Source: an alpha proteobacterium SCGC AAA536-G10 (GTDB lineage: Bacteria; Pseudomonadota; Alphaproteobacteria; Puniceispirillales; Marisalimonadaceae). From it: 63,328 nt of DNA. Shown here in pieces: positions 1 to 63,328 of the stretch (positions are counted from its first letter, which is position 1; the number at the start of each line of letters is the position of its first letter). Under the pieces are notes generated by a model. That model was not told the DNA's origin. It searched no databases and was given only the letters and a program-made list of their open reading frames with translations. Position numbers and translations under genes: made by a program. Location: the NCBI GenBank assembly GCA_000384615.1, contig ARQU01000006.1:1-63328 (forward strand). Direction: 5' to 3'.

Positions 1-1086
1 TTTTTTTTGTAGCATCAATAGTGCTCCAATCATTGCAGGAACACCTGTTGTGTATGAAACTGCTTGACTTCCAACTTCATCGTAGCAATCTTCGTGATTA
101 CATATATTATAAGTATAAAATGTTTTTTCTATATTATTTTTTCTACCAGTAATAATAGTACCAATACATGTTTTACCCTTTGTTGTTTCCCCAAGACTAC
201 CAGGATCTGGAAGAACGGTTTTTAAAAATTGTAATGGAACTATCTCTACTCCATTATAATTTATTGGCACAATTGATGTCATCCCAATATTTTCAAGTAC
301 TTCAAGATGCTTTAAATAGTTGTCGCCAAAAGTCATCCAAAACCTAGCTCTTTTTATTTCTGGAAAATGTTTGATAAGACTCTCTAATTCTTCGTGATAC
401 ATCAGATACATATTCTTATGACCAATTTCAGGAAAATTAAATGATACTTTATTTTTTAGGGCAGGACCAATTTTCCATTGTTTATCTTCCCAGTATTTAC
501 TATTAGATGTTACTTCTCTAATATTGATTTCGGGATTAAAGTTTGTTGCAAATGGATGGCCATGATCTCCATCATTGCAGTCTAGAATGTCTAAACTATT
601 TATACAATCAAGATAATGTTTTTTCGTATAAGCAGTAAAAACGTTAGTTACGCCAGGATCAAAGCCAGATCCTAAAAGTGCCATAATTCCTTTTTCTTCA
701 AAACTTTTCATATAATTCCATTGCCACTTATATTCAAATTTTGCTTCATCTTTTGGCTCATAATTGGCTGTGTCCAAATAATGTGTTTTTGTAATAAGAC
801 AAGCATCCATGATATTAAGGTCTTGATAAGGAAGTGCTAGATTGACTACTAAAAAGGGTTTAAATTTTTTGATTATAGAGACAGTTTCATTAACGTTATC
901 AGCATCTAATTCTAAAATTGTAATATTGACTTTATATTTTGTTTTCACACTGTTTTTAATTTTTAAGCATTTATCCAAAGTTCTACTGGCTAAAATTATG
1001 TTAGTAAAAACTTTTGAAAGTCTTGCCATTTTGTGAATAGTTACATGACTTACACCGCCTGCACCAATAACTAAAACACTTTGCAT
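1..1086 (-). CDS. Carboxynorspermidine/carboxyspermidine synthase, 3' end cut by window edge
   Basis: Condenses putrescine (or diaminopropane) with aspartate semialdehyde in an NADPH-dependent step, giving the substrate for NspC. The protein begins MQSVLVIGAGGVSHV, a Rossmann nucleotide-binding loop, followed by saccharopine dehydrogenase-family sequence including GSGFDPGVTNVF (around residue 145) and a late TTGVPAMIGALLML segment. 362 codons are present without a stop; family members run to about 400, so roughly 40 residues are missing beyond position 1. It lies 28 bp downstream of speA on the same strand, so the two are probably co-transcribed. A fragment at 9627-9737 encodes exactly the kind of C-terminus missing here. 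Family assignment is firm; diaminopropane versus putrescine preference cannot be told from sequence. Confidence 0.9.
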   Translation of the reverse strand, partial: MQSVLVIGAGGVSHVTIHKMARLSKVFTNIILASRTLDKCLKIKNSVKTKYKVNITILELDADNVNETVSIIKKFKPFLVVNLALPYQDLNIMDACLITKTHYLDTANYEPKDEAKFEYKWQWNYMKSFEEKGIMALLGSGFDPGVTNVFTAYTKKHYLDCINSLDILDCNDGDHGHPFATNFNPEINIREVTSNSKYWEDKQWKIGPALKNKVSFNFPEIGHKNMYLMYHEELESLIKHFPEIKRARFWMTFGDNYLKHLEVLENIGMTSIVPINYNGVEIVPLQFLKTVLPDPGSLGETTKGKTCIGTIITGRKNNIEKTFYTYNICNHEDCYDEVGSQAVSYTTGVPAMIGALLMLQKK

Positions 1087-1114
1087 TTAAATCTCCTAAA
1101 ATTTTAGCAATTTA

Positions 1115-2992
1115 TTATTTTTCAAAATAGGTGTAACCAGATATTGATTCTTTAAAAGATTGAATCAATTGCTTCCTCTCAGTTAAGGATAATTCTCTAC
1201 TTCTAACGGCATCTTCCACTATACGCTTAAATCTATTTATAATATCTTTTGGTTCATACTCAACATACGATAATACTTCAGAAATAGTGTCACCTTCTTG
1301 TTCATGCAATAGCTGATAATTACCATTTTCTTTTAATTTTATTGTAACTACATTTGTATCACCAAACAAATTATGAAGGTCACCTAAAGTTTCTTGATAT
1401 GCGCCTATATAAAATACACCTAAAAAATAATCTTCATTATCTTTAATACTGTGAAGTGGTAAAGTGTTTGAAACACCATCTTTCAGAACAAATTTATTTA
1501 TAATTCCGTCGCTGTCACAAGTAATGTCATTTAATATAACTCTTCTGTCAGGATATTCATGATGTTTTTGTATTGGGGCTATTGGATGAATTTGATCTAT
1601 AGCCCAAACATCTGGAAGACTTTGGAATAATGAAAAGTTGCCGTGATAAATATCTGCCATATTATCAATCGAATCTTGAAGTTCTTCGGTTATTTCTGTT
1701 GATGAGGAAAGGACCGTCTTAATTTTGTTTATAACATATAAATAGGTTTCCTCAGTCTTAGCCATATTAGGTAGATCGATTTGACCACTTCTGAAAAGTG
1801 CTCTTATCTCGTCTCTATAATAGTTTAGATCATTCAAACATTCTTGTGCTCTTTCTAAACCTAGATAATCAGGAATTTGGATCATATTTTTGAGTAAAGG
1901 ATGATCCTCTTCATTGATTATTTGAGTTTTTTTACTATCAAAGTTAGTTGTTTCTAAAATATTGAAAATAAGCATTGAGCTAGACGCTATACAAGCTCTG
2001 CCAGATTCAGTTATTATTGTTGGGTGAGCTATTTTGGATTGGTCAAGTTCATATTTAACTGTCTCTACTATATTTGTACAATATTCATCCAGGGAATAAT
2101 TTATAGAGTTAAAAGCAGATTTTTGTTCTCCAGTATAATCCACTCCTAAACCTCCACCAAGATCTAAATAGGTTAATAGCGCACCAAGTTTACTCATTTC
2201 AGAAAAAAATCTACACGCTTCTTGAGTTGCTTTTCTTATCTCAATTATATCTGGTATCTGACTTCCAAGGTGTGAATGTTGTAAAATTAAGCAATCAAGG
2301 TAATCATATATTTTTAACTTATTTATAACTTCCATAACTTGTTCAACAGATAATCCAAATGCACTTCGATCGCCACTTGACTGTGACCAATTACCGCTAA
2401 CTTTATTAGTTAATTTCACCCTAATTCCAAGCAATGGACGGACGTTTAGTTCTTTTGAAATTTTAATTATAAGATCAAGTTCTCTTGGGCTTTCTAAAAC
2501 TAAAATTGTCTTAAAACCAATTTTTATCGATAAAATTGCAAGATGAATAAATTCTCTATCCTTTATTCCATTACAAATTATTGTAGAGTTGGCTGATAGA
2601 TCATGCGCTAAAGCTATTAATAATTCTGGTTTGGAACCAACTTCTAAACCAAAATCAAATTCTTTACCGAACTCAACTATTCTATCAATTACTTGAGCTT
2701 GTTGATTTACTTTTACAGGAAAAACACCTTTATATTCACCTTTGTATCTTATTTCTTTAATTGCTCTAAAAAAAGAGTTGTTAATTTGTTTTATTCTAAA
2801 TGCTAAGTAATCTGTAACTCTCAATAAAACTGGGCAACTTATTCCTCTTTCATTCAGACTTTTGATAATTTTGATCAAGTCCGCTGGAGAATTATCTGGA
2901 TTAAATGGATTTTTTAGCCCAATATTTCCATTCTCAAGTATTTCAAGAATGTCATTGCCCCATTTTTTTATTCCATAAACATCATCATTCAT
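1115..2992 (-). CDS. speA: Biosynthetic arginine decarboxylase
   Basis: PLP-dependent decarboxylation of arginine to agmatine, first step of putrescine synthesis. 625 aa, slightly shorter than E. coli SpeA (about 658). The PLP lysine is in the N-terminal barrel motif GVFPVKVNQQ (about K94). Other family marks are GLEVGSKPEL, the glycine-rich LDLGGGLGVDY, the ESGRA motif, and the C-terminal TCDSDG, which carries the catalytic cysteine donated to the active site. The ATG at 2992 is the natural start. Divergent from msrA across 116 bp, with the carboxynorspermidine synthase immediately downstream. Together with speB at 10.9 kb this gives the agmatine route to putrescine. Confidence 0.96.
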   Translation of the reverse strand: MNDDVYGIKKWGNDILEILENGNIGLKNPFNPDNSPADLIKIIKSLNERGISCPVLLRVTDYLAFRIKQINNSFFRAIKEIRYKGEYKGVFPVKVNQQAQVIDRIVEFGKEFDFGLEVGSKPELLIALAHDLSANSTIICNGIKDREFIHLAILSIKIGFKTILVLESPRELDLIIKISKELNVRPLLGIRVKLTNKVSGNWSQSSGDRSAFGLSVEQVMEVINKLKIYDYLDCLILQHSHLGSQIPDIIEIRKATQEACRFFSEMSKLGALLTYLDLGGGLGVDYTGEQKSAFNSINYSLDEYCTNIVETVKYELDQSKIAHPTIITESGRACIASSSMLIFNILETTNFDSKKTQIINEEDHPLLKNMIQIPDYLGLERAQECLNDLNYYRDEIRALFRSGQIDLPNMAKTEETYLYVINKIKTVLSSSTEITEELQDSIDNMADIYHGNFSLFQSLPDVWAIDQIHPIAPIQKHHEYPDRRVILNDITCDSDGIINKFVLKDGVSNTLPLHSIKDNEDYFLGVFYIGAYQETLGDLHNLFGDTNVVTIKLKENGNYQLLHEQEGDTISEVLSYVEYEPKDIINRFKRIVEDAVRSRELSLTERKQLIQSFKESISGYTYFEK

Positions 2993-3108
2993 ACTAAATT
3001 AACCTAAATTATTTAATAGTTTGATTATATTGCCATATAGAATTGGTCAAGTTATGGTTTAAATAAAATATGATTTCTATAATATAAACATTCAAAAAAG
3101 AGGGTCGT

Positions 3109-3738
3109 ATGTTTTTTTCTAAATATAAAAATGAAGTAATAGATAAGAGTAACGCGCTTGTAGGGAGAGATAATCCTCTCATTGATAAATTATTTCATGA
3201 GATAAATGGACGTGACCTTATGCATGTTCCAAAAGGTTTCTGTGAAATTGTTCTTGGCATGGGTTGTTTTTGGGGCGCTGAAAAAATTTTTTGGAATCTT
3301 CAAGGAGTATATCACACATCAGTAGGTTATGCGGGTGGTCATACTAAAAATCCAACCTATGAAGAGGTATGCAGTGGTTTAACTGGTCATACCGAGGTAG
3401 TAAGAGTAGTATATGATCCAAATAAAATAACCATAAAAAAAGTTTTAATTTATTTTTGGGAAGGACATGACCCAACTCAAGGAATGAGACAAGGTAATGA
3501 TATAGGTACACAGTATAGATCCGCAATTTTTATCAAAAATAAAGAGGATTTGGTTGAAGTTAAAAATACAATGACAGAATTTCAAAATTTATTAGATATA
3601 GGAGGTTTAAAAAATATTACTACAGAAATAAAGAGTGATATAGAATATTATTTTGCTGAAATTTATCATCAACAATACTTGCATAAGAATCCAAATGGGT
3701 ATTGTGGCCTAGGTGGTTGTGGAATAAAATTTAAATAA
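3109..3738 (+). CDS. msrA: Peptide-methionine (S)-S-oxide reductase
   Basis: Reduces methionine-S-sulfoxide in oxidised proteins and uses thioredoxin for recycling. 209 aa. The catalytic signature GMGCFWGAEKIFW has its cysteine at about residue 53; resolving cysteines lie in the glycine-rich C-terminus NGYCGLGGCG. Also visible are the family motifs VGYAGG, GHTEVVRVVYDP, HDPTQGMRQGNDIGTQYRS and HQQYL. An N-terminal extension of about 45 residues is typical of the long MsrA form. Preceded by a good ribosome site (AGAGGG) 6-7 bases before the ATG. Transcribed divergently from speA. Confidence 0.97.
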   Translation: MFFSKYKNEVIDKSNALVGRDNPLIDKLFHEINGRDLMHVPKGFCEIVLGMGCFWGAEKIFWNLQGVYHTSVGYAGGHTKNPTYEEVCSGLTGHTEVVRVVYDPNKITIKKVLIYFWEGHDPTQGMRQGNDIGTQYRSAIFIKNKEDLVEVKNTMTEFQNLLDIGGLKNITTEIKSDIEYYFAEIYHQQYLHKNPNGYCGLGGCGIKFK

Positions 3739-3820
3739 ACCTCTTTGTTTTCTATAATACGCCTTGACCTAATTTGTTTCGTAATATATTTAAGATTAAT
3801 AATTATTTATGGTGCAAATT

Positions 3821-3946
3821 ATGAAAGTTGTAAGTTCTTTAAAAACATTAAAAGTACGAGATAGAAACTGTCAAATTGTTAAACGTAGGGGTCGTTTGTA
3901 CGTAATAAATAAAAGAAATCCTAGATTTAAAGCTCGTCAAGGTTAA
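3821..3946 (+). CDS. rpmJ: 50S ribosomal protein L36
   Basis: 41-residue basic protein beginning [20 protein letters not shown] and ending NPRFKARQG, the longer L36 type common in alphaproteobacteria. The usual zinc ligands are largely missing (only one cysteine, C18), so this is the zinc-independent 'C-minus' form. A monocistronic small gene between msrA and the tartrate dehydratase gene. Recognised from the sequence with high confidence. Confidence 0.95.
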
Positions 3947-4034
3947 TCAATCCTTACTATTACTTATTTTTTTTAAATTACTTTAAACTTTTTTAACTCT
4001 TCTACAATTAAATTCTTTAATAAAGGATTGAATA

Positions 4035-5201
4035 ATGAAGATAACAAAAGTTATAGAAGAAACTAAATCTATTAGTTCTAATATAAAGAATGCATATATC
4101 GATTTTTCTAAAATGACAATAAGTCTAGTAGCTGTTTGTTCTGATATTAAAAGAAATGGTAAGCCCTTAATTGGATATGGTTTTAACTCTAACGGAAGAT
4201 ATGGTCAAGGGCATCTTATTAGAGACAGGTTTTTTCCACGCCTACTAGAAGCTAATTCTAAAGAAATATTAAATGAGGAAGAAACTAATTTCGATCCTAT
4301 AAAAATGTGGGATATTATGATGAAAAATGAAAAACCTGGTGGTCATGGAGAGCGTTCAGTTGCTGTTGGAACAATAGATATGGCAATTTGGGACCTTGTT
4401 TCTAAAATTGAAAAAAAACCATTATTTCAGATGCTTGCTGAAAAGTATGGAAATGGAACAGTTAATAGAAAAGTATTTGTTTATGCAGCTGGTGGATATT
4501 ACTGGCCTGATCAAGGTATACAAGGTTTAACTGATGAGATGAAAAAATATCTAGATCTTGGTTACTCAGTCGTTAAAAAGAAAATTGGTGGTGCATCTTT
4601 GTCTGAGGATTGTGCAAGGATAGAAGCAGTCTTAAAAGTTTTAGGCCCCAATGACAAACTTGCAGTTGATGCTAATGGAAAATTTGATCTTCAAACAGCT
4701 ATTAAGTATGGAAAAGCACTTTCAAACTATGACTTGTTTTGGTACGAGGAACCAGGAGACCCATTAGATTTTGAGCTTCATAAGCAGCTAGGAAATTTTT
4801 ATTCGGGCTCATTAGCCACGGGTGAAAATTTATTTTCTGTTTATGATGCTAGAAACCTAATCCGGTATGCTGGAATGAGAAAAGAAAAAGACTGGCTGCA
4901 ATTTGACTGTGCATTAAGTTATGGATTAGTTGAGTACTTGAAAATAATTAAAATGCTTAAAGAATATAATTGGGACATTTCAAGATGTATTCCACATGGT
5001 GGTCATCAAATGTCCTTAGCAATAGCGGCTGGTTTAGGCTTAGGAGGTAATGAAAGTTACCCTGATCTTTTCCAACCTTATGGTGGTTTTCCTGATGGAG
5101 TAAAAGTTGAAAATAGTATTGTTACTTTACCAGAAATTGAGGGTATTGGATTTGAAGGTAAGTCTGATCTTTATTCAATAATGAAAAATATGACTACATA
5201 A
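4035..5201 (+). CDS. tarD: D(-)-tartrate dehydratase, enolase superfamily
   Basis: Mg2+-dependent dehydration of D-tartrate to oxaloacetate. 388 aa, matching the characterised Bradyrhizobium enzyme in length. Catalytic layout of the enolase superfamily is visible: the KxK base motif in VVKKKIGG (K181/K183), metal ligands in VDANG (D212), WYEEPGDP (E238) and ATGENLF (E264), and the second base in RCIPHGGHQMS (H321/H324). Long stretches such as NAYIDF, GYGFNSNGRYGQGHLIR, NEKPGGHGERSVAVGTIDMA and NESYPDLFQPYGGFPDGV match TarD as remembered and are unlike other mandelate racemase subgroups. Convergent with the class I fumarase gene (11-bp gap). Substrate is inferred from family resemblance. Confidence 0.88.
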   Translation: MKITKVIEETKSISSNIKNAYIDFSKMTISLVAVCSDIKRNGKPLIGYGFNSNGRYGQGHLIRDRFFPRLLEANSKEILNEEETNFDPIKMWDIMMKNEKPGGHGERSVAVGTIDMAIWDLVSKIEKKPLFQMLAEKYGNGTVNRKVFVYAAGGYYWPDQGIQGLTDEMKKYLDLGYSVVKKKIGGASLSEDCARIEAVLKVLGPNDKLAVDANGKFDLQTAIKYGKALSNYDLFWYEEPGDPLDFELHKQLGNFYSGSLATGENLFSVYDARNLIRYAGMRKEKDWLQFDCALSYGLVEYLKIIKMLKEYNWDISRCIPHGGHQMSLAIAAGLGLGGNESYPDLFQPYGGFPDGVKVENSIVTLPEIEGIGFEGKSDLYSIMKNMTT

Positions 5202-5212
5202 AATTATATTTT

Positions 5213-6823
5213 TTAAATTTTAAAAAAATCATTTCCTTTATTATCTATGACTACAAATGCAGGAAATTTTTCAACTTCAATCTTCCATACGGCTTCCATG
5301 CCTAACTCAGGATATTCTAATACTTCTATCTTCTTTATGCAATCAAGAGCAACTTTGGCTGCAGTTCCTCCAATAGTACCAAGATAAAACCCACCATATT
5401 TATGACAAGCCTCTCTTACTTGTGAAGATCTATTCCCTTTTGCCAGCATAACCATTGAACCACCATTTTTTTGAAATTCATCAACATATCCATCCATTCG
5501 TCCAGCAGTAGTTGGTCCAAAAGAGCCAGAAGCCATTCCCTTAGGTGTTTTAGCTGGGCCCGCATAATATACAGGATGATCTTTAATATAATCAGGTAAA
5601 GAACCATCATTTTTAAGTCTATCAAGTAGCTTTGCGTGAGCTATGTCTCTCGCAACGATAAGTGGGCCAGTAAGACTTACTCTTTTTTTCACTTCACACT
5701 CATCTAGTTGTTTCAAAATATTTTTCATAGGTTGGTTTAAATCAATGTTTGTGACTTCTTCAGAAACATCATTAATATTAATATCAGGCATGAATTGACT
5801 TGGATCAGTTTCCAATTTTTCAAGAAAAATTCCATGCTTGTTAATTTTACCTAATATTTGTCTGTCAGCTGAACAAGAGACACCAATTCCAATGGGAAGA
5901 GAGGCTCCATGTCTTGGAAGTCTTATTACTCTTACGTCGTGACAAAAATATTTACCTCCAAATTGAGCACCTATACCCATTTCACGTGTTAAATCTAAAA
6001 TTATTTTTTCCCATTTATCGTCTCTATATGCGTGACCAGATTTATAATCGCCTTGATTGGGCAAATTATCTAAATAGCGCATAGAACCAAGCTTGACTGT
6101 TTTTAGATTTAGTTCAGCTGAAGTTCCACCAATAACTATAGATAAATGATAAGGCGGGCAAGCGGCAGTTCCTAAAGAAATAATTTTTTCATAGAGAAAA
6201 TTTTTTAAATTTTCATGATTTAAAGTTGCAGGTGTTGCTTGAAATAAAAAGCTCTTATTAGCTGATCCACCCCCTTTTTGAACGAATGCAAATTTGTATT
6301 CATTTCCTTCTGAAGCAAATAAACTAATTTCAGCGGGTAAGTTATTTGCCGTATTTTTTTCTTCAAACATTGAAAAAGGTGCTAATTGTGAAAACCGTAA
6401 ATTATTTTCTTGATAAGTATTATAAACACCTAATGATAAGTATTTTCCATCATCTGTATTCGTAAAAACTTTTTCACCCTTATAGCCTATTATAATAGCC
6501 GTGCCAGTATCTTGACACATTGGAAGAATGCCCGAAGATGATATATTTGCATTTTTTAACATAGTTAAGGCCACAAAGTGGTCATTGTCAGAGGCTCCTT
6601 CATCTTCAAGTATGTCTTTTAATTGTTGCAAATGAGATTTTCTTAATAAGTGAGACACGTCTTTAAAGGCCCTTTGGGAGAGTAAAGTTAGGGCTTTAGG
6701 TTCTATTGTTAAAATTTCTATATTATTTATTAGAGAGGTCTTAACATAAGAGTCCGATAATTTGATGTATTCAGTATTGTCTTTTAAAAGTGGAAACATT
6801 GGTGAATAATTAAATTCGTTCAA
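5213..6823 (-). CDS. Class I fumarate hydratase (4Fe-4S)
   Basis: Converts fumarate and malate in the TCA cycle, using an oxygen-sensitive [4Fe-4S] cluster. 536 aa, the single-chain class I length with alpha domain then beta domain. Cluster cysteines are visible at about C103 (PMCQDTGTA), C222 ([10 protein letters not shown]) and C317 (GVSCSADRQ). Further family motifs are [19 protein letters not shown] and, in the swivelling C-terminal part, [23 protein letters not shown]. Lies 28 bp downstream of sspB on the same strand. Class I enzymes include L-tartrate dehydratases, but the single fused polypeptide and full cluster set favour fumarase. Confidence 0.93.
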
Positions 6824-6851
6824 AAAAATCTCCTATTTCAGATAATAATAT

Positions 6852-7367
6852 TTATTTTTTATCTCTGAACTCATTAAGAGAAATAATTTCTCCAGATTCA
6901 GTTTCGTTTGTCTGTTTTGTTTGTTCTTTTTTATTTTCTAATACAATATTTTCATCTTTCTTTTCTTCATTAGGGATTATTTTTTTTTCTTCAACTTTAA
7001 ATTGTAGACCAAATCCTACTGAAGGATCAGTAAAAGATGTTATTGCTTTATAAGGAACGTAAATATTTTTCTTTTGACCATTAAAAGATAAAGTCACCTC
7101 AAAATGTTCGTCAGTTGCTTTTAAATCCCAAAACTGATGTTGAATAATTATCTTAATTTCAGAACTGTCAGTACTTTTTAATTCATCTGGGACAATAACT
7201 TCATTATCATTTCCATTAAAAGAAATAAAAAAATGACTATTTCCTACAAGACCAGATTCAGCTGTAATTTTTAATACTTTCTTAACTACACTTTTAAGGC
7301 TTTCTTCTACTAAATCATCATAATTAAAACCCTTAATGTTTAGTGTACCATCATCGTTATTATTCAC
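6852..7367 (-). CDS. sspB: SspB-type ClpXP adaptor (alphaproteobacterial)
   Basis: Adaptor that binds the ssrA tag and hands tagged proteins to ClpXP. 171 aa. An N-terminal helix (FNYDDLVEESLKSVVKKVLK) is followed by a beta-rich SspB fold with HFFISFNG, PDELK, IIIQHQFWDL and VPYKAITSFTDPSVGFGLQF. The last 45 residues are charged linker ending in GEIISLNEFRDKK, fitting the disordered tail plus ClpX-binding peptide of SspB proteins. It sits directly downstream of the tmRNA gene on the same strand, linking the tag maker and the tag reader. The fumarase gene follows. Confidence 0.88.
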   Translation of the reverse strand: MNNNDDGTLNIKGFNYDDLVEESLKSVVKKVLKITAESGLVGNSHFFISFNGNDNEVIVPDELKSTDSSEIKIIIQHQFWDLKATDEHFEVTLSFNGQKKNIYVPYKAITSFTDPSVGFGLQFKVEEKKIIPNEEKKDENIVLENKKEQTKQTNETESGEIISLNEFRDKK

Positions 7368-7445
7368 TGAAATATATCCTAAAAGTTTTTTATGTATTCT
7401 ACATTTCTAAATGTAACTTTTTCAAGATAAATTTGGAAATTACCC

Positions 7446-7476
7446 AGATAAAATGGCGAGAAGTAAACTTCTCGCC
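7446..7476 (-). terminator. Hairpin at the 3' end of ssrA
   Basis: A perfect nine-pair stem GGCGAGAAG/CTTCTCGCC with a four-base loop spans 7455-7476. On the minus strand it is followed by ATTTTATC, a weak T tract. It could be the rho-independent terminator of ssrA or the 3' boundary stem of the coding piece. Confidence 0.55.
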
Positions 7477-7740
7477 ACCCAAGTTTTTCTGTTGCCAGGT
7501 AAACTGAAACCCCGCCAATTCTAGCTATAGAATTAGACTAAGTTTCGGTTGCTTTGGCTGCTTACGCTGCTGCAGCTACCGGAGCATAGTTGTCATTTGC
7601 AACTATTATAGTAGTCCGATAACGGTGGTACAATACCGAGTGAAAGTTTGATTTTTACTACATGCGTCGATCCTATTTCGCCCCCATATATATATGGTGG
7701 AGGCGCCGGGTACCGCCCCCGGGTCCGCTAAGCTTATTCT
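7455..7740 (-). ncRNA. ssrA: Circularly permuted tmRNA (two-piece ssrA)
   Basis: Read on the minus strand, the acceptor piece comes first. It has a T-arm of five base pairs (CCGGG...CCCGG) around the loop GGCGGTA and ends CGCCTCCACCA at 7695. A 9-base AT spacer (7686-7694) follows, then the 5' piece starting GGGGGCGAAATAGGATCGACG at 7685. GGGGGCG pairs with CGCCTCC to form the seven-pair acceptor stem, so the mature 3' end precedes the mature 5' end in the gene. This permutation is typical of alphaproteobacteria. The GGATCGACG block matches the conserved tmRNA 5' region. Outer ends are approximate; the mature RNA is expected to be two pieces. Confidence 0.95.
7562..7600 (-). other. tmRNA tag-peptide reading frame
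   Basis: Resume codon GCA at 7600-7598 opens a short frame encoding ANDNYAPVAAAA and a TAA stop at 7564-7562. The ANDNYA start is the usual alphaproteobacterial tag, but the tail is a run of alanines in place of the more common LAA or VAA. The AND(N)Y part is the expected adaptor-binding region and the terminal alanines are the expected ClpX degron. Confidence 0.93.
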
Positions 7741-7855
7741 AAAAAATGTTTATCACTATAGTCATTAAAATGACTTTTTTAGTATACATTATTTATTTTT
7801 TTTATTAAAGACCACATTAAGAAAGTTTTAAAATATTATAGGTTGAGATATTTGA

Positions 7856-8650
7856 ATGAAGCAATATTTAGATTTGTTAGACTACGTATTAAAACATGGA
7901 AATGTAAAGGAAGATAGAACTGGAACGGGTACCAAATCTGTCTTTGGTTGGCAAATGCGTTTTGATTTAAACAAAGGATTTCCTTTGCTTACTACAAAAA
8001 AACTGCATTTAAGGTCAATTATACATGAACTTTTGTGGTTTATAAGAGGTGATACAAATATATCTTATTTAAAAGACAACAATGTGTCGATATGGGATGA
8101 TTGGGCTGACGAAAATGGGGATCTTGGACCTGTATATGGTAAACAATGGAGAAGATGGAGTACACCTGAAGGAAGGAAGCTTGACCAATTATATGATGTG
8201 ATTAGTGAGATTAAGAATAATCCAAATTCAAGAAGAATGATTGTGTCGGCTTGGAATCCTTCAGATGTAGGGTCTATGGCATTGCCACCTTGCCATTGTC
8301 TTTTTCAATTTTATGTAGCTGACAATAAATTATCTTGTCAGTTATATCAAAGGAGTGCAGATATTTTTCTTGGCGTTCCATTTAATATAGCATCCTACGC
8401 AATTTTAACGCATATGATAGCAAATGTATGTGATATATCAGTTGGTGATTTTGTGCATACTTTGGGGGATGCTCATTTATATAAAAATCATTTTGAACAA
8501 GCTAAAAAACAGTTATCAAGATCAATAAAAAATAAACCACAAATAAAACTTTTGAAAAAACATACTAATATAAATGATTTTGTTTTTGAAGATATTGAAA
8601 TTATTAATTATGATCCACATCCTCATATTTCTGCTCCGATAGCCGTATAA
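7856..8650 (+). CDS. thyA: Thymidylate synthase
   Basis: Makes dTMP from dUMP with methylene-tetrahydrofolate as carbon donor and reductant. 264 aa, the E. coli ThyA length. Signatures seen: [11 protein letters not shown] (phosphate-binding arginine region), [40 protein letters not shown], the catalytic cysteine in [19 protein letters not shown], and the C-terminal APIAV closing segment. Its stop codon abuts the folA start codon (TAAATG), so the two are translationally coupled and the dihydrofolate product is recycled by the next gene. Confidence 0.98.
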
Positions 8651-9199
8651 ATGATAAGAAAAAAAGATTTAAAAAATCCTATTGTTTGTATTGTTGCTAT
8701 GAATCAAAATAGAGTTATTGGAGATGGTAATGATTTACTCTGGCATTTGCCTGGTGATTTAAAAAGATTAAAAACAATCACAATGGGTACACCTTTGATA
8801 ATGGGAAGAAAAACTTGGGACTCAATTGGTAGGCCTTTACCTGGAAGAGCAAGCATAGTTCTGACTAAATCTGTTTCTTGGAAGGCGGATGGAGCAATTG
8901 TAGCAAATTCTTTCGAGAATGCTATCACAGAGGCCAATATTTGGATTGAGGCCAATAAAAAAATGGGAAATAAAGCCATACAAAATAAAATATTTTTATT
9001 CGGTGGAGCCCAAATATATGAGATTGGATTAGAGTATTGTGATACTATTGAAATGACAAAGGTAAACTTTTGTGCAGTATCAGGATCGAAGTTTCCAAGA
9101 TTGAAAGAAAATGATTGGAAAAAAACAAAACTTGAAGATTTTGAAGCAACTAGTAATTCACCTGAGTTTAGTTATTGGCATTATAGTAGGATTATTTAA
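8651..9199 (+). CDS. folA: Dihydrofolate reductase
   Basis: Regenerates tetrahydrofolate from the dihydrofolate released by ThyA. 182 aa, slightly longer than E. coli FolA. Motifs: IVAMNQNRVIGDGNDLLWHLPGDLKR (Met20-loop region and W-H-L-P-x-D active site), MGRKTWDSIGRPLPGR (NADPH site), IFLFGGAQIYE (second dinucleotide motif). It begins immediately at the thyA stop and is the last gene before the convergent mrp fragment. Confidence 0.97.
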   Translation: MIRKKDLKNPIVCIVAMNQNRVIGDGNDLLWHLPGDLKRLKTITMGTPLIMGRKTWDSIGRPLPGRASIVLTKSVSWKADGAIVANSFENAITEANIWIEANKKMGNKAIQNKIFLFGGAQIYEIGLEYCDTIEMTKVNFCAVSGSKFPRLKENDWKKTKLEDFEATSNSPEFSYWHYSRII

Positions 9200-9205
9200 A
9201 GATGA

Positions 9206-9631
9206 TTATTGAATGATTCTTGGACTAGGTCTTTCACTTAGTTCTATTGTATTTATTATTTGAGATCCGATCTCCATATATTTTTGTGAAATAATGCTGT
9301 GTGGTTCTTTATGTACAATTGGATTTCCATCATCAGATGATGTTCTTAAGCTTATATCAAGAGGAATTTCATTTAAAAAAGGGACACCTAATTTTTCAGC
9401 TTCAGCTTTTGCTCCACCATTTCCAAAAATTTCATGTTTAGTGTCGCAGTTAGTACATTGGAAATAGCTCATATTTTCAATTATACCTAAAATGGGAACA
9501 TTCACTTTTTTAAACATGTTTAGACCTTTTCGAGCATCTATTAATGACAAATCTTGGGGAGTGGAAACAATTATTGCACCTGCCAATTTTACTCTTTGAG
9601 AAAGTGTTAATTGAGCATCACCAGTTCCTGG
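9206..9631 (-). pseudogene. 3' part of Mrp/ApbC P-loop Fe-S carrier, 5' part missing
   Basis: Encodes the C-terminal 141 residues of an Mrp/NBP35 ATPase (iron-sulfur cluster carrier). Seen are PGTGDAQLTLSQRVKLAG, the VSTPQDLSLIDARKG switch region, GIIENMSYFQC and the paired cysteines C-x2-C in YFQCTNCDTKHEIFG, followed by ENP-type GNPIV and the C-terminal tail. The Walker A half and the N-terminal domain are absent. Homology ends abruptly at 9631, where the residue before PGTGD is threonine in place of the invariant proline and the sequence becomes the 3' end of a different gene on the other strand. The break is a junction, not gradual decay, and may be an assembly artefact. Confidence 0.85.
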
Positions 9632-9737
9632 AGTATGGAATATAGAACAGTTTAACCCAGATCCATTTATGGAACTTCTTAATCAACATGGATTACCCAC
9701 TAAAACTATTCAATTAAACGATAGTCTGAATTTTTAG
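9627..9737 (+). pseudogene. C-terminal fragment of carboxynorspermidine synthase
   Basis: In frame from 9627: PGVWNIEQFNPDPFMELLNQ, then HGLPTKTIQLNDSLNF and TAG. The NPDPF(ME)xLxxHGLP ending is the standard C-terminus of carboxynorspermidine synthase, and it sits 8 bp before nspC, its usual operon partner. Nothing upstream of 9627 continues the protein; the sequence is mrp on the opposite strand. The 362 codons at 1-1086 lack exactly this tail. Read as the severed end of that gene. Confidence 0.85.
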
Positions 9738-9745
9738 AGTTTAAG

Positions 9746-10919
9746 ATGTTACAAACAATGGGTGGAAACCCTAAAAATTTTAAAAAACTTAATTTGAAAA
9801 GATTACCAAGTCCATGCTTTGTAATAGACAAAATAGCATTACAAAATAACTTGGAAATTTTATTTGAACTTAAAAAAGAAACAAACTTAAAAATTCTAAT
9901 TGCTTTGAAAGCTTTTTCAACTTTTTCACTTGCAGACTTAATATCAGAATATTTAGATGGTTCATGTTGTTCAGGTTTATATGAAGCAAAGTTGGCAAAT
10001 AAATATTTTAAAGGGGAAATCAGCACATATTCACCTGCATTTAAAAAAGATGAATTTGATGAAATTTCTAAAATATCTGATCATATTATTTTTAATTTCA
10101 TTTAATCAAATGAATACTTTTTATGATATTTCTAAAAAATTTAATAATGAAGTTGGGATAAGAATTAACCCACTCTATTCAGAAGTTGAAATTAATAAGT
10201 ATAGTTCTGCGGGAATTAGTTCTCGTTTAGGTGTGCATTTAAAAGATTTAATTAATTACGATATAGATAAAATTGATGGAATTCATTTTCATTCATTATG
10301 CGAACAAAACTTTAAACCCTTAGAAAATACATGGAATGAATTAAAAAATTCACTTGCACCTTTAATTCCCAATATAAAATGGATAAATTTAGGTGGTGGA
10401 CACCATATCACAAGAAAAGATTATCAGCTTAATGAACTAAAATATTTTTTGAAGCAAGTTTCTAACGAGACAAATTGCCAAATATATATTGAACCTGGAG
10501 AAGCAGTAGTTTTAGATAGTGGTATTTTAGTTGGAGAAATACTCGATTTTTTTAAACCTAGCAATCCACTATCTCCAAATATTGCGATTACAGATATAAG
10601 TGCTACATCACACATTCCAGACGTAATTGAAGCACCATATAGACCTGCCCTTCTTAACGAACCAGATAATGGACATAAAATTATTTTGGGAGGACCTAGT
10701 TGTCTAGCTGTTGATATAATTGGTGAATATAATTTTACTGATATTCCAAAAATAGGCGAAAGGGTAGCCCTGCTAGATCAAGCACATTATACTATGGTAA
10801 AAACTAGTTTTTTTAATGGTGTAAAATTGCCATCTATAGCAATTTGGGACAGTAAAACAGACAATTTAGAAATTGTTAAAAGCTTTTCATTTAAAGACTT
10901 TGAAAATAGATTATCATAA
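9746..10919 (+). CDS. nspC: Carboxynorspermidine decarboxylase, frame broken once
   Basis: PLP-dependent decarboxylation of carboxyspermidine to spermidine. Two frames together give about 385 residues, close to the family length. The first frame (9746 to about 10100) carries SPCFVIDK and the PLP lysine in ILIALKAFSTFS. The second (about 10100 to 10919) carries VGIRINP, SRLGVH, GIHFHSLCEQN, INLGGGHHIT, EPGEAVVL and the C-terminal GPSCLAVD and MVKTSFFNGV. The shift falls in AATTTCATTT near 10098: removing one T restores HIIFNSFNQMNTFY. The rest of both frames is well preserved, so this is a recent one-base insertion or a homopolymer sequencing error. The next gene, speB, follows 13 bp later. 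Confidence 0.88.
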
Positions 10920-10932
10920 AAGCATATCAATT

Positions 10933-11811
10933 ATGGATAATAAAAATAATCACTTTTTAAACTCAGAGCTTTCTATAGAAGAAAAAAATAAAGATAAAGC
11001 TAAATTTCATATAGTGCCAGTCCCGTTAGAAAAAACCGTGTCTTATGGTAAAGGTACCTCTAAGGGGCCTCAAGCCATTATTAAAGCAAGTAATGAATTA
11101 GAACGGTACACTGGTAAAAGCTTACCATGCATCCACGGGATACACACTCATCCTTTTTTAAATTGCAATAAACCATTAAAGGACATTATGAGTGACATTG
11201 AAAATATTACTAAAAAAATAAGCAAGCAAAACAAAATACCCGTCACATTAGGCGGTGAACATGGAATTACTTATGGTGCAGTTAACGGTATTTTCAAGGG
11301 ATTAAATTTACATAACAAAGATGATATTGGAATAATACAAATTGATGCTCATGCTGATTTGAGACAAAATTATGAAAATGAAGTCCATTCACATGCTAGT
11401 GTAATGTATCTTCTTGGTAACGAAAATTATAAAATTGCACAATTTGGAGTGCGTGCCTTAAGTGAAGAAGAAGTTGAAAATAGAAAAATTTTCAAAGTTT
11501 TATTTTTGGATGCGCAAGATATTTATTATAAAAAGAAATTTATATTACCTTTAAATTTTCCAAAAAAAATATATGTATCATTTGATGTAGACGGATTAGA
11601 TCCCTCTGTAATGCCAGCAACAGGCACACCTGTTCCAGGAGGGTTAGGATATTATGAAAGCCTAAATTTAATCAAAGAACTTATTAAAGGCCGAAAAGTT
11701 ATAGGTTTTGACGTTGTCGAATTCTCTCCAATAAAAAATTTTATTGCTTATGATTTCACAGTAGCTTCTTTGGTATATGAAATAATGGAATTAATAAATC
11801 TAAACAGCTAA
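10933..11811 (+). CDS. speB: Agmatinase (arginase/ureohydrolase family)
   Basis: Hydrolyses agmatine to putrescine and urea, the step after SpeA. 292 aa from the ATG at 10933; the frame is open further upstream, but that part overlaps nspC and has no family resemblance. Binuclear manganese ligands are in GGEHGITYG, QIDAHADLR and SFDVDGLDPS, with VEFSPI near the end. Directly downstream of nspC, so the four polyamine genes would form one operon if the 9.63-kb junction were undone. Arginase is the alternative, but the presence of speA favours agmatinase. Confidence 0.9.
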   Translation: MDNKNNHFLNSELSIEEKNKDKAKFHIVPVPLEKTVSYGKGTSKGPQAIIKASNELERYTGKSLPCIHGIHTHPFLNCNKPLKDIMSDIENITKKISKQNKIPVTLGGEHGITYGAVNGIFKGLNLHNKDDIGIIQIDAHADLRQNYENEVHSHASVMYLLGNENYKIAQFGVRALSEEEVENRKIFKVLFLDAQDIYYKKKFILPLNFPKKIYVSFDVDGLDPSVMPATGTPVPGGLGYYESLNLIKELIKGRKVIGFDVVEFSPIKNFIAYDFTVASLVYEIMELINLNS

Positions 11812-11814
11812 AAA

Positions 11815-12750
11815 TCATTGATTTTGTATCCATTTTTCAGCATCTAAAGCCGCCATGCAACCCATACCCGCTGCTGTTACAGCTTGTCTGTAAATTTTGT
11901 CAACACAATCACCTGCTGCGAAAACACCCTCGATGTTTGTTATAGATGTTCCAGGTTTTTGAGCAACAATATAACCTTCTTTATCCATTTCAAGAACTCC
12001 TTTAAATGGTTCAGTAGAAGGACTGTGTCCAATAGCAACAAAGACACCGTCAACTTTAATTATTTTTGTTTTTTCTGAACTTGCACTCTTTATTTCTAAT
12101 GAATTTACTCCATTTTCGTCTCCCAGTATTTCACTTACAACATTGTTCCAAATTACATTTATATTCTCCTTTGCAAAAAGTCTTTCTTGCAAAATTTTTT
12201 CTGCTCTTAACTCTTCTCGTCTATGAATTAATATTACCTTTGAACAAATATTTGATAAATATAAAGCTTCTTCAACAGCTGTATTACCACCCCCAATAAC
12301 AGCAACTTCTTTGTTTCTGTAGAAAAAACCATCACATGTGGCACATGCAGAAACCCCTTTTCCATTAAATTTATTTTCACTTTCAAGACCTAACCATTTA
12401 GCTTGTGCACCCGTTGCTATGATAACTGTATTTGCGTATAATGTGCTTTTAGAGTCTAATGAAATAGTTTTACTATCTTTTTTAAAATCAACATGAACAA
12501 CTACATCATTTATTATTCGCGCTCCAACATTTAAGGCTTGTGACCTCATTTGTTCCATCATCCAAGGTCCTTGAACAACATCAGCATAGCCAGGATAGTT
12601 TTCGACGTCAGTCGTAATTGTTAATTGACCCCCAGGCTGAATTCCATCTATAACTAGAGGTTTTAAATTTGCCCTAGCAGCATAAATAGCTGCGGTAAGC
12701 CCTGCAGTACCAGACCCAATTATAACGACTTTTTCCTTTTGATTTTTCAT
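11815..12750 (-). CDS. trxB: Thioredoxin reductase
   Basis: FAD enzyme that passes NADPH electrons to thioredoxin. 311 aa. FAD-binding GSGTAGLTAAIYAARA at the N-terminus, redox disulfide CATC in SACATCDGFFYR, NADPH-binding GGGNTAVEEALYL, then GVFAAGDCVDK for the flavin. Supplies reducing power to MsrA among others. Overlaps the purU stop by 4 bp (ATGA-type), indicating a purU-trxB operon. Convergent with speB. Confidence 0.97.
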   Translation of the reverse strand: MKNQKEKVVIIGSGTAGLTAAIYAARANLKPLVIDGIQPGGQLTITTDVENYPGYADVVQGPWMMEQMRSQALNVGARIINDVVVHVDFKKDSKTISLDSKSTLYANTVIIATGAQAKWLGLESENKFNGKGVSACATCDGFFYRNKEVAVIGGGNTAVEEALYLSNICSKVILIHRREELRAEKILQERLFAKENINVIWNNVVSEILGDENGVNSLEIKSASSEKTKIIKVDGVFVAIGHSPSTEPFKGVLEMDKEGYIVAQKPGTSITNIEGVFAAGDCVDKIYRQAVTAAGMGCMAALDAEKWIQNQ

Positions 12751-13625
12751 CCTAAAACTCTTTGTCCTTTAAAAACTATTGTTCTTTTACCATTCAAAAA
12801 AACTCTATTTTCCGAATGAGCTTTTAACGCTCTATACAAAACTCTCGCTTCAATGTCTCTTCCCATTAAAACTAAATCATTAGGCATCATCTCATGGTCA
12901 ACTTCTTGGGTGTCCTGTTCAATTATAGGCCCTTCATCCAATTCTTTTGTAACATAATGAGCTGTTGCACCAATAACTTTTACTCCTCTTTCATATGCCT
13001 GATGATAGGGTTTTGCTCCTTTAAAACTAGGCAAAAAACTATGGTGAATGTTTATAATCTTTCCTTCAAATTCATTTGTAAAATCTTCGGAAAGCACTTG
13101 CATATACCTAGCTAGTACTATTAATTGTATGTCATTATTATATAAAATTTCTTTAATCTTAACTTCTTGATCTTCTTTGTTTGTTTTGTTAATAGGCAAA
13201 AAATAAAAAGGTATTTTGGAAAATCTAGCAATATCTTGAGCAATTTTATGATTTGAAATAATTGCTTTAACATTTAAGTTTAGAGAGTTACTTCTTATTC
13301 GAAAAAGAAGATCATTTAAGCAGTGATCAAATTTTGAAACCATTATTATCGTATCCATGGAACTTTCAATTTCACCTAGGAAAAATTCTGCATTTAATTC
13401 CTTTGATAACAAATTTAAATTATACTCTAATTTTGCTAATGTATTTGAATCATGAAGTGTAAAACTTTGCCTAATAAAAAAATTTCCATTTTGTTGGTCT
13501 GTAAATTGTTTAGACTCGACAATATTACATCTAGAATTTGCTAGTAGTGTAGAAATTTTTGAAACAATTCCCACTTGGTCTCTACAGGATAATTTTAAAA
13601 TATGTGTTTCAATTTTATTCATCAT
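12747..13625 (-). CDS. purU: Formyltetrahydrofolate deformylase
   Basis: Hydrolyses 10-formyl-THF to THF and formate, balancing one-carbon pools. 292 aa. An N-terminal ACT domain (LKLSCRDQVGIVSKISTLLA, about residues 8-85) precedes a formyltransferase-fold domain with NIHHSFLPSFKGAKPYHQAY, GVKVIGATAHYVTKELDEGP and IIEQD. The ACT domain separates it from PurN. Two adjacent ATGs (13625 and 13622) are both possible. Translationally coupled to trxB. Confidence 0.95.
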   Translation of the reverse strand: MMNKIETHILKLSCRDQVGIVSKISTLLANSRCNIVESKQFTDQQNGNFFIRQSFTLHDSNTLAKLEYNLNLLSKELNAEFFLGEIESSMDTIIMVSKFDHCLNDLLFRIRSNSLNLNVKAIISNHKIAQDIARFSKIPFYFLPINKTNKEDQEVKIKEILYNNDIQLIVLARYMQVLSEDFTNEFEGKIINIHHSFLPSFKGAKPYHQAYERGVKVIGATAHYVTKELDEGPIIEQDTQEVDHEMMPNDLVLMGRDIEARVLYRALKAHSENRVFLNGKRTIVFKGQRVLG

Positions 13626-13670
13626 GATTATCTAATACATTTTTTATAAATTTGAAACAACATGATATGA

Positions 13671-14501
13671 CTAATCTTTTAGAAATTTTTTTGAAACCTC
13701 ATAAAATTCATCAGGGTTTTCAATATGTAAAAAATGTCCTACATTTTTAATTTTATGAAATATAACGTTTGAAAAAAAATTTTTAAAAATTTGAAAATCA
13801 TTGTCATTAACATAATCACTTTTTTCTCCATAAATACATAATGATTTTGTATCAGTTTTATTATTTTTATCAATTTTAGGAAATGATCGTAAATCATTCA
13901 TTGCTTTTTTTATTGCAGTCAAATTTATTGTCCATTTATATTTTCTATCACCAAGTTTTATGTTCTGTAACAAAAAAGACCTTAAAAATTTTGGTTCGAT
14001 TTCGTTTGAAAGTAACTCATCTGCATGATTTCTATTTCTAACTAAATTTAGATCTAAATTAAACAATGCGTTAATTATATTTTGATTATCATTGGGATAA
14101 TTAATTGGAGCAATATCAGCTATAATTAATTTATTTATGCAGTGCGGTGTTAATAAGGTAATTAACATTGCTAATTTCCCACCCATTGAGTGACCTAACA
14201 AGTTAGTTTTTTTTATTTTAAGATAATTGAATAATTGAATAATATCTTCCATCATTAAAGTGTAGGACATATCTTCCTTAAAGATATTCGCTCCATGATT
14301 TCTTAGATCAACTGTAATAACCGTAATCTTTTCATTCTCACTCATTTTTTTTGCAAAAGATTGCCAGTTTTTTCCTCTACCATAAAGACCATGAAAAATA
14401 AATAATGTGTTACTCTTCTCTAAATTAAATAATTTAGTGTTTTCTTTAAATCTAATTATTCTTCCACTTTTGTATAGTTCAAAATTAATCATGTTAATCA
14501 C
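13671..14501 (-). CDS. Alpha/beta-fold hydrolase (YbfF-like esterase)
   Basis: 276 aa single-domain alpha/beta hydrolase. Oxyanion-loop region FIFHGLYGRGKNWQSFAKKM, a VDLRNHG motif, nucleophile elbow GHSMGGKLAM (serine about residue 100), and the C-terminal catalytic histidine in NVGHFLHIENPDEF. This pattern matches small cytosolic esterases of the YbfF group, usually of unknown physiological substrate. In same-strand order it lies 45 bp before purU. A signal peptide is not seen. Confidence 0.85.
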   Translation of the reverse strand: MINMINFELYKSGRIIRFKENTKLFNLEKSNTLFIFHGLYGRGKNWQSFAKKMSENEKITVITVDLRNHGANIFKEDMSYTLMMEDIIQLFNYLKIKKTNLLGHSMGGKLAMLITLLTPHCINKLIIADIAPINYPNDNQNIINALFNLDLNLVRNRNHADELLSNEIEPKFLRSFLLQNIKLGDRKYKWTINLTAIKKAMNDLRSFPKIDKNNKTDTKSLCIYGEKSDYVNDNDFQIFKNFFSNVIFHKIKNVGHFLHIENPDEFYEVSKKFLKD

Positions 14502-14590
14502 TTTGTAAATTTTGGAATAAGAATTTAAAATTATGAAAATTCTGCCGTAAAGTACATTATAATTTTAATAATAACTGGATAGGTTTAAAA

Positions 14591-14863
14591 ATGGGTCAAG
14601 TGGTTAAATTAAACTTTTCAAATATAAATAATAATGGAAATAAGATTTATGAACATAAAGTTTATGAAGAAAAATTAATTAGAATTAGGGACGATATAGA
14701 GGATTATCTTTGTAATGTGTCTATTAATGAAAATGATGAACTTGCCGTTGCCCTAGCTGCTGGAAGATATGCTAGTATGAAGCTTACACAATTAAATGGC
14801 GAATTTGATACAAAAAAATTTTTTTTTGACTGTATTAAAACAACATTAAATAATAAAAGTTAA
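14591..14863 (+). CDS. Conserved-looking small protein, function unknown
   Basis: 90 aa, soluble, no signal peptide or membrane segment. Starts MGQVVKLNFSNINNNG and contains a mixed helical region (EEKLIRIRDDIEDYL, ELAVALAAGRYASMKLTQLNG). A GGATAGG ribosome site lies 8 bases upstream. Divergent from the hydrolase and convergent with the bactofilins. The AAGRYASMKL stretch looks conserved, but I do not recognise a family. Confidence 0.7.
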   Translation: MGQVVKLNFSNINNNGNKIYEHKVYEEKLIRIRDDIEDYLCNVSINENDELAVALAAGRYASMKLTQLNGEFDTKKFFFDCIKTTLNNKS

Positions 14864-14878
14864 GACTTATTAAATTAT

Positions 14879-15193
14879 TTATGAAATCCTAGTTATGCTT
14901 CCTGATACTTCTGCACCAAGATCAATTGAAAGTGCATTAGTTTTCAAATTACCTTCAACTTTAGCGCTGCTAGCTACATTCAATGTGTTAGCAGCAACTT
15001 CACCTTTAACTAAACCACCCAAAGTAACTTTGTCAGCAACTAGATTACCGTCAAATATGCTATTAGCCTCAAGTAGAACATCTTTCGCCCTTAACTCTCC
15101 TTTAAATCTTCCAGCTACAACTACAGATGAACCAGCTGAGTCAAGGTCACCTTCCATTACTAATTCTTCCGATATATATGTAATTTCACTCAT
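14879..15193 (-). CDS. Bactofilin (third of three)
   Basis: Beta-helical cytoskeletal polymer subunit. 104 aa, made almost entirely of the bactofilin repeat core: VMEGDLDSAGSSVVVAGRFKGELRAKDVLLE, then successive turns spaced about 16-18 residues (DGNLVADKVTLGGLVKGEV, AANTLNVASSAKVEGNLKT). No long tails. Last in a three-gene bactofilin set on the minus strand. Confidence 0.88.
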   Translation of the reverse strand: MSEITYISEELVMEGDLDSAGSSVVVAGRFKGELRAKDVLLEANSIFDGNLVADKVTLGGLVKGEVAANTLNVASSAKVEGNLKTNALSIDLGAEVSGSITRIS

Positions 15194-15224
15194 AATAAAC
15201 CCTTATAACAAATCTTGATTAATT

Positions 15225-15611
15225 TTAATTTGATTGCTCATCCTGAGCAACTTCCTGGTTTTCTTGTGTTTCATTTTCATTATCTACGTCAGTTTTGTTC
15301 CAATTATGGACAACTCTACAATTTAAAGCCGCTCCTCTATCCATTTGTAAAGATTTATAATGAACTTCACCACTTATACGAGATGTTTCTGTTAGCCAAA
15401 CACTATCAGCTTGCATTTTACCCTCATATTCTCCAGCTATTACAACTAGTTCAGAATCTACTGCACCAAGAAACTTTCCAGAGGAACCAATTGTTACTTT
15501 TTCAGTTGTCAAATCTGCTTCAACGTATCCATTAATCTCTATTGATTTTGCATTTGAAATTTTTCCACTAAAACGGGCTCCTGATCCTAAAACTGCTTGT
15601 TTGTTAGCCAT
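15225..15611 (-). CDS. Bactofilin (second of three)
   Basis: 128 aa. Central bactofilin domain (ARFSGKISNAKSIEINGYVEADLTTEKVTIG onwards, through GEVHYKSLQMDRGA) with an acidic, glutamine-rich tail of about 25 residues. Shares the right-handed beta-helix repeat rhythm with its neighbours but not the same tails, so the copies probably have distinct roles or co-assemble. Spaced 31 bp from the downstream copy and 12 bp from the upstream one, consistent with one transcript. Confidence 0.88.
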   Translation of the reverse strand: MANKQAVLGSGARFSGKISNAKSIEINGYVEADLTTEKVTIGSSGKFLGAVDSELVVIAGEYEGKMQADSVWLTETSRISGEVHYKSLQMDRGAALNCRVVHNWNKTDVDNENETQENQEVAQDEQSN

Positions 15612-15623
15612 AAATAATCTCCC

Positions 15624-15968
15624 TTAGTTTTTACTTTTTCTTTTACCAATTTGAGCTTCTACAACAGCTCCTTCTTCAATAGAAATATTTTCATAAAAAA
15701 CTTCACCAGAAATTTTTCCAGTTGATTTTATTGAAATAACATCGCCTGAGACCTGTCCATCGCATTTTCCTGAAACGGTAACTACATCAGCATCTATATT
15801 ACCTTTTAAAGTACCAGTATCTTCAACTGATAAACTATGACACTTTATGTCACCTATAACTGATCCTAGTAATACTAATTCGCCATCTGCAGAAATTTTT
15901 CCTTTTATTTTCATATCTCTTGAAATAATAGATTTTTCAGTTCCCGTTTCGTTTGTTTTTCCTAACAT
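15624..15968 (-). CDS. Bactofilin (first of three)
   Basis: About 114 aa from the ATG at 15968, which has AAAGGA 8 bases upstream; the frame is open back to 16013, but the extra 15 residues (basic, KKRIFKSNSKR) are not family-like. The core reads ISRDMKIKGKISADGELVLLGSVIGDI then repeated turns to GEVFYENISIEEGAVVEAQIG, ending in a basic RKSKN tail. It is the promoter-proximal member and faces the M23 endopeptidase operon across a shared intergenic region (16014-16143). Confidence 0.87.
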   Translation of the reverse strand: MLGKTNETGTEKSIISRDMKIKGKISADGELVLLGSVIGDIKCHSLSVEDTGTLKGNIDADVVTVSGKCDGQVSGDVISIKSTGKISGEVFYENISIEEGAVVEAQIGKRKSKN

Positions 15969-16143
15969 TATGGAAATCCTTTTACTATTTGATTTAAAAA
16001 TTCGTTTCTTCATTAATTATTTTAGTTTATTCTACTACAAATAATCTTAAAATAAAAATTTATTTAAAAAGCACTTATTTGGTATGAATGATGCAAATAA
16101 CTTGCCATAATAGTAAATAAAAAAAAAAATAGAGTTAAATATA

Positions 16144-16518
16144 ATGGCAGAAGAAATTATTGACTTAAGAGATCGTATAGAACAGATGCGTATACAGATT
16201 GAAAATGAGGCTGTAGAACAAACTGCTCAAGATAAACCAATGGAAATTCATCAACAAACTAATAACTCAAATATTTCTTTGTCAATGCAAAGTAATAAAA
16301 ATTATGCGAATCAAAATAATAACAATAAATTTGATCCTAAAGATTCTTTTAATAGTGATAAAGAAATTAATAATTCACGTCTTAGAAAAGAACCATTTCC
16401 AGCTGTCAGCTTATCAGTAAAAAATCCTGTTTCTAGTAAAGTTTTGATATTCATGGTGACATTACAGATTTTATCCAATATAGGGATTCTGTATTTTTTA
16501 TATTTAGGGATGGAGTAG
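16144..16518 (+). CDS. Small membrane-anchored protein, function unknown
   Basis: 124 aa. N-terminal helix (EEIIDLRDRIEQMRIQIENE), a low-complexity Asn/Gln/Ser-rich middle (about residues 40-80), and one C-terminal membrane segment (VLIFMVTLQILSNIGILYFLY), giving a cytoplasmic head with a tail anchor. Six bp before the M23 gene, so likely co-expressed and perhaps a membrane partner between bactofilin and the wall enzyme. Not recognised. Confidence 0.7.
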   Translation: MAEEIIDLRDRIEQMRIQIENEAVEQTAQDKPMEIHQQTNNSNISLSMQSNKNYANQNNNNKFDPKDSFNSDKEINNSRLRKEPFPAVSLSVKNPVSSKVLIFMVTLQILSNIGILYFLYLGME

Positions 16519-16524
16519 TTAGAG

Positions 16525-17880
16525 GTGAATACCACTTTTAACAAATTTGGGAAAAAACTTCCTCCAGTTAAAACAGGTCAACGTTTTGGAGAAGGAGTTA
16601 AAAAAGATAAAAAAGTAGGACTGTTTTCCGAAAGACGGTTTTTAATTTTCACAAAAAAAGGTCCTATAGAAATTGCATTTAAACCAGTTCACTATGCTAG
16701 CGTATTAGTTACTACTATTATCGGCTTAACTAGCATAATTTATTGGTCTGCAAAAGGTATATACTCCGCAATAGATGTAGCAAAAAAAAACGATATAATT
16801 ACCGAAGCTTCGGCCAATATAGACAATAAAATAGAAAATGATTCGGATACTAATGTAGATATTAATATTGAAGACCAATCAAACATAACCCTACCTGTTC
16901 TGAAAAAAACTATTGAAGAAGTTGACCAATTTCAAGTTTATATACCAATTAAAAATAAAAACAAAAATGAAAAAAATTTTACTGAAGAAAATAAATCAAC
17001 TTCAGATTTACAAGATGAAGCAATTTTCAAGACAATAAATGTTACTAATAATTATAATCAAAATATAGATTTATTTAATAAAACTTACAGAAATCAAGAT
17101 CTTCCAAATGAAGCTGTAAATCAATTGATCAATGAGAGTAATATTTTAATATCTGAAAGTTTTAAATCTTACTCAAATGAAAAAAATCAATACCCTCAAC
17201 CTCCCAAACTAAATGATAAGGTGAAAAATTTACGTTTTATTGCTTCTCTTGATAATGAGCTTATACAAATGGAAAATGTGTTTAAAGTTATAAACGTAAA
17301 ATTAAAAAATAATGATTTGGATACAATAGAGACTATACTTAAAAATGATAAAACTATCGACCGAAATAATGACTATTATTTTAGAAGCTTAAAAGCTCGC
17401 CTAAACTTGCTTGCAATTTATAAAGATGCACTTCAAAATTTGCCCTTAAAACCTCCAATGGAACATTACTACGTTTCTAGTCCATATGGCCCAAGAAAAC
17501 ATCCAGTAACTGGTAAATATAGAATGCATCATGGCATAGATTTAGCTGGCACTTGGCAAGAAAATGTTTCAGTTTCTGCAGATGGTACAGTTGTTTTTGC
17601 TGGCTATCATGGATCTTTTGGTAAAGTTATTCGTATCAGACATAACTATGGCATCATGACAACGTACGGTCATTTAGCCAAAATAAACGTAAGAAGTGGA
17701 GACATAGTAAATGAAGGCCAAGTTATAGGCAAAATGGGAAGAACTGGTAAAGTTAAAGGTGCTCATCTTCATTACGAGATTTCTGTAAATGGAAAATCTC
17801 AAAATCCTGCAACTTATATTAAAATAGGTAGAAATCTTCTGAGTAGAACGAGTTTAAAAGGATATGCTATTAAAAAGTAA
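16525..17880 (+). CDS. M23/LytM-family peptidoglycan endopeptidase, membrane-anchored
   Basis: 451 aa. A basic N-terminus is followed by a membrane segment (about residues 53-73, HYASVLVTTIIGLTSIIYWS), a long Asn/Lys-rich linker, a short coiled coil, and a C-terminal LytM domain (about 330-440). Zinc ligands are in MHHGIDLAG (HxxxD) and GAHLHYEIS (HxH), with YGHLAK between. Catalytic residues are all present, so it should cleave cross-links and is not an inactive activator. Start is GTG at 16525. Divergent from three bactofilins: bactofilin plus M23 peptidase is a known cell-shape pairing. Confidence 0.9.
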   Translation: MNTTFNKFGKKLPPVKTGQRFGEGVKKDKKVGLFSERRFLIFTKKGPIEIAFKPVHYASVLVTTIIGLTSIIYWSAKGIYSAIDVAKKNDIITEASANIDNKIENDSDTNVDINIEDQSNITLPVLKKTIEEVDQFQVYIPIKNKNKNEKNFTEENKSTSDLQDEAIFKTINVTNNYNQNIDLFNKTYRNQDLPNEAVNQLINESNILISESFKSYSNEKNQYPQPPKLNDKVKNLRFIASLDNELIQMENVFKVINVKLKNNDLDTIETILKNDKTIDRNNDYYFRSLKARLNLLAIYKDALQNLPLKPPMEHYYVSSPYGPRKHPVTGKYRMHHGIDLAGTWQENVSVSADGTVVFAGYHGSFGKVIRIRHNYGIMTTYGHLAKINVRSGDIVNEGQVIGKMGRTGKVKGAHLHYEISVNGKSQNPATYIKIGRNLLSRTSLKGYAIKK

Positions 17881-17941
17881 ATAATCTCAATAATTTGGCA
17901 TAACTCATGCATTTAAGTAAAATAAATTTGGAGATTAGAAG

Positions 17942-18124
17942 ATGTTAACTCATAAAATTAAGTATTCAAAAACTAAAGTGTCACACCACACAATAAAAAA
18001 ATTAAATGATTGTATTATAAAAATAGACTATTTTGATCAGACAGGCATTAAAAATTTTGAAGAAAATATTCCTTTGAAACATATATTGAATTCAGAAATT
18101 GAATTACCTTTATCTAATGTATAA
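17942..18124 (+). CDS. Hypothetical 60-residue protein
   Basis: 60 aa with a strong ribosome site (TTGGAG) 8 bases before ATG. Basic N-terminus (MLTHKIKYSKTKVSHHTIKK), then mixed hydrophobic and acidic sequence; no membrane segment. Likely genuine because of the ribosome site and intergenic position between the M23 gene and convergent rpoN. Function unknown. Confidence 0.5.
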   Translation: MLTHKIKYSKTKVSHHTIKKLNDCIIKIDYFDQTGIKNFEENIPLKHILNSEIELPLSNV

Positions 18125-18149
18125 TTTTATCATTCTTATTATTCATAGT

Positions 18150-19640
18150 TTAACAACTAGCAAAATTTTTTAATCTGGCTTCCCTTCTTCTTTGAGAGCT
18201 TGATGGTATATTTAGCATATCTCTATACTTTGCAACAGTCCTTCTAGCAATATCCATCCCTTCTTTATTTAAGATTCCAGCCAACTTATCATCACTTAGA
18301 GGTTTACCTGTAATTTCTGAAGAGATAAGCGATTTAATAGTTTCTCTTACTGCTGAAGCAGCATGAGTTTCTGAATCTTCTGAGCTAGCAATAGAAGCCG
18401 AAAAAAAGTTTTTTAATGGCATTACTCCCCATTCGGTCAAAATTAATTTACTGTTAGTAACTCTTGAAACAGTACTTTCGTGCATTCCTATGGCATCAGA
18501 AATATCTTTGAGTATCATCGGTTTCATATGATTAAAACCATGCCTAAAAAACCCAATCTGTTTTTTTACTATTTCACTAGTAACTCTAACGATTGTTTTG
18601 TTTCTTTGTTCTACTGCTTTTTTTAGCCAACGTGCCTCACCTATTTTTTCATCAGCAAAATCAGTACCTTTTTTATCTAAATTGTAATCATTAATTTCTT
18701 TAATGTAATCCTCATCTAAATTTACAGATGGTAAATTTGATCTATTTAAATCAATTCGCCAACCCTTTTCAGACTTTGACACAATTATATCTGGTTGGTC
18801 TATCATTACATTATCTTGTTGATATTGCTCAGCAGGTTTTGGGTTTAAAGTTTTGATAATTCTAATCATTTGAAATAATTCTTTTTCATTAACGTTACAA
18901 AGTTTACTAACTTGTTTAAATTTTCCTGCTGGTAGATATTGTAGATTATTTAAAAGAATTTCGAAATGAGGGTTATAACACTTATTTTCAATGAGTTGAA
19001 TTTTTAAACATTCAGACAAATTTTCAGAAAATATTCCAATTGGTTCTAGTTTTTTTAATTTTTGAAGTGTTTTTTTGATTATAGAACTATTTACATTTAA
19101 ATCCGATGATACTTCATCTATTGAAGACGTAAACCATCCACTAGGGTGTAAGTAATCAATCAATCCAATAGCAATTTCTTTGAAATCTTTATCACTAAAC
19201 TCAATATTAATTTGATTGGCTAAATATTCCTTTAAAGAAATTTTATTTCTTAATGTTTTTTCAATAACTTCACCAGCAGTTACATTATTGCCTGATTTTA
19301 GGACTTCTTTATCATACAGTTTTTTATTTTCAAGGTTTGCATTTGAAGATAAATGTGTATCAAAGGAATTTTCTAAATCAATTTTGTTTTCTTTTTTTAA
19401 TAAATCAGTAGTATTATTAAAGTTATCGCAAACATTTAGATTTGTCTTCTCATTCTCAATTTGTTTTTTGGATGTAAATTCTTTTGTTTCTTGTAAAAAT
19501 GGATTTTCTAATTGCGCTTGGTCAATAAAATCAGCCAATTCAATATTAGATAGTTGCAATAGTTTGATAGCTTGTTGTAATTGAGGTGTCATTATTAATG
19601 ACTGATTTTGTTTAATTTTTAGCTGTTGTCCTAACTTCAT
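18150..19640 (-). CDS. rpoN: RNA polymerase sigma-54 factor
   Basis: Alternative sigma factor recognising -24/-12 promoters and needing an AAA+ activator. About 496 aa. Region I is MKLGQQLKIKQNQSLIMTPQLQQAIKLLQLSN with the Q/L-rich activator-interaction motif, then an acidic Asn/Lys-rich region II, a core-binding region, and a C-terminal RpoN box around ARRTVAKYRDML. ATG at 19640 is chosen over GTG at 19652 because GGAG at 19646-19649 fits as its ribosome site and homologs start at MxLxxxL. No sigma-54 activator is encoded in this window. Confidence 0.95.
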   Translation of the reverse strand: MKLGQQLKIKQNQSLIMTPQLQQAIKLLQLSNIELADFIDQAQLENPFLQETKEFTSKKQIENEKTNLNVCDNFNNTTDLLKKENKIDLENSFDTHLSSNANLENKKLYDKEVLKSGNNVTAGEVIEKTLRNKISLKEYLANQINIEFSDKDFKEIAIGLIDYLHPSGWFTSSIDEVSSDLNVNSSIIKKTLQKLKKLEPIGIFSENLSECLKIQLIENKCYNPHFEILLNNLQYLPAGKFKQVSKLCNVNEKELFQMIRIIKTLNPKPAEQYQQDNVMIDQPDIIVSKSEKGWRIDLNRSNLPSVNLDEDYIKEINDYNLDKKGTDFADEKIGEARWLKKAVEQRNKTIVRVTSEIVKKQIGFFRHGFNHMKPMILKDISDAIGMHESTVSRVTNSKLILTEWGVMPLKNFFSASIASSEDSETHAASAVRETIKSLISSEITGKPLSDDKLAGILNKEGMDIARRTVAKYRDMLNIPSSSQRRREARLKNFASC

Positions 19641-19922
19641 ATCAATCTCCACTTTTAGTTTTAATACTTATGATGCAAAGGAAAGCAGAAGGATTTAAGA
19701 AAAGCAAAATCTTAATTTGACAAAAATATATTACAAATAAATGACTGAAAATATTTTTTTTAATTACAAAATAATATCGTAAATACAATAACTTATTATT
19801 GTTTAAATATTTTTTTATTTTAAAATTTTTATTTTATTTTAGTTTTAATTAATTATAATAATTTGTATGGTCAAATAATTGTCATTAGGTTTTTATTAGT
19901 TATATTTTAAGGTGTAAATAAA

Positions 19923-20159
19923 ATTTTTAAATATTCAAAAGAAAAGAGATCAGCATATAAGTGTCAAAATTGTCAAATTATTCGTATTTTCTTAATTAGC
20001 GTAGTTTTCATAATAATTATAGCTTTAATTCAAAGTGATAAGTTACACTATTTAAATTTTGTAACACCTTTTAATGCTGCAATATTAATAATTTCTCTTG
20101 GTGTTATAATGTTTTTTTTCAAGTTGATGAAATATATTGTTGAGAAGAAACAAAATTAA
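19923..20159 (+). CDS. Small two-pass membrane protein without a canonical start
   Basis: A 78-codon open frame ending TAA at 20157. Its first part is basic with a CxxC pair (AYKCQNCQIIR), followed by two membrane segments (IFLISVVFIIIIALI and NAAILIISLGVIMFFF) and a basic end. No ATG, GTG or TTG occurs between the preceding in-frame stop and the protein-like region. The best candidate is ATT at 19923, 8 bases after AAGGTG. It could be a real gene with a rare start, or one damaged at its 5' end. Confidence 0.4.
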   Translation: MFKYSKEKRSAYKCQNCQIIRIFLISVVFIIIIALIQSDKLHYLNFVTPFNAAILIISLGVIMFFFKLMKYIVEKKQN

Positions 20160-20163
20160 TGTT

Positions 20164-20658
20164 TCATCTATCACGAACTAACCTAACATAATTTGGTATA
20201 AAGCCAGGGAATCTTCCAAAGGTATGTCCTGTATAAAAATTAACAGTCCACATAAATTTTGGTTGCCATGGATTTTTTTCACTTGTCCAAAAAGATTCAG
20301 GTGGAGTGTTTGGAAAAATCATGTTGTCAATTTTAACAGTTTTACATTTTGAACAAACTATTTTCTCTAATTCTTCTCTTTTTGGCAATCTCCATTTACC
20401 TTTAAGTTGTTCATTAGCTTGAAATATAACAGAATTAATTTCATCAAATCTTAATTTGACTGGATCTCCAACACAAGTTTTGTTTTCCCAAACCATTCCA
20501 ACTGGACAAGTCAACCATTCAAGTTTTTGAGCGAGATCAATAACATAATGTCCTCTTGAAATAAAATTATTGGCCCAAACACTATTGAAATTTAAACTTA
20601 TTAAGAATAATATAATAAAGGTACTAATTATATTGAATGATTTTTTAAATAATAACAT
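20164..20658 (-). CDS. Secreted DUF1566-like protein
   Basis: 164 aa with an N-terminal signal peptide (basic start, hydrophobic IISTFIILFLISLNF, cleavage near VWA). The mature part has the DUF1566 (Lcl C-terminal-like) pattern: YVIDLAQKLEWLTCPVGMVW, WRLPKREELEKIV, FWTSEKNP and NYVRLVRDR at the end. It contains four or more cysteines (TCPVG, KTCVG, VCSKC), so disulfides are likely in the periplasm. Function unknown. Confidence 0.8.
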   Translation of the reverse strand: MLLFKKSFNIISTFIILFLISLNFNSVWANNFISRGHYVIDLAQKLEWLTCPVGMVWENKTCVGDPVKLRFDEINSVIFQANEQLKGKWRLPKREELEKIVCSKCKTVKIDNMIFPNTPPESFWTSEKNPWQPKFMWTVNFYTGHTFGRFPGFIPNYVRLVRDR

Positions 20659-20761
20659 GAAAGCCTCTATGAATATTTTTTTTCATTTTAATAAAACTTT
20701 GGTCTCATTCTTGCAGAAATTGTGCCTAATATCATTATTTTATATTTAAAAAGGCAAAAAA

Positions 20762-21526
20762 ATGGATATAGCTTCTCTAATTGGTATAATAGGAACCCTT
20801 GGCATGATAGCCGGAGCGATGATCTCGTCTGGTGGCTTAGGAATGTTTGTAGACACGCCATCATTATTGATTGTTGTGGGAGGTACATTTTTTGCCGTTA
20901 TGTACCGTTCAACCTTACCAATGTTTTTAGGTTCTTTTGGAACTCTTATGAAAGTTTTTATGCCAGGTGCAAAAAAACATGATGAATTAATTACGCGTTT
21001 AACTGAATTAGCTGGTATAGCTCGAAAAGACGGAATGATGGCATTAGAAGGTCAGGAAGTTCCTGATAAATTTTTTGAGAAAGGATTACAAATGCTCGTT
21101 GATGGAGCAGATGAAACAAAATTGACTGACCAACTCAATAGAGAAGTTAAAGCTATGCAAAATAGACATGAAGACGCAACAGGTGTTTTTCAAGCTTGGG
21201 TGGATTTAGCCCCTGCTATGGGAATGATTGGAACTTTGATTGGATTAGTTGCTATGTTAGGTAATATGGCGGACCCAAAAGCGATTGGGCCAGCTATGGC
21301 TGTTGCATTGTTAACAACTTTATATGGTGCTATGATTGCTAACTGTATTTTTATGCCAATAGTGACTAAACTTGAACACTATTCTGCTCATGAATTACTT
21401 TACAGGCAAATGGTAGTAATGGGGTTAAAATTTATATCTAGAGGTGAAAGCCCAAGAAATATAACAGATCAGCTAGTTGCTAATTTACCTCCAAAAATTC
21501 AAGCTCAAATTGAAGAAGCAGCTTAA
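20762..21526 (+). CDS. pomA: Flagellar motor stator protein, PomA/MotA family
   Basis: Stator subunit of the ion-driven motor. 254 aa with four membrane segments: about residues 5-25 and 30-50, then 150-170 and 182-202. The cytoplasmic loop between TM2 and TM3 holds the torque-generating charged residues. DLAPAMGMIGTLIGLVAML and GPAMAVALLTTLYGAMIAN match Na+-type PomA very closely. RBS is weak (AAAAAGGC). Co-transcribed with motB 26 bp downstream. The window has no other flagellar gene. Confidence 0.93.
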   Translation: MDIASLIGIIGTLGMIAGAMISSGGLGMFVDTPSLLIVVGGTFFAVMYRSTLPMFLGSFGTLMKVFMPGAKKHDELITRLTELAGIARKDGMMALEGQEVPDKFFEKGLQMLVDGADETKLTDQLNREVKAMQNRHEDATGVFQAWVDLAPAMGMIGTLIGLVAMLGNMADPKAIGPAMAVALLTTLYGAMIANCIFMPIVTKLEHYSAHELLYRQMVVMGLKFISRGESPRNITDQLVANLPPKIQAQIEEAA

Positions 21527-21552
21527 TAGTTTAGATAGGATTGGATTATATC

Positions 21553-22725
21553 ATGGCTGAAGCTCAAGTTGAAGAAATAGAAGAAGAAGAATGTCCTAAA
21601 TGCCCACCTAAAGGAGCGCCTGCTTGGATGGCAACATTTGCTGATATGGCGACACTCTTAATGGCATTTTTTGTTTTGATTTTATCTTTTGCAGAATTTA
21701 ATGTACCAAAATTTAAACAAATAAGTGGTAGTTTAAAAAATGCGTTTGGAATTCAAAGAGTTGTTCCTGTAGTAGAACAACCAAAAGGCACTACTGTTCT
21801 TGCGTTGAATTTTAGCCCATCGCCCGCTCCCTCTGTTACAAAGAATTTAAGGCAGCAAACATCAGACTCTGAACAAAAAAATTTGGACCTTAAATCTGAA
21901 ATAGATGAAGGTGATAGCGCTAAAAGTAATTCAAAGGAAACCTTAGATGCTAAAGAATTAAGTGAAAAAATAATTGATCAAATTAAATCTGAGGATGTAA
22001 AAGTTGAAACAGTTAATGACAAAGTATTAGTAAGTGTAAATACTGAAGACAAGTCATCGGAAGAAATTTCAAAATTAATTAAAGATACTGTTGATGCAGT
22101 TGAAACTGCTCGAGAGAATACGGGAGCAACTGACACAGACGTACTTATAGGCGGTATTAATCAAGATATAAAATCAATGGCCTCTGCAACTATTGAAAAC
22201 AAATCCCTAAAAGATCAAGTCCGCAACCTAGAAAAACAAAGTACTAAAAGCAAAAAAGAAATTAAAGAAAAAACTAAAAAAGCAGAATTTAGTGAAGACC
22301 AATTAAGAGTAGCACTCAAACAAGAAATTGGTAAAGGTTTAGCTGAAGTTCAAAGGGAAAAAGACAGAGTAGTGGTCACAGTTGGTTCTGCTGGCGCATT
22401 TAGTTCTGGCTCAGCAAAATTAACAAAACAGGCAAGAACTATAATGCAAAAAATTGCTAAAGTCAGTGGTAAAGGAGCAGGTCAAGTTAATGTTTCTGGT
22501 CATACTGATGATGTCCCTTTAATTTTTGGTGGTAAGTACAGAGATAATTGGGATTTAGCAGCAGCAAGAGCATCTAGCGTTGTTCAAGAGTTATCAAAGG
22601 CCAATACTATTCCTTCTGAGAAATTAAAGGCTATAAGTTTTGGTGAGACAAAACCATTAGAGCAAAATGACACAAGAGAAGGAAGAGAGAAGAATAGAAG
22701 AATTGAAATTGAAATTAAATATTGA
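21553..22725 (+). CDS. motB: Stator/OmpA-domain protein, MotB/PomB family
   Basis: 390 aa from ATG at 21553; a TTG at 21541 is less likely. The N-terminal plug region is followed by one membrane segment (ATFADMATLLMAFFVLILSF), whose aspartate is the ion-binding residue of MotB/PomB. A long charged coiled-coil-like linker (about residues 90-250) leads to an OmpA-like peptidoglycan-binding domain with VSGHTDDVPL and DLAAARASSVVQEL. The linker is longer than in typical PomB. PECPKCPPKGAPAWM at the N-terminus matches the PomB start. Confidence 0.92.
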   Translation: MAEAQVEEIEEEECPKCPPKGAPAWMATFADMATLLMAFFVLILSFAEFNVPKFKQISGSLKNAFGIQRVVPVVEQPKGTTVLALNFSPSPAPSVTKNLRQQTSDSEQKNLDLKSEIDEGDSAKSNSKETLDAKELSEKIIDQIKSEDVKVETVNDKVLVSVNTEDKSSEEISKLIKDTVDAVETARENTGATDTDVLIGGINQDIKSMASATIENKSLKDQVRNLEKQSTKSKKEIKEKTKKAEFSEDQLRVALKQEIGKGLAEVQREKDRVVVTVGSAGAFSSGSAKLTKQARTIMQKIAKVSGKGAGQVNVSGHTDDVPLIFGGKYRDNWDLAAARASSVVQELSKANTIPSEKLKAISFGETKPLEQNDTREGREKNRRIEIEIKY

Positions 22726-22767
22726 TATTATATTAAATATTTGTGTTTAAAACTATTGGATAAAAAA

Positions 22768-23568
22768 ATGGATGATGAAAATAATTTACCTACTCTTACT
22801 GATGAAGGATACTCTCCAGAAGCAATAGCAAATTTGGAAAGAGCTGTCGAAGAGTTTGCAGAATCATTATTAGCTATTAAATCAGAGGATGCAAATATAA
22901 AAGTTTTTGAAAGTCTTCAAATAACTATGAAAGGACGAAAAAGAAGAATGGGAGATATAGGCAATGTTGAGTCACCAGATGATCCCATGAAAATTCAATT
23001 GATGATTTATAATAAAGAACATATTGAAGAGGTGTTAGAATTTATAAAGGGAAATGGTTTTCCTGCTAAAAATGAACAAGGTTCTCAATTTATTCATGTC
23101 AGAGTTCCTAAACCTTCAAGAATGCAATTAGAAGAAATTGGAGATGATGTTAATAGAAGAACAAACGCAATTGGTTCAAGACTAACAAAAATTAAAACTA
23201 ATACAGGATTAAGAATTCGAGCTGCTATGGAAAAAGAGTTTATTGACCAACGTATTGCAGGAATAGCTACAAAAAAAATCGATGCTAATTTAGAAAGGTG
23301 TACCAAAGAGGTTAGAATAATTGGTTTAATGAAAAGAAAACAAATACTCGGTAGCTTTTTTAAAACAGTTGAAAGAGATGATGCAGATCTACTTAAAGTT
23401 ATAAATAAAAGAGTAAAATTAGAACAACAAAGAATTGAAAATCAAAATCAATTACGTATCCAAGCTGAAGCTTTAGCAAATCAAAATAATGAAATGGTTA
23501 ACAATGATAATATTTCTAATCCTCAACAACCTGATAATAATTTATCTTCACCTGTTGCAGTAAACTAA
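22768..23568 (+). CDS. Divergent ribosome-recycling-factor-like protein
   Basis: About 266 aa from ATG at 22768; an upstream TTG at 22741 is possible. Residues about 20-190 align by eye with RRF along its whole length: an N-terminal helix (LERAVEEFAESLLAIK), the beta domain (LQITMKGRKRRMGDIGNVE, KIQLMIYNKEHIEEVLEFIKGNGF), the IRVPLPP-like hinge as HVRVPKPS, then RMQLEEIGDDVNRRTNAIGS and the long C-terminal helix. The conserved RRDAN arginine of true RRF is not present (KIKTNTG here), so ordinary ribosome recycling is doubtful. A glutamine/asparagine-rich tail of about 60 residues follows. Forms a likely transcript with pomA-motB. Confidence 0.65.
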   Translation: MDDENNLPTLTDEGYSPEAIANLERAVEEFAESLLAIKSEDANIKVFESLQITMKGRKRRMGDIGNVESPDDPMKIQLMIYNKEHIEEVLEFIKGNGFPAKNEQGSQFIHVRVPKPSRMQLEEIGDDVNRRTNAIGSRLTKIKTNTGLRIRAAMEKEFIDQRIAGIATKKIDANLERCTKEVRIIGLMKRKQILGSFFKTVERDDADLLKVINKRVKLEQQRIENQNQLRIQAEALANQNNEMVNNDNISNPQQPDNNLSSPVAVN

Positions 23569-23576
23569 AAAATTTA

Positions 23577-24929
23577 TCATTTATTTATATAAGGGTTATT
23601 TCCCTTTCTATAAACAACCCTTATAGGCAATCCAGATAAATTAAAGTCCTCCATAAGTGCCGAGGCTAAAAAACGTTTATAACTATTTTGCAGATTGTCT
23701 GGACTTGACATAAATACTGCAAATGTTGGAGGCCTAACATTAACTTGAGTAATATATCTAATATTATTTTTTTTACCTTTATATAAAGGGGGTGGATTTT
23801 TTTCTATGACCGGGGCTAACCACCTATTGAGTTTCCCAGTTGAAATTCTAATGCTTAATCTTTTTTTAACATCTAAAACCATTTCAAATAATTTTTCTAT
23901 ACCTTGACTTTGAAGACCTGATATAAAAATAATTGGGATCTTCTTAATTTGTGATAAAGAATTTTTCATATTGTTAAATATTTCATCTTTGATTAAATTC
24001 TTATCAGTTACTTTATCCCACATATTTGCTCCAATAATTAATCCTCTTCCCTCTCCAAGGATCATACGTGCAATAGTTAAATCTTGTTTATCAATACCTT
24101 TAGAAGCATCGACGAGTAAGATACAAATAGCACTGAACTTTATAGTCCTTAGAGTGTCATTAACCATATCTTTTTCTAAAATATTTGTTACTTTTGACTT
24201 TCTTCTTAATCCAGCTGTATCAATAATAGATATAGGTTGACTTTTATAACACCATAAAATTTCAATAGCGTCTCTAGTAATTCCTGCCTCTTCACCAGTA
24301 ACTAATCTTTTTTCTCCTATTATATTATTAATTAATGTGGACTTACCAGTATTTGGGCGACCAATAATTCCAATTCTTATGGATGATTTTTTTTTATATG
24401 TTTTTAATTTATTATTTTCATATATTTTGTTATTTTCAGGTTGTACAATGTCTTTCAGACAATGATATAAATCAACTAAACCTTCTCCATGTTCTGCAGA
24501 AAAAGTAATAACATTATCAAATCCGAGTGAAGCACTATCACTAAGACCAACTAACCCTCCAGTTCCCTCACTTTTATTAACTAAGACAATTGTTGGTTTT
24601 TTAGTTTTTATTAAGCTCCTAGCGAACATTTTTTCAATTGGTAAGATACCTACTCTACCATCTACAACAAAAATAATTATATCTGAATCTTCAAGAGCAA
24701 CTAAAGTTTGGGTTTTAATTTGATTTACAGTATTAACTTCAAATGAATCTTCTATTCCTGCAGTATCAATCAAAATAAAATTGAGATCAACTAAAGATCC
24801 ATGTCCATATTTTCTATCTCTGGTTACACCTGGTTGATTGTTAACTATTGCTTTGTCTGATCTAACTAGACGGTTAAACAAAGTCGACTTGCCAACATTA
24901 GGTCTTCCTACTAATACTATCTTTAACAT
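23577..24929 (-). CDS. der: GTPase Der (EngA), ribosome assembly
   Basis: Double-GTPase needed for 50S assembly. 450 aa. First GTPase: GRPNVGKSTLFNRL and DTAGIED, with a VNKSEG-type recognition motif; second GTPase: GRPNTGKSTLINNI, DTAGLRRKSKV and ANMWDK. A KH-like C-terminal domain follows. Convergent with the RRF-like gene. Its neighbours on the same strand, bamB and the TPR protein, give the usual bacterial der cluster. Confidence 0.97.
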   Translation of the reverse strand: MLKIVLVGRPNVGKSTLFNRLVRSDKAIVNNQPGVTRDRKYGHGSLVDLNFILIDTAGIEDSFEVNTVNQIKTQTLVALEDSDIIIFVVDGRVGILPIEKMFARSLIKTKKPTIVLVNKSEGTGGLVGLSDSASLGFDNVITFSAEHGEGLVDLYHCLKDIVQPENNKIYENNKLKTYKKKSSIRIGIIGRPNTGKSTLINNIIGEKRLVTGEEAGITRDAIEILWCYKSQPISIIDTAGLRRKSKVTNILEKDMVNDTLRTIKFSAICILLVDASKGIDKQDLTIARMILGEGRGLIIGANMWDKVTDKNLIKDEIFNNMKNSLSQIKKIPIIFISGLQSQGIEKLFEMVLDVKKRLSIRISTGKLNRWLAPVIEKNPPPLYKGKKNNIRYITQVNVRPPTFAVFMSSPDNLQNSYKRFLASALMEDFNLSGLPIRVVYRKGNNPYINK

Positions 24930-24960
24930 TTCTTCAACCCTAAGGCTTTCGTGATAGATA

Positions 24961-26265
24961 TCATTTGTATGCTAATAATTTTCCTTTTGCAGTAAGAAAA
25001 ATAAGTTTGTTATCAGCTGGAATAGGAGAAAGAGCTAACTTATCAATATTTAGATTACTAATTTCATTCCCGTTATTAGCATCAATAATAATAATTTTAC
25101 CATCTAAATTAGAAAGTAAAACTTTAGAATCTGCCAATGTCGGACCTTTATAAATAGCAATTTCTTTTTCAGAAAATAAAGAATTTTCATTAATGTAGGA
25201 AGGATATTTTTTTTTCCATCTAAGTTTGCCAGTTTCAATATCTATAGCAGTCAATAGTCCCATATGCCCATTCACAAAAATGGTTTCTCCAGAAAGCGTT
25301 GGAGTTTCTAGTCCCCCTGTAGCTATATTCCATAGCTCTTCAGACGTATTTATATCAAATGCTGCAGTAAAACCTGATTGTGATACAATATAAATTTTAC
25401 CTTTATGATAAATTGGATTAGCTATTATGTCACCAGAATGAAAAATTTTAGGTAGTTGTTTATTTGAAGAAATATTTTCATTCCACAAAACATCACCTGT
25501 ATCATTTGATATAATAAAAAATGCACCTCCAGTTCCAGGAACTATAATTTTATTTTCAGCAACAACAGGCCTGGCACTAGTGTAAACTGAGCTATAATCA
25601 CTACCAAGAAAAATGTTCCAATTTATTTTTCCATTTTTATTATTAATAGATAAAAAATTTCCATCAAAATCACTAACAAAAATAGAGTTTTCATGAGAAG
25701 TTATACCACCTCTTATTGGCAGACGATGATTTTTTTTCCATATAACATTCCCATTTTCACCATTAAGTGCTAATATTTCATTAAGACCATTGTGAGCATA
25801 AATAGTAACTTCGCCACCATTCGACAGTATACCAGACAAAGCTGGAGTTCCTATAATTGTATTTTCTAAATTTTTAAAAATTAATTTTTTCCAAATAATT
25901 TGGCCATTGTTAGCTTTAATTTTGTATAAAACACCATAATTATTTAACAAATATAGATTTCGTGATAAGTAAATTGGATCAGGCAAATAAGGGTTTTCGT
26001 CATCAATTACTTGATCAGTATTAACTTGCCATATTTTTTTCAAAGGAAATTTTGCAGATGAGTTTGTTAAATTGTAAGATTTTGCGTTTGTGATATTTTT
26101 GACATCTCTAGGAATGTCAAGTTTAGCATCGTTTTTTTCAACAATAGTTGCCAAAACATTTTTTCTATCAAAAATGTTAACTGTATTTTCTAATTTAGTA
26201 TCTTTTTCAGAAGAACACCCTAAAATAAATATAAAAAATATGATTAAAAAAAAATTAATTTGCAT
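24961..26265 (-). CDS. bamB: Outer-membrane assembly lipoprotein BamB
   Basis: 434 aa lipoprotein with lipobox LGCSS after a hydrophobic signal (cysteine about residue 17), so lipid-anchored in the outer membrane facing the periplasm. The rest is an eight-blade beta-propeller of PQQ-type repeats, seen as repeated 'GxIxWK' turns (IIWKKLIF, VIWKKN, KINWNIFLG, VLWNEN, ELWNIATGG, KLRWKKKYP). Scaffold of the BAM complex. Its start overlaps the end of the upstream TPR gene by 11 bp, and der follows 31 bp later: the yfgM-bamB-der order. Confidence 0.93.
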   Translation of the reverse strand: MQINFFLIIFFIFILGCSSEKDTKLENTVNIFDRKNVLATIVEKNDAKLDIPRDVKNITNAKSYNLTNSSAKFPLKKIWQVNTDQVIDDENPYLPDPIYLSRNLYLLNNYGVLYKIKANNGQIIWKKLIFKNLENTIIGTPALSGILSNGGEVTIYAHNGLNEILALNGENGNVIWKKNHRLPIRGGITSHENSIFVSDFDGNFLSINNKNGKINWNIFLGSDYSSVYTSARPVVAENKIIVPGTGGAFFIISNDTGDVLWNENISSNKQLPKIFHSGDIIANPIYHKGKIYIVSQSGFTAAFDINTSEELWNIATGGLETPTLSGETIFVNGHMGLLTAIDIETGKLRWKKKYPSYINENSLFSEKEIAIYKGPTLADSKVLLSNLDGKIIIIDANNGNEISNLNIDKLALSPIPADNKLIFLTAKGKLLAYK

Positions 26266-26905
26266 TTGATTTATAAATTTTATTAATAAGTTCTAATCTG
26301 TTTTTTTGTTCCAAGCTAACACCTGATCTTTTAAGTAAGTTTTTAAGTTTAGCATTTGCTTTATTTATATTATTAGACCTAATATACAAAATGATTTCCA
26401 ATTCAGCCGCTAATAATTGTAATTTACTGGGACTATTTAATATTGGTTTCAAAATATTTATTTGATTTTCAAAAGTGCTAATATTATCTTTCATTACACT
26501 TAAAAGACGAGATAAATTTCTGTAATATAAATCTACATTATTATCTTCATAAATATTTTTGTAATTTAAAGACATTTCTTTAATATTACCTCTTTTGTAA
26601 TTTGTCTCTGCAAGACCAAAAAGAGACAAAATTCTGTACCCTTCATTATCTTCAATGGAGCTTTTTAAAAAAATCTCAGAACTTTCTTTATACTTTTTGT
26701 TCTCTAATTTTTCTATAGCATTAAAAAATTGTTGTGAGCTTACTTCTAATTTTTTTTTATTCCAGCTTATAAAAACTTGGTAAGAAGCTATTGATATAAC
26801 AATTATAAGTAAAAGTGAAATTATATATTTTGAATTTTTTTTCCAAATTTGAATTAATCGATCTTGCTTTAGTTCTTCAGAGACTTCGTCAAAAATATCT
26901 GCCAT
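26255..26905 (-). CDS. YfgM-like TPR membrane protein
   Basis: 216 aa. One membrane segment (IISLLLIIVISIASYQVFISW, about residues 28-48) puts the rest in the periplasm as TPR-like helical repeats. Matches the YfgM family (SecYEG ancillary/BamB-linked chaperone partner). It precedes bamB and der, the order seen in E. coli and alphaproteobacteria, and overlaps bamB. Substrate is unknown. Confidence 0.82.
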   Translation of the reverse strand: MADIFDEVSEELKQDRLIQIWKKNSKYIISLLLIIVISIASYQVFISWNKKKLEVSSQQFFNAIEKLENKKYKESSEIFLKSSIEDNEGYRILSLFGLAETNYKRGNIKEMSLNYKNIYEDNNVDLYYRNLSRLLSVMKDNISTFENQINILKPILNSPSKLQLLAAELEIILYIRSNNINKANAKLKNLLKRSGVSLEQKNRLELINKIYKSNAN

Positions 26906-27030
26906 TTTATTAATCCAATAAATAAAAAATAAATTAATAAACTTTTATTCATAAAAGATCAAATAAATATCATTATAATTAGACAATTATATCATTTCAA
27001 TTGTAGAATATATTTAAATTGGAAATAATC

Positions 27031-27429
27031 ATGACAGTAATTAAATTTAATAAAAAAATTGATTTTAATAAAGTTAAAAATTCAAGATTGAGCAAAAATT
27101 CTGTCGATATAAAACATAATAATAAAAATTTCATATTTTTTTCAAAGTTCGAATTAACATCTATTTTAAATCTTTATAGCAAACAAGTATCTAAAGGATT
27201 TTGGAAAGACTATGCATTAGATAGTAAGGCTAACACAGCTATTTTTTCAATATATAAACATTCACATGATAGACCTATATATCAAATAATTAAGAAGAGT
27301 TTAAAAGGGTTCCGAAACATGCCAGATTTTTTTATTACAAAAAATATGGAAATTATTAACAAAAGTAGTGAAATATCATCTATTTTATCTAAATTTGAAA
27401 AAAAATTAAGCATAAAGAAATATTCATAG
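27031..27429 (+). CDS. DUF2794 family protein
   Basis: About 132 aa from ATG at 27031; a TTG at 27019 is open but less likely. Recognised as the alphaproteobacterial DUF2794 family from FSKFELTSILNLYSKQVSKG, FWKDYALDSKANTAIFSIYKH and PIYQIIKKS. No membrane segment. Function unknown; the family is almost confined to alphaproteobacteria, which helps place the genome. Confidence 0.85.
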   Translation: MTVIKFNKKIDFNKVKNSRLSKNSVDIKHNNKNFIFFSKFELTSILNLYSKQVSKGFWKDYALDSKANTAIFSIYKHSHDRPIYQIIKKSLKGFRNMPDFFITKNMEIINKSSEISSILSKFEKKLSIKKYS

Positions 27430-27494
27430 GATGATATAAAATTATTTTTGGCAAAACTTTGAGATTTTGTAGAATAACTATTTAAAGGATTGAA

Positions 27495-27704
27495 ATGGAC
27501 AGAATTACCATCAGTAAAATTCAAAACTATTTAAGAAAATCTTTAGAATCAAAACATATAAAAGTTGAAGGTAGAGAGAATAAAGTAGATTCAGCCGACG
27601 TAACTCATAATGGTGAATTCCTTGGTGTAGTTTTTGAGGATAAAGAAGACGGTGATACTTGTTATCATTTTAATATGACTATTCTTGATATAGATTTAAA
27701 ATAA
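27495..27704 (+). CDS. DUF3126 family protein
   Basis: 69 aa, MDRITISKIQNYLRK start, VEGRENKVDSADV and GEFLGVVFEDKEDGDTCYHF NM-type C-terminus as in DUF3126. Small soluble alphaproteobacterial conserved protein of unknown function. A good ribosome site (AAAGGA) lies 7 bases upstream. It ends 6 bp before the end of the convergent coiled-coil gene. Confidence 0.85.
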   Translation: MDRITISKIQNYLRKSLESKHIKVEGRENKVDSADVTHNGEFLGVVFEDKEDGDTCYHFNMTILDIDLK

Positions 27705-27710
27705 AAAGTA

Positions 27711-28292
27711 TTAGATAGATGAAATAATATCTTTTATAATTAGTTTGATGTAAGATAAATCGATAGGAGCTTTTATTATACTAAATGTTATAAAAATTAC
27801 TAGTAAGATTAAAACGTAACTTTTTATAGACAAGAAAGTGTGACTTTTTTTATTTGTACCAGACTTAACCGAAAGATCGTTAAAATTCTCCTCTAATTTT
27901 TTAACTTTTTCAGAAAGCTGTAATATCACCTCAACAGCTTCGTTAAATTTTATTGCAATCATTCTAAATTGAGCTTCATTATCATTTACTAATCTAGTAA
28001 AAGTGTCTTTGTTTTTCTCATCTTTTATATTTGAATTAGTATAATTGTTATTTAATAAATTTGTATCAACTTTTTTTGCTTTTTCGGTTTCAATATTTAA
28101 GTTAACTTTTTCTTCCTTTAAATTTTTTTTACTATTTAAGTCATTTAGAATTTTGGGGGAAATAAATTCTGAGTTTGAATCATTTTTTTTACTTTCAGAT
28201 TTGACCTGATCTAAGATAAGATTATTACTCTCTCTCATCTTCAGTATCCTATTTCTTAAATCTAAACTTTCATTCATTTGTACATCCGACAT
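27711..28292 (-). CDS. Hypothetical coiled-coil protein with C-terminal membrane segment
   Basis: 193 aa. Long polar N-terminus rich in Asn/Lys/Ser (about residues 1-105), a coiled-coil stretch (EVILQLSEKVKKLEENFNDLS, about 118-140) and one C-terminal hydrophobic segment (SYVLILLVIFITFSIIKAPI, about 157-180). The membrane end suggests an inner-membrane protein with a cytoplasmic coiled coil. Family not recognised. Confidence 0.7.
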   Translation of the reverse strand: MSDVQMNESLDLRNRILKMRESNNLILDQVKSESKKNDSNSEFISPKILNDLNSKKNLKEEKVNLNIETEKAKKVDTNLLNNNYTNSNIKDEKNKDTFTRLVNDNEAQFRMIAIKFNEAVEVILQLSEKVKKLEENFNDLSVKSGTNKKSHTFLSIKSYVLILLVIFITFSIIKAPIDLSYIKLIIKDIISSI

Positions 28293-28332
28293 TTAGTATT
28301 TCTATATTAATTTTTACGACTTTTTAAATAAA

Positions 28333-28629
28333 TCATTTAATACTATCACTTTTAAAATTATAAAAACCCTCACTTATTAACATTTTTTTTTTCATTTCTA
28401 TTCCACCTTTTCCACTATATCCTCCTAAGTAACCGTCAGAACGAATAACTCTGTGACAAGGAATAATTGGAACGTGGGGATTTTTACCACAAGCATTAGC
28501 AACGGCTCTTGCAGATTTTGGTTTGTTTAAATCACAGGCGATTTCTTTATAGGTTTTCACACATCCTTTTGGGATTTTTAATATTTGTTTCCAAACCTTG
28601 ATTTGGAATTCAGTACCTTCAAGCTTCAA
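28333..28629 (-). CDS. Methylated-DNA--protein cysteine methyltransferase domain (short Ogt)
   Basis: 98 aa, only the C-terminal MGMT domain with no N-terminal domain. Winged-helix/active-site sequence: EFQIKVWKQILKIPKGCVKTYKEIA, the HTH SARAVANACGKNP, and the acceptor motif IIPCHRVIRSDGYLGGYSGG-like. Because the PCHR cysteine is present it should accept O6-alkyl groups itself; proteins of this size with a changed Cys are the ATL group. Start is TTG at 28629 by best fit. Confidence 0.85.
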   Translation of the reverse strand: MKLEGTEFQIKVWKQILKIPKGCVKTYKEIACDLNKPKSARAVANACGKNPHVPIIPCHRVIRSDGYLGGYSGKGGIEMKKKMLISEGFYNFKSDSIK

Positions 28630-28663
28630 TATTAATTACTCTTTATACGTTAATAAAAAAATA

Positions 28664-28695
28664 ATTATTTATATATATATTTATATATATATTTA
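28664..28695. repeat. AT-only dinucleotide/trinucleotide repeat
   Basis: Two near-identical copies of TATTTATATATATA in tandem, between the MGMT-domain gene and the next gene on the same strand. Low complexity; may slip in replication or be an artefact-prone site. Confidence 0.8.
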
Positions 28696-28702
28696 AACAA
28701 TA

Positions 28703-29242
28703 TTATTTATTTTCATCAGTTTCAATTTCATTTTTCTTGGATACGAGTTTCATTTTTTTCCATCTTATTCTATATTGACTTATATATCTTAAATATAATT
28801 CTTCTTTTTTTCCATATTCAAAACCAACAGTTTTATTTAGAAAATATCCTCCTTCTATTGGAATATTTATATATAAATATTCCTCTTTATCTCTTTCACC
28901 TCTGGTAATAAGATGTGTTTTTTCATTTTCATCAATTTTCTTCCAGAAATCTTTCATAGGAACTTTTCTCTGAAGTATCTCCGCTAAAGTTTCACTAAAT
29001 GCAATAAATTGATGTCTGACGAATCTTTTATTAACTCTTTTGAATTTAGTTACTTTTTTAAAATTGTTTTTTTTGTGTTCTTCGTAACATAACTTTGAAA
29101 TACTTGTAATTCTCATTAAACAGTATTCTCCCGAAAAGAGAGATTTAAGAATAACTTTCTTTTTTTCCATTGGAAAATTACTATCATATATTTTTAAATA
29201 TAAATTATAAAACTCTTCAGATTTATAGTTCCAAAATCGCAT
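28703..29242 (-). CDS. Hypothetical basic protein
   Basis: 179 aa, unusually rich in Lys, Glu, Phe and Tyr; no signal peptide or membrane segment. Begins MRFWNYKSEEFYNLYLKIYD and contains KVTKFKRVNKRFVRHQFIAF, PIEGGYFLNKTVGFEYGKKEEL and a basic charged tail. Its composition matches the low-GC host. Not recognised. Marks the left border of the accessory island. Confidence 0.65.
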   Translation of the reverse strand: MRFWNYKSEEFYNLYLKIYDSNFPMEKKKVILKSLFSGEYCLMRITSISKLCYEEHKKNNFKKVTKFKRVNKRFVRHQFIAFSETLAEILQRKVPMKDFWKKIDENEKTHLITRGERDKEEYLYINIPIEGGYFLNKTVGFEYGKKEELYLRYISQYRIRWKKMKLVSKKNEIETDENK

Positions 29243-29575
29243 TTAAATACATACCTATTAATACAAGTTAAATAATTCATTTTTATTTAATAGTTGCTTG
29301 CTCATGAAATATTAATAATACTAATCTTATTTTGCCTTGAAGTTATCCTAGATCTTTGCAACTTAAAAAAACTAACAAATCCGACAATTTTTTGCACTAT
29401 ATCATTCTGAAAGTAACAATATTTGTAACCAAAACCAATCGTTTAAATTTTTAAAAGTTTACTATTGCCGCTATAAAACAGACAGCATCCTCAAGTCTAA
29501 CATTCGTAGTGCTATTAATCATAGCATTAAAATAGGTTTATGATTCTTCTTAATTATTTTTAACTTACACAGACA
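29243..29575. other. Gene-free stretch at the left edge of the glycan island
   Basis: No open frame of note on either strand, no tRNA signature and no clear hairpin. First of the long non-coding gaps that continue to about 49 kb. Confidence 0.6.
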
Positions 29576-30337
29576 TCAATTAATTATTAATAGTTCGAAT
29601 TCCGAAACATTTTTATTATTTGGCATATCTAATTTGTGAGGCAATGTACAAGAGTTTGATAACTTTGCGTGCTTACTAAAAGTTAATTCTAAAACTAAAG
29701 GTAAACAGTCATCTGATCTTATTGGTGAGTAATTATTTGCGTGTATATGCACTAAACTTAAACCGAACTTATTTATAAACCTTTTAATTTTTTTTAGATG
29801 GATATCACAATCATGCACCTCAATTACCATCCCAGTAATTCTGTCTTCATTTTCCAATATCTCGTCTAAAAAACGATATTCAGAACCTTCAACATCAATC
29901 TTTAAAAAAATATTTTTATGATTTGTTTCATTTAGCACCTCAAAAAATGTACAATATGTATCACATTTAGAATTCAAACCAACAAATTTTTGAATATGAT
30001 TAACGTTATTTTGGGAAAAGAATTTTTTGTACTTAAATAATTTTTTTACCCAATATGAAAAGTTTTTTAATTTATCAAGTCTAATAATAGATTCAACAAT
30101 TTGTTTAACAAAATATTTTTTGCTTATACTTGCGTCATATGCAAAAACTTCAATGTTTTTAATACTTAAAAGGTCTTCTTCAAAACTCCAATCATCCGAT
30201 ATACCTAGTCCAATTAATGCATCTGTTTTTTCTATGTCTGATTTTGAAACAAGATAACCGCCATCATAATCTTTCCCAATTCTAACTAAGTCATTTGCTT
30301 GTTTAAATGAAAAAAATTTTGGAAGATAAGCTTTCAT
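29576..30337 (-). CDS. FkbM-family methyltransferase
   Basis: 253 aa. N-terminal GGYLVSKSDIEKTDALIGLGISDDWSFEEDLL replaces the usual FkbM SAM loop, and the C-terminal motif NIFLKIDVEGSEYRFLDEIL plus VIEVHDCD is characteristic of the family (the D-V-E-G-x-E core). FkbM enzymes methylate hydroxyls on glycans or related metabolites. First gene of the surface-glycan island; its acceptor is unknown. Followed (in transcription) by about 330 bp of gene-free sequence. Confidence 0.8.
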   Translation of the reverse strand: MKAYLPKFFSFKQANDLVRIGKDYDGGYLVSKSDIEKTDALIGLGISDDWSFEEDLLSIKNIEVFAYDASISKKYFVKQIVESIIRLDKLKNFSYWVKKLFKYKKFFSQNNVNHIQKFVGLNSKCDTYCTFFEVLNETNHKNIFLKIDVEGSEYRFLDEILENEDRITGMVIEVHDCDIHLKKIKRFINKFGLSLVHIHANNYSPIRSDDCLPLVLELTFSKHAKLSNSCTLPHKLDMPNNKNVSEFELLIIN

Positions 30338-30497
30338 AAATGTCTTATTCTTTGTTATAATTACTATAATTTATAATTTCCGTATTAATATCCTAGTCAA
30401 GAAAAAAATTCACACAACGAAATAATACAATTTTAAATACTGTTTAGAAACTATTTTACTTAAATTAAAGCAAGCTCAAGTCATGTACTACCCTCAC

Positions 30498-31031
30498 TCA
30501 AAATAATGTCTGGAATAGCATATTAGTTAGAAAATTTGGCAATACCGATGTAGCTAAAACATCACGATCCAATGCTACTAGATTCTTGGCTGCACATCCG
30601 AGTTTGACATTATCGAGAAGAGCAAGTGGATAGTATAAACTAACAAACTCAAGTTTATGATAATAACTAGAGTTATAAACAGGATCTCTTTTTGTCTTTA
30701 ATATTTCTTATTTGGAATCTTTTGCAATGTAATTCATCATTGCACTAGTAAATTTATTGTGTTCTGACTCTGTAAAAGTTTGTCTTCTTTGATTAGCAGT
30801 TATTATAGCATGTATTAATATTTTCTTAATTTTATGCTTTAGAATTGTTGTCATTTCTAAATAGTCTTATTCCTCACTCTACAATTTAGCTAATATTATC
30901 TCTAAATTTGCTAGCTTGGTTGCTTTTTCTCACTTGAGTATTTTGTAACGTAAGTTAGACTTGTCATAGTGTTTTATAGGACCTTTTAGTAAGCATTGTA
31001 AGATATTTCCTACAAAAACTCTACTAACTAA
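30498..31031 (-). pseudogene. Decayed gene, 178 codons with four internal stops
   Basis: One minus-strand frame is protein-like from 31031 to a stop at 30498 with no shift. It is interrupted at TGA (30930), TAG (30879), TAA (30867) and TAA (30708). Readable parts include VGNILQCLLKGPIKHYDKSN, ILIHAIITANQRRQTFTESE, DPVYNSSYYHKLEFVSLYY and NVKLGCAAKNLVALDRDVLA. In random AT-rich DNA about three or four times as many stops would be expected, so this looks like a gene lost by point mutations only. Family not recognised. Confidence 0.5.
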
Positions 31032-32045
31032 TCAATAATTTGAATAACAATACTCGGCGTAATTAGTGATGCACCGAAATTACTAAGGTGATCATCGTTT
31101 TAATATATTGAATAACCATGTTTAACTGTCTCACAAAAACCATCAAGGATCTCATCACAGAATAATTTAATCGTAAAAACCCGAAATATATTTTTTCAAC
31201 ATTAATAAAGTCAATTGCTAGATATGCTTTTTTACTTCTTTATATGAAGTTAGTATAAGGAACCCAGAACATAAAGTTCTTATATAAAAAAAATCGTTAT
31301 TTCACAGTAAAGTTTGGAACATTCTCATCATCCTCTAGTATTGTACAAAATAAAATTAAATTTCGTTAAACCAACAAGCGATTCAATTTTATTGCGATTA
31401 TATCGCCTTTTTTTTAATAACTTCTTGTTCTAATGGTTTAACGTTATTATGAACGACCTCAACACCAAGTCCATTACCATTAATTTCAAAAATCCCGCGA
31501 AAAGAAACTATTAGCGTATTTACCTTTCTATTTTTAGATAGAAATTTTGGAGTTATTTTAAAACATCTATTTTCGATGAAGACAGCTTGCCCTTGGAAAT
31601 ATTTACGTACTTAAAACCTGCAAATGAATGGTAGTATGCAGTCACGAAGACTTTCATTTACTTAAGCCGTGCGCAAAATGTCGCCATTCGAATTTTCTAT
31701 CAGCTCCACACTAGGTGTTTTAGTTTTTAAAATTTTTGACACTATAGATAGCAAAATTAAGCATATTTATGATTTTTTATTTGAAATAAATCAAAGATTT
31801 AGTTGTCTTAACCCTCAAGTTTTTTTGAAGCCTTGGCCATGCAAGCACGTTGTTAGAAAATTATAACCTTACTAAATAATCAACATAGCTAGGCCAAGCA
31901 TTTGAGGATTTCGGGCTTAAATTTCAGAATACTAATCATTTCATTTTCATTACTGGGAGTAAATTTATTCCGGTAAAAGTAAACAAAGCTAGTGAATGGT
32001 ATTTTTAGCAAGATTATAGCTATACGTAATAATAAAACATAATTC
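31032..32045. other. Gene-free stretch, likely decayed
   Basis: About 1 kb with only short frames on both strands; the longest plus-strand frame (31669-31866) has no ribosome site and no protein-like character. No hairpin or RNA signature stands out. Base composition is like the surrounding island. Confidence 0.55.
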
Positions 32046-32744
32046 TCAAATAATTTTCCTCAGGAGTTTGAACCCTTCTGCCTTATGCAACCCTGCACTA
32101 AGTCCTCTATATTCTGCAAGCGATCGTATTCCCTCATCTGATCTTGGGAATGGAAAAGGTCGATTCTCTCCATCATAACAGTGCCACGCTTCCATCTTTT
32201 TTTCCCATACATCAGAAATATCAACAAAAACATTTGGTTTGAAACTGGTCTCAAAAGTCCAACTACCACTGCATATGATTTCAAAAGAAAGAATTTCTTT
32301 GGGTGAGTTTGGCATGGTTGGACGACAAGCTGTCTCGACTGCGTCATATGTCAGCCGGTGATCGACATTCACTTCAGAACGATCATGTGTTAAAATAGTG
32401 GTTGGTTTATATTGCTGGATGCGTTGTTCAATGTCCTTGACAATAGTGATAATTTTTTCATTGTCGAATTGGCAACATAACCTATCACCGAACCAATAAT
32501 CCTTTACACCCAGAATTTTTAGAGCGTTTATAGCGCTGTTTGTTCTAATTTTTGTTTGGGTTTTGAATTCCTCAGATTTATATTCACCAACAGGAAACCT
32601 AGCAGATATTCCTTCACCAAGAAACATTATTGAGACCATAGCACCTTGATTGACTGCTTTTAAAATCGCCCCCCCACATCCAAGGACTTCGTCATCAGGA
32701 TGTGCTGCGACTACCAAAATACGAGATTCAGCTGAAAAAAACAT
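32046..32744 (-). CDS. PIG-L/LmbE-family N-acetylglucosaminyl deacetylase
   Basis: 232 aa. Zn-binding signature AAHPDDEVLGCGG (HPDDE) near the N-terminus, RTNSAINALKILGV, then LTHDRSEVNVDHRLTYDAVETACRP carrying the third zinc histidine (VDHR). The family removes N-acetyl groups from sugars, here plausibly in surface-glycan biosynthesis. A very strong ribosome site (AGGAGGG) lies within the end of the overlapping HTH gene (17-bp overlap). Visibly higher GC than core genes, suggesting transfer. Confidence 0.88.
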   Translation of the reverse strand: MFFSAESRILVVAAHPDDEVLGCGGAILKAVNQGAMVSIMFLGEGISARFPVGEYKSEEFKTQTKIRTNSAINALKILGVKDYWFGDRLCCQFDNEKIITIVKDIEQRIQQYKPTTILTHDRSEVNVDHRLTYDAVETACRPTMPNSPKEILSFEIICSGSWTFETSFKPNVFVDISDVWEKKMEAWHCYDGENRPFPFPRSDEGIRSLAEYRGLSAGLHKAEGFKLLRKII

Positions 32745-32916
32745 TATTGTACCCTCCTGACTTCAAAGAAATGTTTGCAAAAAGTTTTTCAAACCTCCAA
32801 GACCTCTCAATCTTAAAAACAAGAATATCACCCTTTGATACAATACGATAAATAGTGTTGACTTTGAGCTTTAAATAATCAGCAAGCTCTTTTATTAATA
32901 TAATGTTATCAGTCAT
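32728..32916 (-). CDS. Excisionase-type helix-turn-helix protein
   Basis: 62 aa. The MerR-like/excisionase HTH pattern is clear: IILIKELADYLKLKVNTIYRIVSKGDILVFKIERSWRF, i.e. 'LTVKELAEYLKLSxxTIYRLVKKGxIPAFKVGxxWRF'. The usual stretch after WRF is replaced by a short tail (LFANISLKSGGYNNVFFS) over the ribosome site of the PIG-L gene. Either a genuine small DNA-binding regulator coupled to the deacetylase, or one truncated by the join. Confidence 0.7.
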   Translation of the reverse strand: MTDNIILIKELADYLKLKVNTIYRIVSKGDILVFKIERSWRFEKLFANISLKSGGYNNVFFS

Positions 32917-33394
32917 TTCCAGAGCCTAATATTTTAAATGAAACATTAACAGAAAATTACAAAATAGACAATTTAAGACCCACCCAGCTATACCGATCAG
33001 ACATTATAGTAGGTAAAATGATCTACTATTATAAACCGTATTTATATTTAGTATTTGCTTAAATTGCTAGACTAATGTTATGTATTTTATATTCATAGCT
33101 TCAATCAATAGTAAAAATAAATACAATTGTCTGTTTGAAAAACCTTTTTTCATTTTAACAACAGTTTTGCATCTACATAAAAAGTTCTAAGCTAGTATCT
33201 CTTTTAAATACGCAATTAAGGATAAGCATGCAGAATTTCTGGCAGTAAATCAATTGCGTTCTTAAAAAAACTTTTACTCTTTTTAAAAGATACCTTATCG
33301 ATAAACTAATTGACATTTGAACTTAAGCCTATTGACGAATTTTAACAGAACATAATGAAAATTTCAACCCAACCAAACCCGTCAAAAGTTACTA
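32917..33394. other. Gene-free intergenic stretch
   Basis: About 480 bp with no usable frame on either strand. It should contain the promoter for the HTH/PIG-L pair on its left side, but no clear -35/-10 could be assigned. No strong hairpin was seen. Confidence 0.5.
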
Positions 33395-34162
33395 CTAGCC
33401 ATGGTGCACATCAACAAAGTCTCCACTCTCACTGAACACCAAAGGCCTTGGAAAAATAAAATTACTTTCTATGACTATTGCTTCTTTGTCTTTATTTACC
33501 TGTATTACTTGACAACACCTACTTCCAATTTGAAAGGCTTTACCCGAGATGGATACTATAATATCCCTGTCTAAAGGATTCGCAAAAACAAGGCTATTGT
33601 TAAAAAATTCGAGATTAGATTTTTGCAGGTAATATTTATATTTACCTTTTACGGGAGATGCTGCGGACTTAATATCCGATAATCCAAAGCTCATAAACTT
33701 GCTCGTATACAATGCTAATAGATTCCCATGCACCATTGAGAAGCATCCCTTCTTACCATAACCAACATAGCACCTATTAGTAGCTTTAATCTGTTTCTCC
33801 GATAGGTTTATTAAAATATTAAAAGCACAAAACGTACCCAAACCTTCCATTCCTATGAAGTCCTTGTCAATCGTTAGCTCGGCAATGCCATCATTAAAAT
33901 ATAAAGTTTTTGAAAAAATCTCTTGTCCGTCTTGATCAAAGAAGAAAAGAAAAAGAGCGGAATCTTCGTCATAGAACTTTTTTAAAATATCTGATGCTTT
34001 GAAAATTGTAGAATACTCTTGATCTGTCTTCCAAACGAATAAATCAGATGCCAAAAACGATTTTTTCGTTTCGAGAAGATGTAAAGGAGGTCGAAAACCA
34101 ACTAAATTTCGTAAAGCAATCCCAAATACACTATTATAAAAAGGTCTTAAATATTTTTTCAT
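33395..34162 (-). CDS. Hypothetical protein of the glycan island
   Basis: 255 aa, soluble, beta-rich by pattern, no signal peptide. Contains DEDSALFLFFFDQDGQEIFSKTLYF, LGTFCAFNILINLSEKQIKATNRCYVGYGKKGCFSMVHGN and NPLDRDIIVSISGKAFQIGSR. Its start overlaps the previous gene by 29 bp in another frame, so translation is probably coupled. Resembles the neighbour only loosely; I cannot name a family. Confidence 0.7.
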   Translation of the reverse strand: MKKYLRPFYNSVFGIALRNLVGFRPPLHLLETKKSFLASDLFVWKTDQEYSTIFKASDILKKFYDEDSALFLFFFDQDGQEIFSKTLYFNDGIAELTIDKDFIGMEGLGTFCAFNILINLSEKQIKATNRCYVGYGKKGCFSMVHGNLLALYTSKFMSFGLSDIKSAASPVKGKYKYYLQKSNLEFFNNSLVFANPLDRDIIVSISGKAFQIGSRCCQVIQVNKDKEAIVIESNFIFPRPLVFSESGDFVDVHHG

Positions 34163-34910
34163 GAGAGATCCCTTTCAGAATTTGGACTCGTTTGTATCTA
34201 TCATCACCGAGTAAGGACTCGTGCGGTGGATGAGTATGCTCAAACGATAAAGAACCGTCTTTGTATTCGATCATGTAGATTGGTATTCCTAAAAACTGAT
34301 TTGCATATAAATAACTGTGAGACAAGTCTTTTTTAAAGCTTGTTAGGTCAATGAATGTTGTTTGATTCAATTTAACTTGAAATTTTTGAAGAACTCTGTC
34401 CTGTTCATTAGAATATAAAAAAATCTCTCTGGTTTCATTAGTTGGAAGAAAGTAAATGTTACGAATAAAGACACCGATTTTACTTCCGTTCGGATTAGTT
34501 AGAAGTCCACAATCTGAATATAAACTGCCACGCGCTTTAACCATTTTGTAAGGATAGTCTGACTGATAAGATGAGAAACCTCCAGCTTTGTTTTTAATAA
34601 GTAGATTTGCACGAAAATCAGGTGTTGTGTCAGTAAAGTCTTCAATATCACAAAGCTGATTTTTATCTTTAATTTCTTCTATTCCTTCATCAGTACCAAA
34701 GCCAAAAATTGAGTTGTTATTTAAATTTTCTAAGTGATAGAAATGATCTGTTTCCTTACAATCGTTTGGTGATGATATATTCCATCTATTGTCAAAGATT
34801 TCTGCTTTGTATAATCGCAATCGGTCATTTTTATTTCCTGAATTTTGAAACTTTGGGATTGTAAGTTTAGAACTGATATTTTTAGTTGAAGTTGAGAAGA
34901 AAAAGTTCAT
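34134..34910 (-). CDS. Hypothetical protein of the glycan island
   Basis: 258 aa, soluble, no signal peptide or membrane segment. Features: DFTDTTPDFRANLLIKNKAGG, RGSLYSDCGLLTNPNGSKIGVFIRNIYFLP and SLSFEHTHPPHESLLG (a His-rich turn that could bind metal). Overlaps the genes on both sides: its ATG overlaps the TGA of the 58-codon gene before it (ATGA) and its end overlaps the next start by 29 bp. Not recognised; presumed to act on or sense the surface polymer. Confidence 0.7.
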   Translation of the reverse strand: MNFFFSTSTKNISSKLTIPKFQNSGNKNDRLRLYKAEIFDNRWNISSPNDCKETDHFYHLENLNNNSIFGFGTDEGIEEIKDKNQLCDIEDFTDTTPDFRANLLIKNKAGGFSSYQSDYPYKMVKARGSLYSDCGLLTNPNGSKIGVFIRNIYFLPTNETREIFLYSNEQDRVLQKFQVKLNQTTFIDLTSFKKDLSHSYLYANQFLGIPIYMIEYKDGSLSFEHTHPPHESLLGDDRYKRVQILKGISHEKIFKTFL

Positions 34911-35083
34911 TTAATCTTTTTACCTTCAACGAAATCACCTTTCAGCATCCCAGCAGGATGGCCTAACTCGTTGCATAGACGCTTCACTTCTCTAATTGTA
35001 TATGCACATTCGATCTTATTCACGTCAACCATCTGCTCATGGATTACTTTCATTTCAGCTTTTGAATTGTCATAAAATTTCAT
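34907..35083 (-). CDS. Small 58-residue protein leading the three-gene operon
   Basis: 58 aa: MKFYDNSKAEMKVIHEQMVD, then KIECAYTIREVKRLCNELGH, PAGMLKGDFVEGKKIK. The middle looks helix-turn-helix-like but too short to call. A good ribosome site (AAAGGTG) 4 bases upstream and an ATGA overlap with the next gene support it as a real coding gene. No family recognised. Confidence 0.6.
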   Translation of the reverse strand: MKFYDNSKAEMKVIHEQMVDVNKIECAYTIREVKRLCNELGHPAGMLKGDFVEGKKIK

Positions 35084-35656
35084 CTCACACCTTTGTTAGT
35101 TAAGTATTAGTTTAATAGTATAGATTTGTTAAGGGTATGAACAGAACATTTTTCTCCGTTTTTTAATGTTTAATATTATGACAAAAGTACTCGCACAGCC
35201 CCTCACCATGCCAATGACTCAATGCGTTAGACTTATAGCCTAACTAATATAAACCCTTCTCTTTGGACTAGTTTTCAGAGCTTATCTCTGTCGTATTGTT
35301 AATTAAGTAACGAAGATTTTTGACGTAAAGGTGTGAAGTCTTTTGTTTCTAACTTTGCAACGTTCTTAGCAAATACAAAGACACTGCTACTTTTGCCTAG
35401 CATCAACTTAAGTCCTACACCTTTGTTGCATCGTCAACTCGTACAATTTCACTGCGCATAGCCTTTAAGGCTTGGTGAAAGTTTTGTGAGGTACTCTTAT
35501 CCATACTATTATTTAACAACTCACAGACTTGTGTTATAAGAAATTATCATCAATCTTCTGTAAGTGCTAGGTTGTGAAAAGACGATTGAGGTGTTTCAGA
35601 GTAACTTGTATACTAACATCACAAGCTCTAACCATTAGCCATTGGGTAACATATTA
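35084..35656. other. Intergenic stretch with a small gene remnant
   Basis: Divergent promoter region between the three-gene operon and the second FkbM gene. On the minus strand a protein-like start MDKSTSQNFHQALKAMRSEI followed by VRVDDATKV runs into a stop and is continued only in other frames, so it reads as a decayed gene. Nothing else is visible. Confidence 0.45.
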
Positions 35657-36538
35657 ATGTTTAAACGTCTTATAAAAACCATATTACTTTTCCCTCTTCA
35701 GGCTTGCCACTTGGCATTTAAATTATATGATAGTGTCTTATCCAGAATTTTGCCTCAGTTGAGAGGTGTTGGACGTCAACAAATCATCAATTACATAGAC
35801 AACGATATAAAACTTACCAAACACGGCTCGACAAGTTTTCAATTATATACTCCAAACCAAATTTGTAATTTTAGGCATTCAACATTTTCCAATAAAGAAC
35901 CAGAAATGCTTAAGTGGATTGAAGAATATGGAGGCGGCGTATTCTTCGATATTGGCGCAAATATAGGGATTTACTCTCTATTCTATGCCCAAGTAAAAAA
36001 AGGCAATATTTATAGTTTTGAACCTTCGGTTTTTAATCTTCGTCAGTTGGTAAAGAACGTAAACATAAACAAATTGTCAAAACGCATTATCATTGTGTCA
36101 AATCCATTAAGCGAAAGAACTGGGATTGCCTCATTCAAAAACGGAAGCAAAGATGAAGGTGGTGCTTTGAGCGCATTTGGAGTTAAATATGGACATGACA
36201 GCAAACCAATTAAAAGTGATATCAATTATAAAGTTTTAGGCTTCTCACTAGATGATTTATTTGAAAAAAATATTCTCAGAGAGATGCCATCTTTAATTAA
36301 AATTGATGTCGATGGTATCGAACACTTAATATTGAAGGGTGCTGTCAAAACATTACAATCGCAAAAATTAAAATCGTTGTTCATTGAAGTTAACGATGAC
36401 TTTAAAGAGCAGGCACAAAAAGTGAAAGCTGTTTTAGAATCTTCTGGCTTTTCGCTAAAGGAAAAATACTACTCAGGGACTCTTGATAAAAGCACACGGT
36501 TCGGACAAACAAATAACCAAATTTGGGTAAAGACTTAA
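35657..36538 (+). CDS. FkbM-family methyltransferase
   Basis: About 293 aa from ATG at 35657; a TTG at 35642 is open. Contains the SAM loop FFDIGANIGIYSLFYAQVKKG, GNIYSFEPSVFNLRQL and the family-specific LIKIDVDGIEHLILKGAVK with FIEVNDDF. Compared with the first island FkbM (29576-30337), it keeps the D-I-G-A-N-I-G loop and so should bind SAM normally. Likely O-methylates a surface sugar. It has a hydrophobic/basic N-terminus but no confident membrane segment. Confidence 0.85.
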   Translation: MFKRLIKTILLFPLQACHLAFKLYDSVLSRILPQLRGVGRQQIINYIDNDIKLTKHGSTSFQLYTPNQICNFRHSTFSNKEPEMLKWIEEYGGGVFFDIGANIGIYSLFYAQVKKGNIYSFEPSVFNLRQLVKNVNINKLSKRIIIVSNPLSERTGIASFKNGSKDEGGALSAFGVKYGHDSKPIKSDINYKVLGFSLDDLFEKNILREMPSLIKIDVDGIEHLILKGAVKTLQSQKLKSLFIEVNDDFKEQAQKVKAVLESSGFSLKEKYYSGTLDKSTRFGQTNNQIWVKT

Positions 36539-37400
36539 GGAAATATTGTTTTACTTTTAATGAGTTCCTTATTTCCATAACAATTATATTTTTTAATTAT
36601 ATAAAGTTTCATTTTGGAAACTATAATGTTAGGTCTCTCTAATGATCCTTTTCATAAACCTTAACGAACAAATTATGTTTGCCAATTTCTTATGAGTATA
36701 TTTATATTTTTAAGATATAATTACAAAAGTAATGTTTTTTTTACTCTTTAATTTCATTATTTATTTTTCTTTGTATTAATTAGGGTCATTGAGTTGCACT
36801 TTAGGGTGTTAGTAACTTCTTTTGCATTTACATATTTTATAGAATTATTATTTAAAAATAACCTTACTCACTTTTTGTTAACTATATTTGGTATAGCATT
36901 ACATTATTACATATAGAGTAATTAAAAAAAAATAATTAGATGTATTATATACCAAATTGAATAGCTCACACTCAATATATTACCTATTATGGACTTCTTA
37001 AAACTTATATTATTACAAATTATTAAACGGAGTTGAACTAACTAATATTCAACATCCTCTTAATGAAAGAAATGGAGCATTTTTTTTCCTAACATAGCAT
37101 ACAAAATTTAAGTGTTTAACTGATCCTAAACATAATAATTATATCTAGGCATTGTCTTAAATAGTAATTTTTGGGGGTTTATCTTATATTTATGTGACAT
37201 TATTTTTTTCTGCAAAATGCTTAAATAAAAAGATCAATAGACAATAATGAACAAGAGTGTACTTATTTAGTTGTTTATATTTCTATTATCATAAATTTTG
37301 GTTTGAACAATTTTTAATTTATTTGACTTATATAGACAAGTATAAAATAGTTTTATAATATACAATAAATTTATTACTAGCTAAGAATATAAAGGAAAAT
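36539..37400. other. Gene-free stretch, very AT-rich
   Basis: About 860 bp of notably AT-rich sequence with no frame over 30 codons that looks coding and no RNA signature. It separates the higher-GC glycan genes from the low-GC methyltransferase/carbamoyltransferase pair. Confidence 0.55.
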
Positions 37401-38207
37401 GTAATAACAAAGTCAATAAATTTTAATTATAAAAAAGCATTAAATTTTATTTTAAATGACAATGTTCTAGAGTCAATTCCATCTAAATTTTTAAATTTAC
37501 AAAAGTCATTAAGTTCAGAAGAGAGATTTCTAATCAGAAATGATGAAAGAATAGCTTCTAAAATTTTTAATTTAGATATTGAAAAAATCATTTTTAATGA
37601 ATATTATTGTTGGGATAGTACAACTTTATCTTTGTATTATTATTTGAAAAAGTTTTTAAAAACAAAAAATATTAAAAATATTCTTGAAATTGGATGTGGA
37701 CCTTATTGTACTTTGTCTATTTCTCTGAAGAAACTTTTCCCTAATATTGAATTCACAGCTTTAGAGATAGACAAGGATAAACTTAAAAATGCAATAAAAA
37801 CTCGACAAAAAAACAAAATAAAAGTTGATATTTTCTATTCAGATCTATTTTCAGAAGTTAATAAAACATATGATATTATTTTTATGAACCCTCCATATAT
37901 TCCATCAAGGTTTGAAAAACAAATTGTAGATAATTCTAATCCAGAACTAAACTTTAAAGAGTGGGAAAGTGGGCACAGTAATGAAGATGGATTAGAAGTT
38001 ATTAATAATCTTCTTAAAGATTCAAAAAATTATTTAAATGATAATGGTTTTTTTATTATGGGTATAAATAATTATTTTATTAGTAATTTTAAATTGATCT
38101 CGCTTTTTAAAAAATTTGAGTTTAATCTATTAGAAAAATTTAAAAAACAGAAAGAGTGTATACCAAAAGGAAATTATTCTCAGGTTTATACTTTAAACAT
38201 AAAATAA
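37401..38207 (+). CDS. HemK-like SAM methyltransferase, start codon damaged
   Basis: The open frame runs from 37401 to 38207 (about 268 aa), but only TTG at 37632 could start it conventionally, leaving 77 protein-like codons unread. AAAGGA followed by ATGTAATAACAAAG at 37399 suggests the true start ATG was followed by GTA and that one G has been lost. SAM loop ILEIGCGPYCTLSISL and the catalytic MNPPYIPSR (NPPY, as in N-methyltransferases of the HemK/PrmC type). Followed by the carbamoyltransferase gene and possibly cotranscribed with it. Confidence 0.7.
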   Translation, partial: VITKSINFNYKKALNFILNDNVLESIPSKFLNLQKSLSSEERFLIRNDERIASKIFNLDIEKIIFNEYYCWDSTTLSLYYYLKKFLKTKNIKNILEIGCGPYCTLSISLKKLFPNIEFTALEIDKDKLKNAIKTRQKNKIKVDIFYSDLFSEVNKTYDIIFMNPPYIPSRFEKQIVDNSNPELNFKEWESGHSNEDGLEVINNLLKDSKNYLNDNGFFIMGINNYFISNFKLISLFKKFEFNLLEKFKKQKECIPKGNYSQVYTLNIK

Positions 38208-38254
38208 TTAATATCATAGACTTTTCATTTTTATAATTTTATTAGGATTGGTTA

Positions 38255-39982
38255 TTGTTTATTCTTGGAATTTTTGGTGGTCAAGGGCCTAATCCTTCAG
38301 CTGCACTTCTAAATGGTGATAAACTTGTTGCGTTAGGAGAAGAAGAGCGTTTTTGTAGAATAAAAAACGCTCCATCAATGTTGCCTATAAATTCAATAAT
38401 GTATTGTTTAAAAAGAGCTCAAATAAATTTAGATGAAGTTCATTCAATTAATTTTGGTTGGGATTGTCCTCACTATATTGAGTATCAACCTAAATTTCTT
38501 AATGAAATACATGCACAGTTTGATTTTGATGATCAAGGTTACAACAAACTTCATGAAAAAAAATTGCTTACGAATTTACATCCCAAAATGATAGTTGATA
38601 GTCTTAAATTTTCTTTAGCTAAATTTGGCCAGAAACTTGATCCTAATAAATTTTTTTTTCATAATCATCACGAATGTCATGCAGCAAGTACTTTTTATGC
38701 TTCGAACTTTAATAAGGCATTAATATTTACAATTGATGGAAGTGGTGAAGAAAATTGTACAGGTGAATGGATAGCAAAAAATGGTGAAATGAAACCTTAT
38801 AAGTTTCATACTCTTCCAAACACATTAGGTGGATACTATGGAACATTTACAGAATTTTTGGGTTTCAAATCAGATTCTGAAGAGGGGAAACTAATGGGTT
38901 TGGCTCCTTATGGAAAATATTCTGATTATTTCCAAAAGAAATTATCAAATATTCTTTATTACAATGATAAAGAGAATTCATACATTATTAATCCTAAATA
39001 TAGGTATTTTGAAAAAAGAACTTATAATTCCAAATTTACAGATTTAGTTATTGATTTATTTGGCAAACCTAGACTTGTTGGGGAAGAAATTACCGAATAT
39101 CATAAAAACTTAGCTTTTAACGTTCAATTTTTACTTGAAAAAATTGTTTCGAATTTAATTAGGGATAGAATTAAAAAGTTCAATATTAAAAATGTTTGTT
39201 TAGCTGGTGGTGTTGCAATGAATTGTAAAATGAACGGCGTCATTTCAGAAATTAAAGAATTGAAAAGTTTATACGTACAGCCTGCTTCTTCTGATAACGG
39301 AACAGCGTTAGGAGCAGCGTTAATTGCATCTAAAAAACTAAATTATAAACCATCTAATATTATGAAGCATGCTTACTTTGGAAATGAGTATAAAGACGAT
39401 CAAATTTTAGAAGCAATTTTAGAATCAAAGTTGAAGTTTGAAAAAAATGTAAATTTTTTTAATAAGATTGCACGGTATTTATATCAAGGAAAAATAATAG
39501 CTTTATTTCAAGGAAGATCCGAAATTGGAGCAAGATCTCTTGGAAACAGATCAATATTAGCAAATCCTCTTATTCCAGACATTAAAAACAAACTTAATTT
39601 AGAAGTAAAGCATAGGGAGGCATGGCGACCATTTTGTCCTTCATTTACATCAGAAAGTTTTAAATTTTATTTTGGACATAATAAGCCGGCAGACTATATG
39701 ATTATTGCATATTATATTAAGAAAAAGTTTATATCTCTTTTCCCATCAGCAGTTCATATTGATGGTTCAGTTAGACCGCAATCTGTTAAAAAAGAAACAA
39801 ATGCTTTGTTTCATTCTTTAATTGAAGAGTTTGGTAAACTCTCTGGACATCCAGTACTAATTAATACCTCGTTTAATATCCAAGGTGAACCTATAGTCGA
39901 AACTCCAAGAGATGCTTTGAGATGTTTTGGGGGAACAGGAATAGATGTTTTAGTAATTGGAAACTATATATTAGAGAAGTAA
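38255..39982 (+). CDS. NodU/CmcH-family carbamoyltransferase
   Basis: Transfers carbamoyl from carbamoyl phosphate to a sugar hydroxyl. 575 aa. An N-terminal Kae1/TsaD-like domain (GIFGGQGPNPSAALL at the start, FFHNHHECHAASTFYASNF with metal-binding His, GEENCTGEW, KLMGLAPYGKY, NVCLAGGVAMNCKMNG) is followed by the C-terminal domain with GRSEIGARSLGNRSILANP, WRPFCPSF and NTSFNIQGEPIVETPRDAL. Start TTG at 38255 with AGGA 8 bases upstream; no ATG is near. Low GC like the host. Acceptor unknown. Confidence 0.9.
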   Translation: MFILGIFGGQGPNPSAALLNGDKLVALGEEERFCRIKNAPSMLPINSIMYCLKRAQINLDEVHSINFGWDCPHYIEYQPKFLNEIHAQFDFDDQGYNKLHEKKLLTNLHPKMIVDSLKFSLAKFGQKLDPNKFFFHNHHECHAASTFYASNFNKALIFTIDGSGEENCTGEWIAKNGEMKPYKFHTLPNTLGGYYGTFTEFLGFKSDSEEGKLMGLAPYGKYSDYFQKKLSNILYYNDKENSYIINPKYRYFEKRTYNSKFTDLVIDLFGKPRLVGEEITEYHKNLAFNVQFLLEKIVSNLIRDRIKKFNIKNVCLAGGVAMNCKMNGVISEIKELKSLYVQPASSDNGTALGAALIASKKLNYKPSNIMKHAYFGNEYKDDQILEAILESKLKFEKNVNFFNKIARYLYQGKIIALFQGRSEIGARSLGNRSILANPLIPDIKNKLNLEVKHREAWRPFCPSFTSESFKFYFGHNKPADYMIIAYYIKKKFISLFPSAVHIDGSVRPQSVKKETNALFHSLIEEFGKLSGHPVLINTSFNIQGEPIVETPRDALRCFGGTGIDVLVIGNYILEK

Positions 39983-40888
39983 AAAGAAAAAAAATAATAT
40001 GTTAATTTTTGTAGGACAAACTGATAATGATTTTTTTTGACTTCAGATTAAATTGTTTGTCACCGATTAATTTGAATTTGGGTTGTTATTTATTAGCTGG
40101 TGGTTTTAACGCAACAAATTCAGTATGTAAAGTTCACTCATATTAGTCTTATTGTTAGCTAAAAGCATTGTGCTTTAAGCGTTTTGTGGCTATTATTCAA
40201 AATATTAGCAGTAAATTTTAAGTAAACTATTTAGTTTATAAATTGTAGATTTACTTACCAGCGTTGCGTCTTCCTATGTTGTGGATTGTACAATTTAACC
40301 ACACTTAGCTTCACACATTCAATACTGTTAATACTGCTATTATCACCTAATTTATGATTACTTTATTAAAACACTAAGCATAGAAGAAGGACTATATCTT
40401 AACTAGAGTCATTAGATTTTTTTAAAGCTAATGTACCTGTCGAACCTAATACGGAAACTCCTTTCATAGCAGAAAATATCTTGCAGTATCTTTAGTTCAT
40501 ATTCACACAGGCTTTCAATCTTGTAGAACTTTTTGGCCGGAGTGTGTTTATTTTACAACTATAATTTTCTGCACATTTATAGTGGAACCTAGCTTTTATT
40601 AGTTATTCTCATAATGCTTTAAGCCACTTAATATATTTTTAATTTCTTCACGTAAGTCTAATTACTTCTTGCCACACTATTTCTATCTGAGTGTAATGAT
40701 CTTCAGTAAAACATGTTTGCAGATAACAGTTTTAAATGTTTTCTAAAGGTCTTAACTTCGCAGTAAAGGATTTATGTTTAGATAATTGTTCTTCTTCAAT
40801 GTAAGTTCAAAGTGGATTGGCTTTATACAAATATTCATGAAGCAACTTTCAAAAGTTGACACTTGATCTTATTTAACCATCGTAACAC
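39983..40888. other. Gene-free stretch with remnants
   Basis: About 900 bp without an intact gene. On the minus strand one frame (40707 to 40399) has protein-like pieces, TEDHYTQIEIVWQEVIRL and MKGVSVLGSTGTLALKKSND (a Rossmann-type nucleotide start), broken by at least five stops. Best read as a decayed gene; too short to name. Confidence 0.4.
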
Positions 40889-42169
40889 TCACTCAATTAC
40901 TTCAAGTAAATTGTGACTAACCAAGATTTCAATTGATTCATATAGTTCCCAAATTGGAGTGTTTAAAGATTCCGCGATTTCTAATAAGGAACTTTTGCCA
41001 TCACATAGACTAATAATATCCATCAATAGTTTAACTTGATCTACTAATTTGTTGTTAAGAATTGTTGGATAAAGACCACGCTTGCCCATTTGAGGTTCAC
41101 AGAATACTGCTACACGATATTTCTTGTTCTTCTCTATTGCTTCAAGCGCCCTTCGGATTGCCCAATATCCTCCGTCTAATCCTTTCGGTGTAACAACTTT
41201 TTCCAAGTCATCGAGTGATGTATGGTACTCGGGGTATTGCCCATATTTCGTACGCATAATTGAAGCAATTGGTAAATCTATCCCTGGAGCACAATACTGT
41301 CTTTCGTCGCTTCCTCTGTCTAGCCAGGTATATACCTTAAAATTTGAATCTGTATGCTTTAAGACATGCTTAGCTATACTATCACTTAATGTATTTCCAC
41401 TCCGAGATGGTAAGTAAGAATATGCTCTATCATCACCTACGCAACAAACGTTAAATCCTGAAAAAATATTTTGCTTCATGTAATCATAATGAAGACTAAT
41501 ATATGTAATTGATCCAATAGTTTCTGGTATGAACACTATTCTATAAGTGTAATGGAGATGTTTAAGCTCTGTCAGCCACTTTGCAAGGTATGTAACAACA
41601 GTTGGTCCAGAAAGTTCATTATTCGCCATAGATGGATGGCAAATATAAGTACTAAGAAATATTTCTTTAGAACTTTTACCGGGGATTATCAATTCGGCGT
41701 AATTTAAGACACCATCAAAATGTTTTGTATCAACTTTCACATAATACTCACCATCTTCTAACTGGTCGTATTGATCTTGAAACAGGCAAAACCCCCATCT
41801 TTCTTTGTAGTAGCTTGTCATGTAAGGAATAGCATCTGGCTGGTCTGGTAAAGTGTACAAATGCTCTTTTAATTCTTTGAGGCTAACCTTACCCTCAAAC
41901 GGAACACTATATCCTAATAAATGAAGATTGTTTTTTTTGAAATCGCAAATTTTTTCACCCTTGGGAGTAACAATATATGCGTCATTTGCGCTCCATTCTT
42001 TCGGAATTGTCCAATCAAATACCGCAGTTCCAGAAGGAACAGATTTAATCTTAAGATCTGGCAAATGAAACTTTATTTGTTCTAAAGTTAGCCTTACACC
42101 TTCACCAGTAATACTTCTGTTAGTAGGCCAAAGTTTTTTTGCAAATTCATGTATTTCAATACCAATCAT
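40889..42169 (-). CDS. DUF4910 aminopeptidase-like protein
   Basis: 426 aa. Matches DUF4910/DUF2172 proteins of polysaccharide clusters: N-terminal FAKKLWPTNRSITGEGVRLTL, inserted domain with SGTAVFDWTIPKEW, then an M28-like core STYICHPSMANNELSGPTVV (metal His/Asp-equivalents), a second metal-site sequence WLDRGSDERQYCAPGIDLP and EYHTSLDDLE, and a winged-helix-like tail. Catalytic activity is not proven for the family. GC is higher than the core genome. Confidence 0.85.
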   Translation of the reverse strand: MIGIEIHEFAKKLWPTNRSITGEGVRLTLEQIKFHLPDLKIKSVPSGTAVFDWTIPKEWSANDAYIVTPKGEKICDFKKNNLHLLGYSVPFEGKVSLKELKEHLYTLPDQPDAIPYMTSYYKERWGFCLFQDQYDQLEDGEYYVKVDTKHFDGVLNYAELIIPGKSSKEIFLSTYICHPSMANNELSGPTVVTYLAKWLTELKHLHYTYRIVFIPETIGSITYISLHYDYMKQNIFSGFNVCCVGDDRAYSYLPSRSGNTLSDSIAKHVLKHTDSNFKVYTWLDRGSDERQYCAPGIDLPIASIMRTKYGQYPEYHTSLDDLEKVVTPKGLDGGYWAIRRALEAIEKNKKYRVAVFCEPQMGKRGLYPTILNNKLVDQVKLLMDIISLCDGKSSLLEIAESLNTPIWELYESIEILVSHNLLEVIE

Positions 42170-42231
42170 TTACTTTCCTGATATACCATGCATATTTATC
42201 TGTTCTTTCGTTCATTTGTTTCACACTTCAG

Positions 42232-42363
42232 CTATAAAGTGACTTTCTTTTCTATCAATGCATCTAATTCACCTACTTCAGTTAATTCACATACCTTACA
42301 CAGTATATCAGTAACCTCAACTTTATTCACCAGTTCGATGGCATTCTTGCCTTCAGCAAACTC
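42232..42363 (-). pseudogene. Gene remnant before the DUF4910 gene
   Basis: A 44-codon frame without a start encodes EFAEGKNAIELVNKVEVTDI and CELTEVGELDALIEKKVTL before its stop. A protein start (MMCVGDIKSESLL) in a different frame just upstream may belong to the same lost gene. Its codon use looks coding, but no intact frame joins the parts. Confidence 0.4.
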
Positions 42364-42410
42364 TCACTTTTGATATCACCAACGCACATCATTTTATCCC
42401 TAACTTTCAC

Positions 42411-43388
42411 TTAAACTGAAAAGCTATCTTTAAAAAAATACTTGCTGTTGTACCAAGCATAAAAATCTGCTAACGCTCTTAATTGCTCAGACCTTTTGTA
42501 CTCGGAATTATATCCCCAAAATTGCATAACATCAGCCATCCAACCTTCAATCAAGCATGCTTCTGCGTTTGTTATTCGTTCTCTCCATCGACCAAGATTT
42601 TCTACTGAAATGCCTTTAAATTTTTTGCCAGAGTGATTATTTCCAAAGAAATCCTCACCAAGCATTGTTGGTTCTAAAAGCTTGTCATCCCACCCTATAT
42701 TTAACTGGTTGACAATCAATTTCATCACCGATTCTATTTCCACTACAAGATCTTCAAACCGAACAGTGAAAAAATTTGGTGTTTTAGCTATTACTTCATG
42801 CTTGCTGATTTCTAAATCCAATTTAGCTCGATTGAGAAGGCTTGCAAGTGATTCAATTTCACTCTCTCCCATTTTCTTATAATAGTGAGATACCCCATCT
42901 TTAATTGAGGCGTAATTGTCTCTAGGATCTCGAATGATCTGAAGCATTTTGATATCTAAACCATCATCAAGAAATTTTTGCAGGTTAACCACTTGGCTAG
43001 TTTCTTTGAAAAGAAATGGTTTGCTTTCTTCAACCTGCGCGTATTGACAATATGCCTTAGCAACGGACTTCACTATCGCACCAGGCGTATTAAGACCATA
43101 CACAGTCCGCATACCCCAAAGTACTTCAAAAAATTCATTAGAATCAAATTGATTTATCTTGTTAGATATCTGCTTACCAGAAATTTTCGCGGTTGATTTT
43201 TTTATAATTAAAGCAAGCCGTTTTTTAATGTCATCTTCGCTCAGTTCTTTTTTTACCCAATAGGGATAAAAAGCATATAAAAGAGAAATATCTACAGGAT
43301 AGATATTTAGTTCTGGATGACCATCAAACAACTTGTGCAACATTGTAGTGCCTGATTTGCGATGACCAGTAAGTACAATAAACTTCAT
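42411..43388 (-). CDS. Sulfotransferase family protein
   Basis: 325 aa. PAPS 5'-phosphosulfate loop FIVLTGHRKSGTTMLHKLFDGHPELN at the N-terminus and the 3'-phosphate-binding segment MLQIIRDPRDNYASIKDG in the middle, both in standard positions for carbohydrate sulfotransferases; FTVRFEDLV follows. Likely sulfates a surface polysaccharide. Downstream on the minus strand lies the remnant at 42232. Convergence of several decorating enzymes (sulfation, carbamoylation, methylation) marks this island. Confidence 0.88.
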   Translation of the reverse strand: MKFIVLTGHRKSGTTMLHKLFDGHPELNIYPVDISLLYAFYPYWVKKELSEDDIKKRLALIIKKSTAKISGKQISNKINQFDSNEFFEVLWGMRTVYGLNTPGAIVKSVAKAYCQYAQVEESKPFLFKETSQVVNLQKFLDDGLDIKMLQIIRDPRDNYASIKDGVSHYYKKMGESEIESLASLLNRAKLDLEISKHEVIAKTPNFFTVRFEDLVVEIESVMKLIVNQLNIGWDDKLLEPTMLGEDFFGNNHSGKKFKGISVENLGRWRERITNAEACLIEGWMADVMQFWGYNSEYKRSEQLRALADFYAWYNSKYFFKDSFSV

Positions 43389-44028
43389 CGTGCCTTTGCC
43401 CTATCTAAAACTTCAAAATTTAAAAGCTCAAACAAACCTTCCTACATCCGTTTCCAAAAAATTGTAGTCCCAGTTTTATGTCTTATCGCAACCATCTCAA
43501 CTGAACAGTTTAAAAGCTAGTACGAAAAAGTATAAAAGGGGCAAAAGCTATTACTAGCAAGATATTTTTTTCAGCGAAATATTTCAAGGTAACAATCCTT
43601 TTGGCAACCATAAAAGAACCTGGCAATATTCATCTTGCTAATAGATAATAGCTTCGTAAAAAATGGGTGTTTCCCCATCAGCAAATGTTGCTTTTTCAGT
43701 GCCAAATCCTAGTCTCTTAGTTACTACGTGTTTCATAGTCACACTTTTGTAATATATTTTATGTAATGTAAGAAAAAAGACTAAGTAAATCAACGATTGA
43801 TTTTTGTTTGTTAAAGAGGTGTGTAAGTAAGAGTCAAAACTAAATCTATTATTTAAATTAGAATAACTACTTCTGACCAATGAAAGAATTAATATAACGT
43901 ATCGATTTATATGGCATTTATATTTACTTTTAAACTATTTCCAAACTTACTACTTATTAAGCAGGGACTAATAGAATTGTTAAAACAAAATAAAGTCAAT
44001 GCATTAGTTGGAAGCAGAAACAAAATCT
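43389..44028. other. Gene-free stretch with remnants
   Basis: About 640 bp. A minus-strand frame starting at 43738 reads MKHVVTKRLGFGTEKATFAD then GETPIFYEAIIY before a stop, with QDEYCQVLLWLPKGLLP continuing in frame after it. It could be a decayed small gene. The RLGFG block recurs at 44851-45413, hinting at related remnants. Confidence 0.4.
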
Positions 44029-44850
44029 TCAAATCTTCTGTTTTCTCGTAATACAAATTAGGTTGTTATCATCACCCCTTCTTCTAACAGGTGATTTTAA
44101 ATAAATAAACCTAGCGTCAAAGGAAGCGCTTTTCTCACAAAAATAAGTCTTGAACTTAATGATATTAGTTTGATCAACATCTTCAATAATATATAAACCG
44201 TCATTACGAAGAGAGCCAATCATATTTTCGAAGAAACAAATACCAGCGGAGTACTCGTGTAATCCGTCATCAATAATAATATCAACAGAGTTTTCAACAA
44301 TTTTAGCATTTTTCAAAAAAGTATTAACTGATTCTGTGGAAGTTTGATCACAGTAAAATGTCTTGATACGCTCTTCAGTAAATAAAATATGACTATCAAT
44401 ATCACATCCAATAATATTAGCATTAGGAAAATAATCTCTCCACATTCGTAAACTCGCTCCTGGGATGCCATTAATACCCATTGACGATTTTAAATCAGGA
44501 TTATTTGTACCAAGTCCACACTCAACTACACTTATGACATCATTTCTCCGAAGTCCAAATATAAGATCATAAAAGTCAGCATAATTGTGACTGGACCAAG
44601 CATAAGGATTTAAATCTGGTGTAACCTCACCCTTATCAGAGCCATATGTATCAGAAAGAATATTTAACAATGAATGGTCATTTTTTCGATATTGAACATC
44701 AAAGCCATAATTAAGGAAGTCAGTTTTATACCGAACAGTCTTTTTAGCCATGAGTAACCCATAAAAAGTCATGAGTGCCCCGTAACAACTAGTCAATACA
44801 CCACCTAAAAAAGCCCTGTCAATTTGACGTATAGTTTTTCTTATATGCAT
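44029..44850 (-). CDS. Class I SAM methyltransferase (macrocin O-methyltransferase-like)
   Basis: 273 aa. Sequence ECGLGTNNPDLKSSMG, then PGASLRMWRDYFPNANIIGCD, and the catalytic IIIDDGLHEYSAG (metal-binding aspartates) resemble TylF/MycE-like O-methyltransferases that modify sugars. N-terminal AFLGGVLTSCYGALMTFYG is hydrophobic and may be membrane-associated. Single gene flanked by gene-free stretches. Confidence 0.82.
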   Translation of the reverse strand: MHIRKTIRQIDRAFLGGVLTSCYGALMTFYGLLMAKKTVRYKTDFLNYGFDVQYRKNDHSLLNILSDTYGSDKGEVTPDLNPYAWSSHNYADFYDLIFGLRRNDVISVVECGLGTNNPDLKSSMGINGIPGASLRMWRDYFPNANIIGCDIDSHILFTEERIKTFYCDQTSTESVNTFLKNAKIVENSVDIIIDDGLHEYSAGICFFENMIGSLRNDGLYIIEDVDQTNIIKFKTYFCEKSASFDARFIYLKSPVRRRGDDNNLICITRKQKI

Positions 44851-45413
44851 TTATTCACCAATCGGTTCGCCATGTTAACAAGAGGCTAATTTATTAGAGT
44901 TATAACTCGGAAAAAAATCTTTGGCTACCAATTTTATAGCATTCACAACCACTTTCTTTTCCTCCTTACAGCCAAAGAAACAATCTTTCGCTAATACTCC
45001 AAATCCTAATCTTCTTCAGTATTGAGTTGATCAACTTCTATACCTACTTGATTAGCTAAATTATACTTATTAGTTTTTATAAGATAGCGTTCTGCTTTTT
45101 CAATCAAATTGTTCTAGGCAAAGGCTGTCCTGGAGGCTTTTAATAGCTTTTATGCTTTGTTAATCATTTTTGTTTTGATATTTTCTGACTTTTCTATAAC
45201 TTTCTAATATCGCAGTTCGAAAATACGCAGATCTGACTACTAAATTCTATTTAAAAGCGATAGAATCTCTGAATAAGTGTTATAAACTTTTCAAGATTTT
45301 CTTTACGAATCTCCCTAACACGAAAATGCTAAGATAAATATAAAATTAGGAATTACTAAATAAATACCTACATTATAAAAAATTAATCGTTATTAGTCAG
45401 GATTTGGCAATTA
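44851..45413. other. Gene-free stretch with remnants
   Basis: About 560 bp. On the minus strand EKAERYLIKTNKYNLANQVG continues as IEVDQLNTEED and then a stop, with RRLGFGVLAKDCFFGCKEEK carrying on in another frame. These look like TPR-like or small-protein remnants. No intact gene. Confidence 0.4.
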
Positions 45414-45953
45414 CTATAATTTAGGTACGAATCCTACAAGGATCAAATTAAATCTTTTATCTTCAAATACTACATCGCTAACTCTTACCCCTTCAATACA
45501 AAATCCGCATTTCTTCAATACTTTTTCTGAACCAATATTCAATTCATAATACCCAGCGTTTATTTTTTCCAAAAGCAAAACTTTAGTTCCGTATTTCACA
45601 ATACTATCCACACACTTTGTAGCAATTCCTCTTCCCCAATAATATTTGTCACCAATAAAATATGATACTTCAGCAGATCTATGCTCCCAGCTTATAGGGC
45701 CTAATTTTATGTTTCCAATGTGTGTATAATTCGAAAAAATACCAAATAGTAAATCATTTTCCGAATCATATTTTTGTTCAACAAAGTCACAGACACTCGA
45801 AAAAGAATGTTTAAAATATTTTTGTTCAGTATATTTCATTATTTCATAGTCGTTTAACCAAGCTACGTATTTCTCTGTCACATTATTCTTTTTCAAAGTA
45901 CGTAGTTGAATGTTGTTATCTATGTCAATTTTAATGTCTCGGTTCATTTTCAT
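45414..45953 (-). CDS. GNAT-family N-acetyltransferase
   Basis: 179 aa, RimJ/RimL-like: NIQLRTLKKNNVTEKYVAWL, then HIGNIKLGPISWEHRSAEVS, the acetyl-CoA loop GDKYYWGRGIATKCVDSI (G-x-G-x-A) and KVLKKCGFCIEGVRVSDVVF at the end. Probably acetylates an amino sugar in the glycan pathway. Its first 38 codons and upstream region are duplicated 3,100 bp downstream (48931-49200). RBS AAAGGA 6 bases before ATG. Confidence 0.9.
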   Translation of the reverse strand: MKMNRDIKIDIDNNIQLRTLKKNNVTEKYVAWLNDYEIMKYTEQKYFKHSFSSVCDFVEQKYDSENDLLFGIFSNYTHIGNIKLGPISWEHRSAEVSYFIGDKYYWGRGIATKCVDSIVKYGTKVLLLEKINAGYYELNIGSEKVLKKCGFCIEGVRVSDVVFEDKRFNLILVGFVPKL

Positions 45954-46100
45954 TCTACATCCTTTCCTATAAATATCTTAATACAGAATTATTGGTAAAA
46001 TGATTAACAGTTAATTCTAATACAAACACACTTAGGTATCTATTTTTAAGCGCTTTCTAATTTGCTTGTATTCCTATAATACAGACAGCATGCACCTTTT
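45831..46100. repeat. Direct repeat, left copy (GNAT 5' end plus promoter)
   Basis: About 270 bp covering the first codons of the GNAT gene and the sequence upstream. It matches 48931-49200 nearly base for base (a few scattered substitutions, no gap seen), at a constant offset of 3,100. Confidence 0.92.
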
Positions 46101-46444
46101 ATCTAAATAGTTCTTTAGTAAATCTCGGAAGTTACCACTCTGTTTCCACTTACTATTTTACCATTAAGTCAAACTATAATATACCGAAAACGATAGAAAC
46201 GTTCATACCATAAGAGTTATTCTCATCAATAATAACTCAAGCATAAAATTCTAAGTCGCTTATCCGTGCCTTAAAATCAGAGGCTGCAGGTTTCATAAAG
46301 TAACAGCTATCATTGTTGTTGTATATAAGAAAAGCTTTACGAGCTTGTTCTCCAACTTCGTTCAGCATGATTATCTGATAAAGCTCCAAATATGATACTA
46401 ATCTGTAAATTTGACTATAAACTTGCTCCCAATCACCTTTTATT
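46101..46444. other. Gene-free stretch
   Basis: About 340 bp without a coding-like frame on either strand. It begins right where the direct repeat ends and stops at the methyltransferase end. Confidence 0.5.
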
Positions 46445-47230
46445 TCAAAATGACTTTTTAATAATTAGAAATGCGGGGTCAAAAAAAGCCCCCATACCAT
46501 TTATTATTCTAAAATTCCCGTCAACATCTTGTTCAGTCCACATGTTTATAGCTGGTGCACTTGTGTTTCTAGGAATTTCTCTATCAATATAAAAATACTC
46601 GAATCTAAATTTCTCGACATCATCTCTACTGGCAAGAATCTCTTGAATCGACTTTTCAGAATGGGTGTTAAAGTCACATCTCCAAACGTTGGAAGATTCG
46701 GCCTTTGAATCATCTGAATACTTTGTGATTATAGATATATTATTAGGATTAAATCTTCCATCAATTATAATTATCCCACCTGGCGATGCGAATTCAATGA
46801 GTCTATTTAACACAGCAGTCGGGTCTGGAAATATAGGAAAGGTGCCTAAGCATGTGACAATATCTCCACGTAAATCGTTCAGTTGTGGACTAAAAACGTC
46901 TTCCTCAATAATTTTACTGCGGGTATTAGCCAATAGGGACTCCGCAACCGATACGAACTCAGGAGTGACCTCTATCCCTATAAAATCAGTTGCTACGAGC
47001 CGAGGCTGACTGTTTAAGAAATGTAAGAACTCCCCATTCGCGCATCCCACATCTATCAGTTTTCCTGGATTATCAATTACCCTTGATAATTCCTCCGCCT
47101 TCCTAAATACAAACTTCGTTTGCTTCAGTCGATCTCCATCAACTCTCGCATATGGCGAAAGAGATACCATTGGATCGTAACTTCCATGTTCTGACACATT
47201 GTATTTTACACTTTCTTTAGCATCTTTCAT
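46445..47230 (-). CDS. Class I SAM methyltransferase
   Basis: About 261 aa from ATG at 47230, chosen over TTG at 47248 because AAGGAGT lies 6-7 bases before it. SAM loop LIDVGCANGEFLHFL, FIGIEVTPEFVSVAE, DIVTCLGTFPIFPDP and SPGGIIIIDGRFNPNN. The end (DREIPRNTSAPAINMWTEQD) resembles methyltransferases of glycan clusters. GC is clearly above the core genome. Acceptor unknown. Confidence 0.82.
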   Translation of the reverse strand: MKDAKESVKYNVSEHGSYDPMVSLSPYARVDGDRLKQTKFVFRKAEELSRVIDNPGKLIDVGCANGEFLHFLNSQPRLVATDFIGIEVTPEFVSVAESLLANTRSKIIEEDVFSPQLNDLRGDIVTCLGTFPIFPDPTAVLNRLIEFASPGGIIIIDGRFNPNNISIITKYSDDSKAESSNVWRCDFNTHSEKSIQEILASRDDVEKFRFEYFYIDREIPRNTSAPAINMWTEQDVDGNFRIINGMGAFFDPAFLIIKKSF

Positions 47231-47381
47231 TTTTGCACTCCTTTTCAATATCTTCTTGAATTGCCCTGATTTTTTTCAGAGCCTGATGAGTTTTAACCAA
47301 ATTCTTTACATCCCAGACGTTTGTATTTAAAGAAATGAACCCCAAAATTTCACGTTCTTTAAGTGTATTTACAGCTGGCAT
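47217..47381 (-). CDS. Small 54-residue protein overlapping the methyltransferase start
   Basis: 54 aa, MPAVNTLKEREILGFISLNT then NVWDVKNLVKTHQALKKIRA, IQEDIEKECKNERC. AAGGA abuts the ATG, which is unusually close. Overlaps the methyltransferase gene start by 14 bp. Possibly a leader or helper protein; could also be chance. Confidence 0.4.
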   Translation of the reverse strand: MPAVNTLKEREILGFISLNTNVWDVKNLVKTHQALKKIRAIQEDIEKECKNERC

Positions 47382-47452
47382 TCCTTATAATTTATAAGAA
47401 ATATTACTTTTATGACATTTTGAACAATTACACTTGGGATTAATTCCTTTAT

Positions 47453-47725
47453 TCAAAGTTTAATCTTTTTCATAATAATATCAATTGTATTAGTAAAAGA
47501 ACCGTCCCTATCTCTTTTAAAAAGTTTTGGTGAGTTTTTGTTTGCAGTTAAACCTAAGTCTTCTAATTGATTGCCTACAATTTCTCCTAGCTCTATAAAC
47601 TGACTTTCTATTTTGGAAAACATATCTTTTCCACTATAGAATTCTAATAATTTTGAAAAAGATTCATCTCTATAATATTCGTTGGTTCCTTTACTATCTG
47701 GAATATTATTAAGTGAAGAATCCAA
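47453..47725 (-). CDS. Small hypothetical protein
   Basis: 90 aa, soluble: MDSSLNNIPDSKGTNEYYRD, LLEFYSGKDMFSKIESQFIE, LGEIVGNQLEDLGLTANKNS. Low-GC like the host and with a helical pattern, but no family recognised. No clear ribosome site was identified, so the start is uncertain. Confidence 0.5.
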   Translation of the reverse strand: MDSSLNNIPDSKGTNEYYRDESFSKLLEFYSGKDMFSKIESQFIELGEIVGNQLEDLGLTANKNSPKLFKRDRDGSFTNTIDIIMKKIKL

Positions 47726-47810
47726 CTTTTTGCCTTACTCTATTTTAAATTTGTAAAATAATGACTTTTTATAGAATTATAATTATTCAGTCTACAGTTT
47801 AGTCTGCAAA

Positions 47811-47978
47811 TTAATTTGTTTCTATTTCTTTAAGTTCAACTTTTGCTTGCCATATAATTACACACTCTTCGCATCGTTCAGTAGCTTTTCTAATTGCTCT
47901 ATAAGCAGGGTACTTTTTTCACCCTTTTGCAAGTATCTTAATTAATACCACTTGTCTTTCTAATTTATAATTAATCAT
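47811..47978 (-). pseudogene. Small gene interrupted by TGA
   Basis: 56 codons with good ribosome site AAGGAAATAAT before ATG: MINYKLERQVVLIKILAKG, TGA at 47921-47919, then KKYPAYRAIRKATERCEECV and IIWQAKVELKEIETN to TAA. The frame is otherwise intact, and TGA replacing TGG (giving GWKKYPAYRA) would restore it. It is not a sign of a changed genetic code, since other genes here use TGG for Trp and TGA as stop. Confidence 0.6.
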
Positions 47979-48000
47979 ATTATTTCCTTACATTTTATTA

Positions 48001-48645
48001 TTATCTCCAACTTTTTGTCATTTTTCCTTTATCTTTGAAGTCAATAATTGAGAAAGTTTTCTCTACTAAAGTGTAGTCATTGTAACCTAATCGAGCGATA
48101 ACCTTCATTTTAAGCGTATCGACTATCCCATCATCAGTTATAAATTCATCTTTAATATGAATACCAATAACTTTTCCAAATACAACGTTGTGCAAACCTC
48201 CTTTTCCTGGAAGTTCAACTGTTTGGTGATATTTACACTCAAAATGTACAGGAGACTCTGCAACTCTTTTGGGCTTCACATCGAATGAATCTATAGCGGT
48301 TAAACCTGTTTTTTCTAATTCATCAGTATCTGGTTCCATTATCCAACTTGTATCATTCATTTGGTGACGTGTGTCCCAGGTGCTCATGTTAACCACAAAT
48401 TCACCTGTTTCTTCAGCATTTAAAACACTATCTTTCTTACTTCCATCTGCACGATTACCAGCTGAGAACATTACAAATGGAGGATTATAAGAAAGTCCAT
48501 TGAAATAACTATATGGTGAAAGGTTTCCTACACCATTTTTACTTACTGTACTAATCCACCCAATTGGACGGGGAACTGTCAGAGCTTTGAAAGGATTGTA
48601 AGGTAATCCATGATCATTTTTATTTGTTTCATAATACATTTGCAT
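48001..48645 (-). CDS. Flavin reductase-like FMN-binding protein
   Basis: 214 aa. The flavin reductase-like fold is clear from PFKALTVPRPIGWISTVSKNGVGNLSPYSYFNGLSYNPPFVMFS, TGEFVVNMSTWDTRHQMNDTS, and the later HFECKYHQTVELPG and VFGKVIGIHI. Binds FMN; partner oxygenase unknown. Not an obvious glycan gene; it sits between two disrupted stretches, inside the repeat-flanked segment. Low-GC like the host. Confidence 0.88.
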   Translation of the reverse strand: MQMYYETNKNDHGLPYNPFKALTVPRPIGWISTVSKNGVGNLSPYSYFNGLSYNPPFVMFSAGNRADGSKKDSVLNAEETGEFVVNMSTWDTRHQMNDTSWIMEPDTDELEKTGLTAIDSFDVKPKRVAESPVHFECKYHQTVELPGKGGLHNVVFGKVIGIHIKDEFITDDGIVDTLKMKVIARLGYNDYTLVEKTFSIIDFKDKGKMTKSWR

Positions 48646-48704
48646 ACTTTCTTTTTTGTACTTAGTTTAGCAAAATTTATAACTTAAGATTTGTAATAAT
48701 TTAT

Positions 48705-48923
48705 TTAACAATTAATATTATCTACAATATATTTACCGTAACTACCTTCTAATTTAATATTATTAAGAAAAACATATGCTCTTATATTCCAAGGTATGTC
48801 GAATCTTACTTTTATTAATTCATCCTGCTGTGTAAGTTTATTATATACTAATTCCCAAGATTCATAATTTTTAGTAAAAATTTTACCACTATTAATGTTT
48901 TGAATGGCGGATATGAAGATGTC
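48705..48923 (-). pseudogene. 3' end of an unidentified gene, cut at the repeat
   Basis: A 72-codon frame (DIFISAIQNINSGKIFTKNY, ESWELVYNKLTQQDELIKVR, FDIPWNIRAYVFLNNIKLEG, SYGKYIVDNINC) lies open from TAG at 48926 to TAA at 48705. It has no start, and upstream of it begins the repeat at 48931. It reads as the tail of a larger gene severed by the event that placed the repeat copy. Confidence 0.55.
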
Positions 48924-48930
48924 CTAAATT

Positions 48931-49200
48931 TATATTCACTATTTCATAGTAATTTAACCAAGCTACGTATTTCTCTGTTACATTATTTTTTTTCAAAGTA
49001 TGCAGTTGAATGTTGTTATCTATGTCAATTTTAATGTCTCGGTTCATTTTCATTCTACATCCTTTCCTATAAATATCTTAATACAGAATTATTGGGAAAA
49101 TGATTAACAGTTAATTCTAATACAAACACACTTAGGTATCTATTTTTAAGTGCTTTCTAATTTGCTTGTATTCCTAGAATACACATAGCATACACCTTCT
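48931..49200. repeat. Direct repeat, right copy (GNAT 5' end remnant)
   Basis: Second copy of 45831-46100. It still begins a minus-strand protein NRDIKIDIDNNIQLHTLKKN, continuing NVTEKYVAWLNYYEI, but runs into a stop, so it is a broken copy of the GNAT gene's 5' end and its promoter region. Confidence 0.92.
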
Positions 49201-49233
49201 TCCTAGATAAATGAAATGTTTCTAAAACTTGTA

Positions 49234-50538
49234 TTACAAATGCAAAAAATTCAAAGATTTATACAATTCCTCACAATATTCATTAGGTAAACGTTTAAGT
49301 TTTAAGTGACAACCTATCTGTGCATTATTCCAATGAAGCTCTCGATACATTAGAGCCGCCAATTGGTTTTTACTTAGTGTTATGGTCAATGTTTTATTAG
49401 TAGGGCTCACTTCATTTTTATCTAACAATCGAGAGTTTTCATAAGAAAAAATATACTGATCACTATCAACAACTAACTTAAGCAACCAATCATTCGCTGG
49501 CGATAAGTCAATGTTAAATCGATTGCAACGGTTTATCATTTCTGAAAATGCCTTTTCTAATACTTCAGTTTCATTTTCGATTAAAGAAGATTGAAATTGA
49601 TCCAATAAAGAAGTGCTAGAAACCATTTCGAAAGGAAATATATTTCTTCGTATTTTTAGATTACCTCCTATTGAGAATTCTATTTCATCTCCGTAATAGG
49701 CATACTCACTTTTTGAACTAGCAATATTTTGAAAGGAATAAGTATTGGCTACCAATTTTCGATCCATGTATTCTATAGCTGTGTAGTTTTCAAAAGACTT
49801 AGATACGGGGCCATTTAAAACGAAATCTGCTGAATGCGGGAAATAGAATTTCGGCTTTAAAAAGTCAATACATTTTTCTATAGTATCTCTACGCTTTTCG
49901 TGCATTTTTTGGTGAATAATTTTTTTCTTTTCCTCACTTAAGTCGTAGCAAACAGGATAATCTTGGGCATATGAATTAAACGGATACCAAAGAGAGGTTA
50001 GTTTCTCAACTTTAAGGTTCTGCAAAATTTTCATATCGTATGGCGTGTTATCACATAAAAATAAATGAGACGTATTATTTTTCTTATCTTCAACAAGCAA
50101 GGAAGTATCTATATTAGTTGCATCATACTCATACCCCTCTTGATATGAACCCAATTCTTGTCCAAAAGCATTCATAGGAGGGACAATAGTAAGATCAAGA
50201 TCAGATAGACCTATCTGTTTATAAGGTTCAACTAAACTTAAATTAGTAAACCCAAGATCATCAATATAGTTTTTTAAAACTTTATTTATGGGGAGGTCTG
50301 GGATAAATATCTGAATATTTCTATCCAAAAGGCTCAAAGTCTCTCTATCCCAGTGATCCTCATGAATATGACTGACAAATAAGTGAGTTACTGTTTGCAA
50401 AAAATCTAAATTAGTGCAGATGGCAAACGGTGACCAAGCACCGCCATAAAGGGTTCCCACCAACCAAGGGTCAATTAAAAGTGAGCATCTTTCACTTTTA
50501 ACTAGGACGGTCGCATTATTTAATGAACGAATTTTCAT
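49234..50538 (-). CDS. MBL-fold metallohydrolase (UlaG-like)
   Basis: 434 aa. N-terminal beta-lactamase fold with SERCSLLIDPWLVGT and the metal motif VSHIHEDHWDRET (HxHxDH), then KFYFPHSADFV as the likely third site. The C-terminal half (from about residue 280) is a helical domain unlike small UlaG proteins. Resembles proteins near sialic-acid/glycan genes that hydrolyse sugar intermediates; exact substrate not known. Last gene of the glycan island apart from the GNAT gene. Confidence 0.82.
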   Translation of the reverse strand: MKIRSLNNATVLVKSERCSLLIDPWLVGTLYGGAWSPFAICTNLDFLQTVTHLFVSHIHEDHWDRETLSLLDRNIQIFIPDLPINKVLKNYIDDLGFTNLSLVEPYKQIGLSDLDLTIVPPMNAFGQELGSYQEGYEYDATNIDTSLLVEDKKNNTSHLFLCDNTPYDMKILQNLKVEKLTSLWYPFNSYAQDYPVCYDLSEEKKKIIHQKMHEKRRDTIEKCIDFLKPKFYFPHSADFVLNGPVSKSFENYTAIEYMDRKLVANTYSFQNIASSKSEYAYYGDEIEFSIGGNLKIRRNIFPFEMVSSTSLLDQFQSSLIENETEVLEKAFSEMINRCNRFNIDLSPANDWLLKLVVDSDQYIFSYENSRLLDKNEVSPTNKTLTITLSKNQLAALMYRELHWNNAQIGCHLKLKRLPNEYCEELYKSLNFLHL

Positions 50539-50758
50539 ATTTATCTTTCTTTTACCTTTATAATTTCGCTATTGCTACATCTTTCTAATCATTAGTGATG
50601 TTTATTTTTTTCAATTAATATTAGTTATTTAATTACCCTAGTAGTGCAGCTATAACAAGTGTATAATTTGCTACTCCCATTCAATAATCCAAACTCTATA
50701 ACTAATTGTTTATATTACCTTTTTTAAAATTTTGAAACTACTTTGAAACCTATTTATC

Positions 50759-51265
50759 TTACAAAACATAATCCTGTTTAAATAATAAATAAATAAGTTT
50801 ACCATTACTATTTTTTTTATGCATAACAGCACCTAATTTTTCAGTTGCTTTTCTTGACCGAAAGTTTTCTTCCCCAATATCAAAATATACTTTATCAATG
50901 TGTCTGAATGCATAATCCAACATAAGTTTTTTAATTTGTAAATTGACAGATGTGCCCCAATATTCATTTGACAAAAATGTATAACCAACTCTAATTGAAT
51001 TATCTATTTTATCATGAGAATAAAATCTTGTAGAACCAATAAATTTATCTAATGTTTTATCAACTATAGTAAAACAACCCAATGTGTTTTCCATAGCAAT
51101 CTGAAAAAATTTAATAAAAACTTCCCTCTTCCATCTATCATTATCAGGATGTTGTTCCCAAATTACAGGATTACCAGCAACAGAGTATAATTTTTCAAAA
51201 TGAGAAGTTTCAGTTTGTATTAAAGAAAAAGATTCATTTTCTAATTGCAATTTAAAATTTACCAT
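50759..51265 (-). CDS. GNAT-family N-acetyltransferase
   Basis: 168 aa. GNAT fold with FIGSTRFYSHDKIDNSIRVG, LSNEYWGTSVNLQIKKLML (acetyl-CoA loop region, less canonical than usual) and FRSRKATEKLGAVMHKK. The pattern matches the RimJ/RimL type. Low-GC, directly after guaA in the window and in the same direction. It may belong to the host genome and not to the island. Confidence 0.87.
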   Translation of the reverse strand: MVNFKLQLENESFSLIQTETSHFEKLYSVAGNPVIWEQHPDNDRWKREVFIKFFQIAMENTLGCFTIVDKTLDKFIGSTRFYSHDKIDNSIRVGYTFLSNEYWGTSVNLQIKKLMLDYAFRHIDKVYFDIGEENFRSRKATEKLGAVMHKKNSNGKLIYLLFKQDYVL

Positions 51266-51292
51266 AAGTTATTGTTTTTAAACACTTTTTAT

Positions 51293-52846
51293 TCACTCCC
51301 ATTCTATCGTTCCAGGAGGTTTAGAAGTAATATCATAGTTAACTCGATTTATTCCCACTACATTATTTATAATTTTAGTAGCCGTCTCACTAAGAAACTG
51401 ATGATCAAACGGATAATAATCAGCAGTCATCCCGTCAATTGAGGTTACAGCTCTTAATACACATGCATAGTCATAACTCCTTGAGTCACCCATTACACCA
51501 ACTGTTTTTACTGGTAAAATTACTGTAAAAGCCTGCCAAATTTCATTATAAAGCCCATATTTTTTTATTTGGTCAATATATATCTCGTCTGCATTTCTTA
51601 AAATATCTAATTTCTCGTTCGTTATTTCACCAGGGCATCTTATCGCCAACCCTGGCCCTGGAAATGGGTGTCGCTCAATAAAATAGCTTGGGATACCAAG
51701 TTCTTTTCCAAGTTTTCTTACTTCGTCTTTAAATAATTCTTTTAGTGGTTCTATCAATCTCAAATTCATTTTTTTTGGTAATCCACCAACATTATGATGA
51801 GATTTTATAGTCACAGAAGGGGCTCCTGAAAAACTTACACTTTCAATTACATCAGGATATAATGTACCTTGAGCAAGAAAATCAACTTCCCCAATTTCTA
51901 AAGCGTATTTCTGAAAAACATCAATAAATAATTTTCCAATTATTTTTCTTTTCTCTTCGGGATCAATTACAGATGCTAAATTTGACAGAAAAAGTTGTTG
52001 TTCTTTAGCCTCTATTAACTGGAGTTTAAAATGATCAGTATATAACCCAATTACTTCTTTACTTTCATTTTTTCTCATCAAGCCATTATTGACATAAATA
52101 CATGTTAACTGATCTCCAATGGCTTTATGAATAAGTATAGCAGTTACAGAACTATCTACCCCCCCAGACAATGCACAAATTACTTTTTTATCACCAACTT
52201 TCTCTTTTATCATGTGAATAGCTTTTTCAAGATAAGCTTTCATGTTCCAATCAAATGAAACATTAGCTAACTGAAGAAAATTTTTTAATAAAATTTTTCC
52301 ATTCGAAGTATGAATTACTTCTGGATGAAATTGAACTGCATAATAGTGCTTTTTTATATCACCAATAATGGCAAATGGTGCATTTTCAGACTCACCATAA
52401 ACTTCAAAATTCGATGGAATACTTGAAACGTGATCACCATGAGACATCCATACTTGTTCATTATTATCTTTAAAAAAGTTTTTTAAGAAACTAATACTTT
52501 TATTTTTCTTTTTGACAAACGATTTCCCAAACTCCGAGGTGCCCGTGCCATGAATGACATTACCACCTAACATTTTCATCATTATTTGTTGACCATAGCA
52601 AATACCTAAAATCGGTATACCAATTTCAAATATAGTTGATGGTGGTGCAGGAGCATTATCATCTAATACACTTGCTGGTCCTCCAGATAAAATTATAGCT
52701 TTTGGAACGATAGCTTTTATTAATTCATCAGTTATTTTATTAAAAGGATGAATCTCACAATAAACTTTTAATTCTCTTAACCGTCTGGCGATTAGTTGAG
52801 TAACTTGACTGCCAAAATCAATTATTAATATAAGATCATCTTTCAT
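51293..52846 (-). CDS. guaA: GMP synthase (glutamine-hydrolysing)
   Basis: Aminates XMP to GMP. 517 aa. Glutaminase domain with catalytic cysteine in [22 protein letters not shown]-pyrophosphatase domain with P-loop [13 protein letters not shown]; dimerisation domain [12 protein letters not shown] and the C-terminal [23 protein letters not shown]. Follows guaB and the RsmB-type methyltransferase on the same strand, giving a guanine nucleotide cluster. Confidence 0.98.
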
Positions 52847-52877
52847 TCACTTACTTTCTTTTTAAAATAATTAAATA

Positions 52878-54212
52878 CTATCTCTTTCTTTGAAACATTG
52901 AGATAAAGAAACCATCTATTTTATGAATGGCTGGATTTATAGTTATGCTTTTATTTATATTCTGAAAAGGATATTTAACAGCATTTTGTATAAAAATGGT
53001 GTCATTCCACATATTAGCTAAATTTATTTCAGTAAAATCTAGTTTATTTTTATCCTTGAATTTTTTAATTTGATTTATTCCTTCCTCTGGCAAAAAAGAA
53101 CAAACGACATAAGCTAATTTACCACCAGGTACAACCATCAAAGAACCTTTTAGAAGAAGATCTTCTTGTATAGCAAGCAAATCTTGAAGTTTTTTTGGAT
53201 TAAAACCAAATTTTGAATCTGGACTTCTTGACCATGTTCCAATTCCTGAACATGGAGCATCAATCAATACCAAATCAAATTTTTTTTCTAATCCTTTTAC
53301 ATTCCAATTTGGATTTACCAGGCGTCTCTCAACATTATGAACTCCTGCTCTTTTTAGTCTCAAACCTGCGTTCAACAATCTTTTTTTATTAGTATCTAAC
53401 GATAATATCCTTCCCTTATTTTTCATAACATCTGCTAAAATTAGAGATTTACCACCTGCGCCAGAACAAACATCTGCAACTTGCATTCCAGGTCTTACAT
53501 CAAGTAAAAGAACAACTAGCTGAGATGCTTCTCCTTGTATCTCTAAAAAACCTTTCTTAAAAAGTTCATGGCCTTCTATTGGAAACCTTTTCGAGAGTCT
53601 TATACCTAATGGTGAGTATTTAGTATGTTGAAAAGGTACTTTTATATCCTTTAATAAATAATATATTTCATCTCTTGATTTACCTTTAAGAGTGTTTATT
53701 CTAATATCAAAAAAACCTTCTTCGTTTAGGGATAAAGCAACGTCTTTCCATTCATTTTTGAAACCATTTTTGAGACTTTTTAATAAATATTTTGGCAATT
53801 CATAAAAAATATGTTCAGGCATTCCTTTATTATAAAATTGATCAAAATCTAAACGATTCAAAAACTCCAAGTCGTCATAATCAAATTTTTTAATTTCTTT
53901 GCATTTTAAAATAAATAGCTGTGTGATTTTAGATACATTATTGCAATACTCCTTATTTAAAAAAAATAGCTCTAACATGATTTCTTTTTCAAAAGTTACT
54001 TCAAGATTTAAACAATCAAGATGCCAATGAATTTTGTATCGATGTCTTAAAATATTCCAAAAACATTTTGAAATGAACCTTCTGTCATTAGAGCCTATAA
54101 ATTTTTTTGATCTAAAATAATTTTGTAATAACTTACTAGCAATTTTGTTGCTTTGATTAAGTAAGTTTAATATTTCTAAAACAGAATAAATTCGTTCTTG
54201 GTCAAACATCAA
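52878..54212 (-). CDS. RsmB/NOL1-family RNA cytosine-C5 methyltransferase
   Basis: 444 aa. N-terminal helical region, then methyltransferase core with SAM loop [28 protein letters not shown], and the catalytic cysteine motif [17 protein letters not shown]; the second Cys is in [10 protein letters not shown]. This is the m5C RNA methyltransferase pattern (16S rRNA C967 in the RsmB case). It overlaps the end of guaB by 4 bp (ATGA) and lies before guaA. Which rRNA base is methylated is not shown by sequence alone. Confidence 0.9.
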
Positions 54213-55672
54213 GAGGGACGATAATTAGGGGCTTCTCTAGTAATAATAACGTCATGGACATGACTTTCTCTTAGACCAGCATTGCTTATTTTTTTAAAAA
54301 TACATTTTTGCTGCATATCATTAATATTTTTATTACCAGTATAACCCATAGCTGATTTTAAACCACCAACCAATTGATGAATTACATTCTGAGTTGGACC
54401 TTTATAAGGAACTTGACCTTCAATACCCTCAGGCACAAGTTTTAATGTTTCTATCTCTGCTTGGAAATATCTATCAGCTGATCCTCTAGCCATTGCTCCT
54501 AATGAACCCATTCCTCTATAAGATTTGTAAGACCTACCTTGAAACAAAAAAACTTCTCCAGGAGTTTCATCAGTTCCTGCGAGTAAAGATCCTACCATTA
54601 CTGCACTTGCCCCACCAGCTATAGCTTTAGCAATATCCCCAGAATATTTTATTCCACCATCAGCTATAATGGGAATGGAATTTTTTTTCGCAATTTTTGC
54701 GCAATCTGTAATTGCTGTTAATTGAGGCACTCCTACTCCAGCTACCATTCTTGTAGTACAAATTGATCCAGGCCCAATGCCAACTTTAATACCATTAGCT
54801 CCAGCATCTATTAATGCATTTGTTGCATCTCCAGTTGCAACATTTCCTCCAATAAGAGCTGGTTTACCTGGTAATTTTGAAATTGTTCTGACAGTTTCTA
54901 ATACCATTTCACTATGTCCATGAGCTGTATCAACTATAATGACATCGACACCCGCATGTATTAAAGCTTCTGCCCTTGCAATTCCTTCTTTTCCAACGCC
55001 AGTTGCTGCAGCCACCCTTAATCTACCTTGTTCATCTTTGCATGAGTCCGGATAATTTTGTGCCTTTTCCATATCTTTAACTGTTATCAACCCAACACAA
55101 AAATTATCTTTATCAACAACTACTAATTTTTCTATGCGATGTTTATGTAAAAGTTTTCTTGCATCTTCTGTACTAACTGTTTCTTTAACAGTTATAACAT
55201 TTTTAGTCATAAGTGCAGAAACAGATTGATTAAGATCATTTGCAAATCTAACGTCTCTATTAGTTAAGATTCCAACCAATTTATTATTCAAGCCCTCTAC
55301 AACGGGTATACCACTAATTTTGTATTTTTCCATCAATTTAAAAGCATCACCAAGTGTCTGACCCGGTTTTATTGTTACTGGATTAACTACCATACCAGCT
55401 TCAAACTTTTTAACTTTTTTTACTTCTGAGGCTTGTTCTTTTATTGTGAAGTTTTTGTGAAGAACACCCATTCCTCCTAATTGAGCCATAGTAATCGCTA
55501 GCCTATGTTCAGTAACAGTATCCATTGCCGCAGAAATTAAAGGAATGTTTAACTTTATATCTTCAGCAATAAAAGTTTTAACATCCGCATCAGCAGGACC
55601 AAATATACTATGTGCAGGTTGTAATAAAACGTCGTCGAATGTATAAGCATCTTTTATATTCATATTTTCCAA
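54209..55672 (-). CDS. guaB: Inosine-5'-monophosphate dehydrogenase
   Basis: Oxidises IMP to XMP, committed step to GMP. 487 aa. [12 protein letters not shown] start, two CBS domains in the middle ([40 protein letters not shown]), the catalytic loop [15 protein letters not shown], and flap [16 protein letters not shown]. Transcribed with the RsmB-type gene and guaA. Its end overlaps the next gene. Confidence 0.98.
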
Positions 55673-55765
55673 CTAAAGGGCTATTTAAATAATAATATAA
55701 TAAATATTATTTATAAATTTTATAAACTCTTGACTTTAATTTGCAAAGGTTAATTAATTTAAGTT

Positions 55766-56461
55766 TTATGCTTTATAGCCTATGGCAATAACATATCCTT
55801 CAACTGACTCATTTCTACTGGCATCAGGTTTAATATGATGCACTTTAGAAAAATGTTTCCTCATTAGAGATAAAGCCTTTATTTCAGCACCACCTTTGAA
55901 ACATTTTGCTAAAAAAACTCCATTTTTTTTTAAATTTTCTAGAGCAAAATCTAGGGCAGTTTCCAATAGATAAGTGGTTCTTATATGATCAGTTTGACGA
56001 TGTCCTGTAGTATTAGCAGCCATATCTGAAATTATAATATTTGGGTTAGATCCAAGAATTTTTAATAATTTTTTACCAACACTTTTATCACTAATATCGC
56101 CTATAATGGAAATACTTCCAGGTATTTCTTGCGTTGGCAAAAGATCAACGCCAACCACTTTCTCTTCCCCAACAAATGAAGAAACTTTTTGCGAAGCTAT
56201 TTGCAGCCACCCACCTGGAGCGCACCCTAAATCAATAACTGATAATCCAGGGGCTAAGAATTTATATTTTTCGTTAATTTGTAAAAGTTTAAAAGCAGCT
56301 CGTGATTTGTACCCTCTTTTTTGCGTTTCTAAAACGTAAGGATCATTTAGTTGTCTTCTTATCCAACGAGTACTTGAAGATTTTCTATTTTTATCTTTCT
56401 TAGGTTTTTGTGATAGACCTCTAGAACTTTTAAATGATCCTGGGTTGTTTTTGTTAGTCAT
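55766..56461 (-). CDS. rlmE: 23S rRNA 2'-O-methyltransferase (RrmJ/FtsJ)
   Basis: Methylates U2552 of 23S rRNA. 231 aa. K-D-K-E tetrad context in YKSRAAFKLLQIN, SAM loop VIDLGCAPGGWLQIAS, VVGVDLLP, DMAANTTGHRQTDH and the second catalytic lysine in VFLAKCFKGGAE; the C-terminal KPDASRNESVEGYVIAIG closes the fold. Overlaps hisI by 8 bp. The basic N-terminus (about 40 residues) is an extension seen in alphaproteobacterial proteins. Confidence 0.95.
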   Translation of the reverse strand: MTNKNNPGSFKSSRGLSQKPKKDKNRKSSSTRWIRRQLNDPYVLETQKRGYKSRAAFKLLQINEKYKFLAPGLSVIDLGCAPGGWLQIASQKVSSFVGEEKVVGVDLLPTQEIPGSISIIGDISDKSVGKKLLKILGSNPNIIISDMAANTTGHRQTDHIRTTYLLETALDFALENLKKNGVFLAKCFKGGAEIKALSLMRKHFSKVHHIKPDASRNESVEGYVIAIGYKA

Positions 56462-56828
56462 TTTTCACATCACTTAATGATTTAAAAAAACAACTCTTCA
56501 CACCTGTGTGACAAGCTACACCATTTTTTTGTTCAATTATTGCTAATAATGTGTCATTATCACAGTCTAATCTTAATTCGTGAAGTCTTTGAAAGTTTCC
56601 ACTTGTCTCTCCTTTTTTCCAAAGTTCATTTCTCGACCTAGAAAAATAGTACATGTCCTTGGTCTCAATTGTTTTTTTGACAGATAGTTTATTCATCCAT
56701 GCCATCATTAAAATAGTTCCTGAATGAACACATTGTGCAATGACTGGAACTAATCCATCTTTATTAAATTTTATGTCTAAAGCATTAAATTTTTCAGAAC
56801 TTGGAGTTGTATATATTTGTTTAACCAT
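56454..56828 (-). CDS. hisI: Phosphoribosyl-AMP cyclohydrolase
   Basis: Third step of histidine synthesis. 124 aa. Metal-binding DCDNDTLLAIIEQKNGVACHTG and VKSCFF (cysteine ligands), plus SRSRNELWKKGETSGNFQ and LVPVIAQ. Single-domain HisI, without the fused HisE domain. Between the RND pump gene and rlmE on the same strand, not near other his genes. Confidence 0.94.
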   Translation of the reverse strand: MVKQIYTTPSSEKFNALDIKFNKDGLVPVIAQCVHSGTILMMAWMNKLSVKKTIETKDMYYFSRSRNELWKKGETSGNFQRLHELRLDCDNDTLLAIIEQKNGVACHTGVKSCFFKSLSDVKND

Positions 56829-56831
56829 ATT

Positions 56832-59800
56832 TTATCTTCTTCTCATATTTTTAAAAAAATTGGAAAAATCATTACTTATTCCCATCATTGATGGAACTAT
56901 CACAAGCACAAGAAAAGCTGTAATACCAAGGCCAAAAACAATTGTAGCCGCCATCGGGATCAAGAATTGAGCTTGAAGTGATTTTTCAAATAAAAGTGCT
57001 GACAATCCTCCTATTGTTGTAAGAGATGTTAATAGAACAGGTCTAAATCTATCTACTACTCCAGCGATTATAGCTTCATCGATTACTTTATTATCTTGAT
57101 AATCTTTATCACTTTGACCACGTAAATCGTCAAATCTCCTTTCAATGGTTGATACTAAAATAATTGAATTATTTACAACTATTCCGGCTAAAGCTAAGAG
57201 AGCAAACATCGATAAAATAGACATGGTTAGTCCTAATAAATAATGACCAAGCACCGCTCCAATAAAAGCAAATGGTATCATTATCATTATTGAAAAAGGT
57301 CTTGTCCAAGACTTAAATACCCATGCTAAAATAAAATAGATTAATAATAAGCCAATTATTGAACCAATTTTCATATCTGCAAAAGTTTCTTTCTGTTCTA
57401 AATCTCTTCCATCAAATCTATAATTTAGACTATATTTTTTAGCAATTTCTGGTAATCCATTATTCAACAAAAATTGTCTTGCTTGAGAAGTATTCATCAA
57501 AGCTGGAAATAAATCACCAGAAATAGTCACTTCTCTAAAACCATTTTTTCTATTAATGGAAGCAAATGGTATCTTTTCATTTACTTTAATGACCTCTTGA
57601 AGTTTAAAACTTGTACCTAAAGGGGTAATAATTCTTAAGTCATTTATCATGTCAGTAAGCTTTTCCGTTTCAGACAACTTTAATCTAACAACCACTTCTT
57701 CATCTGCTTTGGGAAACTCTGAAATAATAATTCCATTAATAGCTGATCTTACTTGCTCTCCTATATCTAAGATAGATAGACCAAGTGATTGTCCTTTATT
57801 GTTTAAAGATAGAATCCTTTCTTGGACTCCAAACTCAAGATTATCGTTTAACGATGTTACGCCAGGAATTGTTCTAGCAATTTGAATTAATTCATTAGAT
57901 GCAATCTTAAGAGTTTCTAGTTTTTCTCCTTGAAATCTTACATCTAAGTCTCTTCCTGGAGGTCCCCCACTTGGAGATCTAATTGTTAATTTATCTAAAC
58001 CCTCAACATATTCAATATTATCTTTCCATTCTTTTATAAACTGATTTGTACGTATTTTTCGTTTATCGGCTGTTTTTAATTCTACAACCATGGAACCTAA
58101 TAAGTCACTTCCCTTAGAGCTTGTTCCAGCTCCATTTGAAAATGACGTTCTACCTCCAATAGTTGACATGCTAAATTTCACTAGATCAGGAGATGTTGAA
58201 AATTTTTTTGAAGTTTTAACCAAACCTCCCTCAATTTTATCTAACATCTCTTCAGTTTTAGATCTAGTCGTTCCAGAATGCATCTTAAAATTAGCAATAA
58301 TTATGTCTGCCTCAGGGGTAGGAAAAAAACTAAACATAACTCGTCCGCCAGACATCATTCCCACAGAAACTATAAACATGCCAATGGCAACCATAAAAGT
58401 TACGTATCGATAGTTAAATGTTAATGATATGAATCTTTTAAATGTACCTTCTTGAAAAGCCATAAATTTATTATCAAACCATAGTCTGAATTTACCTTCC
58501 TCAATTTTCTTTTTATCAAAATGTGCTAAATGTGCTGGTAAAACAAGAAAACACTCAATTAAACTAGCAACCAAAACAGCACATACTACCCAAGGTATAG
58601 CTGCAATTATTTCACCTATAACTCCTTTAACCATAAATAAAGGTATAAATGCAGCCACTGTAGTTAACATAGCTGATATCACGGGCATTGACATGCGTGT
58701 TGCAGCAACAACTGGAGCTTGTGAACTATTTAATCGTCTCTTGGTTTTTAAATATGATGAATGTTCGCCTACAACGATTGCATCATCCACTACTATACCA
58801 AGAGCCATAATAAGGCCAAATAAGGATATCATATTGATTGATTGACCTGAAACTAACATAACGCCAAAAGTAGCAAGAAAAGCTATTGGAATACCCAAAG
58901 CTACCCAAATAGCAGTATTTCGACTTAAAAATATAAATAATACGGCTAAAACAATGCAAAGACCACTAAGTCCATTCTTGACTAATAGTGTAATTCTTTC
59001 TTGGATAAGATTAGCTGCCGTATTATAAGTTTCAACATTAACTCTATTTCCAATAATATTTTTAGCTTCTGAAATTACTTTATTAACATTTTCTGATACT
59101 TCAAGAGCATCGCTAGTTTTACTTCTTCTGACCCATAATTCTACAGCAGGATTATCGTCAACAGATTTTAATATACTTCCTTGTTCGAAAGTAGAAGATA
59201 TTCTAGCTATATCTTGAAGGATAATCCTACCCCCCGAAATCGTGTTTTTAAGCTCTAATTTTTTGAACGTTTCTACTAATTTCTTTTCACCTTCGGTTCT
59301 GACCCGCAATGACCCATCGGCAAAACTACCTCCTGAAACATCTTGAGTTTCAGATTTAATTAGATTAGCAATTTGGTTAAATGACAGTTTCAACCTTGCT
59401 GTTTCTATTTGAGGTATTTCAATCAATATCTCTTCTTTAGGAAGACCTTGGATATCTACCTTATCTACACCAGAATTTAGAAGTGCTTCCTTAAGTTTTT
59501 TTGATATTGATCTTAGTTCTGATAAAGGAATATTTGCTGATAGAACTATTCTAGTAACAGTATCAAAGAATTCCCCAACAACTATTTTGGGTTTGTCTGC
59601 TTTTTGAGGAAAATTTATTCTAGAAACTGCAGTTTCAATATCTGTCCTACCTTTTTGCATGTCATAACCATGTTTAAATTCAACTTGTGTAGTACCAACA
59701 CCTTCAACGGATTTTGATGATACTTTCTTGACACCTGAGATAGGTCGTAGTTCTGGTTCTAATAATTGAACAATATTTTTATCTATTTCTTCAGCTGTAG

Positions 59801-59978
59801 CTCCAGCCCAATTTACAGTAACAGCTACAACCTCAACTTCAAAGTCAGGAAAAAATTGCTTATTCAACCTACCTATAGAAAGAAAGCCAACTACAATCAT
59901 TAATATCATTATTATGTTTGCAGAGGTTCGATGCTCTACAAAAAATTTTAAAAAACCAGATTCTTTAAACTGTAACAA
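56832..59978 (-). CDS. RND-family efflux transporter (inner-membrane pump)
   Basis: 1,048 aa, full RND length with 12 membrane segments in two halves and two large periplasmic loops. N-terminal FFVEHRTSANIIMILMIVVG, first-half helix GLIMALGIVVDDAIVVGEH (TM4 with proton-relay Asp residues), and second-half FALLALAGIVVNNSIILVST. Proton-driven export with the adaptor just upstream. Substrates not predicted. No outer-membrane TolC-type gene in the window. Confidence 0.95.
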   Translation of the reverse strand: MLQFKESGFLKFFVEHRTSANIIMILMIVVGFLSIGRLNKQFFPDFEVEVVAVTVNWAGATAEEIDKNIVQLLEPELRPISGVKKVSSKSVEGVGTTQVEFKHGYDMQKGRTDIETAVSRINFPQKADKPKIVVGEFFDTVTRIVLSANIPLSELRSISKKLKEALLNSGVDKVDIQGLPKEEILIEIPQIETARLKLSFNQIANLIKSETQDVSGGSFADGSLRVRTEGEKKLVETFKKLELKNTISGGRIILQDIARISSTFEQGSILKSVDDNPAVELWVRRSKTSDALEVSENVNKVISEAKNIIGNRVNVETYNTAANLIQERITLLVKNGLSGLCIVLAVLFIFLSRNTAIWVALGIPIAFLATFGVMLVSGQSINMISLFGLIMALGIVVDDAIVVGEHSSYLKTKRRLNSSQAPVVAATRMSMPVISAMLTTVAAFIPLFMVKGVIGEIIAAIPWVVCAVLVASLIECFLVLPAHLAHFDKKKIEEGKFRLWFDNKFMAFQEGTFKRFISLTFNYRYVTFMVAIGMFIVSVGMMSGGRVMFSFFPTPEADIIIANFKMHSGTTRSKTEEMLDKIEGGLVKTSKKFSTSPDLVKFSMSTIGGRTSFSNGAGTSSKGSDLLGSMVVELKTADKRKIRTNQFIKEWKDNIEYVEGLDKLTIRSPSGGPPGRDLDVRFQGEKLETLKIASNELIQIARTIPGVTSLNDNLEFGVQERILSLNNKGQSLGLSILDIGEQVRSAINGIIISEFPKADEEVVVRLKLSETEKLTDMINDLRIITPLGTSFKLQEVIKVNEKIPFASINRKNGFREVTISGDLFPALMNTSQARQFLLNNGLPEIAKKYSLNYRFDGRDLEQKETFADMKIGSIIGLLLIYFILAWVFKSWTRPFSIMIMIPFAFIGAVLGHYLLGLTMSILSMFALLALAGIVVNNSIILVSTIERRFDDLRGQSDKDYQDNKVIDEAIIAGVVDRFRPVLLTSLTTIGGLSALLFEKSLQAQFLIPMAATIVFGLGITAFLVLVIVPSMMGISNDFSNFFKNMRRR

Positions 59979-60012
59979 AATTCCATCCTAAAGTTTTAAT
60001 ATCTTTGGCAAA

Positions 60013-61131
60013 TTAATTTAAAATTGTAACTTTTTGATTAATTAAATTATCAGGCATTCTTGTTGTTATAATCAAATCATTTTTTGAAATATTACCATCA
60101 ACTAAAATAAATCCTGAACCTTTATATATTAGGTTCACCTTTTTTCTCTTTGCAATGCCGTCTTCTACAAAATAAATATTTTCTCCGTATAGAGAAGTTT
60201 CAGGCAATTTAAATATGTTTTTAAAATTACCTACTGGGTAATTTATACGAACAAAAGTACCAAGAGGAATATAATTATTTTTATTCTCTACAATATTAAT
60301 TTTTGCAAATAATTTACCGCCACCTTCTTCTTCATTTGTTTTTCCGTCAGTTCTTTCAATTTTAGCTTTTATATTTTTCAGAGGAGTATTGCCACCCTCC
60401 CATATAACATCAATAGACTTTCCAATTAAATTGTTTGAATTTGAATAAATTTTTGATGGTATAACAAACTCAACTTCTAAATCTTCTGTAGAAAATATAT
60501 TAGCTAATTTTTCATTACTTGAAATAAATTGTCCTTTATTAATTTTAACGTCATATAACCTACCATTATATTTTGCTTTTAAAACAGTATCAGACAAATC
60601 TTCCTTTGCTTTTTCTAAAATAATTTTGGATCTATGAAAATCTGACTTGTTTTTTGATAAGAGAATTAACTCATTATCATACTTGTTCTGAGATATAACT
60701 TTTCTTGATAGCATAGATTTATATCTTCTTATTTGTCTTTTTCTAATATCTAATTGTGAAGCTAATTCTAGTGTTTCATAATTTAGTTTTTTTATTTCAA
60801 GCAAAAAACGTGTTTGATCTAGTTTTGCTAAAATTTGTCCATTTTTTACATAAGCACCATTTAAAAAAGAATTAGATATAAAATTAACTCTACCGGAAAC
60901 ACCAAAACGAAGATCGCCAATCCTTGAAGAAACAATTTTTCCATATGCATCAGATGTTGGCGTATAGTCATGTCTTTTAGTTTTAACCACTTTCACATAA
61001 AATGTTTTTTCTTCAACTTTTGAAGGCTTTGCAGGTGGTTTTGAAGATACTAAATACTTATAACTAAATATACTTATTCCTAAAACTAAAAAAAATATAA
61101 AAGTTTTAAGATTAAATATTTTGGACAACAT
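60013..61131 (-). CDS. RND efflux periplasmic adaptor (HlyD/MFP family)
   Basis: 372 aa. One N-terminal membrane anchor (FIFFLVLGISIFSYKYLVSS), then the biotinyl-like lipoyl domain (DLRFGVSGRVNFISNSFLNG AYVKNGQILAKLD), a helical hairpin (about residues 120-170) and beta-barrel. Bridges the RND pump to an outer-membrane channel. Thirty-four bp before the pump gene on the same strand. Confidence 0.92.
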   Translation of the reverse strand: MLSKIFNLKTFIFFLVLGISIFSYKYLVSSKPPAKPSKVEEKTFYVKVVKTKRHDYTPTSDAYGKIVSSRIGDLRFGVSGRVNFISNSFLNGAYVKNGQILAKLDQTRFLLEIKKLNYETLELASQLDIRKRQIRRYKSMLSRKVISQNKYDNELILLSKNKSDFHRSKIILEKAKEDLSDTVLKAKYNGRLYDVKINKGQFISSNEKLANIFSTEDLEVEFVIPSKIYSNSNNLIGKSIDVIWEGGNTPLKNIKAKIERTDGKTNEEEGGGKLFAKINIVENKNNYIPLGTFVRINYPVGNFKNIFKLPETSLYGENIYFVEDGIAKRKKVNLIYKGSGFILVDGNISKNDLIITTRMPDNLINQKVTILN

Positions 61132-61235
61132 TTTAACTTTCCTAGAAATTTTTAATTTCGATTAATTTATTATTTGCATTTCGATCAAAAGACAAATTTT
61201 TTAAAATTTAATTATTATTTTTGTTAATTTCTTAA

Positions 61236-61655
61236 TCAATACAATCCTAATTTAATCAATTCAGCATTTATATTATCTGGTAAGTTTTCAGCTGTCTCTT
61301 CATCTAAATTCAAGTCTCTTGGAATATCTTTCTCTAGATAATATCTCCAGCCTTGGAATGGTTTCATTGGAGTAGGAATTACACTTATTAGTTTTTTATC
61401 TAATTCAATTTCGCACCCTTTACTACCATCACTTCGGATAACTGATAAAATATCTAATATTTTCTGTCGGACTAAAACATTTCTTTTGATAATCCAAAAT
61501 ATTGAACCAGTTTTAATTAAATCTTCTCTTTTTTTAGGCATGTTTCTAGTAGTATGTAAAATTGTGCCATAAGTTTCTTTAATCATTTTTTGTCTTATAG
61601 AAAGTCTTTCAATTGTTTCAATCCCAACTGCTATTTTTTTTAAATGATAAGACAC
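61236..61655 (-). CDS. DUF1489 family protein
   Basis: About 139 aa from GTG at 61655 (V-S-Y-H-L-K-K-I-A-V-G), which fits the family start better than TTG at 61670. Contains TRNMPKKREDLIKTGSIFWI, RQKILDILSVI and PMKPFQGWRYYLEKDIPRDL, the DUF1489 signature, common across alphaproteobacteria. Function unknown. Starts just after the mgtE stop. Confidence 0.85.
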   Translation of the reverse strand: MSYHLKKIAVGIETIERLSIRQKMIKETYGTILHTTRNMPKKREDLIKTGSIFWIIKRNVLVRQKILDILSVIRSDGSKGCEIELDKKLISVIPTPMKPFQGWRYYLEKDIPRDLNLDEETAENLPDNINAELIKLGLY

Positions 61656-61671
61656 AACTAATAACCCCAAA

Positions 61672-63087
61672 CTATAATATTACTAAAGCCGACAAACCTA
61701 AAAAAGTAAAGAAACCTATTACATCAGTTGCAGTCGTTAAAAAAACAGAGCTAGAAATCGCAGGATCAATTTTAAATTTTTCTAGTGTTAGCGGGATTAA
61801 AGTGCCTAGAACACCCGCAAACAATAAATTAGCGATCATTGCTAATCCCATTATTATTGCAATTTCTTTATCGCCAAACCAAAGATAAGCTAACAAAATA
61901 GACAAAAGTGCGAATAAAAGACCATTGATCATACCAACCCATGTTTCTTTCAAAACAAATTTTTGAAGATTGGTATAATTTAGCTGCCTTGTTGCTAATG
62001 CTCTTACTGCAACAGTTACTGTCTGGGTTCCTGCATTTCCTCCCATGGATGCAACAATTGGCATGAGAACAGCTAATGCAACTAATTTTTCAATTTCTTC
62101 TTGAAACAAACCTATAACTGAAGATGCTAAAACTGCAGTAAACATGTTTAGAATAAGCCAAGAAAAACGTCCTTTAGCAGTTTCTAAAAATGATGACGTT
62201 ATTGAAAGGTCACTTACGCCGGTTAAACCTTGTAAATCTTCTTCGGCTTCTTCATTAATTACATCAACAATATCATCTACAATTATTACACCAAGTAGCC
62301 TATCTGCATTATCAACAACTGGCATATTGACAAGACCATACTGTTGAAATAAAAGAGCTACTTCTTCTTGGTCAGTTTCAACATTCACATTTCTTGGTTT
62401 TAATTCCATTAAATCATTTAATCTCACAGGTCTTTTAGCAGATAATAGTTTAGATAGGGAGATAGCTCCCATCAATCTATGTGCAGGATCAACAATATAA
62501 ATTGAATAAAAACTATCCTCTTCATCTTGAGGATTTGCTCTCAAATAATCAATTGTCTGCCCTACTGTCCAATTTCCTGGAAAAGCCAAAAATTCCCGTT
62601 GCATTAACCTTCCAGCTGAATACTCAGGGTATGACAGAGCCTCTTCAACTAATATTCTGTCAGTTTTTGGCAGTTGTTTTATAACTACATTTCTATCTTT
62701 TTCTTCTAACTCTTGAAGTATTTCAACAGCATCATCTGAATGTAATTCAGGAATTGCCTTTGCAAGAACTTTAGGGCCAAGAATATCAAAAACTTTTTCT
62801 TGAACATTATGATCAAGATAAACTAAAACCTCTGGATCAATTGATCTTCTAAGAATAGTTAGGAAAAGATTTAATTTTTCATTGCTAAGTCTTTCTAACA
62901 TGTCCGCTTGATCAGCTGGGTGAAGTGGTTCGATTAACTTTTTTAAACTTGTTCTATTTTTTTTATTAATGGCATTTAAAATAGCATCTTCAACAATTGG
63001 AGTAAGACCATATAAACTTTTAAAGTTTGTATCATTAGTTGAAACTAAATTTTCGTCAAAATTTGTTTTAATTTTATTATGATCCAT
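61672..63087 (-). CDS. mgtE: Magnesium transporter MgtE
   Basis: About 471 aa from ATG at 63087; GTG at 63099 is the other option. N-terminal helical N domain with HPADQADMLERL, two CBS domains (YIVDPAHRLMGAISLSKLL, MPVVDNADRLLGVIIVDDIV) and a C-terminal five-helix pore with GGNAGTQTVTVAVRALATRQL (Mg2+-selective pore) and PAISSSVFLTTATDVIGFF. Dimeric gated Mg2+ channel of the inner membrane. Confidence 0.96.
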   Translation of the reverse strand: MDHNKIKTNFDENLVSTNDTNFKSLYGLTPIVEDAILNAINKKNRTSLKKLIEPLHPADQADMLERLSNEKLNLFLTILRRSIDPEVLVYLDHNVQEKVFDILGPKVLAKAIPELHSDDAVEILQELEEKDRNVVIKQLPKTDRILVEEALSYPEYSAGRLMQREFLAFPGNWTVGQTIDYLRANPQDEEDSFYSIYIVDPAHRLMGAISLSKLLSAKRPVRLNDLMELKPRNVNVETDQEEVALLFQQYGLVNMPVVDNADRLLGVIIVDDIVDVINEEAEEDLQGLTGVSDLSITSSFLETAKGRFSWLILNMFTAVLASSVIGLFQEEIEKLVALAVLMPIVASMGGNAGTQTVTVAVRALATRQLNYTNLQKFVLKETWVGMINGLLFALLSILLAYLWFGDKEIAIIMGLAMIANLLFAGVLGTLIPLTLEKFKIDPAISSSVFLTTATDVIGFFTFLGLSALVIL

Positions 63088-63147
63088 TACTTTCCACACG
63101 AAAACTCATTAATTCATATAAATAAATCCCCAGTTCATTAAATTTAT

Positions 63148-63328
63148 TTATTGTTTTTCTGAATCAACTTCAGCGAATACTTCTCTAATATGCCTAAGTG
63201 ACTCCAAACCTGCGGGAGCTCCACAGTATATTGTAATCTGTAAAACGATATCACGAATTTGTAATCTAGTTAATCCATTATTCAAAGCACCTCTGACATG
63301 TAATTTAAATTCATGAGATCTATTAAGA
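63148..63328 (-). CDS. Carboxymuconolactone decarboxylase-like protein, 5' end off window
   Basis: 60 codons, C-terminal part only: SHEFKLHVRGALNNGLTRLQ then IRDIVLQITIYCGAPAGLES and LRHIREVFAE. The 'HxRGALNxGxTxxEIxExxLQ...YCGxPAG' pattern is the PcaC/CMD family, including AhpD-like and 4-carboxymuconolactone decarboxylases. Runs off the right edge of the window (63328). Role cannot be decided from this piece. Confidence 0.8.
   Translation of the reverse strand, partial: LNRSHEFKLHVRGALNNGLTRLQIRDIVLQITIYCGAPAGLESLRHIREVFAEVDSEKQ

Follow-up and report, generated by a model that had tools for sequence, protein, structure and literature searches.

An inverted junction between mrp and carboxynorspermidine synthase in a SAR116 genome assembly is very probably an amplification chimera

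Genes and junction at the locus

The stretch of DNA analysed here (the window, 63,328 nucleotides in full length) is the beginning of the 122,562-bp contig C6 in the source assembly G000 (G000:C6:1-63328), which comprises 2,161,697 bases in 148 contigs and is 90.34% complete with 0.35% contamination. Placement of the window on the assembly contigs showed that its position 1 is a true contig end of C6. This end truncates a minus-strand gene of carboxynorspermidine synthase, of which residues 1-362 are present (1..1086; NF043000 positions 2-369 of 405), and the gene upstream of it on the same strand is speA, encoding a biosynthetic arginine decarboxylase (1115..2992; TIGR01273 and NF003763 above cut-off). 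The 3′ part of mrp, a gene of an iron-sulfur carrier ATPase, occupies 9206..9633 on the minus strand (PF10609 positions 121-245), and its portion at 9206-9586 matches positions 241-351 of 369 of the ApbC/Mrp model. The missing 5′ half of mrp was found on another contig (G000:C19:2-640, minus strand), likewise at a contig end, so that the match to NF008669 (Mrp) is divided between C19 (positions 10-223) and C6 (224-351). The last 36 residues of the synthase lie on the plus strand at 9627..9737 (NF043000 positions 375-404, a weak match with E 0.0006), adjoined on that strand by nspC, the carboxynorspermidine decarboxylase gene, in two frames (9746..10919; TIGR01047 positions 1-98 and 95-380) and by a speB-like agmatinase gene (10933..11811; TIGR01230 above cut-off). 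Taken at face value, this arrangement would suggest that in a SAR116 bacterium two genes are fused and both a polyamine operon and an iron-sulfur carrier are broken.

Alignment to three relatives (G021, G001 and G015) splits the window into two blocks of opposite orientation, one covering 1-9633 and the other running from 9627, which places an inverted junction at 9627..9633. The original prediction had the minus-strand mrp homology stopping at 9631; the strand was right, but the block alignments carry mrp two bases further, to 9633. Its start of the plus-strand synthase tail at 9627 agrees with both the family match and the block alignments, and the proposed CCTGG overlap of the two genes is an exact 5 nt when checked against relatives. 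The junction reads CCTGGAGTATGG in the window. At the corresponding sites, the synthase reads CCTGGTGTATGG in all four nearest relatives, and mrp reads CCTGGAGGCAT in three of the four (G021, G001 and G010) and CCAGGAGGCAT in G015. The homology at the junction therefore amounts to 5 nt exact, or 7 nt with one mismatch. The A at 9632 may derive from mrp, or it may reflect a difference in the synthase of G000 itself. Among 200,000 random draws of inverted joins (0.5-10 kb apart, in the G021 DNA of the junction region), a homology of at least 5 nt occurred in 1.0% and of at least 7 nt in 0.14%.

Tiles compared with the three relatives revealed no step in nucleotide identity at the junction. A cross-strain join at 9.63 kb, arising from mixed cells or strains, was considered and rejected on the grounds of similar identity on both sides: 95.1-96.7% at 9001-9632 and 94.8-95.7% at 10001-11000, with 92.9-94.1% in the first kb of C19. 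A drop in identity to about 80-85% starts near 14 kb, away from the junction. No second copy of the region was found in G000, where a 661-bp junction query, the synthase and the mrp 3′ part were each matched once. Exact matches to the junction were likewise absent from viral_contigs, where host DNA would hardly be expected.

Two minor features lie close by. The nspC gene goes out of frame at window 10096-10098 owing to one additional T in a run of T, as compared with G021, G001 and G015 (three of three compared); the extra base may reflect either a real mutation or an error of sequencing or amplification. A tmRNA gene with the tag ANDNYAPVAAAA was detected by ARAGORN at window 7471-7791 (minus strand) and marked with an asterisk, which we take to denote a permuted, two-piece gene.

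Gene order in relatives and other inverted joins

In the three relatives the same pieces stand in a different arrangement: C6 from 9627 onward comes first, reverse-complemented, and is separated by 9 bp from C6 1-9633, which C19 follows from its base 1 without a gap. The 9 bp, which in G021 read TCTTAACCA, separate the head of the synthase from its tail, in line with the earlier proposal that the 5′ part at 1-1086 ends just short of where the tail begins. It follows from this alignment that G000 contains one inverted join, the loose ends of which are two contig ends, located 9 bp and 0 bp from the breakpoints. The order postulated for the unflipped state (speA, synthase, nspC and speB on one strand) is the one seen in relatives, with mrp intact. 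An assembly break at the breakpoint, also anticipated, is borne out by window position 1 being a contig end that in relatives would lie 9 bp from the tail. On the other hand, the cut in mrp does not sit at the opposite end of the flipped segment within one contig, as had been suggested: the sequence sought to the left of position 1 is not there, since C6 ends at that point, and the mrp 5′ half opens C19 instead. Family searches found the reciprocal join on no contig of G000, with the mrp 5′ half only at the C19 end and the synthase head only at the C6 end.

Both genes are whole in relatives. The synthase is present in 18 of 24 genus relatives, in all 18 within frames of 401-438 aa (versus 362 aa, open-ended, here), and had no match in 16 genomes from other families of the order. 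Frames of mrp orthologues span 355-380 aa in 16 genus relatives, versus 158 aa here. To a 601-bp query across the junction, surveyed in 40 genus genomes including G000, none of the 39 others gave a spanning match (33 gave some match), and the half alignments break around query positions 297-303. Both halves were found in 25 relatives and on the same contig in 22; in 21 of these 22 the halves are on opposite strands, 9561-11038 bp apart (9.6 kb in G021, G001 and G015).

The single exception is G041, in which (on contig C46) the stretch equivalent to ∼33.6-46.3 kb of G021 C6 is inverted. Its breakpoints, at about 33575 and 46232 on G021 C6, differ from those of G000. A reverse overlap of this contig's start with its own interior was predicted in advance and then found: the first 100 bases of G041:C46 match positions 12766-12865 in reverse with 99% identity. 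We therefore rejected G041 as an independent case of the G000 inversion; its different breakpoints and the overlapping contig start support an artefact there too, rather than a recurrent inversion at the sites used in G000. A mandelate-racemase-like frame is altered at the inverted join of G041.

A census of inverted joins, which compared 921,005 of the 2,161,697 bases of G000 with 1,642,689 bases of G021, yielded counts that are lower bounds, as only part of G000 was covered. Further inverted joins were located in C2 (190179-190185), C5 (3056-3063), C11 (16680-16686) and C1 (between 10033 and 10290), although which of the two genomes is rearranged at the C1 join is less certain because G021's own contig comes to an end nearby. 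Five of 28 true contig ends examined in G000 (the left ends of C1, C4, C5 and C11 and the right end of C2) overlap their own contig's interior in inverted orientation over 95-103 bp by BLAST; the overlap is put at 93-98 bp for the five, with exact values of 95 in C1, C4 and C5 and 93 in C11. A 95-bp match also links the left end of C3 to the join in C11. None of 21 contig ends examined in the sister genome G021 shows an inverted end-to-interior overlap. End overlaps of this kind imply, from the topology of such a graph, that at the joins with an overlap of ∼95 bp both the old and the inverted connection are present in the data. Among the matches listed for the same 40 genus genomes, no relative spans the C5 or the C11 join. 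Exact homology at the other joins is 8 nt in C5, 2 nt in C11 and 4 nt in C2 (the last by eye), and thus varies between joins. The sequence continuing beyond two of the other joins was sought in G000 and not recovered within the 1.2-1.3 kb queried.

The C6 junction resembles the joins at the ends of C1, C2, C4, C5 and C11 and in G041:C46 in being an inverted join to nearby sequence with a contig end across the loop. It differs in that those ends carry 93-100 bp of inverted interior overlap, whereas the two loose ends of the present join are flush (9 bp at C6 and 0 bp at C19). The assembly therefore holds no direct sign of the unflipped connection at this junction. A fixed-length end trim as the cause of the flush ends appears unlikely, as overlaps of ∼95 bp were left at other ends. 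The simple test of whether a contig end overlaps its own interior in reverse catches many such joins, but not the junction in C6.

A further discontinuity in this assembly was observed at G000:C3:165707-165709 (the L195-L196 region), where adjoining blocks, overlapping by 3 bp, match G021 C4 near 3782 and C15 near 7544; it is either a contig join or another chimera.

Origin of the junction

Almost certainly, the organism itself does not carry this junction. We are highly confident that it is an artefact of some kind and, only slightly less firmly, that it arose as an amplification chimera and became fixed in the assembly. A chimera accounts for the orientation of the join (inverted), its short homology and its uniqueness, as well as for the contig ends at both breakpoints and the similar joins elsewhere; the flush ends of C6 and C19 remain outside what it explains. 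The original prediction had offered a real inversion or a chimera as alternatives. Of these, the chimera is favored by the lack of the join in any relative, by loose ends that coincide with contig ends and by the other inverted joins, and the inversion gained no positive support.

The proposed course of events starts from a cell with, most likely, the gene order seen in the relatives (speB, nspC, synthase, speA ... folA, mrp) and with both synthase and mrp unbroken. While phi29 was amplifying this DNA, a copied strand in mrp probably became displaced at its 3′ end (...CCTGGAG) and paired there with a displaced strand in the synthase (CCTGGTG), 9.6 kb off; extension along the latter would have produced the inverted join. 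In following this join, the assembler would have been left with the starts of C6 (synthase) and C19 (mrp) as loose ends. MDA as the source, the direction of priming and the unflipped order in this particular cell are what we infer from the comparison. That G000 derives from a single amplified cell is likewise suggested by its relatives and by this signature; the nearest relatives with names include SAR116 single-cell genomes, and some further records named in the same style carry a MAG label from their depositors.

Published chimeras offer a close parallel. According to Lasken and Stockwell (2007; PMC1855051), 406 of 475 single-cell MDA chimeras were inverted, and 337 of the 406 inversions joined sequences <10 kb apart, 93.5% of these with at least 2 nt of complementarity; about one chimera occurred per 22 kb, with numbers declining with distance. 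Another report (PMC4595205) gives an overlap that peaks at 6 nt (mostly 5-8) and a distance peak of 250-300 nt. For 17 SAR116 single-cell genomes, PMC6122165 describes amplification by MDA or WGA-X and assembly by SPAdes in single-cell mode. The G000 junction has inverted parts less than about 10 kb apart (near the upper limit) and a complementarity within 2-21 nt. It is thus like the MDA chimeras described in PMC1855051 in its inverted join, its distance of <10 kb, its short complementarity and the occurrence of several cases per assembly, and unlike them in being found in an assembled contig rather than a read, in its flush ends and in a distance near the upper end; 9.6 kb lies at the far end of published ranges for MDA chimeras.

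Real small inversions at short inverted repeats do occur in bacterial chromosomes. The junction shares with them its orientation and the short inverted match but differs in being present in no relative and in that the reciprocal join is not continuous in the assembly. A real 9.6-kb chromosomal inversion that used short inverted repeats, interrupted mrp and the synthase and lost its reciprocal join in the short gap between C19 and C6 could draw on the inverted match CTCCAGG/CCTGGAG at both sites (one mismatch in relatives), would need a single gap of about 16 bp, and faces no ∼95-bp overlap that flags the junction as ambiguous. We nevertheless regard it as very improbable: it is found in none of 39 relatives, it would disrupt two genes that the relatives examined have intact, and no fewer than four further inverted joins of artefact type lie in this assembly. 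Moreover, both of its breakpoints would coincide with contig ends, which has a probability of about 0.45% by chance (that of a given point in G000 falling within 16 bp of a contig end). The flush loose ends without the 95-bp overlap leave small room for a real inversion, and there is accordingly a slight chance that it is a recent event of this SAR116 lineage at the 5-7 nt inverted match, with the G041 inversion occurring in the same region. In that event, the region would be one prone to inversion, G041 being inverted nearby with other breakpoints.

An inversion segregating in a mixed population (rather than one cell), with both orientations in the sequenced material, would account for a break in the assembly graph at the breakpoints. 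We consider it extremely improbable, as no relative has the flipped form at these sites, identity continues without a step across the join, and the same topology at several unrelated sites fits a process inherent in the method better. If the assembler alone had made a misjoin and no chimeric molecules existed, one wrong join and two loose ends would also result. The homology of 5-7 nt at the junction is far below the ∼95-bp overlap at the other joins, from which we infer that the k-mers across the junction should stem from real chimeric reads, making such a misjoin highly unlikely. Overall, an amplification chimera carries a warning: G000 and at least one relative contain several inverted joins, which mimic gene loss and create spurious gene neighbourhoods close to contig ends.

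Other features of the window

From about 14000 to 29300, the identity of the window to the three relatives is about 78-88%, as compared with 92-97% over most of both flanks, perhaps due to recombination with another lineage. The adjacent 29294-50671, about 21 kb, has no equivalent at the corresponding position of the G021 contig (the flanking matches end at 22211 and 22175), with the exception of 47767-48716, which matches another G021 contig. Ten of the 16 listed ORFs in this segment were scanned; some resemble FkbM methyltransferases, a carbamoyltransferase, a sulfotransferase and DUF4910, and the segment is perhaps a surface-glycan island.
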